Shown piece by piece: positions 1 through 46,067 of a stretch of DNA of 46,067 nucleotides. Numbering within the stretch: the first letter of the stretch is position 1; each line of letters opens with the position of its first letter. The DNA is from an uncultured Cyclobacteriaceae bacterium. Lineage in GTDB: Bacteria; Bacteroidota; Bacteroidia; Cytophagales; Cyclobacteriaceae. Made by a program: the position numbers and the translations under genes. The notes under the pieces were generated by a model that was not told the DNA's origin, did not search any database, and was given only the letters and a program-made list of their open reading frames with translations. The stretch is taken from the NCBI GenBank assembly GCA_937958005.1, contig CALGOB010000003.1, positions 1 to 46,067 of the forward strand, in the 5' to 3' direction.

Positions 1-200
1 GGCCTTGTTGATGAGAAAAGGACCGCGGCCGCCAAAAAAATCAACAGGGTCGCTTGGCGAATAATTTAAAGCTCCCACCCTAAACCCGGCAGCGGCCGAC
101 CGTCTCGCACACCCCGCTAAATGATCACCGCGACGGCGTACTGTGCCAACCCTCCAAAATGTATAAAAATGAAAACCTTTTTCTCGGATACTAGTAATAA
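1..200. repeat. Dispersed repeat B, copy 1
   Basis: About 200 bp that recurs, diverged, at 26360-26595. Shared blocks include CAACAGGGTCGCTTGG, CCCGGCAGCGG, CCCCGCTAAATGATCAC and TTCTCGGATACTAGTAAT. It is much richer in G+C than its surroundings and has short GC-rich inverted motifs such as CCCG/CGGG. No reading frame is evident. Its left end may lie outside the window. From 200 to 424 I see only AT-rich sequence, including a 22-base match near 207-230 to 30633-30656 (CCGTGATAATGTCTATTAT). Confidence 0.75.
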
Positions 201-424
201 TAAATAAACCGTGATAATGTCTATTATGTATGGAAATATTATGCTAATGAGTTTCTGCGCTAAGCTTTATAGCTTTAAGCTTGAATTATATACTTAAGGG
301 ACTACATAAAAGACACCATTTAGCAAATTGAAATTACCTTAACCGTCTAATATGAATCGTATATTGATTGTTTGCTTTGTTAATAGGAGGGGTTCTACTT
401 GAAGATCTTATTAACTTTTTGAAT

Positions 425-464
425 AAAAAAATAGATTACTCTTTGCACGAGTAACCTATTTTTT
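425..464 (-). terminator. Rho-independent terminator of topA
   Basis: Inverted repeat AAAAAATAG-TTACTC / GAGTAA-CTATTTTTT with a short loop, lying about 10 nt past the topA stop codon. On the minus strand it ends in a T run. The A/T symmetry means it could also act on the plus strand. Confidence 0.8.
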
Positions 465-473
465 ATCAATTCT

Positions 474-2807
474 TTATTTTTTCGCTCTTCCTCTACCTTT
501 TTTCTCAGGTGTTTTTTCTGCTAATTCAACACATTCATCATAGGTTAATTCTGTAGGTTCCTTATCCTTTGGGATTTTAACGTTCTTTTTTCCAAATTTA
601 ATATAAGGCCCATACCTACCTTTGAGAACTTGTACATCTGGATTTTCATCAAAAACCTTAATGAACTTCTCCGCATCAGCTTTTCTTTTTTCAAGGATCA
701 ATTCCAAAGCCTCTTCCTCAGTAATACTTAAAGGATCTTGTTCTTTTTTAAGAGAAACAAATTTTCCGTCATGTCTTATATAAGGCCCAAACCTTCCAAT
801 AGCAGCAGTCATTGGTTTATCTTCAAAAACACCTACTTCTCTTGGTAATTTGAACAGTTCCAAAGCATCATCTAAAGTAATGTTTTCAATGAACTGTCCT
901 TTTCTAAGGCTAGCGTACTGAGGTTTCTCGGCTTTTTCATCTTCAGCATCTGGTGTTTCTCCTAATTGAACGAAAGCACCATATCTTCCCATTCTTACAG
1001 AAATAGGTTTTCCATTTTTAGGATGTTCCCCTAATTCCCTGGTAGCAGATACGTCAGCCCTACTGATTTGCTCCGTATCTTCTACTTTAGAGTGGAATTG
1101 ACCATAAAATGATTGAATCATCTGATCCCATTGCTTTTCGCCGTTAGCAATTTCATCAAATTCTTTTTCAACTTTAGCTGTAAAGGAAAAATCAATTACA
1201 TTGGGAAAATGGTCTACTAAAAAGTCATTGACAATCATGGCAATGTTGGTAGGGAAAAGCTTATTCTTTTCTGCTCCCGTCATTTCTTTATTGGTCACTT
1301 TATCAAGTGTGCCATTGGAAAGCGTTAATTCTCTGTATTCTCTCTCTTTCCCGTCCCTTGCTTCTTTTAAAACATAGTTTCTTTTCTGAACAGTAGAAAT
1401 AGTAGGCGCATAAGTAGATGGTCTTCCTATACCCATTTCTTCTAAAGTTTTTACAAGACTTGCTTCTGTATATCTAGGTTTATGTCTAGTGAAACTTTCC
1501 CTTGCTTTTATAAATGACAACTTCAATTCTTCCCCTATGGTTAAAGGCGGAAGCATTGTTTTTTGATCTTCGTCATTTTCCTCTTCATCATCTGTAGATT
1601 CTATATAGGCTTTTAAGAAACCTTCAAACGTGATGACCTCCCCAGTAGCTGTTAATGAAAGATCGGAAGTTGAAATGCCAATAGTTGCTTGCGTTTTCTC
1701 AATTTTGGCATCAGCCATTTGAGAAGCGATAGCCCTCTTCCAAATGAGCTCATATAATTTCTTTTCCGCAGATTCCCCATCTGTGGTATGATTGGCAAAA
1801 TTAGTGGGTCTTATGGCCTCATGAGCTTCTTGAGCACTTGATGACTTGTTTTTATAAACCCTAGTTTCTACATATTCTTTCCCATAGGCTTTAGTAACTT
1901 CTGCTACAGCACCATTCACAGCTTCTACAGATAGATTAACAGAGTCAGTTCTCATGTAGGTAATCTTACCAGACTCATACAATCTTTGGGCTACAGACAT
2001 CGTATAGCCTACAGAATAGCCAAGTTTTCTACTGGCCTCTTGTTGGAGTGTTGAAGTAGTAAAGGGAGCTGCTGGTGATTTTTTACTAGGCTTTTTAACC
2101 AGGTCATCAATACTAAAAGTTGCTGTTTTACAAGTTTCTAGGAACTCTTCGGCTTCCTGTTCACTTTTAAATTTTTTGCCTAATTCCGCTTTGAGTATTT
2201 TTCCTTTATCTAGGAGAAATTCTGCAGAAATCTTGAAACTTGATTCTGCATTAAATTTGTCAATTTGTCTTTCACGCTCTACCACCAATCGGACAGCAAC
2301 AGATTGAACTCTTCCAGCAGAAAGGCCTGCTTTTATCTTTTTCCATAAAACGGGAGATAATTCAAACCCCACCAGACGGTCTAATATCCTTCTTGCCTGC
2401 TGGGCATTTACCAAGTCTACATCTATCGTCCTAGGGTTTGCTATAGCAGCCTGTATAGCTCCCTTAGTTATTTCTCTAAAAACAATACGTCTAGTATTGC
2501 TTTCATTAAGCTTAAGTGCTTCCTTTAAATGCCAGCTAATGGCTTCACCTTCACGGTCATCATCACTCGCTAGATAGACAATCTCAGCATCTTTGGTTAA
2601 TTTCTTTAATTCCCTAATGACATCTTTCTTGTCTGCAGAAACTTCATAAGTAGGTTTAAACCCATTGTCTATATCTATGGCCTTATCCCCTTTGGGTAAG
2701 TCCCGGACATGACCATAACTAGATTTAACTACATAGTCTTTTCCCAAATAACCTTCAATAGTCTTTGCTTTTGCAGGAGACTCCACTATGACTAAATTCT
2801 TGGACAT
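474..2807 (-). CDS. topA: DNA topoisomerase I (type IA)
   Basis: A 777-residue type IA topoisomerase, which relaxes negative supercoils through a transient 5'-phosphotyrosine link. The N-terminal Toprim domain begins MSKNLVIVESPAKAKTI and has the metal-binding SDDDREGE motif near residues 81-88. The catalytic tyrosine is Tyr284 in ITYMRTDS. The C-terminus lacks zinc-finger cysteine clusters. Instead it has at least three GR(Y/F)G-type repeats (GRYGAF, GRFGPY, GRYGPY), as in the Toprim C-terminal repeat family common in Bacteroidota, and ends in a basic GRGRAKK tail that may bind DNA. The ATG at 2807 gives the family N-terminus exactly. It is divergent from sixA with 131 bp between them. Length and motifs fit the family well. 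Confidence 0.97.
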   Translation of the reverse strand: MSKNLVIVESPAKAKTIEGYLGKDYVVKSSYGHVRDLPKGDKAIDIDNGFKPTYEVSADKKDVIRELKKLTKDAEIVYLASDDDREGEAISWHLKEALKLNESNTRRIVFREITKGAIQAAIANPRTIDVDLVNAQQARRILDRLVGFELSPVLWKKIKAGLSAGRVQSVAVRLVVERERQIDKFNAESSFKISAEFLLDKGKILKAELGKKFKSEQEAEEFLETCKTATFSIDDLVKKPSKKSPAAPFTTSTLQQEASRKLGYSVGYTMSVAQRLYESGKITYMRTDSVNLSVEAVNGAVAEVTKAYGKEYVETRVYKNKSSSAQEAHEAIRPTNFANHTTDGESAEKKLYELIWKRAIASQMADAKIEKTQATIGISTSDLSLTATGEVITFEGFLKAYIESTDDEEENDEDQKTMLPPLTIGEELKLSFIKARESFTRHKPRYTEASLVKTLEEMGIGRPSTYAPTISTVQKRNYVLKEARDGKEREYRELTLSNGTLDKVTNKEMTGAEKNKLFPTNIAMIVNDFLVDHFPNVIDFSFTAKVEKEFDEIANGEKQWDQMIQSFYGQFHSKVEDTEQISRADVSATRELGEHPKNGKPISVRMGRYGAFVQLGETPDAEDEKAEKPQYASLRKGQFIENITLDDALELFKLPREVGVFEDKPMTAAIGRFGPYIRHDGKFVSLKKEQDPLSITEEEALELILEKRKADAEKFIKVFDENPDVQVLKGRYGPYIKFGKKNVKIPKDKEPTELTYDECVELAEKTPEKKGRGRAKK

Positions 2808-2938
2808 ATATTATCGCGATTTCTATAATGTGACCAAATATCTTCAAAAAAATTGAATATAATAGACGTATTTTTTTTCAATTAGTTTTTTATACCGCCT
2901 TAAGTAGTATATTAGACCATAAATTTTGTATTCAAGAT

Positions 2939-3424
2939 ATGTTAAAGAAAATTTTTTTAATCAGACATGCAGAGGCCTCACATTCAGGTGTAGGATTAAA
3001 AGATTTTGATAGACCCCTTACAGCCAATGGTTTACGTGACGCTGTACATATTGGAAAGTACCTTTTTAAAAAAAATGTAATTCCAGAAGTATTTCTATCA
3101 AGCTCTTCTTTGAGAACCTCCCAGACTTCGGATGAAATTGCAACACAAATAAAATTTGAAAGAAATAAAATTTTATTTTTAGATAAATTGTACGAACCTT
3201 CAGTTAGAGAGTTGTTTGAACAGATCAATATGATTGAAAAGGGAAATACTGCTATTTTAGTAACTCATAATCCATCCGTTACTTATTTGGTAGAGTATCT
3301 TACCAACGAACCAGTTGGTAATATGGAACCAGGTACTATTATTGAAGTTGATTTTGCCCTAGATGATTGGAGTGCTGTGACTCAACATTCTGGTGAATTA
3401 GTGAATAGATATACACCAGCTTAA
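2939..3424 (+). CDS. sixA: Histidine phosphatase, SixA-like
   Basis: A 161-residue histidine phosphatase superfamily protein. The signature LIRHAEAS near the N-terminus supplies the phospho-accepting His10 with Arg9. A second arginine lies in SSLRTSQT (about residue 59), and the distal catalytic histidine is His110 in VTHNPSV. Short single-domain members of this size resemble SixA, which dephosphorylates phosphohistidine on signalling or PTS proteins. The true substrate here cannot be read from sequence. It is divergent from topA and converges on the TlpA-like gene with 45 bp between stops. The ATG at 2939 places the RHA motif at the usual distance from the start. Confidence 0.88.
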   Translation: MLKKIFLIRHAEASHSGVGLKDFDRPLTANGLRDAVHIGKYLFKKNVIPEVFLSSSSLRTSQTSDEIATQIKFERNKILFLDKLYEPSVRELFEQINMIEKGNTAILVTHNPSVTYLVEYLTNEPVGNMEPGTIIEVDFALDDWSAVTQHSGELVNRYTPA

Positions 3425-3469
3425 ATTTTAAGCGTTCAATTTTGGAAGATTGTCCAAACCAATTGGAAA

Positions 3470-4048
3470 TTAGTTCAGTGTCATCAAGAATTCAGTGAAT
3501 TTTTCTGAATTGTATTTAGCAATTCCATGATGTTTGGCTACAATTTTTCCTTGTGGGGATATTACATAAGTGGTAGGGATGGAATGCGTGTCATAAATCT
3601 CTGGAAGTTGAGTATTTAAAAAATAGACAGGTAAATCTAAATTCTCTTTGACCATAAATTCCTTTGCTTTCTGTTGCTTTCTATCCATCGAAATCATAAT
3701 AAATATAATATCATCTCTATTTCTCAAGGATGTTCTTAGCTCATGGATGTCAGGCATTTCGGCAATGCAAGGAGGACACCAAGTTGCCCAAAAATTCATG
3801 AAGATTGTCTTCCCTTTAAATTGATCAAAACTAATTTTATTTCCGTCAATGTCTTTAATCGAAAAATTATAGTCAGCTTCTTCAATATCTTCTTTATCTA
3901 GTACAGATGGAGTAACTAAGCCTGTATGTAAAACACCTTTTTGGACGTAAGAAGCTATTTTTGTACCAATGTTAGTATTGATAACAATGATTAACACAGC
4001 AAGAATTACTATCCACTCGATGATTTCTTTTTTAAGTTTTTTTTTCAT
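3470..4048 (-). CDS. TlpA-like membrane-anchored thioredoxin
   Basis: A 192-residue TlpA/ResA-type thiol-disulfide oxidoreductase. A basic N-terminus (MKKKLKKE) and one hydrophobic segment (about residues 10-27) anchor it, with the thioredoxin domain expected on the periplasmic side. The active site WCPPC has Cys91 and Cys94, followed by EMPD. A cis-proline motif (SIPTTYV) and a C-terminal region typical of the AhpC/TSA-Redoxin clan follow. Likely role: reducing or resolving disulfides in envelope proteins or cytochrome c maturation; the partner is unknown. A TTG at 4060 would add four residues. I chose the ATG at 4048 because it begins the basic stretch before the membrane segment. Confidence 0.9.
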   Translation of the reverse strand: MKKKLKKEIIEWIVILAVLIIVINTNIGTKIASYVQKGVLHTGLVTPSVLDKEDIEEADYNFSIKDIDGNKISFDQFKGKTIFMNFWATWCPPCIAEMPDIHELRTSLRNRDDIIFIMISMDRKQQKAKEFMVKENLDLPVYFLNTQLPEIYDTHSIPTTYVISPQGKIVAKHHGIAKYNSEKFTEFLMTLN

Positions 4049-4187
4049 TACGAAAGTCAATTTCTTCTATTCTAATAGAGAATTCAATTAAAGCAAAAGA
4101 AGTTCAAAAAAATATAAAAATGTTCTTATGATGATAGATAAATAATGTTTTAATTAGTTTTACTACTTTAAACTTCTAGTTGAAACC

Positions 4188-5981
4188 ATGAAAAAGGTTG
4201 TATTATATAGTATTTTATTTTTATTAACATTAGGCTCTGTTAGTGCACAGAAAATAAAATATAAAGAACTATTCCCAATATTAGAGAGTAAAAATTATAG
4301 CGAAGGTGAGCCAAAATTGAGGGCATTTCTTGCAAATCCTAAAAATGCAGAGCATCCAAATGCCAATCTGCAAATGGTTTTGTTATTGAAAGATAAAATC
4401 AAGCCTTTAGAAATTATCAACGATTCTTCTAAAATCATTAAATATTGTGATTCTATACAAGTATTTGCGTTACGTACAAAGAAGTTGATCACTGATAGAG
4501 AAGTTAAAAAGAAGGATCAATATTATAAAGCTTATTATAAACGAGATTTAAGGACAGGAAGTTTTGGTATTAAATCTTCTCATATTCACTCTGATTTAGA
4601 TGATATATTGAAATATCATAAAGTGATCAGTGAAGGTACTTCTTTTCTAGCAGTGACTTTACCAGAATTAGCTAAATCTCAAGCAGAAAGTAGTGAATTA
4701 TACACGAAAATACTGGAGGGATATGACTCAGAAACGAGTTTAGCATTGGCTTTAAATGAAGAAATAAAAAATCAACTAATTGAGTTAAAAGCGAAAGATG
4801 AAAATACTAGGGAGATCGTAGCTTCCATTCAAGGAAAGGTAGCGACTTTACCTGAAATTGGTTTCATTTCAGACGAGGAATTGAAGGCAATTGAAAATTT
4901 TGCAACTGATGGAATTGAGAATAAAGATGTTTATCAAGGCAGCTTTGAGATTTGGGAGTTTAACAAATTTGTAGATAGGATAATTCAAACATCTGAAGGC
5001 AAAATGTCGACTTTTCATCAGTCTTTATTAGATGAAAACAAGAAGCTCGATCAAGTGAATAAGAAGATTGCAAGAGCTGAAATATCCGCTGTAAGACCAT
5101 TCATCAGTACTTCATTATTAAAACAGTCATCTTCTATTGATCCGAATAATTTGGTTATTAATATTCTAAAATTCAAAAAAATAGAAGCAACTTTTAATTT
5201 ACTGAGTTTGAAGGACGAAGATGTATCTCATGTTTACTTGCAGCTAGTGAAATATGATTCATTAAATCAAATGATAAATAAAGCGAATGAGTTTTTAGAA
5301 AAGATCATTGAAAAGAATACCAAGTTAGAAAAATTAAAATATAGTTCTTTCATTCGAACTGTTTATAACCGTGAGTCACAACTGGATAAATACATTGATG
5401 TAAAGAAAATTTGGGTTAAAAACAGAAAAGCTTTGGTTAGTAACCAAGTAGAAGAACTAAATGAGGCGGTCAAATGGGGAGTAAATCAAAATGACTCGAT
5501 TGCTGTTTTTCTTGAAAACCAAAATAACCTGATGAAGAATTTCACTACTTACATTGCTGAAGACTCGGCATATTTTAAAATTATTGGAGGCTTTGAATTA
5601 ACAAACTCCCCTTTGGTTGCTTTTATTGGTAGGGTAGACCCAAGTATGAGTTTGATCTGGAAGCATACCTTTAAAACGAATATTTCATTGCAAGATTCGT
5701 TACAAGATAAGACTTATTTTAAACTACTTCCTGGGTTTGAAGAATACACAACTGTACATTATACAAGTGATGAGAAGAATTATCATTTTATTGCATTCAA
5801 TAAGTCATCAGGAGATGTTGAATGGGAAGTATCTACAAAAGTAAAAACACCTATTTTTGAAGTGAAATATAACGAGTTGACTAAAGAAATGGTTTTATTC
5901 TTAAATGATCCAGATAATTTGCCCGAAGGAGATGAAATCAAATATATGGTGATAGATAAATCTGGGAATATTAGAAAATGA
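4188..5981 (+). CDS. Secreted protein of unknown function
   Basis: A 597-residue protein I do not recognise. It starts with a clear Sec signal peptide (MKKVVLYSILFLLTLGSVSAQ, cut after Ala-Gln or nearby). The middle (about residues 60-450) is rich in Lys, Glu and Leu and looks helical, possibly coiled coil. The last 120 residues contain alternating strands with motifs such as LIWKHTFKT and VEWEVSTK, which resemble blades of a PQQ or BamB-type propeller; this is a weak resemblance only. The downstream lipoprotein gene overlaps it by 4 nt (ATGA), so the two are probably translated together and act at the same place in the envelope. Confidence 0.85.
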   Translation: MKKVVLYSILFLLTLGSVSAQKIKYKELFPILESKNYSEGEPKLRAFLANPKNAEHPNANLQMVLLLKDKIKPLEIINDSSKIIKYCDSIQVFALRTKKLITDREVKKKDQYYKAYYKRDLRTGSFGIKSSHIHSDLDDILKYHKVISEGTSFLAVTLPELAKSQAESSELYTKILEGYDSETSLALALNEEIKNQLIELKAKDENTREIVASIQGKVATLPEIGFISDEELKAIENFATDGIENKDVYQGSFEIWEFNKFVDRIIQTSEGKMSTFHQSLLDENKKLDQVNKKIARAEISAVRPFISTSLLKQSSSIDPNNLVINILKFKKIEATFNLLSLKDEDVSHVYLQLVKYDSLNQMINKANEFLEKIIEKNTKLEKLKYSSFIRTVYNRESQLDKYIDVKKIWVKNRKALVSNQVEELNEAVKWGVNQNDSIAVFLENQNNLMKNFTTYIAEDSAYFKIIGGFELTNSPLVAFIGRVDPSMSLIWKHTFKTNISLQDSLQDKTYFKLLPGFEEYTTVHYTSDEKNYHFIAFNKSSGDVEWEVSTKVKTPIFEVKYNELTKEMVLFLNDPDNLPEGDEIKYMVIDKSGNIRK

Positions 5982-6439
5982 GAATTTATTGTTTATGTAT
6001 ATTGCTGCTTTTGATTGTGTCATGCAATGAAAATCCAATTGAAGCTAGTCTATCAAGAGATCAATTTAGTTTCCTTTTGGCTAGTGATAGTTTAAAGACT
6101 TGGGAAGTTGCCTCTAATGGCACAAATAATTTCTTAAACTGTGAAGATAACGTCATTTATATTTTCGAAGCCAGCGTAATGGATACTGGAAATCTTTTTA
6201 TTAGAGAACCATTGTTAGATTGCAATGATGAGATGGTATTAGATCCAGATACAACCCAGAGACTTAGGTGGACTTTAACGGAAACTGAATCTTCTATTTT
6301 TGACAACCAACTGTTTATTATCGATGGCAGTGCAAGTGAACAATTTGAAATTCAGAGGATTGACCCTACTACCTTAGTTATTAGTTCTGTTCTAGACCAG
6401 CAAACAATTTTTTTAGACAGTCTTTTTTTAAATCCCTAA
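5978..6439 (+). CDS. Putative lipoprotein, unknown function
   Basis: A 153-residue protein whose first 16 residues form a lipoprotein signal with the lipobox LIVSC, the cysteine at position 16 being the predicted acylation site. The rest has no motif I know. It contains two further cysteines (in FLNCEDN and LLDCNDE) and alternates short strands, like small lipocalin-like or beta-sandwich lipoproteins of Bacteroidota, which is inference. Its ATG overlaps the TGA of the preceding gene, indicating an operon. The final codons and stop (AATCCCTAA) match the left end of repeat A found again 50 nt downstream, so the repeat may have supplied the end of the gene. Confidence 0.8.
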   Translation: MRIYCLCILLLLIVSCNENPIEASLSRDQFSFLLASDSLKTWEVASNGTNNFLNCEDNVIYIFEASVMDTGNLFIREPLLDCNDEMVLDPDTTQRLRWTLTETESSIFDNQLFIIDGSASEQFEIQRIDPTTLVISSVLDQQTIFLDSLFLNP

Positions 6440-6907
6440 GGAACAAATATAGACAGACTCTATTCTCAATAGATAATTTTTAATCCCTAAGGGATATTAA
6501 TTCCCCTGGCCGGGCGCCCCGACTCTTGAGTCGATCATTAAATTATTGCCCATAGATACCCCGTACCCTTGGGTCGGGGTTGGTTCATTGCCTGTGAAGA
6601 ATTTTTTATTTGAAATTATTCAAATTTCGTCTACCGAATTCAAGAGTAATTTTAGATGATAAAACCTTGAATAGGTGATTTTTTTCGATCAAGGTCAGGT
6701 TTTGACAGATGGTTTATCAACATTAATTGGTAAATTTGTAATTCAGTTATTTCGGGTTTATTAGATTCAGCACCTTATTAACCTTTGAATGTTATATAGT
6801 ATTTGGTATTGATGGAATTTTCGAATTTTAGAAAGTTTGTTAACGCCTCACAATTAAGTTGATTAATTTTTTATTAACATCATGTATTCATTTGTAAAGA
6901 TTAAATA
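6440..6907. other. Intergenic region upstream of the giant gene
   Basis: Holds repeat A1 (6481-6592). Beyond that I see AT-rich sequence with a 7-bp inverted repeat ACCTTGA/TCAAGGT (6663-6669 and 6688-6694) and a TAAATTTG box at 6731-6738, which fits the Bacteroidota -7 consensus TAnnTTTG but has no TTTG about 19 nt upstream. The promoter of the giant gene must lie here, but I cannot place it firmly. Confidence 0.5.
6481..6592 (+). repeat. Structured repeat A, copy 1 (short form)
   Basis: Begins with the near-palindrome ATCCCTAAGGGAT and carries two hairpins. HP1 is GACTCTTGAGTC (6521-6532). HP2 (6559-6579) pairs CCCCG with CGGGG and ACCC with GGGT. The conserved linker CGATCATTAAATTATTGCCC lies between them, and TTGGTTCATT ends the element. 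It recurs in the same orientation at 20420-20513. The lipoprotein gene stops 42 nt upstream on the same strand. Confidence 0.85.
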
Positions 6908-9900
6908 ATGACTTTAAAACTTTCTAAATTAGTATTTATTGCAGGGTTATTTTTGTTCTCCCTTATAAGTTTTAATTCACGTGCGCAAACTACTTATACA
7001 TCTACAGGCTCTGGTAATTTTAGAGATAATATTTGGAGTCCTGTTGTGCCTGATTTTGACAACGTAACTTCTGATATTTTCATTATTAATGATGGGGATG
7101 CAATAGTTTTGGCAAGCGATGTTAGTATTTCGGATCTTGAAATAGGGCAGGGCGGAGCAGGTGCTACCTTTACCATGGGGAATGATGCTTCAGGTAGGTC
7201 ACTTACCATAAGCGGGAATCTTACCAATTTAATTAATTCATCCTTTAATGTGTCAAACAATGGAGCTACTCATACTGTGAACCTTGCAGGCGATCTTGTC
7301 AATGCAGGAGCTGCCTTTAATCTCATTACGGGTAGTGAAGTAGCAAATTTTGTTTTTGACAATTCTGCTACATCCGTAATTTCAGGAACAGCAATTACTT
7401 TTAATGACCTGACAAGAAGTGGAGGTGGTGGACTAATTATTACTAGTGGAATTACAGTGGCGGGTAATTTTGTAGCTACAGGATTAGGAACTGATATATC
7501 AAGTTCAGAGAACATGAGTTTTCAAGGAAACTTCAATGTTGTTTCATCCGCTAGTTTTGAGGCAACAAACAGTACTGTTTTTTTTAATGGAGCTTCAGCT
7601 CAAACACTAGATTGGACAGATGGTACAGCAACCTTTAACAGCTTGATATTTGATAATAGTGTAAAAACTATTGAAGGAAATCTAAGTTCAGACGGTACTA
7701 TAGAAATTACGGATGATGCTGTTATTAATAGCACTGGGAGAGATCATAATATAGCTAATTTAGAAGTGAAAAACAGTTTGGGAGTTGGTTTTAGTGATGG
7801 TACTGTAACTTTTATAGGAGGAGAACTGAGGTTTGGAGATGATACAAATACAGATGGTTCTTTTACGCTTGGTTCCAACGTAAACATAATTTTTGATGGA
7901 AATGTCTTTTTGGAAAGAGATGACCATATTACCGTTGATGGTGATTGTGAAATAACGTCAGATGGATTTCTTGTAATTAATGGAACAGATATGACTGTCC
8001 CTGCTGGAGAAAGGGATACAGAATTACTAGTAACTGGCAGTCGAAATTTAACAATTAGAGATAATGGAGATTTATTTATACGAGGGTATGATAATTTCCC
8101 GACAGGTTTTGAAACATATACTTTTGAAATACTAAGTTTACTGAGGTATGATGCTGATTTTGATCAAATTATAGCTGGTGAAAATAGTCTTAATGTACCG
8201 ATAGAGATAGGAAGGCTATTTTTGAGTCAGCCTGACAATTCGCCTACTAGGGTTAAGACACTATCCTCTGGAGATAACGTTTTGAATATTAACGGTAGGT
8301 TTGATTTGATCAATGGAATTACTTTTCAGTTTAATCATGTAGCAACTATTACGTTTGGTGAAAGTTTGTTTATGGATCCAGGAGCAACTGCCGGTGATCC
8401 TACTTTTAATACACCGCTTGCAACTGTTATTATGGATGCAGACATAAATCAAACAGTTGATGGTCCTGTACAGGGGAATTATGAAGTAGATCAGTGGTTT
8501 ATAACTAATACAGCTACTCCCACCTCTTCAAGAAATATCAATATTGACGATAACATTGCAGTTTCATCCGTATTTTCAGTATTAAATCCGAATGGATCTT
8601 TGGCAAGTGATTTAAACATTGACTTAGATGATAACCAAATATTTGGGGATGTAGGTTCTTCCGAGAGTTTCATTCTTGGAGACTTTACCTCTATTTTTAC
8701 AAGTACAGATGATCCGTCAGGATTTGCAGAAGGCTTTGGAGATTCATCTCCAGCTGATTTTATAGATATTAGTGAAAATAGCATTGTCAGATTTGATAGG
8801 AATGGTAATCAGACCATCCCAGCATTTAATGGGGGGTCTTTTGGTAACATTGAATTTTCAGGAAGTGGAAATAAATACGTCACGAATAATCTAGATATAA
8901 ATGGGGATGTCACTAGAGTTGGGGGGACCCCTATTTTTAGGTTTGGAACTTTATTTATAAACCCTCCCGGTATTGAAGTTAGTTTTTCAGCGGAACACAC
9001 TGTAGCAGGTGATTGGAATATGGCTACTGTTTATACTGGAGATAATGAGTCTAACAATGGTGCCGTAGAACCTAGTATTACTTTTGATGGGGCTGATCAA
9101 TTGATTAGTAGTTCTGATTTTAACAATGTGATTTTTTCTGGTACGGGTACCAAGACATTAACAGGTACTCTATTGATAGATGGGGATTTAGTAATCAATG
9201 ATGCCGTTCTATTAAATGCGGGCTCAGAAGCAATAGACATAGCTGGTGATTGGACTGAAAATGGAACTGGAAACTTTATACAAACTGGATCAATAACTGA
9301 TTTTAATGGCGGAAGTAATCAAACGATCATAGCTAATGTGAATTCACATTTTAATGATTTAGATATTACCAATAGTTCTACGGTAACAATTGGGTCAAAT
9401 ATACAAATTGGCAGAGACTTAGATATACAAAATGGTTCTACCATGAACATGGATGGACAAACCCTTAGGATTGCAAGAGATCTGATTGTTAATTTTTCAG
9501 GAACATTTAATTATAGTGATGTCAATACCAGTATTATAATTTTTGATGGGAATACAGAACAAGATATTCGAAATGTCAATGCTGCTCAGAATTTCCCAAC
9601 ACTACAGTTTGAAGGTGTTGGAATAAAAGAAATTGTAAATAATATAATGAGGATAGAAGGAGATGTTTTCATCAGTAATGAAGCAACATTTCAAGGCAAT
9701 AATTTTGAGATAGACTTTTCAGGTAATAACTGGGTCAACAGTGGGAATTTTAACCATACTAATTCCGTAAATTTCCTCAATGCAGGTGGTAGTTCAACTG
9801 TTAGCACATCTACTTTTCATGACATTGAAATAGGTAGAAGTGATGGTTCTGTAACTACTAGTGTGACATTGGGTGGAAATATCTCATTAAATGGAGAAAT

Positions 9901-12900
9901 GAATATTTTCTCAGGAGGTACTTTAGATGTATCAACCAATAATTTCGCAATCACAGTAGAAGAAGACTGGAATAATTATGGGATATTTAGAGCACAACAG
10001 GGGAGAGTTGTTTTTTCTGGTGGAAGATCTGACTTGAGAACTTTATCACCTACGTTGGCAAACTCTGGTGTTCAAATGGATAAGGCATTCTATGACCTTA
10101 CTATTAACATAAACAATGAGTTTTTTATTGTTCAAGAAAACTTCGTGATTTTGAATGACCAAGTAGATATCCTAAATGATTTAAATATTATTTCAGGAGA
10201 TTTTAGGTTGCAAGAAGACTTGGTTACAAATACTCCTACTGTTAATATAGGTGGAGGTTTTACTATTCAAGATGGAGCAGTGAGTTTTAGACAAGAAAAC
10301 GCCAAATTCTTGATGAATGGCACCTCAGGTACTCATGATATTGATCTTGGAGGTGATGTAGTAAGGGATTTCGAGATTAATGCCTTAGGAGCTACCTATC
10401 AATTAATCAATGACTTTAGTACTAGAGATGATTCAGATAATGAATTTACCTTAACAGCAGGTACATTAGATTTGAATGGTAATATATTGACAATCAACCG
10501 GGGAGGGTTTGATATGACTGGAGGAACCTTGATTGTAGATGAAGGAGCTTCACTTCTTTTAAATGACTTAGCAGTTAACCCAGATTTTAATAAAACTGGA
10601 GGTGAATTGAGAATAACAGGATTAGATGGGGAACCAGCTACATTAAGTTCTGTAGATAATGGAGGTTTTACATTTATTCAAACAGGTGGGGATTTACAAG
10701 CCCAGTTTTATACGATAGCAGGAACATCAGGCGATGGGTTAAGAATAGAGGGGGGAACAATAGATGTGGCCAATGCTACAGGGAATAATTTTAGTAATGG
10801 AACATTTACATCTGGAATAGGAAATGCTTATTTAACATTGGCGGGAATTGACCTAAATAGTGCCAACGGAGATATATCTGCTTCCAATGTCGTTTTTAAT
10901 GCAGGACCAACCTTTAATGTAGCTGTAGATGCGGGAGATTTACCAAGTGGAGGAACTATTGAGTTTATTGTTGCAGGAGGGGCTTTGGCTGGTGAACAAG
11001 ATGAAGACGACGTGCCAGACGGGGGTGCTACAGATGGTTTTATTAGATGGGACGAAGACCCTGGTTTTCAATGGACAGGTGCTGGTGGAGATAGTGATTG
11101 GAACAATAGTGCTAATTGGGCTATTGATAGTGGGGTAATTGATGATGGTGGTGATGGAATACCAGATACTGATGATTTAATTTATCTAGCTGGTGGTGCA
11201 GCCCCTTATCCAATCATAACGACTACAGAAACCGCAGCTCGGTTAACAGTAAGATCAGGAGGATCCTTTGAGATTTCAACTGGAGAATTTAATGTAAACG
11301 GGAATTTAACTTTATTTTCTGGAGCCGATCTGACCATGTCAGACCCTAGTGGACTTTTAAATGTAAGTGGTGCATGGTCAAATGCAGGTGTTTTTAATGA
11401 GGGTACTGCTACTGTTACCTTTAACGGTACTGAAGGAACACATTCCATTGGAACTTTAGGAAATAGTGACCCATTTTATAATTTAGTTATAGAAGGCGAT
11501 GGTGCTACTTATACAGTAGGTTCTGTCTTAACAGTTAGCAATTCTTTTACACTAAGTAATGGAATTTTAGATGCATCAAGTGGGTTTGATATTTTTATCA
11601 ATCAAGATTGGTTGGTAAATGGTGGTATTTTAAAACCTGGTCAGGGCCGAATATTGTTTAATGGATCAGCAGGAACCCAAAGTATATCTGGAGGGACAAT
11701 GTTTGATGTACAATTTGAGGGGGGCGCTACTAAAAGTATAGACGGAAACATCTCCATAGCGGATGATGTGAATTTTGTAGCTGGTACTGGAGATGTTTTA
11801 GGTAATAGTCAAACTATATTTATCGGGGGTGATTGGGATTTAGATGAAACGGATGCTTTTGTTCCTGGTTCAGGTACTGTGATTTTTAATGGTTCGAGTA
11901 CTCAGAACTTTGAAGCGGATGATACGCATGTACTATCTTTTAATAATGTGATTTTCCAAAATGTAGGGATCAAAAATTTCTTTTTTGACGCGAATGTTGC
12001 TGGGAATTTTTCAATTATTGCTAATAATACATTTGTTGATTTAGAAGCGGGATCTACAGTAGTAATTACTGGTGATCTATCTCAGACAGGAGGCCAATTG
12101 AGGATTTTTGATAGCAATTTCCCAGTAGCAGGAAGCTATAGCTTTGGAGCTGGCGAAGTAGTTTTTCTACAAAATGGAACTATCACGATTCCCGGAGGAA
12201 TTACTTTTCATGATTTACAAATAAGGGCATTAAATAATGTAGCAACCAGAGCAACTTTGATGGGAGATATCGTTGTTAATGATGATATAAACTTAAGTGC
12301 TGGTACAGTTACCTTTGATATCAATGGGAATTCAATATCATTACAGGATGGGTTCTTTTTAAGAAGCAGCGATGAACTGATTTGGGGAGGGGGAACATTG
12401 ATACATTTAGGTGCATTCTGGAGTATGGATGCAGATTTTAATATGACTAATAGGGCTTTTGAAAACCTAATATTGAGGGGGACAAGTTTTAAACGACCAA
12501 ATTCAGATATTGGAGTAAATGGTAATTTAATTGTAGGGGAAGGAGTTGGTCTGCAGCAATTGACGAGGATGATAGTTAACGATGGTGATGATTCGTTTAT
12601 CATGGAGGCGGATGCTATTTTAGATACTAGGATAGTAGGGGTGGCTATCCCGACTGGCTTTGCCAATTATTCTTTAAACGAAACCAGTACGGTAGATTTA
12701 AGAGGAACTGGAAATCAAACAATATTTACCAACGGAGGGACACTAAACTACGGTGTGTTGAGGTTATTTACTATAGGTAATGCAACTCTAGATGGGAACC
12801 TAAGCGTAGTGGGAAATTTTGATATGAATAGCAATGCTACCTTAATAGATGGTGGTTTTGATATGGAGTTTAAAGGAAGCTTCACTCAAATACAAGACTA

Positions 12901-15900
12901 TACACCAACTATAGGAAGTACAACTACATTTTCTAGGTCAGGTGATCAGAGTATCGTTGATAATGATGGATCAGGAATGAACTTAGATTTTCAAAACTTA
13001 ATATTTGGAGGCAGTGGAATTAAGACCTTCTTTCCAAATGCAGGTGATGAAGTAACTAATATAGATGGGGATTTTATCATAGAACCAGGTGTTACAGCAA
13101 CTACTTCTAGAGGGGTTACTTTTAGTGGTGCTAACTGGGTTAACAATGGAACTTTTAACTTGACCGTAAATTCACGTCCATTTGTATTTGATGGAGGAAA
13201 TTCAACAGTTAATCCAGGGGCTAATGAGATTGCCTCTTTAATAGTATCCAACACTTCTGGTACTACAGTGACCATAGAAGATAACGGATTTGACTTGGGG
13301 ACAGGAGACTTTACTCTGAGTGCAAATGCAACAATTAATTTTGGTAGCCTTACACATAACATGGCGAATATTAATTATGTGCTTGATCCTACAAGTAATT
13401 GGATATTAGAAGATGGATTAGGATTAGGCGCTACCTTGATTTTTGATAGGAATTCGACACAATTTTTACCAATAATAAATGAGAGTTTAGGAAATATAAC
13501 AGGAGCACCTTCTATTGAAATAAGCAATGCTGGGACTAAGGCTCTACAAGGAGATATTGTAGTAGATAATGTAGTGATAGGAGTCAATACAAATTTAGAT
13601 GTAGATAACACTAATAGTTTTCAAATAACTGCAAATGGTAGTTGGACAAATAATGGAGGTAATTTTTTTGAAAGAGACGGCACGGTTGTTTTCAATAGTG
13701 ACGATACAGATCCTGAAACGATTGAACCTGGAGGTGAGAATTTTAGGGAAGTAATTTTCCAAGGTTCTGCTGTCAGTGTATATACTTTACAAAGTGATTT
13801 ATTTGTTTTAGGAAATACGGCTGGAGACGGTCTTCAGCTAGCCTCAGCAACACTGGATTTGAATGGAAATACTTTGACTTTAGGCAATAATGATATTGGA
13901 GATCCAAATGCTGAAATTAATACAATAGGCAATGCAGGTACTTTACTAGTAAATGCTGGAGCTACTCTTCAATTTGAAACAAGTGATGATGGAGGTGATG
14001 TTGCCAATACGGAAATAGGAGGCAACTTAGATGTCCAAAATGGTGGTAGATTATCAGTAGTGGGTTCAAATTCGGCGTTGGCTATGATTACTAGATCAGC
14101 TGGAAATGAACAAATTGATATCAATATAGAATCAGGGGGTGAGATTGAAGCAGAGTTTTATAATATTCAATACATGACTGATGAAGGATTAGAAGTTGAA
14201 AATGGGGCGATAATAGACCCTGATGGCCTAGGTCATAATTTTAGTAATGGAACATGGTCAAATTTATCAACAGACGCTGGTAACGGCGGGGGAGGTGATG
14301 ACAATCCTGTAGATGGAAACACCTACTTGAGTATTGAATCAGATGATGCTATGACCATAGATAATGTAACTTTTAATTTTAATGGAACACCTACTGTAGG
14401 ACAGCACTTTAATGTAGTAAGATCAAATGCAGCTGGAAATAATACAATAGATTTAACAAATACATCTGGACCACTCGGGAGGAATGGATCTGTTTATGAA
14501 AATGATGGAGATCCAACAGCGCCTGCAGATGCAAATGGCCAATTGACTTGGGATTTACCTGTAGATACACAATGGATTGGTTCAGTAAGTAATGATTGGT
14601 CTGATGCCTCTAACTGGGATAACGGAGTACCGTCAATTGCCAGTAATAATAGAGAAGCAATAATAGGAGAAGGTATGCCGTTTAACCCAAGAATTAACGC
14701 GATATCTGTGAACATCAGCGGGTTAATTATTTCGGATGGGATTTTGAGATTGGAAAATGGTGGAACACTTGACCTAGACGGAGACATAACCCTAGGAGAT
14801 GGTACGGGTGGGGCATTTCTTATGGATAACACGTCAACACTATCTGTATCAGGTTCATGGACTTCTTCAGTAAATGTAATTTTTGATAATGGCGATGGAA
14901 CAGTCATTTTTGACAATGGGGCAGGAGGTTCTGTTTCTATTTCCTCTGGAGATCAGAATTTCAGCAATTTAAGATTTACAAATCCAACAGTAGCTGGAGA
15001 CTTTAATTTAATAGGAAATTCACTTGTTATAGAGGGAGATTTGACGATTGAAAATTCAGCAAAATTAATACCTTCAACACCAGGTTATAATTTCAGTGTA
15101 ATGGGAGACATTGTATCAACAAGTGGTGAGTTTGATACTACAGTTGATGGTGTGATCACGCTGAGTGGGGATAATCAGACCATTACAGATATGATTTTTG
15201 ATGAACTGGTAGTTGCGGGAACTGGAATTAAAAATACGACTGGTAATGTAGAAATTAATGATGTTTTTGAAATTGAAGAAGGTGTTACTCTTCAAGGAGG
15301 AGGCACAATTGTTTGGAATAATGATGTCTTCATTGCAGGAACTTTTGATGGAGTAGCTGGTCAGAACTATATCTTTAAAGGAGATGATTGGCAAGCAGAA
15401 GCAAATAGCTATACTGGAGAAGGGACAGTAGAATTTAATAGACCAAATGGTACTCAACATATAAGACAGATAGATAATGGAGATAACCCTGTTAAATTTC
15501 ATAATTTAACATTAAGTGGTAACGCACTTATCCAATTGGGAAGATTAATTGCAGGAAGTGATGATGATGGGAATGTTGATATAACTGGTGATTTTACCAT
15601 AAACAATACAATTAACACATTTAATTCATTTGAATACTTAGTTGATAATACTTCCGGAACAGGTACATTTACGCTTGCTGAAAATGAATTTGTTATAATT
15701 ACAGGGGCAAATAATTTCCCATCTAATTTTGCAAACTATGTTATTGCGGACAATAGTACTGTGCGGTATTGGGGGACAATAGACCAAACCATAAGAGGGA
15801 ACATAGAATACGGGAATATAGATTTACTTAATTCAACCACTAAAACCTTAGGAGGGAATGTTGATATTGACGGCCAATTATTTTTCAGAAACTCTATACT

Positions 15901-18900
15901 TGATGTTTCAACAAATAATTATTCAATAAACTTAGCTGGTAGATGGGAAACTAATAATGGAAATGATGATGGCGAATTTATTGCTAGAGATGGGACAGTT
16001 ACATTTGATGGGGATGATAATCAGGTTATAAACCTAGGGGAAAGCGGTAGCCAAAGCTTTAATGATGTCCTAGTAAATAAAAGTGCGGGAATTCTTGATG
16101 TTGCTATTAGCAATATAACAATTAATGGAAATCTTAATGTTTTTAACGGAACATTTGATATTAATAGTTTGACAGCGAGTATCGGTGGGAATGTTAATGC
16201 GACAGGTACAGGTTCATTAGCAAGTTTTGGAAATGGCGTATATTTATTAAATGCGACTACTGGTACACCAACGATAGGAACTAATAATTCGGTGATAGGA
16301 GGTTCTGTAGTAATTAATGCCCCTGGAAGAAACTATGAGTTAATAGATGACTTGACTTTATTGACTAATTTAGTAATAACAGCAGGAACACTAGATGTAA
16401 ATGGACAAATATTATCAGTTGGAGATTTTCAAGATGCAATTGATATTTTTGGAACCTTGAATGTAAGTACTACCGATAAACCAGGAGGAACACTGGCCTT
16501 AGGTAATGATGTGCAATTAGTAGTTCAGGGAGGAGGTACCATAAATATTATAGGTACTCAATCTCAAGTGGCCAGAGTAACTAGTACAGGTATTACTGAT
16601 TATATTTTCTCTGTTGCAGGAGCGCCAGGGAACGAAGCAACTATTGGTGCTAAGTTTTATGTAATTGAGTATGTAGGAACTAACGGTATTTTCGTTAATC
16701 AAAATGGCACTATAGATTTGACAGCAAACTTTAGTGATGGGACTTTTCAAAATGGATTTAATGGAGGTAGATACTTGAGAATTGAGAATTCTCAGAATTT
16801 AATAGGGAGCAATAGATTAGAGAATATTGTATTTGATGACAACCCTGGTGGTGGTGCTGCAAACGTGGTTAAATTAACTAATACTGCCGGTGATATTGAG
16901 TTATTTAACTATACGGGATCATTTTCTGGAAGTGATTTTGAAGAAGATCCAAATGATTTAATTCTTTGGATAGATCCTCCAACAGTTACATGGACTGGAA
17001 GAATCAGTTCAGATTGGTTTACTGATGGAAACTGGGACTCAGGTAGTGTTCCATTAATATCACAAAATGTATTGATCCCGCAGACATTAAACCAACCTAT
17101 TTTAGTTGATGATGTAAACGTTGCGGTTGCTAATAACTTAACAATAGGGGTCAACGCAATTATTGAAATTAATACTGCAGATACAGATGTTGACTTGCAA
17201 ATTGCTGGAGATATTCTTTTTGATGTAAGTGCTAGTTTGATCAGTTTAGGTGCTGATGATGATATTGAAATAGGAGGGAGTTGGCTCAATATTTCTGGTG
17301 CTTTTTTCACACCAGGAACAAGTCAAGTGACTTTTAACTCACCAGTAGGAGTGGAGTCTATAGAAAATTCTAATGGGTTTTACAATTTGGTTGTTGATGT
17401 AGCTGGATCAGCTGCAATAGCCGATGACCTGAATGTAGTTAATGACTTTACTATACTGAATGGTGTTTTTGATTTGTTCACTTCCGACTTGACCGTTAGA
17501 GGTAATTTTGTGAATAATGGGGTTATTGAACCTAGGGTTCAAACCATTTCTCTTATTCCTAATGATGCCATTTCACCTAAATCCTTTGTTCCAGGGCTTT
17601 CAGAGCTCTATAGCCTAGTAATTGGGGAAAATTTAGGAAATAGTGTTGAATATGATTTGACAGGTGATTTAATAGTAAACCACGATTTCACGTTGATCAA
17701 TAATACATTTGACCCAAATGGCAACGAGGTGTCTTTAGGAAATAATGATGGTCTATTAGATGATGTTAATATAGGTGGAAGTATTACTTTAATTGCAAAT
17801 GAGACTTTTGCATTTGGTGGTGATGTCTCCGTTTTTGTAAATGACGGTGGTGAATTTAGGTTATTAGGTTCAGACTTGAGTAATGTGGCCACTATCACGA
17901 GAAGATCTATTGGTTCATATGATTTTACAATTCAAGCTGGAGGCATATTTGAAGGGAATAATTTCTTGATAGACTATATTGCAGATGAAGGTGTATGGTT
18001 TCAGGCATCATCTACATTAGATGGTTTAGCTAATGGAACATTTGGTAATGGCATAGATGCAACACAATATTTAAGGTTAAGTAATGCATTTGCTGCGGAT
18101 ATTACCTCACCTGATATAGTTTTTAACCCCGGCCCTACTTTTAATGTCAGAAGAAACGAGGCGGCTGGAAATAATATTATTTTTCAAGATGCAAGTGGTG
18201 CACTTTCTGGTGCCGATTTTGAATTAGATGATGGATCAGCAAGTACAGGAGAAGTAAGATTCATATTTACTAACCCATTGAGAATTTGGAATGGATCTGC
18301 TTTGAATAACAGGTTTGATGATCCTAATAACTGGGAAAATGACCTAGGTGTTAGCCCAGCTTCTGCTCCTACTATTGCTAATACCGTACAAATTCCTGAT
18401 GTAAGTGGTGGGTCTGCCAGCTTTCCGATTATAAATAATACTTCAGGAGATCAAAATGTAGATAATATTACGATTTTTCCAGGGGCGAGTTTAACTATAG
18501 ATGACAATAGATCTTTAACAGTCTCAACTGACATTGTGAATGAAGGAACCTTCACTATTTCTGGTGCCAGTAACATAAATATGGGCGGAAGTTGGACTAA
18601 TAATGGAATGTTTAATCCAGGTAATTCTACAGTAAGCATGACATCTGCAAGTGATGTAACCATGACTGGAGGATTAAGTTTTTATAATTTGATTCTTGAC
18701 GCTGATGGGACAGGCTTAGGAATTCAATGGACTAGTTCAGGTATGTTAAGCGTGCTGAATGATTTTATGATTCTAGATGGTGTCTATGAGGTAGCTGATG
18801 CCACTCATACAATTGAAATAGGTGGGGATTTTGTGATAGATGACACAAATGGTGCATTCAATGATATGATTAGTTTAGTTACTTTTAATGGTGACAACCA

Positions 18901-20404
18901 AACAATAGGCAGTGCCTTAGAAGCAGCTATGATCACTTTTAATGATGTGACTATAGGAGGTGCTGGAGTTAAAACTTTGTCTGATCAGGTAGATATTAAC
19001 GGAGATTTAAATATAGAGTCTACAGCTACCTTATCATTAGGTGGAGAGACTATATTATTCTCTGGAAGTAATTTAGATATTGATGGAGTTATTGATGTCA
19101 GTGGAGGATCTAGCACTATTGCTTTTGATGGTGCACAAGTACAAGTAATTACAGGGAATGTAGGAGCAGTAGAATTAGATAATGTTAGAATTAATAATTC
19201 AGCGGCAGGAAATAATGATATTCAATTGAATGTTGATTTGTCAGTAAATGATAATTCAGATTTTATGTTGGGTGTTGTACAATCATCTGGTTCAAACCCA
19301 ATGACTTTTAATGATGGAGCTACTGTTTCGTATGATGGGAATGAAGAATCATTACCTCTGACTTTACCAGGACAAAATGTAGATGGAAATAGCTATGTAG
19401 TAGGCCCTGTTGTGAAGATAGGTGATGATGATTTTATTTTTCCAGTTGGTGAAGGATCAAGAATTGGACAAATAGCGATTACTAACATAAACTCAGCTTC
19501 CGTATCTGATAGGTACTTTGCAGAATACTCTTTTAGCCCTTCTGCTTCCGTTGGTCAACCTCTTAATGGTGGGATTCAACATGTCAGTTTAATTGAATCT
19601 TGGGAGTTAGATAGAACGGTAGGTACTGGAGAACCCCAGGTAACTTTATTCTTTGACGCAAACAGCGATGTCACTGATTTTACTTCTTTGACTGTAGCGC
19701 ATTTTACTGGTGGTAATTGGGAGAATGAAGGCAACGGGGGTAATACTGGAATACCTACTGATGGTACCATTACCTCTGCAAATAATTTCATTTCTTTTTC
19801 TCCTATAACTTTAGCTTCTACTGATAATGAGGAAAATCCCCTACCGGTTGAATTACTTATATTTGAAGGAGAAGCAGTGCAAGAAGGGATAGAATTGAAT
19901 TGGACAACCGCTTCGGAAATTGATAATGAAAAGTTTGAAATTGAAAGATCCATTGACGGAGTTAATTTTGAGTTAATTGGCGAAGTTGCTGGGAATGGTA
20001 CCACTGGACTATTAAATAACTATGTATTTATAGATAATAATCCAAGGCTAGGTTTTAACTATTATAGATTAAGACAGGTGGATTTTAGTGGGATTTTTGA
20101 GTTTTCTGATGTAATTGTAGTTGATAACACGAATAGAGAAATTGAGTTTCAAGCGTCTATATATCCTAATCCAACTGAACCAACTAACATTAATTTGGAG
20201 TTGAAAACAGGTAATGAAATAAATCCAATATTTATTAACATATATGACAATGCGGGAAGGATTTACTTCAATAGTCACTATATGCCAGAACAATTGACTA
20301 GTTCTATGCAACTGACAATTGATAAGTCTATGCCTTCTGGTCTTTACTATGTTGAAGTAAGGCAAGGAAATGAAATAGATAGACACAAACTAATTATTAA
20401 ATAA
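6908..20404 (+). CDS. Giant T9SS-exported repetitive surface protein
   Basis: One uninterrupted 4498-residue frame (roughly 470 kDa). The signal peptide is about 27 residues, ending SFNSRAQ. The body is Gly/Asn/Asp/Thr-rich short strands with recurring phrases such as LDLNGN, GNWTNNG, GTGTKTL and FNGSSTQ, as in right-handed beta-helix passengers. Four copies of a distinct module break it up, near residues 1265-1405, 2415-2580, 3248-3380 and 3683-3815. Each runs from an FY.I-type strand through (F)SNGTF and YL.I to W-G-S-x-W...NWD-G. An FnIII-like segment (from about 4310, PVELL, LNWTTASE) precedes a type A T9SS C-terminal sorting domain (from about 4417, IYPNPT, GLYYVEV). I noticed only one cysteine (about residue 345). 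Likely a cell-surface adhesin or gliding/biofilm protein; the ligand is unknown. No catalytic motif is visible. Confidence 0.93.
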   Translation: MTLKLSKLVFIAGLFLFSLISFNSRAQTTYTSTGSGNFRDNIWSPVVPDFDNVTSDIFIINDGDAIVLASDVSISDLEIGQGGAGATFTMGNDASGRSLTISGNLTNLINSSFNVSNNGATHTVNLAGDLVNAGAAFNLITGSEVANFVFDNSATSVISGTAITFNDLTRSGGGGLIITSGITVAGNFVATGLGTDISSSENMSFQGNFNVVSSASFEATNSTVFFNGASAQTLDWTDGTATFNSLIFDNSVKTIEGNLSSDGTIEITDDAVINSTGRDHNIANLEVKNSLGVGFSDGTVTFIGGELRFGDDTNTDGSFTLGSNVNIIFDGNVFLERDDHITVDGDCEITSDGFLVINGTDMTVPAGERDTELLVTGSRNLTIRDNGDLFIRGYDNFPTGFETYTFEILSLLRYDADFDQIIAGENSLNVPIEIGRLFLSQPDNSPTRVKTLSSGDNVLNINGRFDLINGITFQFNHVATITFGESLFMDPGATAGDPTFNTPLATVIMDADINQTVDGPVQGNYEVDQWFITNTATPTSSRNINIDDNIAVSSVFSVLNPNGSLASDLNIDLDDNQIFGDVGSSESFILGDFTSIFTSTDDPSGFAEGFGDSSPADFIDISENSIVRFDRNGNQTIPAFNGGSFGNIEFSGSGNKYVTNNLDINGDVTRVGGTPIFRFGTLFINPPGIEVSFSAEHTVAGDWNMATVYTGDNESNNGAVEPSITFDGADQLISSSDFNNVIFSGTGTKTLTGTLLIDGDLVINDAVLLNAGSEAIDIAGDWTENGTGNFIQTGSITDFNGGSNQTIIANVNSHFNDLDITNSSTVTIGSNIQIGRDLDIQNGSTMNMDGQTLRIARDLIVNFSGTFNYSDVNTSIIIFDGNTEQDIRNVNAAQNFPTLQFEGVGIKEIVNNIMRIEGDVFISNEATFQGNNFEIDFSGNNWVNSGNFNHTNSVNFLNAGGSSTVSTSTFHDIEIGRSDGSVTTSVTLGGNISLNGEMNIFSGGTLDVSTNNFAITVEEDWNNYGIFRAQQGRVVFSGGRSDLRTLSPTLANSGVQMDKAFYDLTININNEFFIVQENFVILNDQVDILNDLNIISGDFRLQEDLVTNTPTVNIGGGFTIQDGAVSFRQENAKFLMNGTSGTHDIDLGGDVVRDFEINALGATYQLINDFSTRDDSDNEFTLTAGTLDLNGNILTINRGGFDMTGGTLIVDEGASLLLNDLAVNPDFNKTGGELRITGLDGEPATLSSVDNGGFTFIQTGGDLQAQFYTIAGTSGDGLRIEGGTIDVANATGNNFSNGTFTSGIGNAYLTLAGIDLNSANGDISASNVVFNAGPTFNVAVDAGDLPSGGTIEFIVAGGALAGEQDEDDVPDGGATDGFIRWDEDPGFQWTGAGGDSDWNNSANWAIDSGVIDDGGDGIPDTDDLIYLAGGAAPYPIITTTETAARLTVRSGGSFEISTGEFNVNGNLTLFSGADLTMSDPSGLLNVSGAWSNAGVFNEGTATVTFNGTEGTHSIGTLGNSDPFYNLVIEGDGATYTVGSVLTVSNSFTLSNGILDASSGFDIFINQDWLVNGGILKPGQGRILFNGSAGTQSISGGTMFDVQFEGGATKSIDGNISIADDVNFVAGTGDVLGNSQTIFIGGDWDLDETDAFVPGSGTVIFNGSSTQNFEADDTHVLSFNNVIFQNVGIKNFFFDANVAGNFSIIANNTFVDLEAGSTVVITGDLSQTGGQLRIFDSNFPVAGSYSFGAGEVVFLQNGTITIPGGITFHDLQIRALNNVATRATLMGDIVVNDDINLSAGTVTFDINGNSISLQDGFFLRSSDELIWGGGTLIHLGAFWSMDADFNMTNRAFENLILRGTSFKRPNSDIGVNGNLIVGEGVGLQQLTRMIVNDGDDSFIMEADAILDTRIVGVAIPTGFANYSLNETSTVDLRGTGNQTIFTNGGTLNYGVLRLFTIGNATLDGNLSVVGNFDMNSNATLIDGGFDMEFKGSFTQIQDYTPTIGSTTTFSRSGDQSIVDNDGSGMNLDFQNLIFGGSGIKTFFPNAGDEVTNIDGDFIIEPGVTATTSRGVTFSGANWVNNGTFNLTVNSRPFVFDGGNSTVNPGANEIASLIVSNTSGTTVTIEDNGFDLGTGDFTLSANATINFGSLTHNMANINYVLDPTSNWILEDGLGLGATLIFDRNSTQFLPIINESLGNITGAPSIEISNAGTKALQGDIVVDNVVIGVNTNLDVDNTNSFQITANGSWTNNGGNFFERDGTVVFNSDDTDPETIEPGGENFREVIFQGSAVSVYTLQSDLFVLGNTAGDGLQLASATLDLNGNTLTLGNNDIGDPNAEINTIGNAGTLLVNAGATLQFETSDDGGDVANTEIGGNLDVQNGGRLSVVGSNSALAMITRSAGNEQIDINIESGGEIEAEFYNIQYMTDEGLEVENGAIIDPDGLGHNFSNGTWSNLSTDAGNGGGGDDNPVDGNTYLSIESDDAMTIDNVTFNFNGTPTVGQHFNVVRSNAAGNNTIDLTNTSGPLGRNGSVYENDGDPTAPADANGQLTWDLPVDTQWIGSVSNDWSDASNWDNGVPSIASNNREAIIGEGMPFNPRINAISVNISGLIISDGILRLENGGTLDLDGDITLGDGTGGAFLMDNTSTLSVSGSWTSSVNVIFDNGDGTVIFDNGAGGSVSISSGDQNFSNLRFTNPTVAGDFNLIGNSLVIEGDLTIENSAKLIPSTPGYNFSVMGDIVSTSGEFDTTVDGVITLSGDNQTITDMIFDELVVAGTGIKNTTGNVEINDVFEIEEGVTLQGGGTIVWNNDVFIAGTFDGVAGQNYIFKGDDWQAEANSYTGEGTVEFNRPNGTQHIRQIDNGDNPVKFHNLTLSGNALIQLGRLIAGSDDDGNVDITGDFTINNTINTFNSFEYLVDNTSGTGTFTLAENEFVIITGANNFPSNFANYVIADNSTVRYWGTIDQTIRGNIEYGNIDLLNSTTKTLGGNVDIDGQLFFRNSILDVSTNNYSINLAGRWETNNGNDDGEFIARDGTVTFDGDDNQVINLGESGSQSFNDVLVNKSAGILDVAISNITINGNLNVFNGTFDINSLTASIGGNVNATGTGSLASFGNGVYLLNATTGTPTIGTNNSVIGGSVVINAPGRNYELIDDLTLLTNLVITAGTLDVNGQILSVGDFQDAIDIFGTLNVSTTDKPGGTLALGNDVQLVVQGGGTINIIGTQSQVARVTSTGITDYIFSVAGAPGNEATIGAKFYVIEYVGTNGIFVNQNGTIDLTANFSDGTFQNGFNGGRYLRIENSQNLIGSNRLENIVFDDNPGGGAANVVKLTNTAGDIELFNYTGSFSGSDFEEDPNDLILWIDPPTVTWTGRISSDWFTDGNWDSGSVPLISQNVLIPQTLNQPILVDDVNVAVANNLTIGVNAIIEINTADTDVDLQIAGDILFDVSASLISLGADDDIEIGGSWLNISGAFFTPGTSQVTFNSPVGVESIENSNGFYNLVVDVAGSAAIADDLNVVNDFTILNGVFDLFTSDLTVRGNFVNNGVIEPRVQTISLIPNDAISPKSFVPGLSELYSLVIGENLGNSVEYDLTGDLIVNHDFTLINNTFDPNGNEVSLGNNDGLLDDVNIGGSITLIANETFAFGGDVSVFVNDGGEFRLLGSDLSNVATITRRSIGSYDFTIQAGGIFEGNNFLIDYIADEGVWFQASSTLDGLANGTFGNGIDATQYLRLSNAFAADITSPDIVFNPGPTFNVRRNEAAGNNIIFQDASGALSGADFELDDGSASTGEVRFIFTNPLRIWNGSALNNRFDDPNNWENDLGVSPASAPTIANTVQIPDVSGGSASFPIINNTSGDQNVDNITIFPGASLTIDDNRSLTVSTDIVNEGTFTISGASNINMGGSWTNNGMFNPGNSTVSMTSASDVTMTGGLSFYNLILDADGTGLGIQWTSSGMLSVLNDFMILDGVYEVADATHTIEIGGDFVIDDTNGAFNDMISLVTFNGDNQTIGSALEAAMITFNDVTIGGAGVKTLSDQVDINGDLNIESTATLSLGGETILFSGSNLDIDGVIDVSGGSSTIAFDGAQVQVITGNVGAVELDNVRINNSAAGNNDIQLNVDLSVNDNSDFMLGVVQSSGSNPMTFNDGATVSYDGNEESLPLTLPGQNVDGNSYVVGPVVKIGDDDFIFPVGEGSRIGQIAITNINSASVSDRYFAEYSFSPSASVGQPLNGGIQHVSLIESWELDRTVGTGEPQVTLFFDANSDVTDFTSLTVAHFTGGNWENEGNGGNTGIPTDGTITSANNFISFSPITLASTDNEENPLPVELLIFEGEAVQEGIELNWTTASEIDNEKFEIERSIDGVNFELIGEVAGNGTTGLLNNYVFIDNNPRLGFNYYRLRQVDFSGIFEFSDVIVVDNTNREIEFQASIYPNPTEPTNINLELKTGNEINPIFINIYDNAGRIYFNSHYMPEQLTSSMQLTIDKSMPSGLYYVEVRQGNEIDRHKLIIK

Positions 20405-20415
20405 TTAGTTTGTGT
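20383..20415 (+). terminator. Perfect hairpin across the giant gene's stop codon
   Basis: A 15-bp perfect inverted repeat (ACACAAACTAATTAT / ATAATTAGTTTGTGT) with a 3-nt loop. It covers the last codons and the TAA at 20402-20404. A short T-rich stretch follows but no long T run, so it may be an mRNA-end stabiliser or part of termination rather than a classic terminator. Confidence 0.7.
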
Positions 20416-20419
20416 GATT

Positions 20420-20513
20420 TAATCCCTAAGGATATTAATTCCCTGACTCTTGAGTCGATCATTAAATTATTGCTCATAAATACCCCGTACCCTCGGGTCG
20501 GGATTGGTTCATT
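20420..20513 (+). repeat. Structured repeat A, copy 2 (short form)
   Basis: Direct repeat of 6481-6592, lacking the GC-rich block GGCCGGGCGCC. It keeps ATCCCTAAGG, GACTCTTGAGTC (20445-20456), CGATCATTAAATTATTGC and the CCCG/CGGG hairpin. It begins 15 nt after the stop codon of the giant gene, in the same orientation. Confidence 0.85.
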
Positions 20514-20526
20514 TTCCTGACTTATT

Positions 20527-20576
20527 CATAATCAATCCATTTTCTTATTAAAGAATTGGGTTGATTATGTTTTTAT
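20527..20576 (+). terminator. Rho-independent terminator of the giant gene
   Basis: Stem CATAATCAATCC / GGGTTGATTATG (12 bp with one wobble), an inner TTCTT/AAGAA stem, then a run of Ts (TGTTTTTATA). It lies about 120 nt downstream of the stop codon, so repeat A2 would be part of the mature 3' untranslated region. Confidence 0.8.
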
Positions 20577-20596
20577 ATAAATATGAATGAAGCATT

Positions 20597-20712
20597 GCAA
20601 AATAAACCAACCCTGCTCCAAGTGTTATGGGGTATTTATGAGCAATCTTTAGTGATAGATTAAGCCTCCGTAGAGAAAGCTATAGCGCTCACGGAAGAGT
20701 AGGGGTGTCTAA
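20597..20712 (-). repeat. Structured repeat A, copy 3 (inverted, long form)
   Basis: Reverse-strand copy. It holds the long hairpin module, read on the minus strand as CTTCCGT, a 19-nt loop, then ACGGAGG (plus-strand 20665-20671 and 20691-20697; all 7 pairs form). Next comes the linker ATTGCTCATAAATACCCC, identical over 18 nt to the one in A2, and TTGGTTTATTTT. With A2 it forms an inverted pair around the terminator. Confidence 0.8.
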
Positions 20713-20734
20713 CTAGAATCTGTCTATAAAGTCA

Positions 20735-20808
20735 GTCCCTCGCCTATGATTGTGTCCCCACAATCGTTTCGTTGCTATGTATAGTGAGTTTGCGAGGACA
20801 CAAACTCA
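20735..20808. other. Pseudoknot-like structured element
   Basis: Two perfect hairpins occur close together: GATTGTG-tccc-CACAATC (20748-20765) and TGAGTTTG-cgaggaca-CAAACTCA (20785-20808). The loop of the second (GCGAGGAC, 20792-20799) is complementary to GTCCCTCGC at 20735-20743 with one bulged base. That would make a loop-to-upstream pairing (pseudoknot) in RNA or single-stranded DNA. It could be a small RNA, a fold at the end of a mobile element, or chance. No similar copy was found in the window. Confidence 0.45.
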
Positions 20809-21145
20809 GGTGGAAGGTATATTATGGACAGACACTAACTAGGGAATTTACCAATTTATGTTTATGTAAGCGTATAAGATATTTTAGTAAATTTGATTTT
20901 GGCAAAGCGTTCTCCTGCTGGGACAATAAACGGAAGCAAAGCATCGCTATGGTGAGTATTTTTAGCACATGACAAATATTAAATTTGCTAATAGATATGC
21001 GCCGTTATAAATCTAAATTAGTATTAGTCCAAAGTGTAAAACAAGATTGTGTAATTATCTATTCCCTCACCGGGAACTTTAGGTAGGAAGCAGTCATATA
21101 TAAATAGAATATTGCCAAAGCCTTATCGTGATCGAGCAACGCGAT

Positions 21146-21850
21146 TCAATAGTCATTTATAAAATTGAGTGAATGACAGACTACTACTCCGGCAGTCTCA
21201 GTTCTCAATACTTTTTTACCTAGCGTAATTTTTTGAAAGCCATTCTGCTGACTTTTTTGGATTTCGTTTTCACTGAAGTCACCTTCTGGGCCTATTAGCA
21301 CCAGATAGCTTTGTGACGGTTCACAATAGCTCTTAATATTTGAGATGTTTGTTTGATCTACATGGGCTATCATTTTTGTAAGAGGGTGTTCTCTCATTAT
21401 GAAGTCATTAAATTGATAAGGCTCATTTATTTGTGTTTTGAAATAACCTCTAGATTGTTTAAGTGCACTTATTGCTTTTTTGTGCAGCCTTTCTGTTTTA
21501 AGAACTTTTCTTTCAGAGTGTTTACAAAAGATAAAACTAATTTCGTCTGCGCCTAACTCACAGGCTTTTTCTACAAACCATTCTATTCTATCCATGTTTT
21601 TTGTTGGACTGATAGCTACGTGAATGCGATGACTTTTAGTCTGTTCAAATGATTGGCTTTTGAGTGTGTCACATTTTACTTTAGACGAATTATCGGAAAC
21701 GATAATTGCCTCTTTATGCAATCCTTTCCCATCTATGACTTTGATGTGATCCCCTTTTTTATGTCTTAATACTTTGATGCAATGCTTAGATTCCTCTATC
21801 GATAATTGAAAATTGTCAGCAGTAAGTTCGTTACAATAAAATATTGCCAT
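21146..21850 (-). CDS. rsmE: 16S rRNA (uracil-1498-N3)-methyltransferase
   Basis: A 234-residue RsmE-family SPOUT methyltransferase, which methylates N3 of U1498 in 16S rRNA of the 30S subunit using S-adenosylmethionine. The N-terminal PUA-like part includes HCIKVLRHKKGDHIKVIDGKG-like sequence (about residues 23-43). The SPOUT part has EWFVEKACELGADEI, the SER of KHSERKV, LIGPEGDFSENE (about 185-196) and LGKKVLRTETA, the knotted SAM-binding end. Length and motifs are normal for the family. It is transcribed alone on the minus strand and is divergent from the downstream-strand hydrolase gene with 133 bp between starts. The ATG at 21850 gives the usual short start before the first strand. Confidence 0.96.
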   Translation of the reverse strand: MAIFYCNELTADNFQLSIEESKHCIKVLRHKKGDHIKVIDGKGLHKEAIIVSDNSSKVKCDTLKSQSFEQTKSHRIHVAISPTKNMDRIEWFVEKACELGADEISFIFCKHSERKVLKTERLHKKAISALKQSRGYFKTQINEPYQFNDFIMREHPLTKMIAHVDQTNISNIKSYCEPSQSYLVLIGPEGDFSENEIQKSQQNGFQKITLGKKVLRTETAGVVVCHSLNFINDY

Positions 21851-21983
21851 TTTTTATTTTTGTTTCCTTGATCGTCAATTAAACACAATTGATTTTGTCA
21901 AATTTAAAACCTATTTGGTAAATTGAAGTATAAGCATGTCATTTCAATTAAACAGTTTTGTGATTTAAGCGTTTTTACTTTCA

Positions 21984-22889
21984 ATGAAGAAGATAATTAA
22001 GAATAAACATATCCGTAGAATCTTTTATTCAGCACTGATACTATTAATACTACCACAATTTTTCACTTCTTGTCTACAGTTTAGAATGAGCCCAAAAGAG
22101 GTAGATAAGTATTTTGAAGGAGATTTGTCAAAACCAGAGTTAAAGAGTGTACAAGTAGGTAATCAGACTGTAAACTACGCTTATCAAGATAATAATAAAG
22201 ATACTACAGTAGTATTTATTCATGGTGCACCGGGCTCATGGAGTGCATTTGTTGATTTTTTTAAAGTCAATCAGTTGAAAGAAGTTGTTAATATTATTTC
22301 AGTTGATAGGCCTGGCTATGGCTATTCTGATTTTGGAGAAGCAGTAATTTCTCTTGAAAGCCAAAGTAAATCAATTATGAATGCGGTTAATGAAATAGCC
22401 AATGATCATTTAATCTTGGTGGGACATTCGTTAGGAGGGCCAGTAGCAGCACGTATGATGATGGATTTTCCCAAAAAGGTGATTGGATCAGTTTTAGTAG
22501 CTCCATCTATCAGCCCTGCGTTAGAAAAGAGAGAGTGGTATAGGTATATTGGTAAACTAAGAATTGTGAAGTATATGATTCCAGCTACTTTATGGGTGAC
22601 CAATGAAGAAATATATGATTTGAAGGCAGAATTACAGGAAATGATGCCGTACTGGAAAACCATTGAAAACCCTGTGATTGTGATTCAGGGGACAGAAGAT
22701 GATTTAGTTCCAAAGGGAAATGCTTTTTTTGCAGAAGAAGTTCTTTCTGAAGAAGTAGTTGAAATAAACCTATTAGAAGGAGTGAATCATTTTATACCTT
22801 GGTCTCACCCTGATACTATTACTGAGGCTATCCTTAAAATAAAAAATAAACAAACTATAACTAAGAAAGAGTTAGGTGGCTTAGAATAG
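21984..22889 (+). CDS. Alpha/beta hydrolase, probable lipoprotein
   Basis: A 301-residue alpha/beta-hydrolase fold protein. FIHGAPGSWSAF (about residues 78-89) is the oxyanion-hole region. GHSLGG (147-152) carries the nucleophile Ser149, Asp239 or Asp240 lies in IQGTEDDLVP, and His269 in EGVNHF completes the triad. The N-terminus is basic and then hydrophobic, ending FFTSC at Cys30, which resembles a lipoprotein lipobox although Phe at -3 is not ideal. An anchored periplasmic or outer-membrane esterase/lipase is therefore likely, and the substrate is unknown. The small Lacal_2735 gene converges on it, with 19 bp between stops. Confidence 0.88.
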   Translation: MKKIIKNKHIRRIFYSALILLILPQFFTSCLQFRMSPKEVDKYFEGDLSKPELKSVQVGNQTVNYAYQDNNKDTTVVFIHGAPGSWSAFVDFFKVNQLKEVVNIISVDRPGYGYSDFGEAVISLESQSKSIMNAVNEIANDHLILVGHSLGGPVAARMMMDFPKKVIGSVLVAPSISPALEKREWYRYIGKLRIVKYMIPATLWVTNEEIYDLKAELQEMMPYWKTIENPVIVIQGTEDDLVPKGNAFFAEEVLSEEVVEINLLEGVNHFIPWSHPDTITEAILKIKNKQTITKKELGGLE

Positions 22890-22908
22890 TTTTTTAACAT
22901 AAATGAAA

Positions 22909-23079
22909 CTATGGTTCCATCATTGATTCTATTTTAGCTAGGATTTCATTTGCCTCAGCTGCTTTTAAATCACTTTCTTTTCTGTTGGAATGTGATAATT
23001 TATGAGATGCCTCCAGTAAGTTTTTATATTTTTCCTGAAGTTTTTCGAGTTCTGTTTTTTTCTTGAAAAAATTAAACAT
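22909..23079 (-). CDS. Lacal_2735 family small protein
   Basis: A 56-codon gene reading MFNFFKKKTELEKLQEKY at its start and rich in Lys, Glu and Leu throughout. It matches the pattern of the Lacal_2735 family as I recall it: MF-x-x-FKKK start, a QEKY-type heptad region, an SHSNRKESDLKAAEA-like middle and an EI-x-x-KIE end. The family is widespread in Bacteroidota and has no known function. The sequence predicts a short helical hairpin or coiled coil in the cytoplasm, with an amphipathic N-terminus (FNFFKKK) that might touch the membrane. The start ATG and stop TAG are clear. It stands alone between the hydrolase gene and the MORN operon. Confidence 0.82.
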   Translation of the reverse strand: MFNFFKKKTELEKLQEKYKNLLEASHKLSHSNRKESDLKAAEANEILAKIESMMEP

Positions 23080-23137
23080 AAAGTATTTTCTATGATAACT
23101 TTATGTAACTTAAAATTGTTAGAAATATTGATTGTAA

Positions 23138-24505
23138 TTATTCGAAATTTTTAACACTATTAAGTCTACCCTTTTTATTGTAATACCTCCATTGCCCTAT
23201 TTTTCTATCATTTTTATACTCTCCTAAAGAAGAAATTTTTCCATTAGGATAGTAACTAACCCATTTACTTGACTTAAAACCATTACTCATCATACCTAAT
23301 TCCTTTCTCGTACCATCTTGATAGTAACTTTCGAAATTACCATTGGCGGTTCCTCCTTTGTAAATTGTTTTACTTTTTATACTTCCATTTTGATAATACT
23401 CAAATAACTCACCATTTCCATCTTTATACTCACCTGCGCTTAATGTATCTCCTGTAATGACATAATATGGCCCAACTTGTTTGAGCTTTCCCAATGACCA
23501 TTTTTCTTCTTGTTTCAGTTGTTCATTCTCGTGAAATTTACCCCATAACCCTTCCTTTTTATCATTTACGTAAGCACCAACGTACTTAATAGAACCTGAT
23601 GAGTAATATTCAATCCATTGACCATTTTTCTGATTGGCCTTATACGGACCTTCAGTTAAAAGAAGACCATTTTCACTAAATAATTTCCAGATTGATGTTT
23701 TAAAGCCTAAACTATAGTTGCCGATAGAATAAAGCTTTTTATCAGGATAGTAGTTTCTCCAAGTCCCATACTTGAAATCATCTTTATATTGCCCTACGAC
23801 ACTCTTGATACCATTAGGATGAAATTCTATATAAGTGCTGTCAAATGCCCCTTGTTTATAATAGAATTCTTTCCAGATTTGAGGAAATTCGTAAAATATC
23901 TGCCATTTGCCGTCTTCTATGCCATCTTTATATTTTTCAATGGCTTTCAAATTTCCATTTTCATAAAATAAAACTGATTCTCCATTAAGAAGACCATTTT
24001 CATATTCTTCCACACTTATTTTATAACCATTTGGCTGATAGCTCACCCAAGTACTGTCCTTAAGATTCCCTGAGAAGTAACCCTTGTTTGAAATTGCGCC
24101 ATTTTCATAATATTCTATGAAATACCCATTCAAAGTTCCATTCACGTAATAAGCCTCTCTGATTAATAAGCCAAGACTATCTAGAATGGCATAACGACCA
24201 TTTAGGACATCATTTTTAAAGGTTTTTATTTCTTTTAATACTTTTTTATCTCCAGGGTAATAAGTATTCCAAATACCATTCTTTTTATCGGCTTTGTAAT
24301 CACCTACAGCTGCTAGATTTCCAATGGAATCATATTCCTGCCATCTGCCTTCTTTTAAACCATTGATGATGTCTCCTTTTGATTTATTTAAAGAGGCTGA
24401 GGGCTGTGCCAGGAGAACACATGTTTTAGTGAGTAGTAAACATGTTAATATAATAAGTCGATAATGCATATAAGTCAAATTTATTCTATGCTTTACAATT
24501 ACCAT
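23138..24505 (-). CDS. Secreted MORN/YwqK-repeat protein
   Basis: A 455-residue protein made of about 16-17 repeats of roughly 23 residues with the pattern Y-x-x-G-x-x-x-G-x-W-x-x-Y-Y-x-x-G-x-x-x-x-x-G-x-Y (for example NGIWNTYYPGDKK, NGQWIEYYSSGS, IGQWRYYNKKG). These are MORN-type beta-hairpins, here in the variant known from the YwqK-named family. An N-terminal signal peptide ends CVLLAQ, so it is exported. An ATG at 24469 (MHYRLIIL) would give a more compact signal peptide; I kept 24505, and neither start has a clear ribosome site. It is the last gene of the fabH operon, 7 nt after the preceding stop. The YwqK 'antitoxin' label should not be taken as function. Confidence 0.9.
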   Translation of the reverse strand: MVIVKHRINLTYMHYRLIILTCLLLTKTCVLLAQPSASLNKSKGDIINGLKEGRWQEYDSIGNLAAVGDYKADKKNGIWNTYYPGDKKVLKEIKTFKNDVLNGRYAILDSLGLLIREAYYVNGTLNGYFIEYYENGAISNKGYFSGNLKDSTWVSYQPNGYKISVEEYENGLLNGESVLFYENGNLKAIEKYKDGIEDGKWQIFYEFPQIWKEFYYKQGAFDSTYIEFHPNGIKSVVGQYKDDFKYGTWRNYYPDKKLYSIGNYSLGFKTSIWKLFSENGLLLTEGPYKANQKNGQWIEYYSSGSIKYVGAYVNDKKEGLWGKFHENEQLKQEEKWSLGKLKQVGPYYVITGDTLSAGEYKDGNGELFEYYQNGSIKSKTIYKGGTANGNFESYYQDGTRKELGMMSNGFKSSKWVSYYPNGKISSLGEYKNDRKIGQWRYYNKKGRLNSVKNFE

Positions 24506-24512
24506 GCAAAAG

Positions 24513-25103
24513 TTAGTTAATTAATAAATTTATTTTTTCTAAAAATGCCTTAGCATGAGATTTTAATCTAGGGTATTCAAATAAACTATGATAAGTACTG
24601 ATTTTAATGAATGGTTTCTTTATTAATGATTTTTCAAATAAAATAGGACTTAAACTGTTGATTAATTGATAATTATCTTTAGTGTATAAATATTCCCAAG
24701 GGGTATCATTTATACATAGGTAGTAAGCATTAAATTCTTTTTTATTGCTTAGGAGTTTTTGGTTTATTTCTTTTTGGAATTGTCCGGAAATATGTAAGGT
24801 GAAACTAAAAAAATTGCCCCAAAGCACCATGCTTCTTATGGCAAAGGTTTCATTTTCCCCAAAGACTCTTGGGTAATCTAGGATAAAATACGGGAATCCC
24901 TTATAATTCTCTCCTTTTGATATTTTAGGTGAAACAGTTAAATATTTAACTAAAATACTTTCATGACCTAATTGATTAAACTGATCTTTGTAAAGTACCT
25001 TTAATTCCTCTAATTCATTGTTGATTTTTTCTGCGATAATTCTCTTCCGTAGAAGCAACTCATTATCAGAGAATAGGGCATATTCTTCTTTGCTAAGGAT
25101 CAT
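24513..25103 (-). CDS. Conserved-looking protein of unknown function
   Basis: A 196-residue protein I cannot assign. It has no signal peptide and no membrane segment. The N-terminal 40 residues are charged and helical (LLLRKRIIAEKINNELEELK), followed by mixed strands with several aromatic motifs (GFPYFILDYPRVFG, WGNFFSFTLHISGQ, CINDTPWEYLYT). It is probably cytoplasmic. It sits 3 nt after the fabH stop and 7 nt before the MORN gene, so all three are co-transcribed. It may relate to fatty-acid or lipid handling through fabH, or be a carried passenger; nothing in the sequence decides. Confidence 0.8.
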   Translation of the reverse strand: MILSKEEYALFSDNELLLRKRIIAEKINNELEELKVLYKDQFNQLGHESILVKYLTVSPKISKGENYKGFPYFILDYPRVFGENETFAIRSMVLWGNFFSFTLHISGQFQKEINQKLLSNKKEFNAYYLCINDTPWEYLYTKDNYQLINSLSPILFEKSLIKKPFIKISTYHSLFEYPRLKSHAKAFLEKINLLIN

Positions 25104-25106
25104 CCC

Positions 25107-26111
25107 TTACCAGTTGATTAATGCTGATGCCCAGGTAAACCCACTACCAAAAGCTGCCAAACATAATAAGTCACCATCTTTTATTTTACCTTCCTGCCAA
25201 GCTTCACTCATAGCAATTGGAATAGATGCTGCCGTTGTATTCCCATACCTCATAATATTGTTATAAACTTGATCATCTGATAGGTCTAATTTTTGTTGAA
25301 CAAACTGGCTGATTCTTAAATTAGCTTGATGGGGTATCAGTAAATCTATATCAGATATTTCCTTGTTGTTGGTTTTTAAGGCCTCAAAAATTACTTCTTG
25401 GAATCGAACAACTGCGTTTTTAAAAACAAAACTACCGTTCATATTAGGATAATAGCTTAGGTCTTTACCATCGGAGGCCATTATTTCAGGGACCCAATTT
25501 CCTGTATTAGGCCCTATCATAGCTAACTCTTCTGCATGTTTTCCTTCTGCATGTAGGTGTGTTGAAAGAACACCAGAATTCTCTTCTTCTGTAGCTTCTA
25601 AAACAACTGCACCTGCTCCATCACCAAAAATAACAGAGATATTTCTACCCCTAGTAGTCATGTCCAATCCACCACTGTGATTCTCTGCCCCTATCACTAG
25701 TATTTTCTTATACATTCCTGTTTTAATGAACTGATCTGCTACTGAAAGTGCGTAAATGAAACCAGAGCATTGATTTCTTACATCTAAAGCACCTATTTCT
25801 TTAATTCCTAATTGTTCTTGAACCATCACACCTGGACCAGGGAAGTAATAATCAGGAGAGAGAGTTGCAAAGACAATGAAATCTAATTCATCAGCTGTAA
25901 CCCCAGCTCTTTCCATAGCGATTTTAGCTGCTTTGGTACCCATGGTAGAAGGAGAATCTCCAGACCCTTTTTTGATATGTCTTCTTTCTTGAATACCTGT
26001 TCTTTCCACTATCCATTCATTAGAAGTGTCCATTAATTTTTCTAGGTCACTATTAGTAATAACATTGTCAGGTACATAGTGACCTACACCTATAATTTTT
26101 GATTTATACAT
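25107..26111 (-). CDS. fabH: Beta-ketoacyl-ACP synthase III
   Basis: A 334-residue FabH-type condensing enzyme, which starts fatty-acid synthesis by joining an acyl-CoA to malonyl-ACP. The catalytic triad is present: Cys115 in VRNQCSGF, His261 in IPHQANLR and Asn291 in YGNTTAAS. IFGDGAGA (161-168) and the C-terminal FGSGFTWAS are also standard. The start at 26111 gives the usual MYKSKIIGVGHYVP N-terminus. It is first in a minus-strand operon with an unknown gene and a MORN protein, rather than beside plsX or rpmF, so it may be one of several paralogs with its own substrate preference. A perfect 14-bp hairpin lies about 65 bp upstream. Confidence 0.95.
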   Translation of the reverse strand: MYKSKIIGVGHYVPDNVITNSDLEKLMDTSNEWIVERTGIQERRHIKKGSGDSPSTMGTKAAKIAMERAGVTADELDFIVFATLSPDYYFPGPGVMVQEQLGIKEIGALDVRNQCSGFIYALSVADQFIKTGMYKKILVIGAENHSGGLDMTTRGRNISVIFGDGAGAVVLEATEEENSGVLSTHLHAEGKHAEELAMIGPNTGNWVPEIMASDGKDLSYYPNMNGSFVFKNAVVRFQEVIFEALKTNNKEISDIDLLIPHQANLRISQFVQQKLDLSDDQVYNNIMRYGNTTAASIPIAMSEAWQEGKIKDGDLLCLAAFGSGFTWASALINW

Positions 26112-26174
26112 TAATGTTATTCGTTTATTTGATGTTGTAATTTAAGGAAAAAGCAAAATACTCTTTAGAAAACA

Positions 26175-26216
26175 AAAGCTGGTTTATTTTAGATTTTACT
26201 CCAATAAACCAGCTTT
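26175..26216 (-). terminator. Strong hairpin terminator upstream of fabH
   Basis: Perfect 14-bp stem AAAGCTGGTTTATT / AATAAACCAGCTTT with a 14-nt loop. On the minus strand it is followed by TGTTTTC, a T-rich tail. It would end transcripts from the PorE-like gene some 390 nt upstream, isolating the fabH operon. It is 64 bp before the fabH start, so attenuation is also possible. Confidence 0.75.
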
Positions 26217-26605
26217 GTAAATAGTACTTAATTACTGTCATCCGACTAAAATTTAGAATTCAAGAAAAATCTAGCTTTAAATAGATGAAACAAAGATTAT
26301 TTCTCAGGTTCAAAAAACATCCTCCTATCTTAAAATAGTTTTCTTGAATAGGTAGCTTTCTGTGGCGACAGTCCGATTCATTTTTTGTCGCTTCGGCCAT
26401 CCGATTCATCTAAAAAGAACCGCGAGATGGCCACCCAAAAAAACAACAGGGTCGCTTGGTGAACAATTTAAAGCTTCTACCCTAGACCCGGCAGCGGGTC
26501 ACTCTCTCGCACCCCGCTAAATGATCACTGACGACCGTGCCAACCCACCTAAACGCATAAAATGAATATCTTTTTTCTCGGATACTAGTAATACTTAATC
26601 AATTA
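26217..26605. other. Intergenic region holding repeat B copy 2
   Basis: From 26217 to about 26355 AT-rich sequence with no feature seen. From there to 26595 it is repeat B and its left flank. The flank has a tandem CCGATTCAT motif (26373 and 26401) and inverted pairs GCGACA/TGTCGC and GGCCATC/GATGGCC (26395-26401 and 26426-26432). No gene is evident. Confidence 0.5.
26360..26595. repeat. Dispersed repeat B, copy 2
   Basis: Diverged copy of 1-200 in the same orientation, sharing ACAGGGTCGCTTGG, GACCCGGCAGCGG, CGCACCCCGCTAAATGATCA, GTGCCAACCC and TTCTCGGATACTAGTAAT. The left boundary is uncertain. It ends 10 bp from the stop codon of the PorE-like gene. Confidence 0.75.
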
Positions 26606-28594
26606 TTATTCTATTACAATTATTTCAATCCTTCTGTTCAATTCTCTTCCACCTATTTCATCATCATTTGAAGCAAGGGGCTTCGTCTCTCCATAGCCTT
26701 TGGATTCTAATCGATACTTGCTAATTCCATTGTCTATTAGCCAATAACTTACACTCTCCGCTCTGTCCAATGAAAGACTCATATTAAAATCATGTGCGCC
26801 TACGTTATCTGTATGTCCACCAATTTCTATTTTTAATTTTGGATTTTGCTTCATAACCACCAGTAGTTTCTCTAGCACATTCTTAGATTCACCTTGAATG
26901 TCAGATTTTCCACTACCGAAATAAATATTTCTGGTAATTGCTTTATTACCTGGTCTGAATTTGTTTCCTAAGAAACTGATATCTGTTAATTCTTCTTCAA
27001 AAACCAATACTTCATTTTGTTTCTCTTCTATTTGAGCAATTTCGGAAACACTTAATCCATCTACATAGAAGTCTTTTGTCAAATCAACTGATTTACCCTG
27101 TGTTGGATGAACACTATATTTATCGTTGTGAATGACTTTTAAATCTTCCAGAATCTCCACCCGGAAATCTTCATCTGAAATTACTTCAGTATGATATTCT
27201 CCTTTATTATTGGTATAAGCAACAAATGCTTCATCATCATATTCTGAAGGGTGAAATTTAATTTCAGCTTTAGCGATTGGCTTATTTGTATTTTTATCAA
27301 TAATCTTTCCTGAAACTGTGACTTTACTAATTTCCCAGAAAAAATAGATATCATGTTCTCCCTTGGTATTGTATCTATCAGAACTAAAATACCCTGACCT
27401 TGCATCATCATTCATTTTGAAATTGGTTTCATCATCGGGTGTATTAATAGGAAACCCCATGTTTACCGGTTCGTTCCATGTTTGTGCAGCATCATTGAAA
27501 GTCGATTTAAAAATGTCATATTTACCAAGCGTATTGTGTCCATTAGAGGCAAAATAAAGTGTTTTACCATCTTCTGTTAGGTATGGGCTATCTTCATCAT
27601 ATTCTGAATTGATAATATCTGCAAGAGGTTTGGGCTTAGACCAGTCTCCATTTGCATTTTTATAGGACTCATAAAGTTCTAACCCTTTACTTTTTCCATC
27701 TTTATCAGAGGCAAAAATAATCCTATCTTCTTTTTGATTAATATAGAAGTGAGCTTCTAAATGTGTGTTGGATATCTTGCTGTCAAATTCCTCAGGTTTT
27801 GACCAGTTTCCAGAGCCTACCGGATGACTGTAATATAAATCACCACCTTTTACATTTCTATAAAGAAATAATTTTCCATCAGAATTAACTACTTCTATGT
27901 TAGCTTGTTTTCTAGGAAATTCACCTAGTATATCTACTTGAGTAGGTGCTGACCAGTATTTTCCCTCTTTAGAAGAGTGATAAACATGAAAACGTTCATC
28001 TTTTCCTTTTCCATCAGATCTTCTATTGGATGTAAACAAAAGCTCTTCCGTATCCTCAAAATAAACAGGACTCAATTCTGAAAACGGGGAATTAATGTCT
28101 CCAGTTAAAGGTTGAATTTCATATTCGTCAGGTACATCAAAAAATTCCTTTGAACGAATGGCCCAATCCCTAAACCTTTCAGCTTCTGCTCTTATTTCCT
28201 TGCTTTTGTAGGCTTTTATATTGTTGAATTTATCAAAACTTGCAATAGCTTCTTCAAACATATATTTACGCATGTAGATTCTACCAAGCCAGTAGTAATA
28301 AAATTTATCAGACCTTCCCCTTGTTCTTTCGTAGCCTAGAATTTTATCTATTGGCTTTTCTCGGTAATAAGTAAGAAGCGAACAAATTTCTACTTTGTAT
28401 TTAGCTAAATTATTGTTTTCTTCTTTCTTTAGAACTTTTTCATACAAAGGTAGTGCACTCTTAAAATCTTCTTGAAAAAAGAAAGTCTCCGCCTTGGCTT
28501 CTATTTTTCCTATATTCTGTGCTAAAGTACTTGTAAATGTGACGTAGCATAAAAATAGGCAGATGAAACTACTTATTGGTAATCGTATAAACAT
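26606..28594 (-). CDS. PorE-like OmpA-family envelope protein
   Basis: A 662-residue protein with four parts in order: a signal peptide (ending TSTLAQ, about residue 25), TPR-like helices (about 30-125), a WD40/PD40-type propeller (about 160-410, with SPYLTEDGKTLYFASNG and FSSDRYNTKGEHDIYF), a carboxypeptidase-regulatory-like beta domain (about 420-480, SGKIIDKNTNKPIAKAEI), and an OmpA C-terminal peptidoglycan-binding domain (about 545-662, GGHTDNVGAHDFN...LSLDRAESV). This is the domain order of T9SS PorE of Porphyromonas, known from the family. Unlike PorE it shows no lipobox cysteine. Many Bacteroidota carry several such paralogs, so a T9SS role is inference. It is monocistronic, with 83 bp from the SRAP gene. 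Confidence 0.88.
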   Translation of the reverse strand: MFIRLPISSFICLFLCYVTFTSTLAQNIGKIEAKAETFFFQEDFKSALPLYEKVLKKEENNNLAKYKVEICSLLTYYREKPIDKILGYERTRGRSDKFYYYWLGRIYMRKYMFEEAIASFDKFNNIKAYKSKEIRAEAERFRDWAIRSKEFFDVPDEYEIQPLTGDINSPFSELSPVYFEDTEELLFTSNRRSDGKGKDERFHVYHSSKEGKYWSAPTQVDILGEFPRKQANIEVVNSDGKLFLYRNVKGGDLYYSHPVGSGNWSKPEEFDSKISNTHLEAHFYINQKEDRIIFASDKDGKSKGLELYESYKNANGDWSKPKPLADIINSEYDEDSPYLTEDGKTLYFASNGHNTLGKYDIFKSTFNDAAQTWNEPVNMGFPINTPDDETNFKMNDDARSGYFSSDRYNTKGEHDIYFFWEISKVTVSGKIIDKNTNKPIAKAEIKFHPSEYDDEAFVAYTNNKGEYHTEVISDEDFRVEILEDLKVIHNDKYSVHPTQGKSVDLTKDFYVDGLSVSEIAQIEEKQNEVLVFEEELTDISFLGNKFRPGNKAITRNIYFGSGKSDIQGESKNVLEKLLVVMKQNPKLKIEIGGHTDNVGAHDFNMSLSLDRAESVSYWLIDNGISKYRLESKGYGETKPLASNDDEIGGRELNRRIEIIVIE

Positions 28595-28677
28595 AATGTG
28601 TCGTTTTCCTTTTAATAGTGTTTAACTAATTGAAAATCCTAATTGTTCTATTCCAACTTTAACAAAAATAACAAATC

Positions 28678-29367
28678 TTAACCAAATAATGTATAATTAC
28701 CTTTCTGATCCATTGGCGGGACTGATTGAATTAGTATTATATCATCTGAAGTGGTATTTTTCGAAATCGGAGAAATAGAATACGAATTGAACGTTTCAGG
28801 AGATAAGTAGGATTTTAATTCATCATTCACTCGTCCCTGAACCCACTCGAGCTCATGTTTTCTATTGAGAACCAGCGGTGTTTCAATATGATATTCTGGA
28901 TGATAAATCGTAATCATCTTGAATATCACATAGGTATCATTTTTTTCAGGGTCATCGTTAATTGTTGAATATTCTTCCCAAATACCCGCTATTGAAAATA
29001 GTTCAAAATCTTCTAGGTGATACAAATAAGGGACAGCAGTTTTCTTGCCTATCTGATTCCAATGCACAAAACCAGTCGCAGGTATTAGACATCGTTTGTT
29101 TTCCAGTGAGAGTTTTAGTGTTTTTTTAGTTATAAATTCCTCAGAAGGAGCATTAAATAATTTAGTGCTAAGTTTTTTATTTTTTGACCATTGTGGAGTT
29201 TGCCCCCAAAAAAGATTGGATATCTCACCTTCTGCTCTATTAGTTAATATAGGAAGCTGATGAGTGGGTATGGCATTAAAAGTAGGCTGATACGCATTAA
29301 ATTCCTTTAAATCATACCGTTTTAATAACTTTTCCTTATTTGCGTGTAAGATATATCTGTCAATCAT
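28678..29367 (-). CDS. SRAP (YedK/HMCES) family protein lacking catalytic Cys
   Basis: A 229-residue member of the SOS response-associated peptidase (DUF159) family by overall pattern: NAIPTHQLP, LFWGQTPQWSK, KLFNAPSEEF, RCLIPATGFVHW, IAGIWEEY and HIETPLVLN in the usual order. Active members start MCGR and use Cys2 to crosslink abasic sites in single-stranded DNA. Here the start is MIDRY, so Cys2 is Ile. The catalytic Glu of the G(Y/W)-F-E-W motif is His (GFVHW). The conserved Asn (FNAP) and distal His (YHIE) remain. It is probably unable to form the thiazolidine link and may bind DNA only. Its start overlaps the end of the upstream YheT-like gene by 8 nt. Confidence 0.88.
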   Translation of the reverse strand: MIDRYILHANKEKLLKRYDLKEFNAYQPTFNAIPTHQLPILTNRAEGEISNLFWGQTPQWSKNKKLSTKLFNAPSEEFITKKTLKLSLENKRCLIPATGFVHWNQIGKKTAVPYLYHLEDFELFSIAGIWEEYSTINDDPEKNDTYVIFKMITIYHPEYHIETPLVLNRKHELEWVQGRVNDELKSYLSPETFNSYSISPISKNTTSDDIILIQSVPPMDQKGNYTLFG

Positions 29368-30319
29368 TAAAAAACTGAATTATTCTTTTTTCAGACCAAT
29401 AGTACCCATCATTGCTAAATGTTGGATAGCCACAGTGTCCACCGTTATTTGTGAGTTCTAAGGTAACATTTTTTATTGATATGAATTCCTCTTCATGCAA
29501 TGTTTCCCTTGGCAAAAGAGGATCGTTTATTGCATTTAGAACCAAAGTTTCTTTCTTGATTTGATGGATATATTTGATGGCACTGCATTGTTCATAATAG
29601 TCGTTGGCATCTAAAAAACCGTGAAGTTGTGAAGTGTAGTAATTATCAAAATCAAAAAGGGTATGAACATTTTCCAAATGTGAGACATCCAATTGATCTG
29701 GCATAAGTTTGGCTTTTTCTATGATTTTAACAGTTAGTTTCTTCAGAAACCTTTTAGCATATATTGTATTTGATTTTTTGTTGATGGTAATTGACCCTCC
29801 TTTTAAATCCACGGGGGCACATAAAGCGGCTACTTTAGATATGCTTGGATATTTGTCTGCTAAACCTTCACCAGTAAATTTTAAAATTAGGTTTGCTCCT
29901 AAGCTAAAACCAGCTAAATGGATGACAGAATAATCTTTTGCTACCATTTCCACTATTGAATCTAAGTCATCCGTTGCGCCGCTGTGGTAAAACCGAAGCA
30001 CTTTGTTCATTTTGCCACCGCAACTTCTAAAATTCCAAGCAATCACATCATAACCATTAGCAATACAAATCTTAGTTAGACCAAGTATATAAGGCCTTTT
30101 GCTATTTCCTTCTAATCCATGAGAAATGATTACTGCTTTCTGGTTTCCCATGGCGTAATGATCATAAAAGAGTTCATCACCATCACTTAAATGTAAAGTT
30201 TTTTCTTGAGGTGATGGTAGACCTTTAATTTTTCTAAACAAGGCAGGAAAAATGGTTTGGGAATGTTTTCCCCTTAAGAAAAATGGAGGGGTATAGGAAT
30301 CGTTTTTTATTACGGGCAT
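29360..30319 (-). CDS. YheT-family alpha/beta hydrolase
   Basis: A 319-residue hydrolase of the YheT/ABHD1-3 group. It has SHGLEGNSKRPYI (about residues 66-78), AWNFRSCGG (94-102), HSGATDDLD (112-120), the nucleophile elbow AGFSLGAN with Ser139, NAINDPLLPRE with the likely acidic residue, and a histidine in NNGGHCGYP near the C-terminus. E. coli YheT is a predicted esterase and its substrate here is unknown. There is no signal peptide, so it is cytoplasmic. The gene overlaps the SRAP-like gene by 8 nt, so the two are translationally coupled. The ATG at 30319 gives the family start (KNDSYTPPFFLRGKHSQT). Confidence 0.92.
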   Translation of the reverse strand: MPVIKNDSYTPPFFLRGKHSQTIFPALFRKIKGLPSPQEKTLHLSDGDELFYDHYAMGNQKAVIISHGLEGNSKRPYILGLTKICIANGYDVIAWNFRSCGGKMNKVLRFYHSGATDDLDSIVEMVAKDYSVIHLAGFSLGANLILKFTGEGLADKYPSISKVAALCAPVDLKGGSITINKKSNTIYAKRFLKKLTVKIIEKAKLMPDQLDVSHLENVHTLFDFDNYYTSQLHGFLDANDYYEQCSAIKYIHQIKKETLVLNAINDPLLPRETLHEEEFISIKNVTLELTNNGGHCGYPTFSNDGYYWSEKRIIQFFND

Positions 30320-30556
30320 CCTTGAACTAATATTTGAATTAAAATAGTTGTTTGGTGATACTAATTTACTCTAGAGTGAGAAAAATAAAATTACACTCAA
30401 AGATACAATATAATTAAACCCATACTAAGCTTCAGTTTAAAAAGCTTTTCTCAATCCTATTAACCCATTATATATTAGAGTATTAGAGTCTATCACGGTA
30501 GAATGATTATCTTTTGATTCGTTAACCATTTAGCTCAAGTTTATCAACACATAATT

Positions 30557-30580
30557 AGTAATTATGAATCCATAATTACT
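30557..30580. repeat. Short perfect hairpin
   Basis: AGTAATTATG / CATAATTACT, 10 bp, with a 4-nt loop AATC, in the gap between the divergent YheT-like gene and pdhC. No T run follows, so it may be an operator-like site or just a small palindrome. Confidence 0.4.
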
Positions 30581-30778
30581 TTGACAGGCTCAGAAAAGTG
30601 AAATTAGAAGGAGTTTTATCTTTAAAGAACCAACCGTGATAATGTCTATTATTTGTGAATTCTATGACTTGTATGTGTTTGAATAACATATTTTTAGCCT
30701 CATATAATGTCTACTTTTACCAACCGTTAGGTTAATAAGCAAACCTAGATACTTTGCTTACACAAGCTAAAGAAGAAA

Positions 30779-30886
30779 GTTTAAACCCGAATGATGCATT
30801 AGACTTTTAAGAGAAAATCATAAGTGGCTAGATGACTGTTAGTTATGATTTGTATCAAATTTCTATTGCATCATTCGGGTTTAAAC
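30779..30886. repeat. Palindromic MITE-like element P, copy 1
   Basis: A 108-bp element with perfect 20-bp terminal inverted repeats GTTTAAACCCGAATGATGCA (30779-30798 and, inverted, 30867-30886). The interior reads AGACTTTTAAGAGAAAATCATAA and a TGACTGTTAGTTATG block. Related copies lie at 34205-34384, 41454-41548 and 45708-45850. No coding capacity. Confidence 0.85.
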
Positions 30887-31067
30887 CAGAGTGGTAAAGA
30901 AATGAAAAAAGATAATGTTTCGTTTTAAAAAAGGATAGATTACCTGCGAGTAATTTGAGAAAAATCAAACATACTATTGATACTACAGACCGTGTTCATT
31001 CAAATAGCAAAAGCCAATATGATTAAAAAGAACCTTCTACGGTAAAATTTTGTAAATAAGCAAGAAA

Positions 31068-31172
31068 ATGGAAGTTGATTACGTATTTGGGCAGCTAAAA
31101 TATTATGCATACCTAATAATGAGTGTTTTTTTGAAACTAATTCATTTAATTAATCCTTTTATTATTGCTTAA
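31068..31172 (+). pseudogene. Possible transposase C-terminal remnant
   Basis: A 34-codon frame begins MEVDYVFGQLKYYAYL. The V-F-G-Q-L-K core resembles the C-terminal segment (E-x-V-F-G-Q-I/L-K) of IS1182/DDE_6-type transposases, where the Glu is thought to be catalytic. The frame is closed upstream by a stop and the rest of the family pattern is missing. If real, it is a decayed fragment. The match is short, so confidence is low. Confidence 0.25.
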
Positions 31173-31235
31173 TCTATTACATGGATTAAATTTGAGCCAA
31201 ATCCTTATGATAATAAAGAGAATAAAGAAGTAATT

Positions 31236-32858
31236 ATGGCCGAAGTGATCAGAATGCCTAAGATGAGCGATACAATGGAAGAAGGAGTTATCGCATCATG
31301 GTTAAAGAAAGAAGGAGATCAGGTAGCATCTGGAGATATTCTTGCAGAAGTAGAAACTGATAAAGCCACCATGGAGTTAGAATCTTATGAAGATGGCGTA
31401 TTACTATATATCGGAGTTAAAGAAAAAGATGCCGTTCCTGTAGATGGTGTGATTGCCATTATAGGAGAAAAGGGTGAAGATATAAATAGTGTGCTAAAAG
31501 ACCTAAATGGTCAAAGTAGCCAAGTAGAATCTCCTGCTACTAATCAAGAAAGCGCTGTGTCAAGTGAAACTATAGACACTTCTGGAATTAATGCTGAAGT
31601 GATCATGATGCCCAAAATGAGTGACACCATGACGGAAGGGGTAATTTCTGCCTGGTTGAAAAAAGTAGGTGATGAGATTTCTTCAGGAGATATCTTAGCT
31701 GAAGTAGAAACTGACAAGGCTACCATGGAATTGGAGTCTTACAATGATGGGATTTTGTTATATGTTGGTGTAGAAGCAGGAGGCAGTGTTCCTGTAGATG
31801 GTGCAATAGCTGTAATAGGGGAAAAAGGTGCTGATTTTGAAACTTTATTAAAAGGTCATCAGAACAATTCAGCTGCTGGAAACTCTCAAGCTACGGAAGA
31901 AATAGCTTCAGATCCTACCCCTCAAGTATCTAAAAGTCCAACAAATGTCCCTTCTGAGAGCTCTACTAACACAATAAGCAATGGTAGAGTCAAAGCTTCA
32001 CCGTTGGCTAAAAAAATGGCACAAGATAAAGGAATTGATATTTCACTTATTGCTGGTTCTGGTGACGGGGGAAGGATTATTAAGAAAGATGTAGAGAATT
32101 ATGTGCCTACATCAGCTCCAGTGCCTACTGAAAAAGCTTCAGAGTCCGCTATTGCCTTGCCTTCTGTAGTTGGAGTTGAAAGTTATGAAGAAGTGCCTGT
32201 GTCGCAAATGAGAAAAGCGATTGCAAGAAGATTAAGTGAAAGTAAATTTACTAACCCTCATTTTTACTTGACCATGGAAATAAACATGGACAAGGCAATA
32301 GAAGCTAGAAAAAGCCTTAATGAAATTTCACCTGTGAAAATTTCATTCAATGATATGGTTGTAAAAGCATCTGCCGCAGCATTGCGTCAAAACCCTGATG
32401 TGAATGTGGCTTGGTTAGGGGATAAAATCAGAAAAAATCAGCATATTAATATAGGAGTTGCAGTTGCTATTCCAGATGGGCTTGTGGTTCCAGTTATTAA
32501 ATTTACGGATAGTAAGTCACTTTCTCATATATCTGCGGAAATAAAAGAGCTTGGAAAAAAAGCTAGAGATAAAAAGATACAACCTAAAGAAATGGAAGGT
32601 GGGACATTTTCTATTTCTAACCTTGGTATGTTTGGGATAGATGAGTTTACAGCAATTATCAACCCTCCTGAAGCTTGTATTTTAGCTGTGGGCGGAATTA
32701 AACAGACTGCTATAGTAAAAGATGGACAATTAGTCCCAGGTAATCTGATGAAAGTTACCTTGTCATGTGACCATCGAGCAGTGGATGGAGCAGTTGGTTC
32801 AGCATTTTTGAAAACATTAAAATCGCTTTTAGAAGATCCTGTTAGAATTTTAATTTAA
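31236..32858 (+). CDS. pdhC: Pyruvate dehydrogenase E2 (dihydrolipoamide acetyltransferase)
   Basis: A 540-residue E2 core protein of the pyruvate dehydrogenase complex, which transfers acetyl from lipoyl arms to CoA. There are two lipoyl domains (about 3-78 and 121-198), each with the lipoylation site ETDKATMELESY (Lys43 and Lys161). An E1/E3-binding domain follows (about 252-289, KASPLAKKMAQDKGIDISLI, GGRIIKKDV). The catalytic domain (about 315-540) has His513 and Asp517 in the HRAVDG motif and the ISNLGMFG loop. Ala/Pro/Ser/Thr-rich linkers separate the parts. E1 and E3 genes are not adjacent. A terminator follows the gene, so it is transcribed alone. The ATG at 31236 directly begins the first lipoyl domain. 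Confidence 0.96.
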   Translation: MAEVIRMPKMSDTMEEGVIASWLKKEGDQVASGDILAEVETDKATMELESYEDGVLLYIGVKEKDAVPVDGVIAIIGEKGEDINSVLKDLNGQSSQVESPATNQESAVSSETIDTSGINAEVIMMPKMSDTMTEGVISAWLKKVGDEISSGDILAEVETDKATMELESYNDGILLYVGVEAGGSVPVDGAIAVIGEKGADFETLLKGHQNNSAAGNSQATEEIASDPTPQVSKSPTNVPSESSTNTISNGRVKASPLAKKMAQDKGIDISLIAGSGDGGRIIKKDVENYVPTSAPVPTEKASESAIALPSVVGVESYEEVPVSQMRKAIARRLSESKFTNPHFYLTMEINMDKAIEARKSLNEISPVKISFNDMVVKASAAALRQNPDVNVAWLGDKIRKNQHINIGVAVAIPDGLVVPVIKFTDSKSLSHISAEIKELGKKARDKKIQPKEMEGGTFSISNLGMFGIDEFTAIINPPEACILAVGGIKQTAIVKDGQLVPGNLMKVTLSCDHRAVDGAVGSAFLKTLKSLLEDPVRILI

Positions 32859-32883
32859 AATTTTTAAAATATTAAATAGGAAG

Positions 32884-32911
32884 AGCCCGTCAATTAGTCG
32901 GGCTTTTTTTT
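32884..32911 (+). terminator. Rho-independent terminator of pdhC
   Basis: Stem AGCCCG / CGGGCT with a 9-nt loop, followed by eight Ts. It lies 26 nt after the pdhC stop codon. Confidence 0.9.
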
Positions 32912-32938
32912 GTTTTTATGCCAATGTGTCCTGCTATG

Positions 32939-32946
32939 TAATTTTG
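32939..32946 (+). promoter_or_regulatory. Candidate -7 promoter box for hslV
   Basis: TAATTTTG matches the Bacteroidota -7 consensus TAnnTTTG, 46 nt before the hslV start and just after the pdhC terminator. The -33 TTTG is not at the usual 19-nt distance (the nearest is about 26 nt away), so this is tentative. Confidence 0.3.
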
Positions 32947-32992
32947 GAAGCATTAGGTATTAAAATTGTAAAATAGAAATAAAATTTACTCT

Positions 32993-33535
32993 ATGATGAA
33001 AATAAGATCAACCACGGTATGTGCTGTGGTTCATAATGGGCAAGTGGCGATAGGTGCAGATGGACAAGCTACAATGGGTAACACTGTTGCGAAGAGTAAT
33101 GTGAAGAAAATCAGAAAATTAATGGATGGCAAGATCGTTACTGGTTTTGCAGGATCCACAGCTGATGCCTTTACTTTACTAGAAAGATTTGATGAGAAGC
33201 TAAGTACCTATGGAGGTAATATGAAACGTGCTGCAATTGAGTTGGCAAAGGATTGGAGAACTGACCGTTATTTAAGAAAATTAGAGGCGATGCTGATCGT
33301 AGCTAATAATGAAGAAGTATTAATTGTTTCTGGTACAGGAGATGTGTTGGAGCCAGATAACGGTGTAGCTACTATTGGATCAGGAAGTATGTATGCACAA
33401 GCTGCGGCAGTTGCTATGAAGAAACACGGGAAAGAAGGAATGACTGCCGAAGACATTGTAAGGCAAAGCTTAAATATAGCAGCGGATATTTGTATCTATA
33501 CTAATCATAATTTAGTTGTTGAAAAAATTGATTAA
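32993..33535 (+). CDS. hslV: ATP-dependent protease subunit HslV
   Basis: A 180-residue HslV (ClpQ) peptidase, the proteasome-like threonine protease that works with the HslU ATPase in the cytoplasm. The N-terminus is MMKIRSTTVCAV, and removal of the first six residues would expose Thr7 as the catalytic N-terminal threonine, as in ClpQ proteins with short leaders. Conserved parts include VAIGADGQATMGN, AGSTADAFTLLERF, ELAKDWRTD, LRKLEAMLIV and IGSGSMYAQAAA. The hslU gene is not in this window. arsC follows after 2 nt, so the two share a transcript ending at the terminator near 34032-34068. Confidence 0.96.
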   Translation: MMKIRSTTVCAVVHNGQVAIGADGQATMGNTVAKSNVKKIRKLMDGKIVTGFAGSTADAFTLLERFDEKLSTYGGNMKRAAIELAKDWRTDRYLRKLEAMLIVANNEEVLIVSGTGDVLEPDNGVATIGSGSMYAQAAAVAMKKHGKEGMTAEDIVRQSLNIAADICIYTNHNLVVEKID

Positions 33536-33537
33536 AA

Positions 33538-33882
33538 ATGGAAACAACCATATTACACAATCCAAGGTGTGGGAAAAGTAGGCAAGCACTGAAGTTACTA
33601 CATGAAAAAGGTGAAAATGTTCAGATAGTTGAGTATTTGAAGAATGTACCATCTGTAGATGAAATGACTTTAATTATTAACAAAACTGGATTAAAACCGG
33701 AGGAATTGATCCGAAAAAATGAAAGGATTTTTAAAGAGCACTTCAAAGGCAAAGCGTTGAGTGATAAGGACTGGATAAAAGCAATGGTTGAAAATCCAAT
33801 TTTAATAGAGCGACCTATCGTTATTAAAGAAAATAAGGCAGCTTTAGGAAGACCACCAGAAGATGTTTTAAGAATTCTTTAG
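33538..33882 (+). CDS. arsC: ArsC/Spx-family thioredoxin-fold protein
   Basis: A 114-residue glutaredoxin-type ArsC family protein. The active-site segment HNPRCGKSRQAL holds Cys11. The C-terminal half has the conserved RPIVI motif and RPPEDVL end. Family members reduce arsenate with glutathione and glutaredoxin, or (as in YffB or Spx-like relatives) do something else. No arsenite pump or arsR gene is nearby, so arsenate resistance should not be assumed. It starts 2 nt after hslV, an operon pairing that is not obviously functional. The stop codon directly abuts repeat A copy 4. Confidence 0.88.
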   Translation: METTILHNPRCGKSRQALKLLHEKGENVQIVEYLKNVPSVDEMTLIINKTGLKPEELIRKNERIFKEHFKGKALSDKDWIKAMVENPILIERPIVIKENKAALGRPPEDVLRIL

Positions 33883-34008
33883 ATGGCCGGCGACTCTTCC
33901 TCGGGTGCTGAGGCGATCATTAAATGTGATTGCACAGAGATCTCCGTATCCTTTTGCGAGTGCCGTAACTTTCTCAGTAGAGGTACTGGGTTGAGGTTGG
34001 TTCATTTT
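33883..34008 (+). repeat. Structured repeat A, copy 4 (long form)
   Basis: Starts at the base after the arsC stop codon with TGGCCGGCGACTCTT. The core CGATCATTAAAT is followed by the long hairpin module in the second-hairpin position: CTTTTGC (33951-33957), a 19-nt loop, GTAGAGG (33977-33983), all 7 pairs possible. It ends TTGGTTCATT. Confidence 0.82.
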
Positions 34009-34031
34009 GAGTAAGAATTATAAAGTTAATA

Positions 34032-34068
34032 AGGGCTTTACTACTTTAAGGTAAAGCCTTTGTTGTTT
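34032..34068 (+). terminator. Terminator of the hslV-arsC operon
   Basis: Stem GGCTTTAC / GTAAAGCC (34034-34041, 34051-34058) with a 9-nt loop, then TTTGTTGTTT. It lies 150 nt after the arsC stop and just beyond repeat A4, so A4 would be in the 3' untranslated region. Confidence 0.8.
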
Positions 34069-34075
34069 AAACGCG

Positions 34076-34212
34076 CATTTCAATACTGGGGCAAAGTAAC
34101 AAAAAGGTAACTTGCTACTGGCAGTCATGTCAAAGCCTATGAATATAATAGTGAGGTTATCCCTACCCGCATTTTGGGTGAGATGTTTGATGATAGGTCA
34201 GGTGAAACTATG
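34076..34212 (+). repeat. Dispersed repeat C, copy 1
   Basis: About 135 bp matching 45184-45320 (for example GGCAAAGTAACAAAAAG, CAGTCATG, CAAAGCCTATGAATATA, GGTTATCCCTACC, GATGATAGGT). A plus-strand frame without stops reads LATGSHVKAYEYNSEVIPT and continues into the neighbouring P element. It may be a decayed coding fragment of unknown origin. Confidence 0.7.
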
Positions 34213-34384
34213 CATTCATTAGACTTTCAAGAGAAAATTATAAGCAGCTGTTAGATAGTTTCCTAAATTCTTATATGCAAAGCAGGCAGGGTCTCCATTA
34301 TGGTGAGTAGGAAATTAGGATTTAAGTGGCTAGATGACTGTTAGTTATGGTTTGCATCAAATTTCTATTGCATCATTAGGGTTA
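34205..34384 (+). repeat. Palindromic element P, copy 2 (long form)
   Basis: Keeps CATTAGACTTTCAAGAGAAAAT on the left and TTTCTATTGCATCATTAGGG on the right, plus an extra central part (CTCCATTATGGTGAGTAGGAA) also present in copy 4. The left terminal repeat is missing where it meets repeat C. The right end runs into the stop codon of the minus-strand gene at 34382-34384. Confidence 0.8.
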
Positions 34385-34999
34385 ATATTTGTACCAAATA
34401 AGATTAACTTCCTTTCCGTTGTAGTCCATGTTAGGTGATATTTTTCCTAATTCAGAAAGATCGGCAGTAGAGATGGGATCACTAAATCTTATTTTTAGGT
34501 AATTTTGATCTACTCCATAGATTTCCATTGTGTTTTTTTGATGGATCTTCTGAAGTGTTTTATATATGGTTGAATTACTAATACCCTCTCTTTGTCCATT
34601 CGTATTCAATAATTTGATTGTTTCAAATTGATCATTGGCTTTGATAATGGCCAGGTCATAAATGAGATTTCCGTCTGAACCAAAAGATGGATTGGATAGA
34701 AAAATGAAGTTTCCTTCTTCTCTGATTCTGTACTTATATTTCTCATGAATTGAAAGAGCTTTTTGCTCTGAAGTTCTTTCAAAATATAAACCATTTCGGA
34801 TGGTGTCTATACGTGGAATTAAACTGGAAGAATCATATACCCTCCGATATCTTATAAATAGTTGATAAGACTCATTAAAAGAATTACTTATTTCATTAAT
34901 GGTTGTTTCACTTATTTCAACATCATTGATATTAATCTGATCATAAGCCGAACCACTACAATTTATAAATAAAACTAAGAAAGGGTAAAAATATCTCAT
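34382..34999 (-). CDS. Putative lipoprotein, unknown function
   Basis: A 205-residue protein with a hydrophobic N-terminus (MRYFYPFLVLFINCSG) whose Cys14 could be lipidated, although Asn before the cysteine is atypical. The mature part is rich in polar residues with strands and includes RIREEGNFIFLSNPSFG. I see no known motif. Its stop codon lies within the right terminal repeat of element P2, so the repeat may have defined or altered the C-terminus. It is divergent from the quinone reductase gene, whose start is 153 bp away. Confidence 0.75.
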   Translation of the reverse strand: MRYFYPFLVLFINCSGSAYDQININDVEISETTINEISNSFNESYQLFIRYRRVYDSSSLIPRIDTIRNGLYFERTSEQKALSIHEKYKYRIREEGNFIFLSNPSFGSDGNLIYDLAIIKANDQFETIKLLNTNGQREGISNSTIYKTLQKIHQKNTMEIYGVDQNYLKIRFSDPISTADLSELGKISPNMDYNGKEVNLIWYKY

Positions 35000-35152
35000 T
35001 GATTTTAAAATTAAATGAATTTACCATATTCAGCTATTCATGCAAAATATAGATTAATAAAAAAAGCACTGATGAATTTTACTATAATCTGTAGGCAAAA
35101 ATTGAATAAACATTTAGATTTAAGCTATTGCAATTTAAATAAAGGATTGAAA

Positions 35153-36133
35153 ATGAAAGCATTGGTTTGTGAGCAATTTGGCCCTCCAGAAAGTTTAGTG
35201 ATCAAAGAGGTGAAAAAACCTATTATCAGCAAAGGTAAATTGCTGATTAAAGTATCAGCATGTGGGATCAATTTTCCTGATACTTTGATCATAGAGGGCT
35301 TGTATCAGTTTAAACCAGAAATGCCATTTTCTCCCGGAGCAGAGGTCTGTGGGATTGTCGCGGAAATTGGTGAACAAGTGACAGGATTTAAAATTGGTGA
35401 CCGTGTTGTATCAGGGGTTACTTGGGGAGGTATGGCTGAGTATGCTTTGGCAGAGCCATTGTTTACTTTTAAGGTGCCTGAGAGTATTGGTGATGAAGCA
35501 GCAGCAGCTACTTTGATGACCTATGGGACTAGTATGCATGGTTTATTAGATAGAGCTATGTTAAGTTACAGTGATACCCTTTTAGTTTTAGGTGCTTCTG
35601 GAGGAGTAGGGACTTCTGCTATACAAATAGGTAAAGCGATGGGATCTAAGGTGATAGCAGCGGCATCTACTGAAGAAAAATTGACTTGGTGTAAAGAGCA
35701 AGGTGCAGATCATTTGATCAATTACGAGACCATCCCAGATTTAAAGAATGCCATTAAAGAGCTTACTAACGGGAAAGGGGTAGATGTAATCTATGATCCT
35801 GTAGGAGGTAAGTTTTCTGAACCAGCTTTTAGGGCAATAGCAAGAGGGGGAAGGCACTTGGTAGTAGGCTTTACCAACGGAGATATCCCTAAAATTCCAT
35901 TTAATTTGCCCTTGTTAAAAAGTGCATCTATCGTAGGGGTATTCTGGGGAAGTTTTATAAGGAATGAACCAGAAAATAACGAAAGGAACATTAGAAGTAT
36001 ATTTAACTTAATTTCGAAAAGAAAATTGACCCCAAAGGTATCAAAAGTATATCCTTTGAAAGAAGCAGTTAAAGCACTTAATGCGATGAAAAATAGAGAA
36101 GTCTTAGGAAAAATTGTAGTGAAGATTGACTAG
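35153..36133 (+). CDS. Zinc-free quinone oxidoreductase / enoyl reductase (MDR)
   Basis: A 326-residue NADPH-dependent medium-chain reductase of the quinone-oxidoreductase group. The N-terminal GroES-like domain begins MKALVCEQFGPPESL and has SACGINFPDTLIIEG and PFSPGAEVCGIVAEIG. The Rossmann part has LGASGGVGTSAIQIGKAMG (about 141-160), the NADPH site. Zinc-ligand cysteines are absent, as expected for this subfamily. The likely reaction is reduction of quinones or enoyl compounds; the substrate is unknown. The frame extends 46 codons upstream to 35015, but family N-termini and an AAAGGA just upstream support 35153. It converges with the next gene, overlapping by 4 nt. Confidence 0.92.
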   Translation: MKALVCEQFGPPESLVIKEVKKPIISKGKLLIKVSACGINFPDTLIIEGLYQFKPEMPFSPGAEVCGIVAEIGEQVTGFKIGDRVVSGVTWGGMAEYALAEPLFTFKVPESIGDEAAAATLMTYGTSMHGLLDRAMLSYSDTLLVLGASGGVGTSAIQIGKAMGSKVIAAASTEEKLTWCKEQGADHLINYETIPDLKNAIKELTNGKGVDVIYDPVGGKFSEPAFRAIARGGRHLVVGFTNGDIPKIPFNLPLLKSASIVGVFWGSFIRNEPENNERNIRSIFNLISKRKLTPKVSKVYPLKEAVKALNAMKNREVLGKIVVKID

Positions 36134-37593
36134 TAAGCACTATGAATTTTTTGGATAACTAATTGCTCACTGGCTACATTATACCAAGCATAAAAGTAAT
36201 ACTTCCCTACTGAACAAAGTGTTTCGATCAGCGGAGAATTTATTTCATTACTTTTTTTAAAGGATAATACTGGTAGATAGGAAGGGGTGATACTTTTTGC
36301 AGGTATTGGCTTTTCTGTACCTCTATCAAAAGCGATGGACATAGAAGATATATTATTGTCCAACGATTGCCTAAAAACCTCATGTGTCCCAGCTAGATTT
36401 TTCTTTTCTAGCTGATTAGTAATCAATTTAGTAGTAGGAGAGGTACCTATTTCAAATTGTATCGTATTACCCTCTGTATTTCTTATGACTAATCCTGATT
36501 GAAACTTGTTGAGATCTTTTAGAATCCTGCCCGTACTTTTTTTGTTTTCTTTTTGAGAGGTAGCCACTCCCCGATATGTTAAATCTTTTGCAAAATTGTC
36601 AATCTGGTTTTTATTGATTAATAACTCATAGATATTTACTTGTGAAAATCTATCATACATTAAAAATATAAATCCATCTTTAGCGATGACCATTTGTATA
36701 AGCGTATCTCCATATATGAAGGAGTTAGAGCCGAATTTATATGGGTTATTGGCTATATAAGAAGGAGATCTAATCAACTGAAAATTCTTGACACTGCTTT
36801 CTAAGTTCATTTCAAAAATGCTTGTTCTCCCATGAACATGATCCATGGTTAAAATAACTTTCTCATCATCTACATATAATTTGAAATAGCTAGTAGCAGC
36901 TACTAAACTTATTTCATCTCTTAAGGGTAGTTTAGCAATAGATTGATTTCCCCTATAAGTATAGTCAAGTAGTTCTTTATACAGTGTGGGTAAGGTCTCA
37001 TCTAAGTCATCTTTTGAAAAGTCATAAGTCCTCTTAGAAAGTATCAGATTATCACCTTTTATATCAGGTTTTAATTGATAAACCCTTAGCATTGAAGAGT
37101 TACTAACCATTGAAACAAGCAGAAAACTACCTTTTGAAGGGAAAGCATAAAGGATTTTTTCACCTTTTATTTCAACAGAAAACTCAGTAGAAGTAATCTC
37201 CTTATTTTTTGTCGAGATATTAAAAGCGGAAAAATTACCTTTTTTCTTATTGGTGAAAATGGCAAAGAAAGTAGAATCATTGCCTTGAAACCCACCTATC
37301 AGTAAATCTAACTCCTTAATTTCGGGAAGAGCCATTTCCATGGATGAAATCTTTTTTAAATCGCTGGAAAAATATTCAGCTTTGATCTTGCCACTTGTAG
37401 CCAAAAGCATCATGATTTTTGTGCTGTCTTTAGAGACTATAGGATAGGCTTTGTGTTCAAACTGACTATCTAGAGGATTCAAAAGGAAACTTGGTGATTC
37501 TTGTAATTTAAAATTGATGCTGTATTGTTGAGCATTTATAATGGTGAGCGTACTAACCCAAAAAAGACATGAGAAAATAATTTTATTCAACAT
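36130..37593 (-). CDS. Secreted protein of unknown function
   Basis: A 487-residue protein with a signal peptide (MLNKIIFSCLFWVSTLTIINAQ). The rest is a run of beta strands with charged turns and repeated short phrases (for example FAIFTNKKKGNFSAF, KVILTMDHVHGRTSIFEM, GFIFLMYDRFSQVNIYEL), which suggests a beta-propeller, though I cannot define blades. No catalytic motif was recognised. It is monocistronic and converges on the quinone reductase gene with a 4-nt stop-stop overlap. Confidence 0.82.
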   Translation of the reverse strand: MLNKIIFSCLFWVSTLTIINAQQYSINFKLQESPSFLLNPLDSQFEHKAYPIVSKDSTKIMMLLATSGKIKAEYFSSDLKKISSMEMALPEIKELDLLIGGFQGNDSTFFAIFTNKKKGNFSAFNISTKNKEITSTEFSVEIKGEKILYAFPSKGSFLLVSMVSNSSMLRVYQLKPDIKGDNLILSKRTYDFSKDDLDETLPTLYKELLDYTYRGNQSIAKLPLRDEISLVAATSYFKLYVDDEKVILTMDHVHGRTSIFEMNLESSVKNFQLIRSPSYIANNPYKFGSNSFIYGDTLIQMVIAKDGFIFLMYDRFSQVNIYELLINKNQIDNFAKDLTYRGVATSQKENKKSTGRILKDLNKFQSGLVIRNTEGNTIQFEIGTSPTTKLITNQLEKKNLAGTHEVFRQSLDNNISSMSIAFDRGTEKPIPAKSITPSYLPVLSFKKSNEINSPLIETLCSVGKYYFYAWYNVASEQLVIQKIHSAY

Positions 37594-37900
37594 ATTTTAA
37601 TTCTAACGCAACAAATTGTCAACTATTATGATAGACCTAATAAATGAACAGTATTCTGAAAATCGTTTAAACCTGAATTCTGCCTTAGAAAACCTATTCC
37701 GATTACAAGTCTTTTCATTACAACCACTTAATACAAGTTTGTTTAGTTACCATAACTAGGCTATGTTTCCCTAACATAAATATCTATGATTTTGAACTTT
37801 ATAAGCTCATAAAGATTCCTAATGTATAATTCGGATTAAAAGGTCTAATTTAATAAGGATCTAATTATGTAAACAGAAAGATGTCATAAAAAGATTCATT
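37594..37900. other. Intergenic region with P-like element Q1
   Basis: Contains an imperfect element at 37664-37842 (listed next). The remaining sequence is AT-rich, and no promoter or gene is seen. Confidence 0.5.
37664..37842. repeat. P-related element with degenerate inverted ends (Q1)
   Basis: Left end TTTAAACCTGAATTCTGCC and right end (inverted) TTTTAATCCGAATTATAC, both continuing to a TTAG, resemble the P terminus TTTAAACCCGAATGATGC. The ends match imperfectly, the interior is unlike P, and no coding region is present. A smaller relative is at 43836-43900. Confidence 0.5.
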
Positions 37901-39961
37901 TTATAGTTTTATTCTCATTTGAAGTGTTATCTCGGATCGAGTATTCCCAATAATCTCTTCATTGCCAGTGCCTATTACATTTCTGTCACTAAAACGTGTT
38001 CTGGCATAACGCACCCAAAAATTAACTTTTCTTGTCGCATTATATTGAACCAGTAAATAATTCCGAACACCTCTTCCATTATAAGCAGGAATAGAGAAGG
38101 TGAATAATACATTCCTTTCATAGACAAATTGCCTGTTTTCAAAATCTTCTGTATCAAAAATGGCAAATCTACTTGAAAACCTAAGTTTGCGATGACGGTA
38201 ACTGATGTCTTGAATCAGGGCTATCCCGCTAGTAGTAACATCGTTTTCTTTGTAATTACTCCATTGGACTCTAGATTTAAGAGATAGTTTACTATTAGCT
38301 GCATAATCAATATTGATTAAGTAATTATTTTTTCTAGTGTCTATCAGTCTATTGAGGTTTCCTTCATTGTCATTGATAGTTAATTGATCGGCTTCTTGCC
38401 TCACTTGCGCATAGATGAGGATATTTCTTTTTGGTGCATAGTTTGCCCTGACGAGATACTCATATCCATCAGATGGTGCTTCAGTTCTAAACCTCAGCCA
38501 AGGAAAAGAAAACCGATCATAATAGGCCGTGAAAAAATATCTTCTCGAAGGCTTAATTTTTAGTCCCCAGTATATTCCCCGTTCATTAATGGTCCGTGAA
38601 CTCTCGCCAAATCCATTTCCATAAAATGAATGAAAGTCTCTATCATAATTCCTTAATACAAGACTGAAATCTATTTGTTGAGTGAAGCTGGTGACAAATC
38701 CTGCAATAGCTCCTATTCCTCCAGATTTACTCCTGGCAACCTCAGAGAAGAGTAAAAAATTCTGCCAGTTATAGTTCGCATATGCACTACCTATATAATT
38801 GTTGTTCCCTCTGAATTCAAATTGGTTAACGTTATTAGGCCGTCTTGATAACGGGGTACTGTAATCTGTATAAAGGATATTGCCACCTAATTCCAATGCG
38901 CCCGATTTATAGGTGATATTTCCCCCTACATTCTGTTCTGTAATTTGATTTCTATTACCTAGTTCATTGCGGGTTCTGTGAAATCCAGTTTCCTGAATAG
39001 ATGATATAAATTCATCAAAATCCGTAAATGTAGTGTCACTTTGAAGATTGCCATCTTGCTGCAGTCTGCTATAGAAAGTTGTGATGTTGAAATTATTTTG
39101 TTTCAAAGTAATCCCAGCACCTCTAAAAAAGCCAGACTCTAATACTGAAGAATAGGGCCTTAAGCCTAAACTACTTTTTTTGATAGTAGCTACAGTCTCA
39201 GAACCTTTGCCCGGGTTGAACCCTGCCCCGAATACTAACCCTTGTCCAAATTGCAATTGATAATCCCCAAGTGCCAATGTTTTAACTTTCCCTCTATTCT
39301 CTAGATAGAGATGATAGGAGTAATAATCAAAACCTGTAGTTCCATTTTCTTGAGAAAAACCGAATGCCTCACCTGCATCTTTTTCAAAAGTAACACCTAG
39401 GCTGAAGTCCTTTGAATGGCTTACTCTTAGCCTTCCGAATAACCTATTAGAAGCTCCATTGTATGGGTTGGATGCATCAGACCGATACCCCCTCTGTTCT
39501 TCAAGAGTCTGGGTATGCCTGAGGATGAGGTAATTGTTCTTTTCTGAAAATATTTTTTTGAGTAGAGGTAAATTATTATTTGGATTATCAGTGACAGTAA
39601 CAAAAGGTAAGAGATCATTAATGGTCTGCTTATCAAAACCAGTAATAGTTTGGAGCTCAAATATGGCTAGCAGCTTACCTGTTTTGTCTCTGTGTTCAAA
39701 GAAAGCAGCTAGTTGTGAGGGTGACAATATATAAAGCGATGCTAATTCTTCCCGTGTGGTGGTGTTTAAATTGATTGGGTTTTGATAAAACAATAACAAG
39801 GACTCATATAAATCCTCATAATTAAGCTCTTCACTTTGAACTTGAAAGAGTCTTTCCGCAAATACTTCTAGATCTATTTCAGGTCTACTTGATTGCTGAG
39901 CTGATGCTACTATTTGACATAAGCAAAGAAAAAAGGTTATGAGGAAGTTTTTTAAACTCAT
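37901..39961 (-). CDS. Helix-hairpin-helix protein with outer-membrane barrel
   Basis: A 686-residue protein. Signal peptide (about 1-22, QIVASAQ). A ComEA-type helix-hairpin-helix region (62-121) has NLNTTTREELASLYILS and ELQTITGFDKQTINDLLPFV. Then about 500 residues of alternating strands rich in Tyr, Phe, Arg and Asn (YDRFSFPWLRFRTE, RVQWSNYKEND) fit a large beta-barrel. The last residue pattern EITLQMRIKL suits a barrel terminal strand. The start ATG overlaps the stop of the upstream PorV/PorQ-like gene by 4 nt. In Bacteroidota such HhH-plus-barrel proteins recur but I know of no assigned function. Export or binding of DNA or peptide is possible, as inference only. Confidence 0.85.
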   Translation of the reverse strand: MSLKNFLITFFLCLCQIVASAQQSSRPEIDLEVFAERLFQVQSEELNYEDLYESLLLFYQNPINLNTTTREELASLYILSPSQLAAFFEHRDKTGKLLAIFELQTITGFDKQTINDLLPFVTVTDNPNNNLPLLKKIFSEKNNYLILRHTQTLEEQRGYRSDASNPYNGASNRLFGRLRVSHSKDFSLGVTFEKDAGEAFGFSQENGTTGFDYYSYHLYLENRGKVKTLALGDYQLQFGQGLVFGAGFNPGKGSETVATIKKSSLGLRPYSSVLESGFFRGAGITLKQNNFNITTFYSRLQQDGNLQSDTTFTDFDEFISSIQETGFHRTRNELGNRNQITEQNVGGNITYKSGALELGGNILYTDYSTPLSRRPNNVNQFEFRGNNNYIGSAYANYNWQNFLLFSEVARSKSGGIGAIAGFVTSFTQQIDFSLVLRNYDRDFHSFYGNGFGESSRTINERGIYWGLKIKPSRRYFFTAYYDRFSFPWLRFRTEAPSDGYEYLVRANYAPKRNILIYAQVRQEADQLTINDNEGNLNRLIDTRKNNYLINIDYAANSKLSLKSRVQWSNYKENDVTTSGIALIQDISYRHRKLRFSSRFAIFDTEDFENRQFVYERNVLFTFSIPAYNGRGVRNYLLVQYNATRKVNFWVRYARTRFSDRNVIGTGNEEIIGNTRSEITLQMRIKL

Positions 39962-40767
39962 AAGGTAATTCCAAAAGTAATGTCATGAATGTCACCTAAA
40001 ACGCTATGATTTCCATATGCGTAATCTATCAAGAACCTACTGGGGGTAAACCCAAACCCAAACGAACCAGTTACTGGATTTGTTTGAATACCAGTTCTGA
40101 CTTCAAAATTTTTTAATAAATCATAGGAGATGCCTAACTTGATTCTTTCTTCTGCATCCACTCTTTTCACAATCTCAGCGTTGATTGCTAATTCTTCTAT
40201 AGGGAGATAAGAGATTCCTGCTTTTAAAGAGGTTGGCAGGTTTTGCTCACTACCACTAGAAAGCCTTGCCTGATTAAGGTTAAAAACATAAGCGCCAAAT
40301 TTCAGTTGTTTTGTTATGGTAGCAACACCCCCAAATTCAATGGCAATCGAAGATGATTTTCCTAAAAAATCAATACTGTTTTGTACATAGGAAATATTAG
40401 CTCCTAGACTAACTAAACCAAATTTATTACTGAAACCGATAGAAGCTTTTTGTTGATTGAGTAAGTCACCACCAAACCTATAAAAGCTAACCCCAAGTAC
40501 TCCTACCTTAAATGGTTTGATGAAGCCAGCAGCTAAAGTATTTAATTCATTGATGCCAAATAAATTCCGATACCCAGCAAAAGCAGTTGTTTTCTCAACA
40601 GTGGCTAGTGCACCTATGTTGTTAAACACACTATAAGCATCTGAAATAGTCACTGAGGCATTTCCCAATGCCGCAGATTTGCCACCAAAATCATAAATTC
40701 CATCTTGAGCTAAACCTGTAAAAGAACTGATCAAACAAGTAATAAGAATGAGTGCATTTCTTAGCAT
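39958..40767 (-). CDS. PorV/PorQ-like outer-membrane protein
   Basis: A 269-residue protein with signal peptide (ending SFTGLAQ) and a barrel-like pattern: GKSAALGNASVTISDAYSVF near the N-terminus, FAGYRNLFGINELNTLAAG, and several glycine-rich strands to the C-terminal IHDITFGITL. The N-terminal G-x-x-A-A-x-G-x-A-x-V and A-Y-S-V-F-x-N motif is shared with T9SS PorV/PorQ and similar FadL-type barrels (from memory, not a search). PorQ and PorV are longer, so this is a shorter relative. It is first in an operon with the HhH/barrel protein. Possible role: partner or shuttle for that protein. Confidence 0.8.
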   Translation of the reverse strand: MLRNALILITCLISSFTGLAQDGIYDFGGKSAALGNASVTISDAYSVFNNIGALATVEKTTAFAGYRNLFGINELNTLAAGFIKPFKVGVLGVSFYRFGGDLLNQQKASIGFSNKFGLVSLGANISYVQNSIDFLGKSSSIAIEFGGVATITKQLKFGAYVFNLNQARLSSGSEQNLPTSLKAGISYLPIEELAINAEIVKRVDAEERIKLGISYDLLKNFEVRTGIQTNPVTGSFGFGFTPSRFLIDYAYGNHSVLGDIHDITFGITL

Positions 40768-40822
40768 GACTGCAAAGTAGAATTTTAATTTAATTTTGTC
40801 AAAAAATAATCGTTAACAATAT

Positions 40823-41431
40823 ATGATATTGTCTTATAAATATGTTTTTCTGCTTTTTTTGATGATGCAATTAGTGTCTCAAGGGTACACACAAACTCAG
40901 GCTAACTCATTTAAGACTGGACTTAGTAAAGAAGATAGTTTGTCAATAGAGGTTAAGAATATTTATTATGCAAATGGAAACTTGATGGTAAACGAATTAT
41001 ACCTTTTAGGGCAGCTTCATGGACTGATTACTTACTATTATGATGATGGGCATAGACAAGCTATAGAGTTTTGGCAAGAAGACTTGTTACAAGATTCAGC
41101 CTTTTACTTTTACCCTAATGGTGAACTAGAAAAGAAAGGTAAATACCTTAATGGACAATATGAGGGTTTATGGATCTATTATTATGAACATACAGGTCTG
41201 ATTAAGCGAAAAGGATCCTACACAGAAGGATTCCCTAATGGACTTTGGGAATTCTGGGATGAGAATGGAGAAGTACTTCAAAAAGGAAATTACCTACTAG
41301 GTAAGGAACATGGGTTTTGGCAGTTCTATGAAAATGGTCAAATTGTATTTGAAGGTAATTATGATAAAGGTAAAAGAGTGGGGAAGTGGTTTAAGTTTTC
41401 CAAAAGAGGGAAAAAGAAAACTTATAAATAA
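40823..41431 (+). CDS. Secreted MORN/YwqK-repeat protein (short)
   Basis: A 202-residue relative of the larger MORN protein at 23138-24505. It has a signal peptide (MILSYKYVFLLFLMMQLVSQGYTQ region) and about 5 repeats such as YEGLWIYYYEHTG, PNGLWEFWDENGE and EHGFWQFYENGQ, ending with KRVGKWFKFSKRG. It is divergent from the PorV/PorQ-like gene with 55 bp between starts, so the intervening promoters may be co-regulated. Element P3 begins 22 nt after its stop. Predicted to be periplasmic or surface-exposed, function unknown. Confidence 0.87.
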   Translation: MILSYKYVFLLFLMMQLVSQGYTQTQANSFKTGLSKEDSLSIEVKNIYYANGNLMVNELYLLGQLHGLITYYYDDGHRQAIEFWQEDLLQDSAFYFYPNGELEKKGKYLNGQYEGLWIYYYEHTGLIKRKGSYTEGFPNGLWEFWDENGEVLQKGNYLLGKEHGFWQFYENGQIVFEGNYDKGKRVGKWFKFSKRGKKKTYK

Positions 41432-41453
41432 GAGCACCCATTATAAATTACAT

Positions 41454-41548
41454 TTAACCCGAATGATACCTTAGACTTTTAAGAGAAAATCATAAATGAC
41501 TGTTGGTTATGGTTTGCATCAAACTTCTATTGCATCATCCGGGTTTAA
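41454..41548. repeat. Palindromic element P, copy 3
   Basis: A 95-bp copy with inverted ends TTAACCCGAATGAT (left) and ATCATCCGGGTTTAA (right). It keeps GACTTTTAAGAGAAAATCATAA but lacks the GTGGCTAGA part of P1. It starts 22 nt after the MORN gene stop on the same strand. Confidence 0.8.
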
Positions 41549-41675
41549 CCCTACTTTGTCAACTTACTAAAATACCCGAATCTGTGTCCTCATAGATTGT
41601 AAAGTTTAGCAATGAAGATAAAGCCAAAGGCATGTAGTATCTAATTTTGTCTAAGGTAATAAAGTAGGATTAAGC

Positions 41676-43133
41676 TTATAAAGCGGCCTTGAAGTTTATG
41701 AAGAAATTATTTTGACGGTCAGCATTTCTGGAAAACTCAAACCTGACTACAAAATCATATGCAGAAACAATATCTATTCCTGCCCCTATGCTATATAAAT
41801 ACCTGTCATTTAGTGGAGCACTGCCCTCAAAATCAGGATAACTCTGAGCGTAACCATGATCAAAAAATAATTTACCATAAAAAGCAAATGGAATTTTCTG
41901 GAATTGCTTAATAGGGATGAATTTTTCTAAGTTCTGTTCTGTTTTGAAGAGTAATTTCCTCACTGTACTTTTTTGAATTACATAACGAGGAGATTCTATT
42001 ATGGCAAGTTCATAACCTCTTACAAGAGAACTGCCAAAACCTAAAGCATTAAATATTGAATATGGCTGATTCCTTCTGGTACTTAGCAACCCATTAATGG
42101 TAGAGGCAAAATAGAAATTCTTACCTAAATGTGAGTATTTACTAAACCTTGCAGCAAGTGCCCATTTACTGACTTCATCTGAAGGCCCTATTCCAAAACG
42201 ATCTACTCTTGCACCTATTAAAAAACCAATTAAAGGGTAATTTCTAAAGTCCCGAACATCTCTAACAAATGAATAAGAGAACCTTAAAAACTGTTGCCTG
42301 TTTTGCTGGTTTCTAGTAAATTCTGGATTGACAATGCTTACACTGTCTGCATAATTAATACTATTGTAATCGACTGTAAATGCGTGCCGGTTAAAAAAGC
42401 CATTTCTATAGGTATAAGTAACACTAGGGCTTATGCTTCTAGATAATATTCTTTCAGAACTCAAAAATTGCCTGACATTATTAACGGTGGTTATAGCTAT
42501 GTTTTTTCGTTCAGAATAGGAAACGTTAAAGGATAGTCCAGATTTTTGCTTTTTATCGATATAAGGAATTACATAACCGAGTGAAAGATTTCTGGTAAAC
42601 CCAAGTTGTGCATTGATTAAGAGTTTTTCGTTTCTACCTCTAAAATTAAAGTGCTGGGCTTTTATGCCATAGTTTACCCTACTCAAATCTCGGTTTCTAT
42701 TAACCCACCAATCGTTGAAATTTCTGTCAATTAACTTAAAAATGGGAATTACAAAAAAGAACCATCTTTCATGTACTTTTACTATGATGTCTACTGTATC
42801 ACTTTCACTGGTAAGTATATTGATGGTTGCAGTGTTGAATAAACCTAAATTAAAGATTTTTTGCTCATCTCTATCAGCAATTTTTCTTAACTCATTCATT
42901 TTTACTTTTTGACCTAAATGAAAATTAAGCTCTCTACTGATTATTTGAGGCTTAGTTCTTTTATTACCTATAAAATGAATGCTGTTAATAGTAACCGATC
43001 GAGAAGTATCTATTGGAACATTATCTGTTCTCTTTTGAGCACTGACGTTTGTTGTTAACAAAAGAGATAAAAAAGAACACAAAACAATTATGCGTTTAAT
43101 CATCACTCGTTTTTTTTCTTCTTCTTTCGCCAA
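41676..43133 (-). CDS. Omp85-family outer-membrane protein with one POTRA domain
   Basis: A 485-residue protein. Signal peptide ends TNVSAQ. One POTRA-like domain (about 40-120, SVTINSIHFIGNKRTKPQI, FNLGLFNTATINI) precedes a beta-barrel of Omp85 type (about 140-485) with strand motifs and the conserved L6-loop sequence VRGYE. Full BamA has five POTRAs, so this is more like TamA or PlpD-type barrels with a short periplasmic part. It likely inserts or secretes an unknown partner. The start is TTG at 43133, preceded by AAGGAGG at 9-nt spacing. An ATG at 43103 (MIKRIIVL) is the alternative, without such a site. yidD is divergent 128 bp upstream. Confidence 0.88.
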   Translation of the reverse strand: MAKEEEKKRVMIKRIIVLCSFLSLLLTTNVSAQKRTDNVPIDTSRSVTINSIHFIGNKRTKPQIISRELNFHLGQKVKMNELRKIADRDEQKIFNLGLFNTATINILTSESDTVDIIVKVHERWFFFVIPIFKLIDRNFNDWWVNRNRDLSRVNYGIKAQHFNFRGRNEKLLINAQLGFTRNLSLGYVIPYIDKKQKSGLSFNVSYSERKNIAITTVNNVRQFLSSERILSRSISPSVTYTYRNGFFNRHAFTVDYNSINYADSVSIVNPEFTRNQQNRQQFLRFSYSFVRDVRDFRNYPLIGFLIGARVDRFGIGPSDEVSKWALAARFSKYSHLGKNFYFASTINGLLSTRRNQPYSIFNALGFGSSLVRGYELAIIESPRYVIQKSTVRKLLFKTEQNLEKFIPIKQFQKIPFAFYGKLFFDHGYAQSYPDFEGSAPLNDRYLYSIGAGIDIVSAYDFVVRFEFSRNADRQNNFFINFKAAL

Positions 43134-43261
43134 TCTTTGATTCCTCCTTAACCTGAAATATACTATAAAAAATAATTTAAGCCTCTTATTAAAAGAACAT
43201 TTTTACTGAGATAGCATACAAACTTGTTATAATTGTAAAGCAAATAACTTTAGTCCTTTGT

Positions 43262-43480
43262 ATGAATATTTTAAGAAAAATACTAATACTCCCAATTCTC
43301 TTTTATCAAGCGGCCATCTCCCCTTTATTTCCTTCTTCATGCAGGTATACACCTACTTGCTCACAATATGCCAAAGAGGCTATTATGAAACATGGATTTA
43401 TTAAAGGTTTTATGCTTGGTGTGAAAAGAATATCTAAATGCCATCCTTGGGGTGGTAGTGGATATGATCCCGTTCCCTAA
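43262..43480 (+). CDS. yidD: Membrane protein insertion efficiency factor YidD
   Basis: A 72-residue YidD. It has a hydrophobic N-terminal helix ([18 protein letters not shown]), then [15 protein letters not shown], a cluster of three Cys with [14 protein letters not shown] near the end. YidD helps insert inner-membrane proteins, probably through YidC. The usual neighbours (rpmH, rnpA, yidC) are absent here. It is a clean small gene with an ATG at 43262. It is divergent from the Omp85 gene. Confidence 0.96.
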
Positions 43481-43751
43481 ATACATTCCTACATTTATCT
43501 TGCTTGTATTATCATTAAGATACGAAAAGTTATGTTTGTTGGATCTATATTTCTAGCTCTTTATCTTAGAAAAGTATTTTCAATTACATAGGGACAATTA
43601 TTATGGAACTATTTTAAAGATCTTTTAGTGATTGAGATATTTGGAGATTATTCAACTTAGGTGGAAGTTTTGCCATTGGAACTTAAGGGGTTAACTTTTA
43701 TCTTTCTAGTGATATTATAAGAACAAAAGAGTACTGGCCTATGAAACTCCT

Positions 43752-43836
43752 TTGAATGATCGCCTATAGATAGATACCCGTACCATTCAGCGAGCGCCGT
43801 AGCTTTTTCGGTAGAGGCACTGGGTTGGTTCATTCC
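43752..43836 (+). repeat. Structured repeat A, copy 5 (long form)
   Basis: Contains ATGATCGCC and ATAGATACCCGTACC, then the long hairpin module ATTCAGC (43785-43791), a 19-nt loop and GTAGAGG (43811-43817), with 5 of 7 pairs possible. It ends in TGGGTTGGTTCATTCC. Confidence 0.78.
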
Positions 43837-43900
43837 GAATTATACCTTAGAAATCCGAATTGGTATTATAAGCCTAATGCATAATACAGGTTAATTTTGA
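43836..43900. repeat. Short P-related inverted repeat (Q2)
   Basis: A 65-bp element: left CCGAATTATACCTTAG and right, inverted, AACCTGTATTATGCATTAG, similar to the P terminus. It directly follows repeat A5, overlapping its end. Confidence 0.45.
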
Positions 43901-43920
43901 AATTAGAATTGATAGTTCAT

Positions 43921-43955
43921 AAAAAAAGGCCAATTTCTAGATTGAAACGGCCTCT
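43921..43955 (-). terminator. Terminator of the CHRD-like gene
   Basis: On the minus strand AGAGGCC, a loop of about 17 nt and GGCC, followed by seven Ts. It lies about 45 nt past the stop of the lipoprotein gene at 43999. Confidence 0.75.
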
Positions 43956-43998
43956 TTGATATCGTCATAAAAGGGTGATTTTAAAAATCTGATAAAGA

Positions 43999-44493
43999 CT
44001 AGCCTCCTGAACTACAAACTGCAATAGATTTAGTTCCGTTTTCATCAAATGCGGCACCCACATTACTGGCTGTGAGGATAATGTTTTTACTTTCAGCATC
44101 TTCACCTAAATGAATTTTAACTGAAAATTGACCTGTAATTAAATCTTCATAAGTTACAGGGGTGTCATTAGATAAGTTTGATATGATGGTTTCACTTATA
44201 CCTGAAGTTCCATCAGTAGGATTCAATAGAAAGGCAACAGAGGCATTTGGAACACTTAGGTCTCCAAAGTGCAAATGTGTAGGGTACTCAAATCCTTTAA
44301 TAGTTCCTGCTAAACGAATGTTAAAAGAAGTCTCGTTATCTGATATTTTGGTAACAGTTAATTGACCAGAGATTTCATTTGCTGAAAGAGCTGGTAACTC
44401 GTATGTTATAGATTCTGTATTTGTTACATCTTGATCACAACCTGCTGCAAATATGATTAAGATCAATGCAAATGGAATTAATAAATGTCTCAT
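43999..44493 (-). CDS. Putative lipoprotein, CHRD-like beta domain
   Basis: A 164-residue protein with a good lipobox (MRHLLIPFALILIIFAAGC, Cys19) and an acidic start to the mature part (DQD). The body, ISGQLTVTKISDNETSFNIRL, THLHFGDLSVPNAS and SVKIHLGE, has the strand and His/Gly pattern of CHRD domains or copper/zinc superoxide-dismutase-like folds. It is too short and diverged to assign either with confidence. The frame continues upstream to 44592, but the lipoprotein signal only works from the ATG at 44493. It has its own terminator. Confidence 0.75.
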   Translation of the reverse strand: MRHLLIPFALILIIFAAGCDQDVTNTESITYELPALSANEISGQLTVTKISDNETSFNIRLAGTIKGFEYPTHLHFGDLSVPNASVAFLLNPTDGTSGISETIISNLSNDTPVTYEDLITGQFSVKIHLGEDAESKNIILTASNVGAAFDENGTKSIAVCSSGG

Positions 44494-44647
44494 GTTATTA
44501 ATACAGTTAAATGAGTAAATACCCTTTCTCCGAGTAAAAATATTAAAAATAAATTTATTAGTCGATAATCTAATAATTATAACGGTTATCAATGCCTGAA
44601 AGTGCTAAAATAACCCTTTATAATTTTCTGTTAATTATTTTAAATAA

Positions 44648-44673
44648 AAAAGGCTGCGATGAGGCAGCCTTTT
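44648..44673 (-). terminator. Terminator of trxA
   Basis: Perfect 10-bp stem AAAAGGCTGC / GCAGCCTTTT with a 6-nt loop, 25 nt beyond the trxA stop. It ends in Ts on the plus strand and in a T-rich tail on the minus strand, so it can act in both directions. Confidence 0.88.
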
Positions 44674-44698
44674 ATAAATAATACTATGAATATTATTC

Positions 44699-45025
44699 TT
44701 AAACCGCAATTTGCGCTTCAAGCTTTTGTTGTAATACATTTTTAGGTACTGCACCTACTTGCTTGTCTACTATTTCTCCACCTTTAAAATATAATAATGT
44801 CGGAATGCTTCTAATTCCAAATTTCGCTGCTACTACTGGATTTGCATCTACGTCTACTTTCCCAACTACTGCCTTTTCTTCAAATTCTCCTGCTAGTTCT
44901 TCAACTACGGGTGTAATCATTCTACAAGGGCCACACCATTCTGCCCAAAAATCAACAAGAACTGGCTTGTCTCCTCCAATAATTTCCTCAAAATTGTTAT
45001 CTGTTATTTCAAGTGCTTTTCCCAT
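44699..45025 (-). CDS. trxA: Thioredoxin
   Basis: A 108-residue thioredoxin, the cytoplasmic disulfide reductase. The active site WAEWCGPCRM holds Cys31 and Cys34, with VDFWAEW before it. The cis-proline lies in IRSIPTLLYF and the C-terminal glycine in VGAVPKN. Length and motifs are standard. It is monocistronic with a terminator 25 nt downstream. The ATG at 45025 begins the usual MGKALEITDNNF. Confidence 0.97.
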   Translation of the reverse strand: MGKALEITDNNFEEIIGGDKPVLVDFWAEWCGPCRMITPVVEELAGEFEEKAVVGKVDVDANPVVAAKFGIRSIPTLLYFKGGEIVDKQVGAVPKNVLQQKLEAQIAV

Positions 45026-45149
45026 TTTCTTTTTTTCTTTTATTAAATGCTTATGTTCTAATTCTGTTCTAAACTATAGAAATATACCCAAATTTGATGC
45101 AAATTGTTTCAATAGCCTAATCTTGATTGTGATTTATGTATGCTAAGGG

Positions 45150-45320
45150 ACAATTTTAATTCCTAAGGGATATTAACCCTCATTTCAATACTTGGGCAAA
45201 GTAACAAAAAGAAGCTAACTTGTTACTAGCAGTCATGCCAAAGCCTATGAATATAGTGGTGGGGTTATCCCTACCTGCATTTTTGGATGAGATGTCTGAT
45301 GATAGGTTAGATGGAATTAT
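45150..45320 (+). repeat. Partial repeat A left end plus repeat C, copy 2
   Basis: TTTTAATTCCTAAGGGATATTAA (45154-45176 region) matches the start of A1 and A2. Repeat C follows from about 45184 and matches 34083-34205 in the same order and orientation. A 33-codon frame starts MPKPMNIVVGLSLPAF, but the same frame is not kept in copy 1. Confidence 0.65.
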
Positions 45321-45480
45321 TCATAATAAACCATGACCTTGCGTAGTAAGTAGTTGGCTTACTTAGTTTATGATGAAAAGCTTAAGAACTGACATAACCC
45401 AAATTTGAGGAATATCAATTTCATTCTACAGAGTCTATTGTATTGATGATCAGCTATTTAGATTTTCTAATAATTATCTC

Positions 45481-45600
45481 CCTGATCGGGTATTCCGAAT
45501 TATTCGGTTGGGCACTCCCTACTCTTCTGCGAGCGCTACAGCTTTCTCTGTGGAGGCACTGAGTCGATTATTCATTATTGCCCGTAGATAGGGTCTACCT
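45481..45600 (+). repeat. Structured repeat A, copy 6 (long form)
   Basis: The long module sits in the first hairpin position: TACTCTTCTGC, 19-nt loop, GTGGAGG (stem 45524-45530 with 45550-45556, all 7 pairs possible), then GAGTCGATTATTCATTATTG and CCCGTAGATAGG. The second hairpin and the TTGGTTCATT end are missing. Confidence 0.78.
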
Positions 45601-45644
45601 GAATTTAACTTTGACATAAAAAGCATAACTATTTCATGGCGAAT

Positions 45645-45690
45645 AAAAAAAAATAAGCTTTCAAAGACTAATCTGAGCTTATTTTCACAA
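45645..45690 (-). terminator. Strong minus-strand terminator of unknown gene
   Basis: Perfect 10-bp stem AAAATAAGCT / AGCTTATTTT (45650-45659 and 45676-45685). On the minus strand it is followed by at least seven further Ts. No minus-strand gene is visible between 45690 and the window end, so what it terminates is unknown. Confidence 0.65.
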
Positions 45691-45707
45691 TAAGTATTGC
45701 ACTGATT

Positions 45708-45850
45708 TTAAACCCGAATGATGCAATAGAAATTTGATGCAAACCATGACTAACAGTCATTTAGCCACTTAAATCCTAATTTCCTACTCACCATAATGGA
45801 GACTATGTCTGCGTTGCAAATCAGAATTTAAGCAGCTATCTAGTGTCTGT
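45708..45850 (-). repeat. Palindromic element P, copy 4 (inverted, truncated)
   Basis: Reverse-orientation copy starting TTAAACCCGAATGATGCA. It includes the long central part shared with copy 2 (GGAAATTAGGATTTAAGTGG when reversed). It breaks off at TATCTAG, where a new sequence TGTCTGTCCGAT begins; the far terminal repeat is missing. Confidence 0.75.
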
Positions 45851-45988
45851 CCGATATTTAAAAAATGTTTACTTGGGCAGCTGCAAGGCTAAAAATGGGA
45901 TTTTTTCAATTCTGAGTTTTTGTTGAATATCGATAGCATTTGTTCTTAATCTGGGTTTTAAGTGTTAAATTAGATCAAAACTCGGCGT

Positions 45989-46067
45989 ATGAGATCAGGA
46001 TTTTCACAAGTACTACAAATCAACTCACTTCCAATAGAAGAAGTCCGTATTCCCGTCAATAAAGGTC
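45989..46067 (+). CDS. Partial reading frame at the window end
   Basis: ATG at 45989 opens a frame MRSGFSQVLQINSLPIEEVR that runs through 26 codons off the window. It lies about 140 bp inside an apparent insertion in P4. By position and the I-P-(V/L)-x-(K/S)-x type stretch it could be the start of a transposase, but I cannot name the family. Confidence 0.35.
   Translation, partial: MRSGFSQVLQINSLPIEEVRIPVNKG

What the first reader, a model, noticed from the sequence alone, without database searches (positions are those of the whole stretch)
6908..20404. 4498-residue T9SS cargo with four spaced inter-passenger modules
The protein alternates long beta-helix-like blocks with four modules near 1265, 2415, 3248 and 3683 that each end in a W-G-x...W...NW(D) motif. 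Block lengths between module starts shrink toward the C-terminus (about 1150, 830, 435 residues). The module is not a domain I can name.
Basis: partly seen in the sequence, partly recalled or inferred. Interest (0 to 1): 0.6.

Follow-up and report, generated by a model that had tools for sequence, protein, structure and literature searches.

The report
Giant surface fibre of jointed beta-helices
A very large secreted bacterial surface protein appears to be several rigid beta-helix rods joined end to end at conserved joints, and the same layout with nearly the same rod lengths occurs in distantly related bacteria, which suggests a shared but unknown job.

Summary
In detail: one 4498-aa ORF with four homologous modules (aa 1229, 2373, 3200, 3640), spaced 1144, 827 and 440 aa. 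The reading needs revision. For the third module, AlphaFold2 (pLDDT 91-94) and structural alignment put its first two thirds inside a right-handed parallel beta-helix, as its last coils; at the W-G..DW..NW..P third the helix axis breaks and the next helix starts. By homology the whole protein reads as five rods in series, each opened by the same cap. The cap is not unique: it opens other secreted proteins and occurs in a Flavobacterium RemA/RemZ cargo (8gl6_D, E 1e-12); Pfam G8 and Amnionless match relatives only weakly. Spacings are 434.7±6.4, 791.6±15.5 and 1123.5±15.2 aa, while the ends vary far more. In 84 of 84 modules the nearest relative in another genome sits at the same position. A control lowers the surprise: another T9SS giant of this genome also roughly keeps its length among relatives. 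Best explanation: a T9SS-exported, surface-anchored, jointed fibre. Its target is unknown.

The parts
6908..20404 (+). giant T9SS cargo ORF, 4498 aa; without the signal peptide pI about 4.05 and about 471 kDa; one Cys
6908..6985 (+). signal peptide (aa 1-26); the mature protein would begin with Gln27
   Evidence: read from the sequence; no signal-peptide program was run
6986..11065 (+). block 1 beta-helix (aa 27-1386), opened by a divergent cap; not modelled
   Evidence: second-ranked hhalign alignment puts aa 28 on the cap start of block 3 at 2554; cap HMM 43-83 weak, E 0.14
10592..11275 (+). module 1 (aa 1229-1456): last coils of block 1 plus cap of block 2 (cap aa 1387-1456)
11066..14566 (+). 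block 2 beta-helix (aa 1387-2553); not modelled
   Evidence: profile homology to the other blocks
14024..14752 (+). module 2 (aa 2373-2615): last coils of block 2 plus cap of block 3 (cap aa 2554-2615)
14567..16984 (+). block 3 beta-helix (aa 2554-3359); modelled from aa 3000 on
   Evidence: aa 3000 to about 3356 aligned to right-handed beta-helices
16505..17173 (+). module 3 (aa 3200-3422): last coils of block 3 plus cap of block 4 (cap aa 3360-3421)
16985..18283 (+). block 4 beta-helix (aa 3360-3792), shorter than blocks 1 to 3; modelled whole
17825..18502 (+). module 4 (aa 3640-3865): last coils of block 4 plus cap of block 5 (cap aa 3793-3864)
18284..19282 (+). block 5 beta-helix (aa 3793 to about 4125); modelled to aa 3900
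   Evidence: profile homology to the cap-end parts of blocks 2-4; end approximate
19283..20137 (+). FPVG-type pre-sorting region and FN3-like segment (aa about 4126-4410)
   Evidence: read from sequence; both labels recalled, no family match
20159..20401 (+). T9SS type A sorting domain (aa 4418-4498)
   Evidence: PF18962 and TIGR04183

Best explanation
The gene encodes an about 470 kDa surface fibre exported by the type IX secretion system. Five right-handed parallel beta-helices lie in series. Each starts with the same cap (W-G-x..DW..NW..P..V-I-P; divergent in the first), and blocks 1 to 4 end with the same last coils (..NFSNGTF..YL..F..NV..G..AG..ED..I-W); block 5 runs into the pre-sorting region instead. 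The likely working: the protein is exported through SprA, the C-terminal domain is recognised and the chain is attached at the cell surface, and a jointed rod then projects outward to hold or touch something (adhesion, matrix, cell contact). Number and length of rods are probably under selection. Shown: ORF, module homology, conserved spacing, T9SS signal, translocon gene in the genome; by prediction only: the helix fold and the axis break, for aa 3000-3900. Inferred: fold of the other blocks (by homology), surface anchoring, fibre shape of the whole, joint flexibility, adhesive role.
For: Model of aa 3000-3900: pLDDT 91.3, pTM 0.63. Its best rows are right-handed beta-helix proteins (tailspike 6f7k Z 19.2, 3.7 A over 296 residues; AlgE6 5lw3 Z 17.7, 3.6 A over 300). 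Rows that begin in block 3 and have rmsd near 4 A or less end between model 326 and 381 (aa 3325-3380), before or inside the motif 3362-3382 and never past it (50 rows shown). Module alone (aa 3190-3460): pLDDT 93.9, pTM 0.78. Of the 50 rows shown, those at 3.3 A or less end at model 166-196 (aa 3355-3385), two at 4.2-4.3 A end at 202, and those reaching 245-271 have rmsd 6.0-9.0 A: the axis breaks at the motif. Cap hits: 7 of 31 (in 30 ORFs) lie right after a signal-peptide-like start, as expected of a helix start. The cap matches 8gl6_D RemA 886-984 at E 2.5e-11 and 1.1e-12. Spacing: 434.7±6.4 (n 40), 791.6±15.5 (n 38), 1123.5±15.2 (n 33), against N segment 1202±83 (n 25) and C segment 908±176 (n 37). 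Module positions are old: nearest neighbour at the same position in 84 of 84 (mean identity 35-46% within positions -1 to -4 and 29-33% between positions); 6 label changes on a 156-module tree against 88.7 shuffled. Colinear BLAST hits over nearly the whole length or most of it, down to 26% identity (5 proteins tried). The 195 residues invariant over 17 orthologs are mostly G, W, F, P, Q, N and Y. SprA is in the genome.
Against: No experiment. Foldseek itself gave no PDB match at E <= 0.001 for either model; the fold statement rests on AlphaFold2 and VIA-align. pTM 0.63 and the lack of an error map leave angle and flexibility of the joint unknown. 3597 of 4498 aa were not modelled, and only one joint was modelled by itself. 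No conserved neighbour gene hints at a role, but upstream only 1-2 kb was held for most loci. A control giant (2932 aa) is also roughly length-conserved, so colinearity alone is not special to this protein. The family is patchy: full-module matches at E <= 1e-30 in 12 of 196, 17 of 291 and 8 of 395 genomes, G000 included in each.
Confidence: 0.6

Rival explanations
1. It is an ordinary giant T9SS surface protein; colinearity and fixed spacing only reflect slow indel turnover of beta-helices, and no length is selected.
For: A second giant T9SS protein of the genome, 2932 aa, has same-family relatives whose open frames are mostly 2850-3280 aa at 30-58% identity.
Against: Within this protein the three inner intervals have sd 1-2% of the mean while the two end segments have 7% and 19%; the interval ranges (29, 73 and 62 aa) stay below one 79-80 aa unit. 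End segments are an imperfect control, since start codons and extra C-terminal blocks add variance, and the first interval was used to set the register.
Confidence: 0.45
2. The modules are specific binding domains (for example lectin-like) displayed at fixed intervals along a passive beta-helix scaffold.
For: The stretch 3251-3400 is the most conserved part of the protein (0.63 in 50-residue windows); W, N and P of the motif are invariant in 40 of 40 third-position modules.
Against: The models show helix coils up to about aa 3356 and no separate sandwich fold was matched. Invariant W, G and P fit a buried cap (inference). The same cap opens other proteins right after the signal peptide (7 of 31).
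Confidence: 0.15
3. The protein is a surface polysaccharide lyase or hydrolase with several active-site helices in series.
For: Many of the nearest folds are polysaccharide enzymes: AlgE epimerases, PL6 lyases, PL3 pectate lyases.
Against: Among 195 invariant residues there are 74 G, 18 W and 17 F but only 7 K, 5 D, 3 H, 2 E and 1 R. Pfam shows only the sorting domain at E <= 1. None of the 20 neighbouring ORFs scanned looks like a polysaccharide-degrading gene.
Confidence: 0.1

Closest known systems
T9SS type A cargo and gliding adhesins RemA/RemZ of Flavobacterium johnsoniae (PDB 8gl6 chain D)
   Same: Type A cargo; the W-G..DW..NW..P cap and the first coils after it (886-984, E 1.1e-12).
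   Different: 1436 aa with a single passing match, no chain of four modules. The PDB record names the chain RemA; the paper says the trapped substrate is RemZ, a homologue of RemA, with only its C-terminal domain well resolved (PMC10994853, passages seen).
G8 domain (PF10162; TMEM2) and Amnionless (PF14828) beta-helices
   Same: Weak profile matches in relatives: G8 best E 9.6e-5, Amnionless best 0.003. [quoted passage not shown]
   Different: The window protein has no G8 or Amnionless match; all Amnionless and most G8 scores here are far below cut-off; TMEM2 and AMN are animal proteins with other domains.
Beta-helical type V passengers such as EtpA (8vbb), antigen 43, pertactin
   Same: Long beta-helix surface proteins; EtpA aligns over model 1-710 but at 15.4 A (521 residues).
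   Different: Exported by type V systems (recalled); no T9SS signal. Caps were not looked for in them one by one.
SprB of F. johnsoniae
   Same: Giant T9SS adhesin of several hundred kDa (PMC10202324, passages).
   Different: Type B C-terminal domain and SprF-dependent per that review; the window protein has a type A domain. SprB was not compared by sequence.

Membership tests
T9SS type A cargo | C-terminal type A sorting domain above curated cut-off | tested here: met
   TIGR04183 33.7 bits (cut-off 23); PF18962 28.7 bits (cut-off 27)
T9SS type A cargo | T9SS translocon SprA in the genome | tested here: met
   PF14349 E 8.5e-133 in G000
T9SS type A cargo | export, C-terminal cleavage and surface attachment | not testable with these tools
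   needs cells
right-handed parallel beta-helix | fold shared with solved members at low rmsd | tested here: met
   on a predicted model of aa 3000-3900 only: rows of Z 15-19 mostly at 3.4-4.0 A over about 260-300 residues (two rows in that Z range have 15.4 and 24.9 A); Foldseek E not significant
G8 domain PF10162 | score above the curated cut-off (22.9 bits) | tested here: not met
   no match in the window protein or its modules; 3 of 40 orthologous modules match at E <= 0.1, best 9.6e-5, place in the module not shown
Amnionless PF14828 | score above the curated cut-off (30.4 bits) | tested here: not met
   none in the window protein; 3 of 40 orthologous modules, best E 0.0036; 7 of 10 other caps at E <= 1, best 16.9 bits
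RemA-type gliding adhesin | role in gliding and movement on the cell surface | not testable with these tools
   only the cap region is shared
type V autotransporter passenger | C-terminal outer-membrane beta-barrel | tested here: not met
   the only family found, at the C-terminus, is the T9SS sorting domain
beta-helix polysaccharide lyase | conserved catalytic residues | tested here: inconclusive
   few invariant charged residues; no residue-by-residue comparison with an enzyme was made

The most novel reading that the evidence does not exclude
A phylum-wide, single-gene surface device whose rod lengths are set and kept by selection (in this protein 1202, 986, 646 and 280 aa from cap to next module, shrinking towards the anchored C-terminus), growing only by adding whole rods at its ends. 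The fixed lengths would serve a geometric job, such as rods folding back on each other into a bundle, or joints that let an otherwise too long stiff rod pass the periplasm and the translocon.
Probability: 0.2. Interest if true: 0.75.

Novelty: new variant of a known kind. Interest (0 to 1): 0.5.

Why it matters
Giant T9SS cargo are usually noted only as large adhesins (recalled). This family gives a defined, modular architecture with a recognisable joint, kept across classes of Bacteroidota and in Chlorobiota-labelled MAGs. That makes two questions testable: whether rod length matters for function, and how very long beta-helices are exported by T9SS. The cap also gives a boundary for cutting such proteins into foldable pieces and for annotating many unnamed surface proteins.

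Tried and rejected
Separate inter-passenger domain: rejected on the models. Known Pfam or NCBIfam domain: none in the window modules apart from one chance-level row; weak G8/Amnionless only in relatives. PDB by sequence: A1 gave nothing; A4 gave only rows at E 0.15 or worse; A5 and A3 gave 8gl6_D. Operon partner: no neighbour cluster in more than 5 loci, most of them housekeeping-like; upstream coverage was only 1-2 kb for most loci, so an upstream partner is not excluded. DNA tandem repeats: none found. A unit in the helices shows only weakly, at lags 79-80 and 20-22. Horizontal transfer against vertical descent: the 40-row tree is only loosely taxonomic (5 changes for 3 groups where 2 is the least; 12 rows without a group) and some MAG labels look doubtful (a Chloroherpeton label beside a Draconibacterium label), so not decided. 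Folds absent from the VIA lists are not excluded. Papers: the listings showed no paper that by title or abstract start is about this family; the library lacks most subscription journals, so this is weak evidence that it is unreported. Dropped rows: of 53 ORF rows, 11 had fewer than two modules; of 42 proteins with at least two, 40 (window included) carry the 415-460 aa pair used to set the register, which biases the first interval; L124 (1370 aa) and L111 (347 aa before correction) lack it. Most genomes that match the module profile at E <= 0.001 (48 of 196 and 144 of 291) show only the cap part or weak matches, not the module chain.

Full report
Observation. The ORF at 6908-20404 encodes 4498 aa. 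The only family match in the whole protein at E <= 1 is the C-terminal T9SS type A sorting domain. The sequence starts like a signal peptide with Gln after the presumed cut (no predictor run). Four modules of about 235 aa align. HMM boundaries are 1229-1456, 2373-2615, 3200-3422 and 3640-3865. The W[TNSI]G pattern occurs only at these four places. A profile of third-position modules alone finds the other three at 8e-32 to 1e-26. No DNA tandem repeats were found in the window.

What the module is. AlphaFold2 with 40 aligned sequences modelled aa 3000-3900 at pLDDT 91.3 and pTM 0.63. VIA-align placed right-handed beta-helix proteins on it at Z up to 19.2; of the 50 rows shown, those that begin in block 3 at rmsd near 4 A or less end at model 326-381, i.e. 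aa 3325-3380. The third module alone, aa 3190-3460, gave pLDDT 93.9 and pTM 0.78. Of the 50 rows shown, those at 3.3 A or less end at model 166-196 (aa 3355-3385), two rows at 4.2-4.3 A end at 202, and rows that run to 245-271 have rmsd 6.0-9.0 A. I read this as one helix ending and a second one starting on a different axis at W3362-G..DW3370..NW3376..P3382. Foldseek's own E-values were not significant, so the fold statement rests on the models and on VIA-align. The VIA lists are filled mostly, by their titles, with beta-helix proteins, so other folds were hardly tested.

The cap elsewhere. A cap profile found 31 hits in 30 ORFs of other loci, which had been fetched because they match the module profile. 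Seven lie directly after a signal-peptide-like start, judged by eye. Profiles of the third module match chain D of 8gl6, named RemA in the PDB record, at 886-984 (E 2.5e-11 and 1.1e-12). [quoted passage not shown] Pfam G8 matched 3 of 40 orthologous modules at E <= 0.1 (best 9.6e-5) and Amnionless 3 of 40 (best 0.0036). Of ten other cap regions, Amnionless matched 7 and G8 matched 2 at E <= 1, all below cut-off; one of the two G8 matches lies behind the cap. [quoted passage not shown] The mature N-terminus of the window protein aligns with a cap in the second-ranked profile alignment (aa 28 to 2554) but only weakly by single sequence (E 0.14). Hence my count of five blocks, each opened by a cap.

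An ortholog family. Whole-genome searches found full-module matches (best E <= 1e-30) in 12 of 196 genomes of the family, 17 of 291 of the order and 8 of 395 of the phylum; these counts include G000, the samples overlap, and the third used another profile. Seven of the 8 phylum hits, all but G000, are marked same phylum, i.e. outside the window's class. Twenty regions were fetched; 19 hold an ORF of 3780-5771 aa with four or five modules (one, L070, is open at both contig ends), and in one (L076) the frame is broken. A scan of named genomes kept 74 loci, of which 46 ORFs carry a module above 60 bits. Hosts by record title include the isolates Reichenbachiella versicolor, Agaribacillus aureus, Shiella aurantiaca and Breznakibacter xylanolyticus, and MAGs labelled Fulvivirga, Saccharicrinis, Draconibacterium and Chloroherpetonaceae. 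The window protein matches the R. versicolor protein in one hit over 3-4498 at 56% and the Chloroherpetonaceae protein over 339-3831 at 26%.

Spacing. From the C-terminal side the module intervals are 434.7±6.4 (n 40), 791.6±15.5 (n 38), 1123.5±15.2 (n 33) and, where a fifth module exists, 1362.2±13.1 (n 6). The N segment is 1202±83 (n 25) and the C segment 908±176 (n 37). The first interval was used to set the register (415-460 aa), so its spread is biased low; the others were not selected. The ranges of the three inner intervals (29, 73 and 62 aa) are below one 79-80 aa unit. The first block of the window protein matches the stretch between the fifth and fourth modules in the four five-module proteins tested, so those have an added N-terminal block. 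Each module's nearest relative in another genome is at the same position in 84 of 84 cases, from 21 proteins, some of them close relatives. On a tree of 156 modules the five positions need 6 changes against 88.7 in shuffles. The layout is therefore old and the modules are not homogenised.

Control. A second giant T9SS protein of this genome (2932 aa, G000:C128) was searched in the same 196 genomes: 48 have a match at E <= 1e-60, with open frames mostly 2850-3280 aa and outliers from 1092 to 4955. Rough length conservation of giant T9SS beta-helix-like proteins is thus not unique to the finding.

Function. No neighbour cluster is shared by more than 5 loci, with only 1-2 kb of upstream sequence for most loci; window neighbours include a topoisomerase, a histidine phosphatase and an RNA methyltransferase. 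The 195 residues invariant over 17 orthologs are mainly G, W, F, P, Q, N and Y, which fits structure better than catalysis. The chain is acidic (pI 4.05), with 0.74% Lys and one Cys. SprA is in the genome. I conclude a T9SS-exported, surface-anchored jointed fibre, probably for attachment or contact. The layout is well supported, the fold is predicted, the role is inference. Paper searches gave nothing on this family (listings only; passages were seen of four papers).

Noticed in passing
window 6521-6589; a similar copy, read by eye, at 20445-20513; an inverted arm at 20626-20646: A 69-base intergenic repeat flanks the giant gene. It was found 41 times in the genome at E <= 0.001, 40 of them 100% identical and the window copy among them (only 40 of 629 candidates were scored, so this is a lower bound). 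It looks like a dispersed intergenic element.
   Followed up: partly
L170:1485-10283 (G000:C128): A second giant T9SS beta-helix-like protein, 2932 aa, with a G8 match just over the cut-off when its neighbours are counted, matched in 48 of 196 genomes of the family at E <= 1e-60, but not in the same-genus genome G048.
   Followed up: partly
L076 / L084 (G002:C117): In one MAG the ortholog is split over three frames (823, 1606 and 1911 aa ORFs in L076): decay or an assembly error.
   Followed up: no
window 4188-6439: Two ORFs just upstream (597 and 153 aa) match no Pfam family; among the flanks compared they have relatives only in L082, but most loci held too little upstream sequence to tell.
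   Followed up: no
L102, L103, L105, L109, upstream of the giant gene: An ORF of 404-429 aa lies 172-559 bases upstream of the giant gene on the same strand in these four loci, the only ones in its cluster; its nature was not tested.
   Followed up: no
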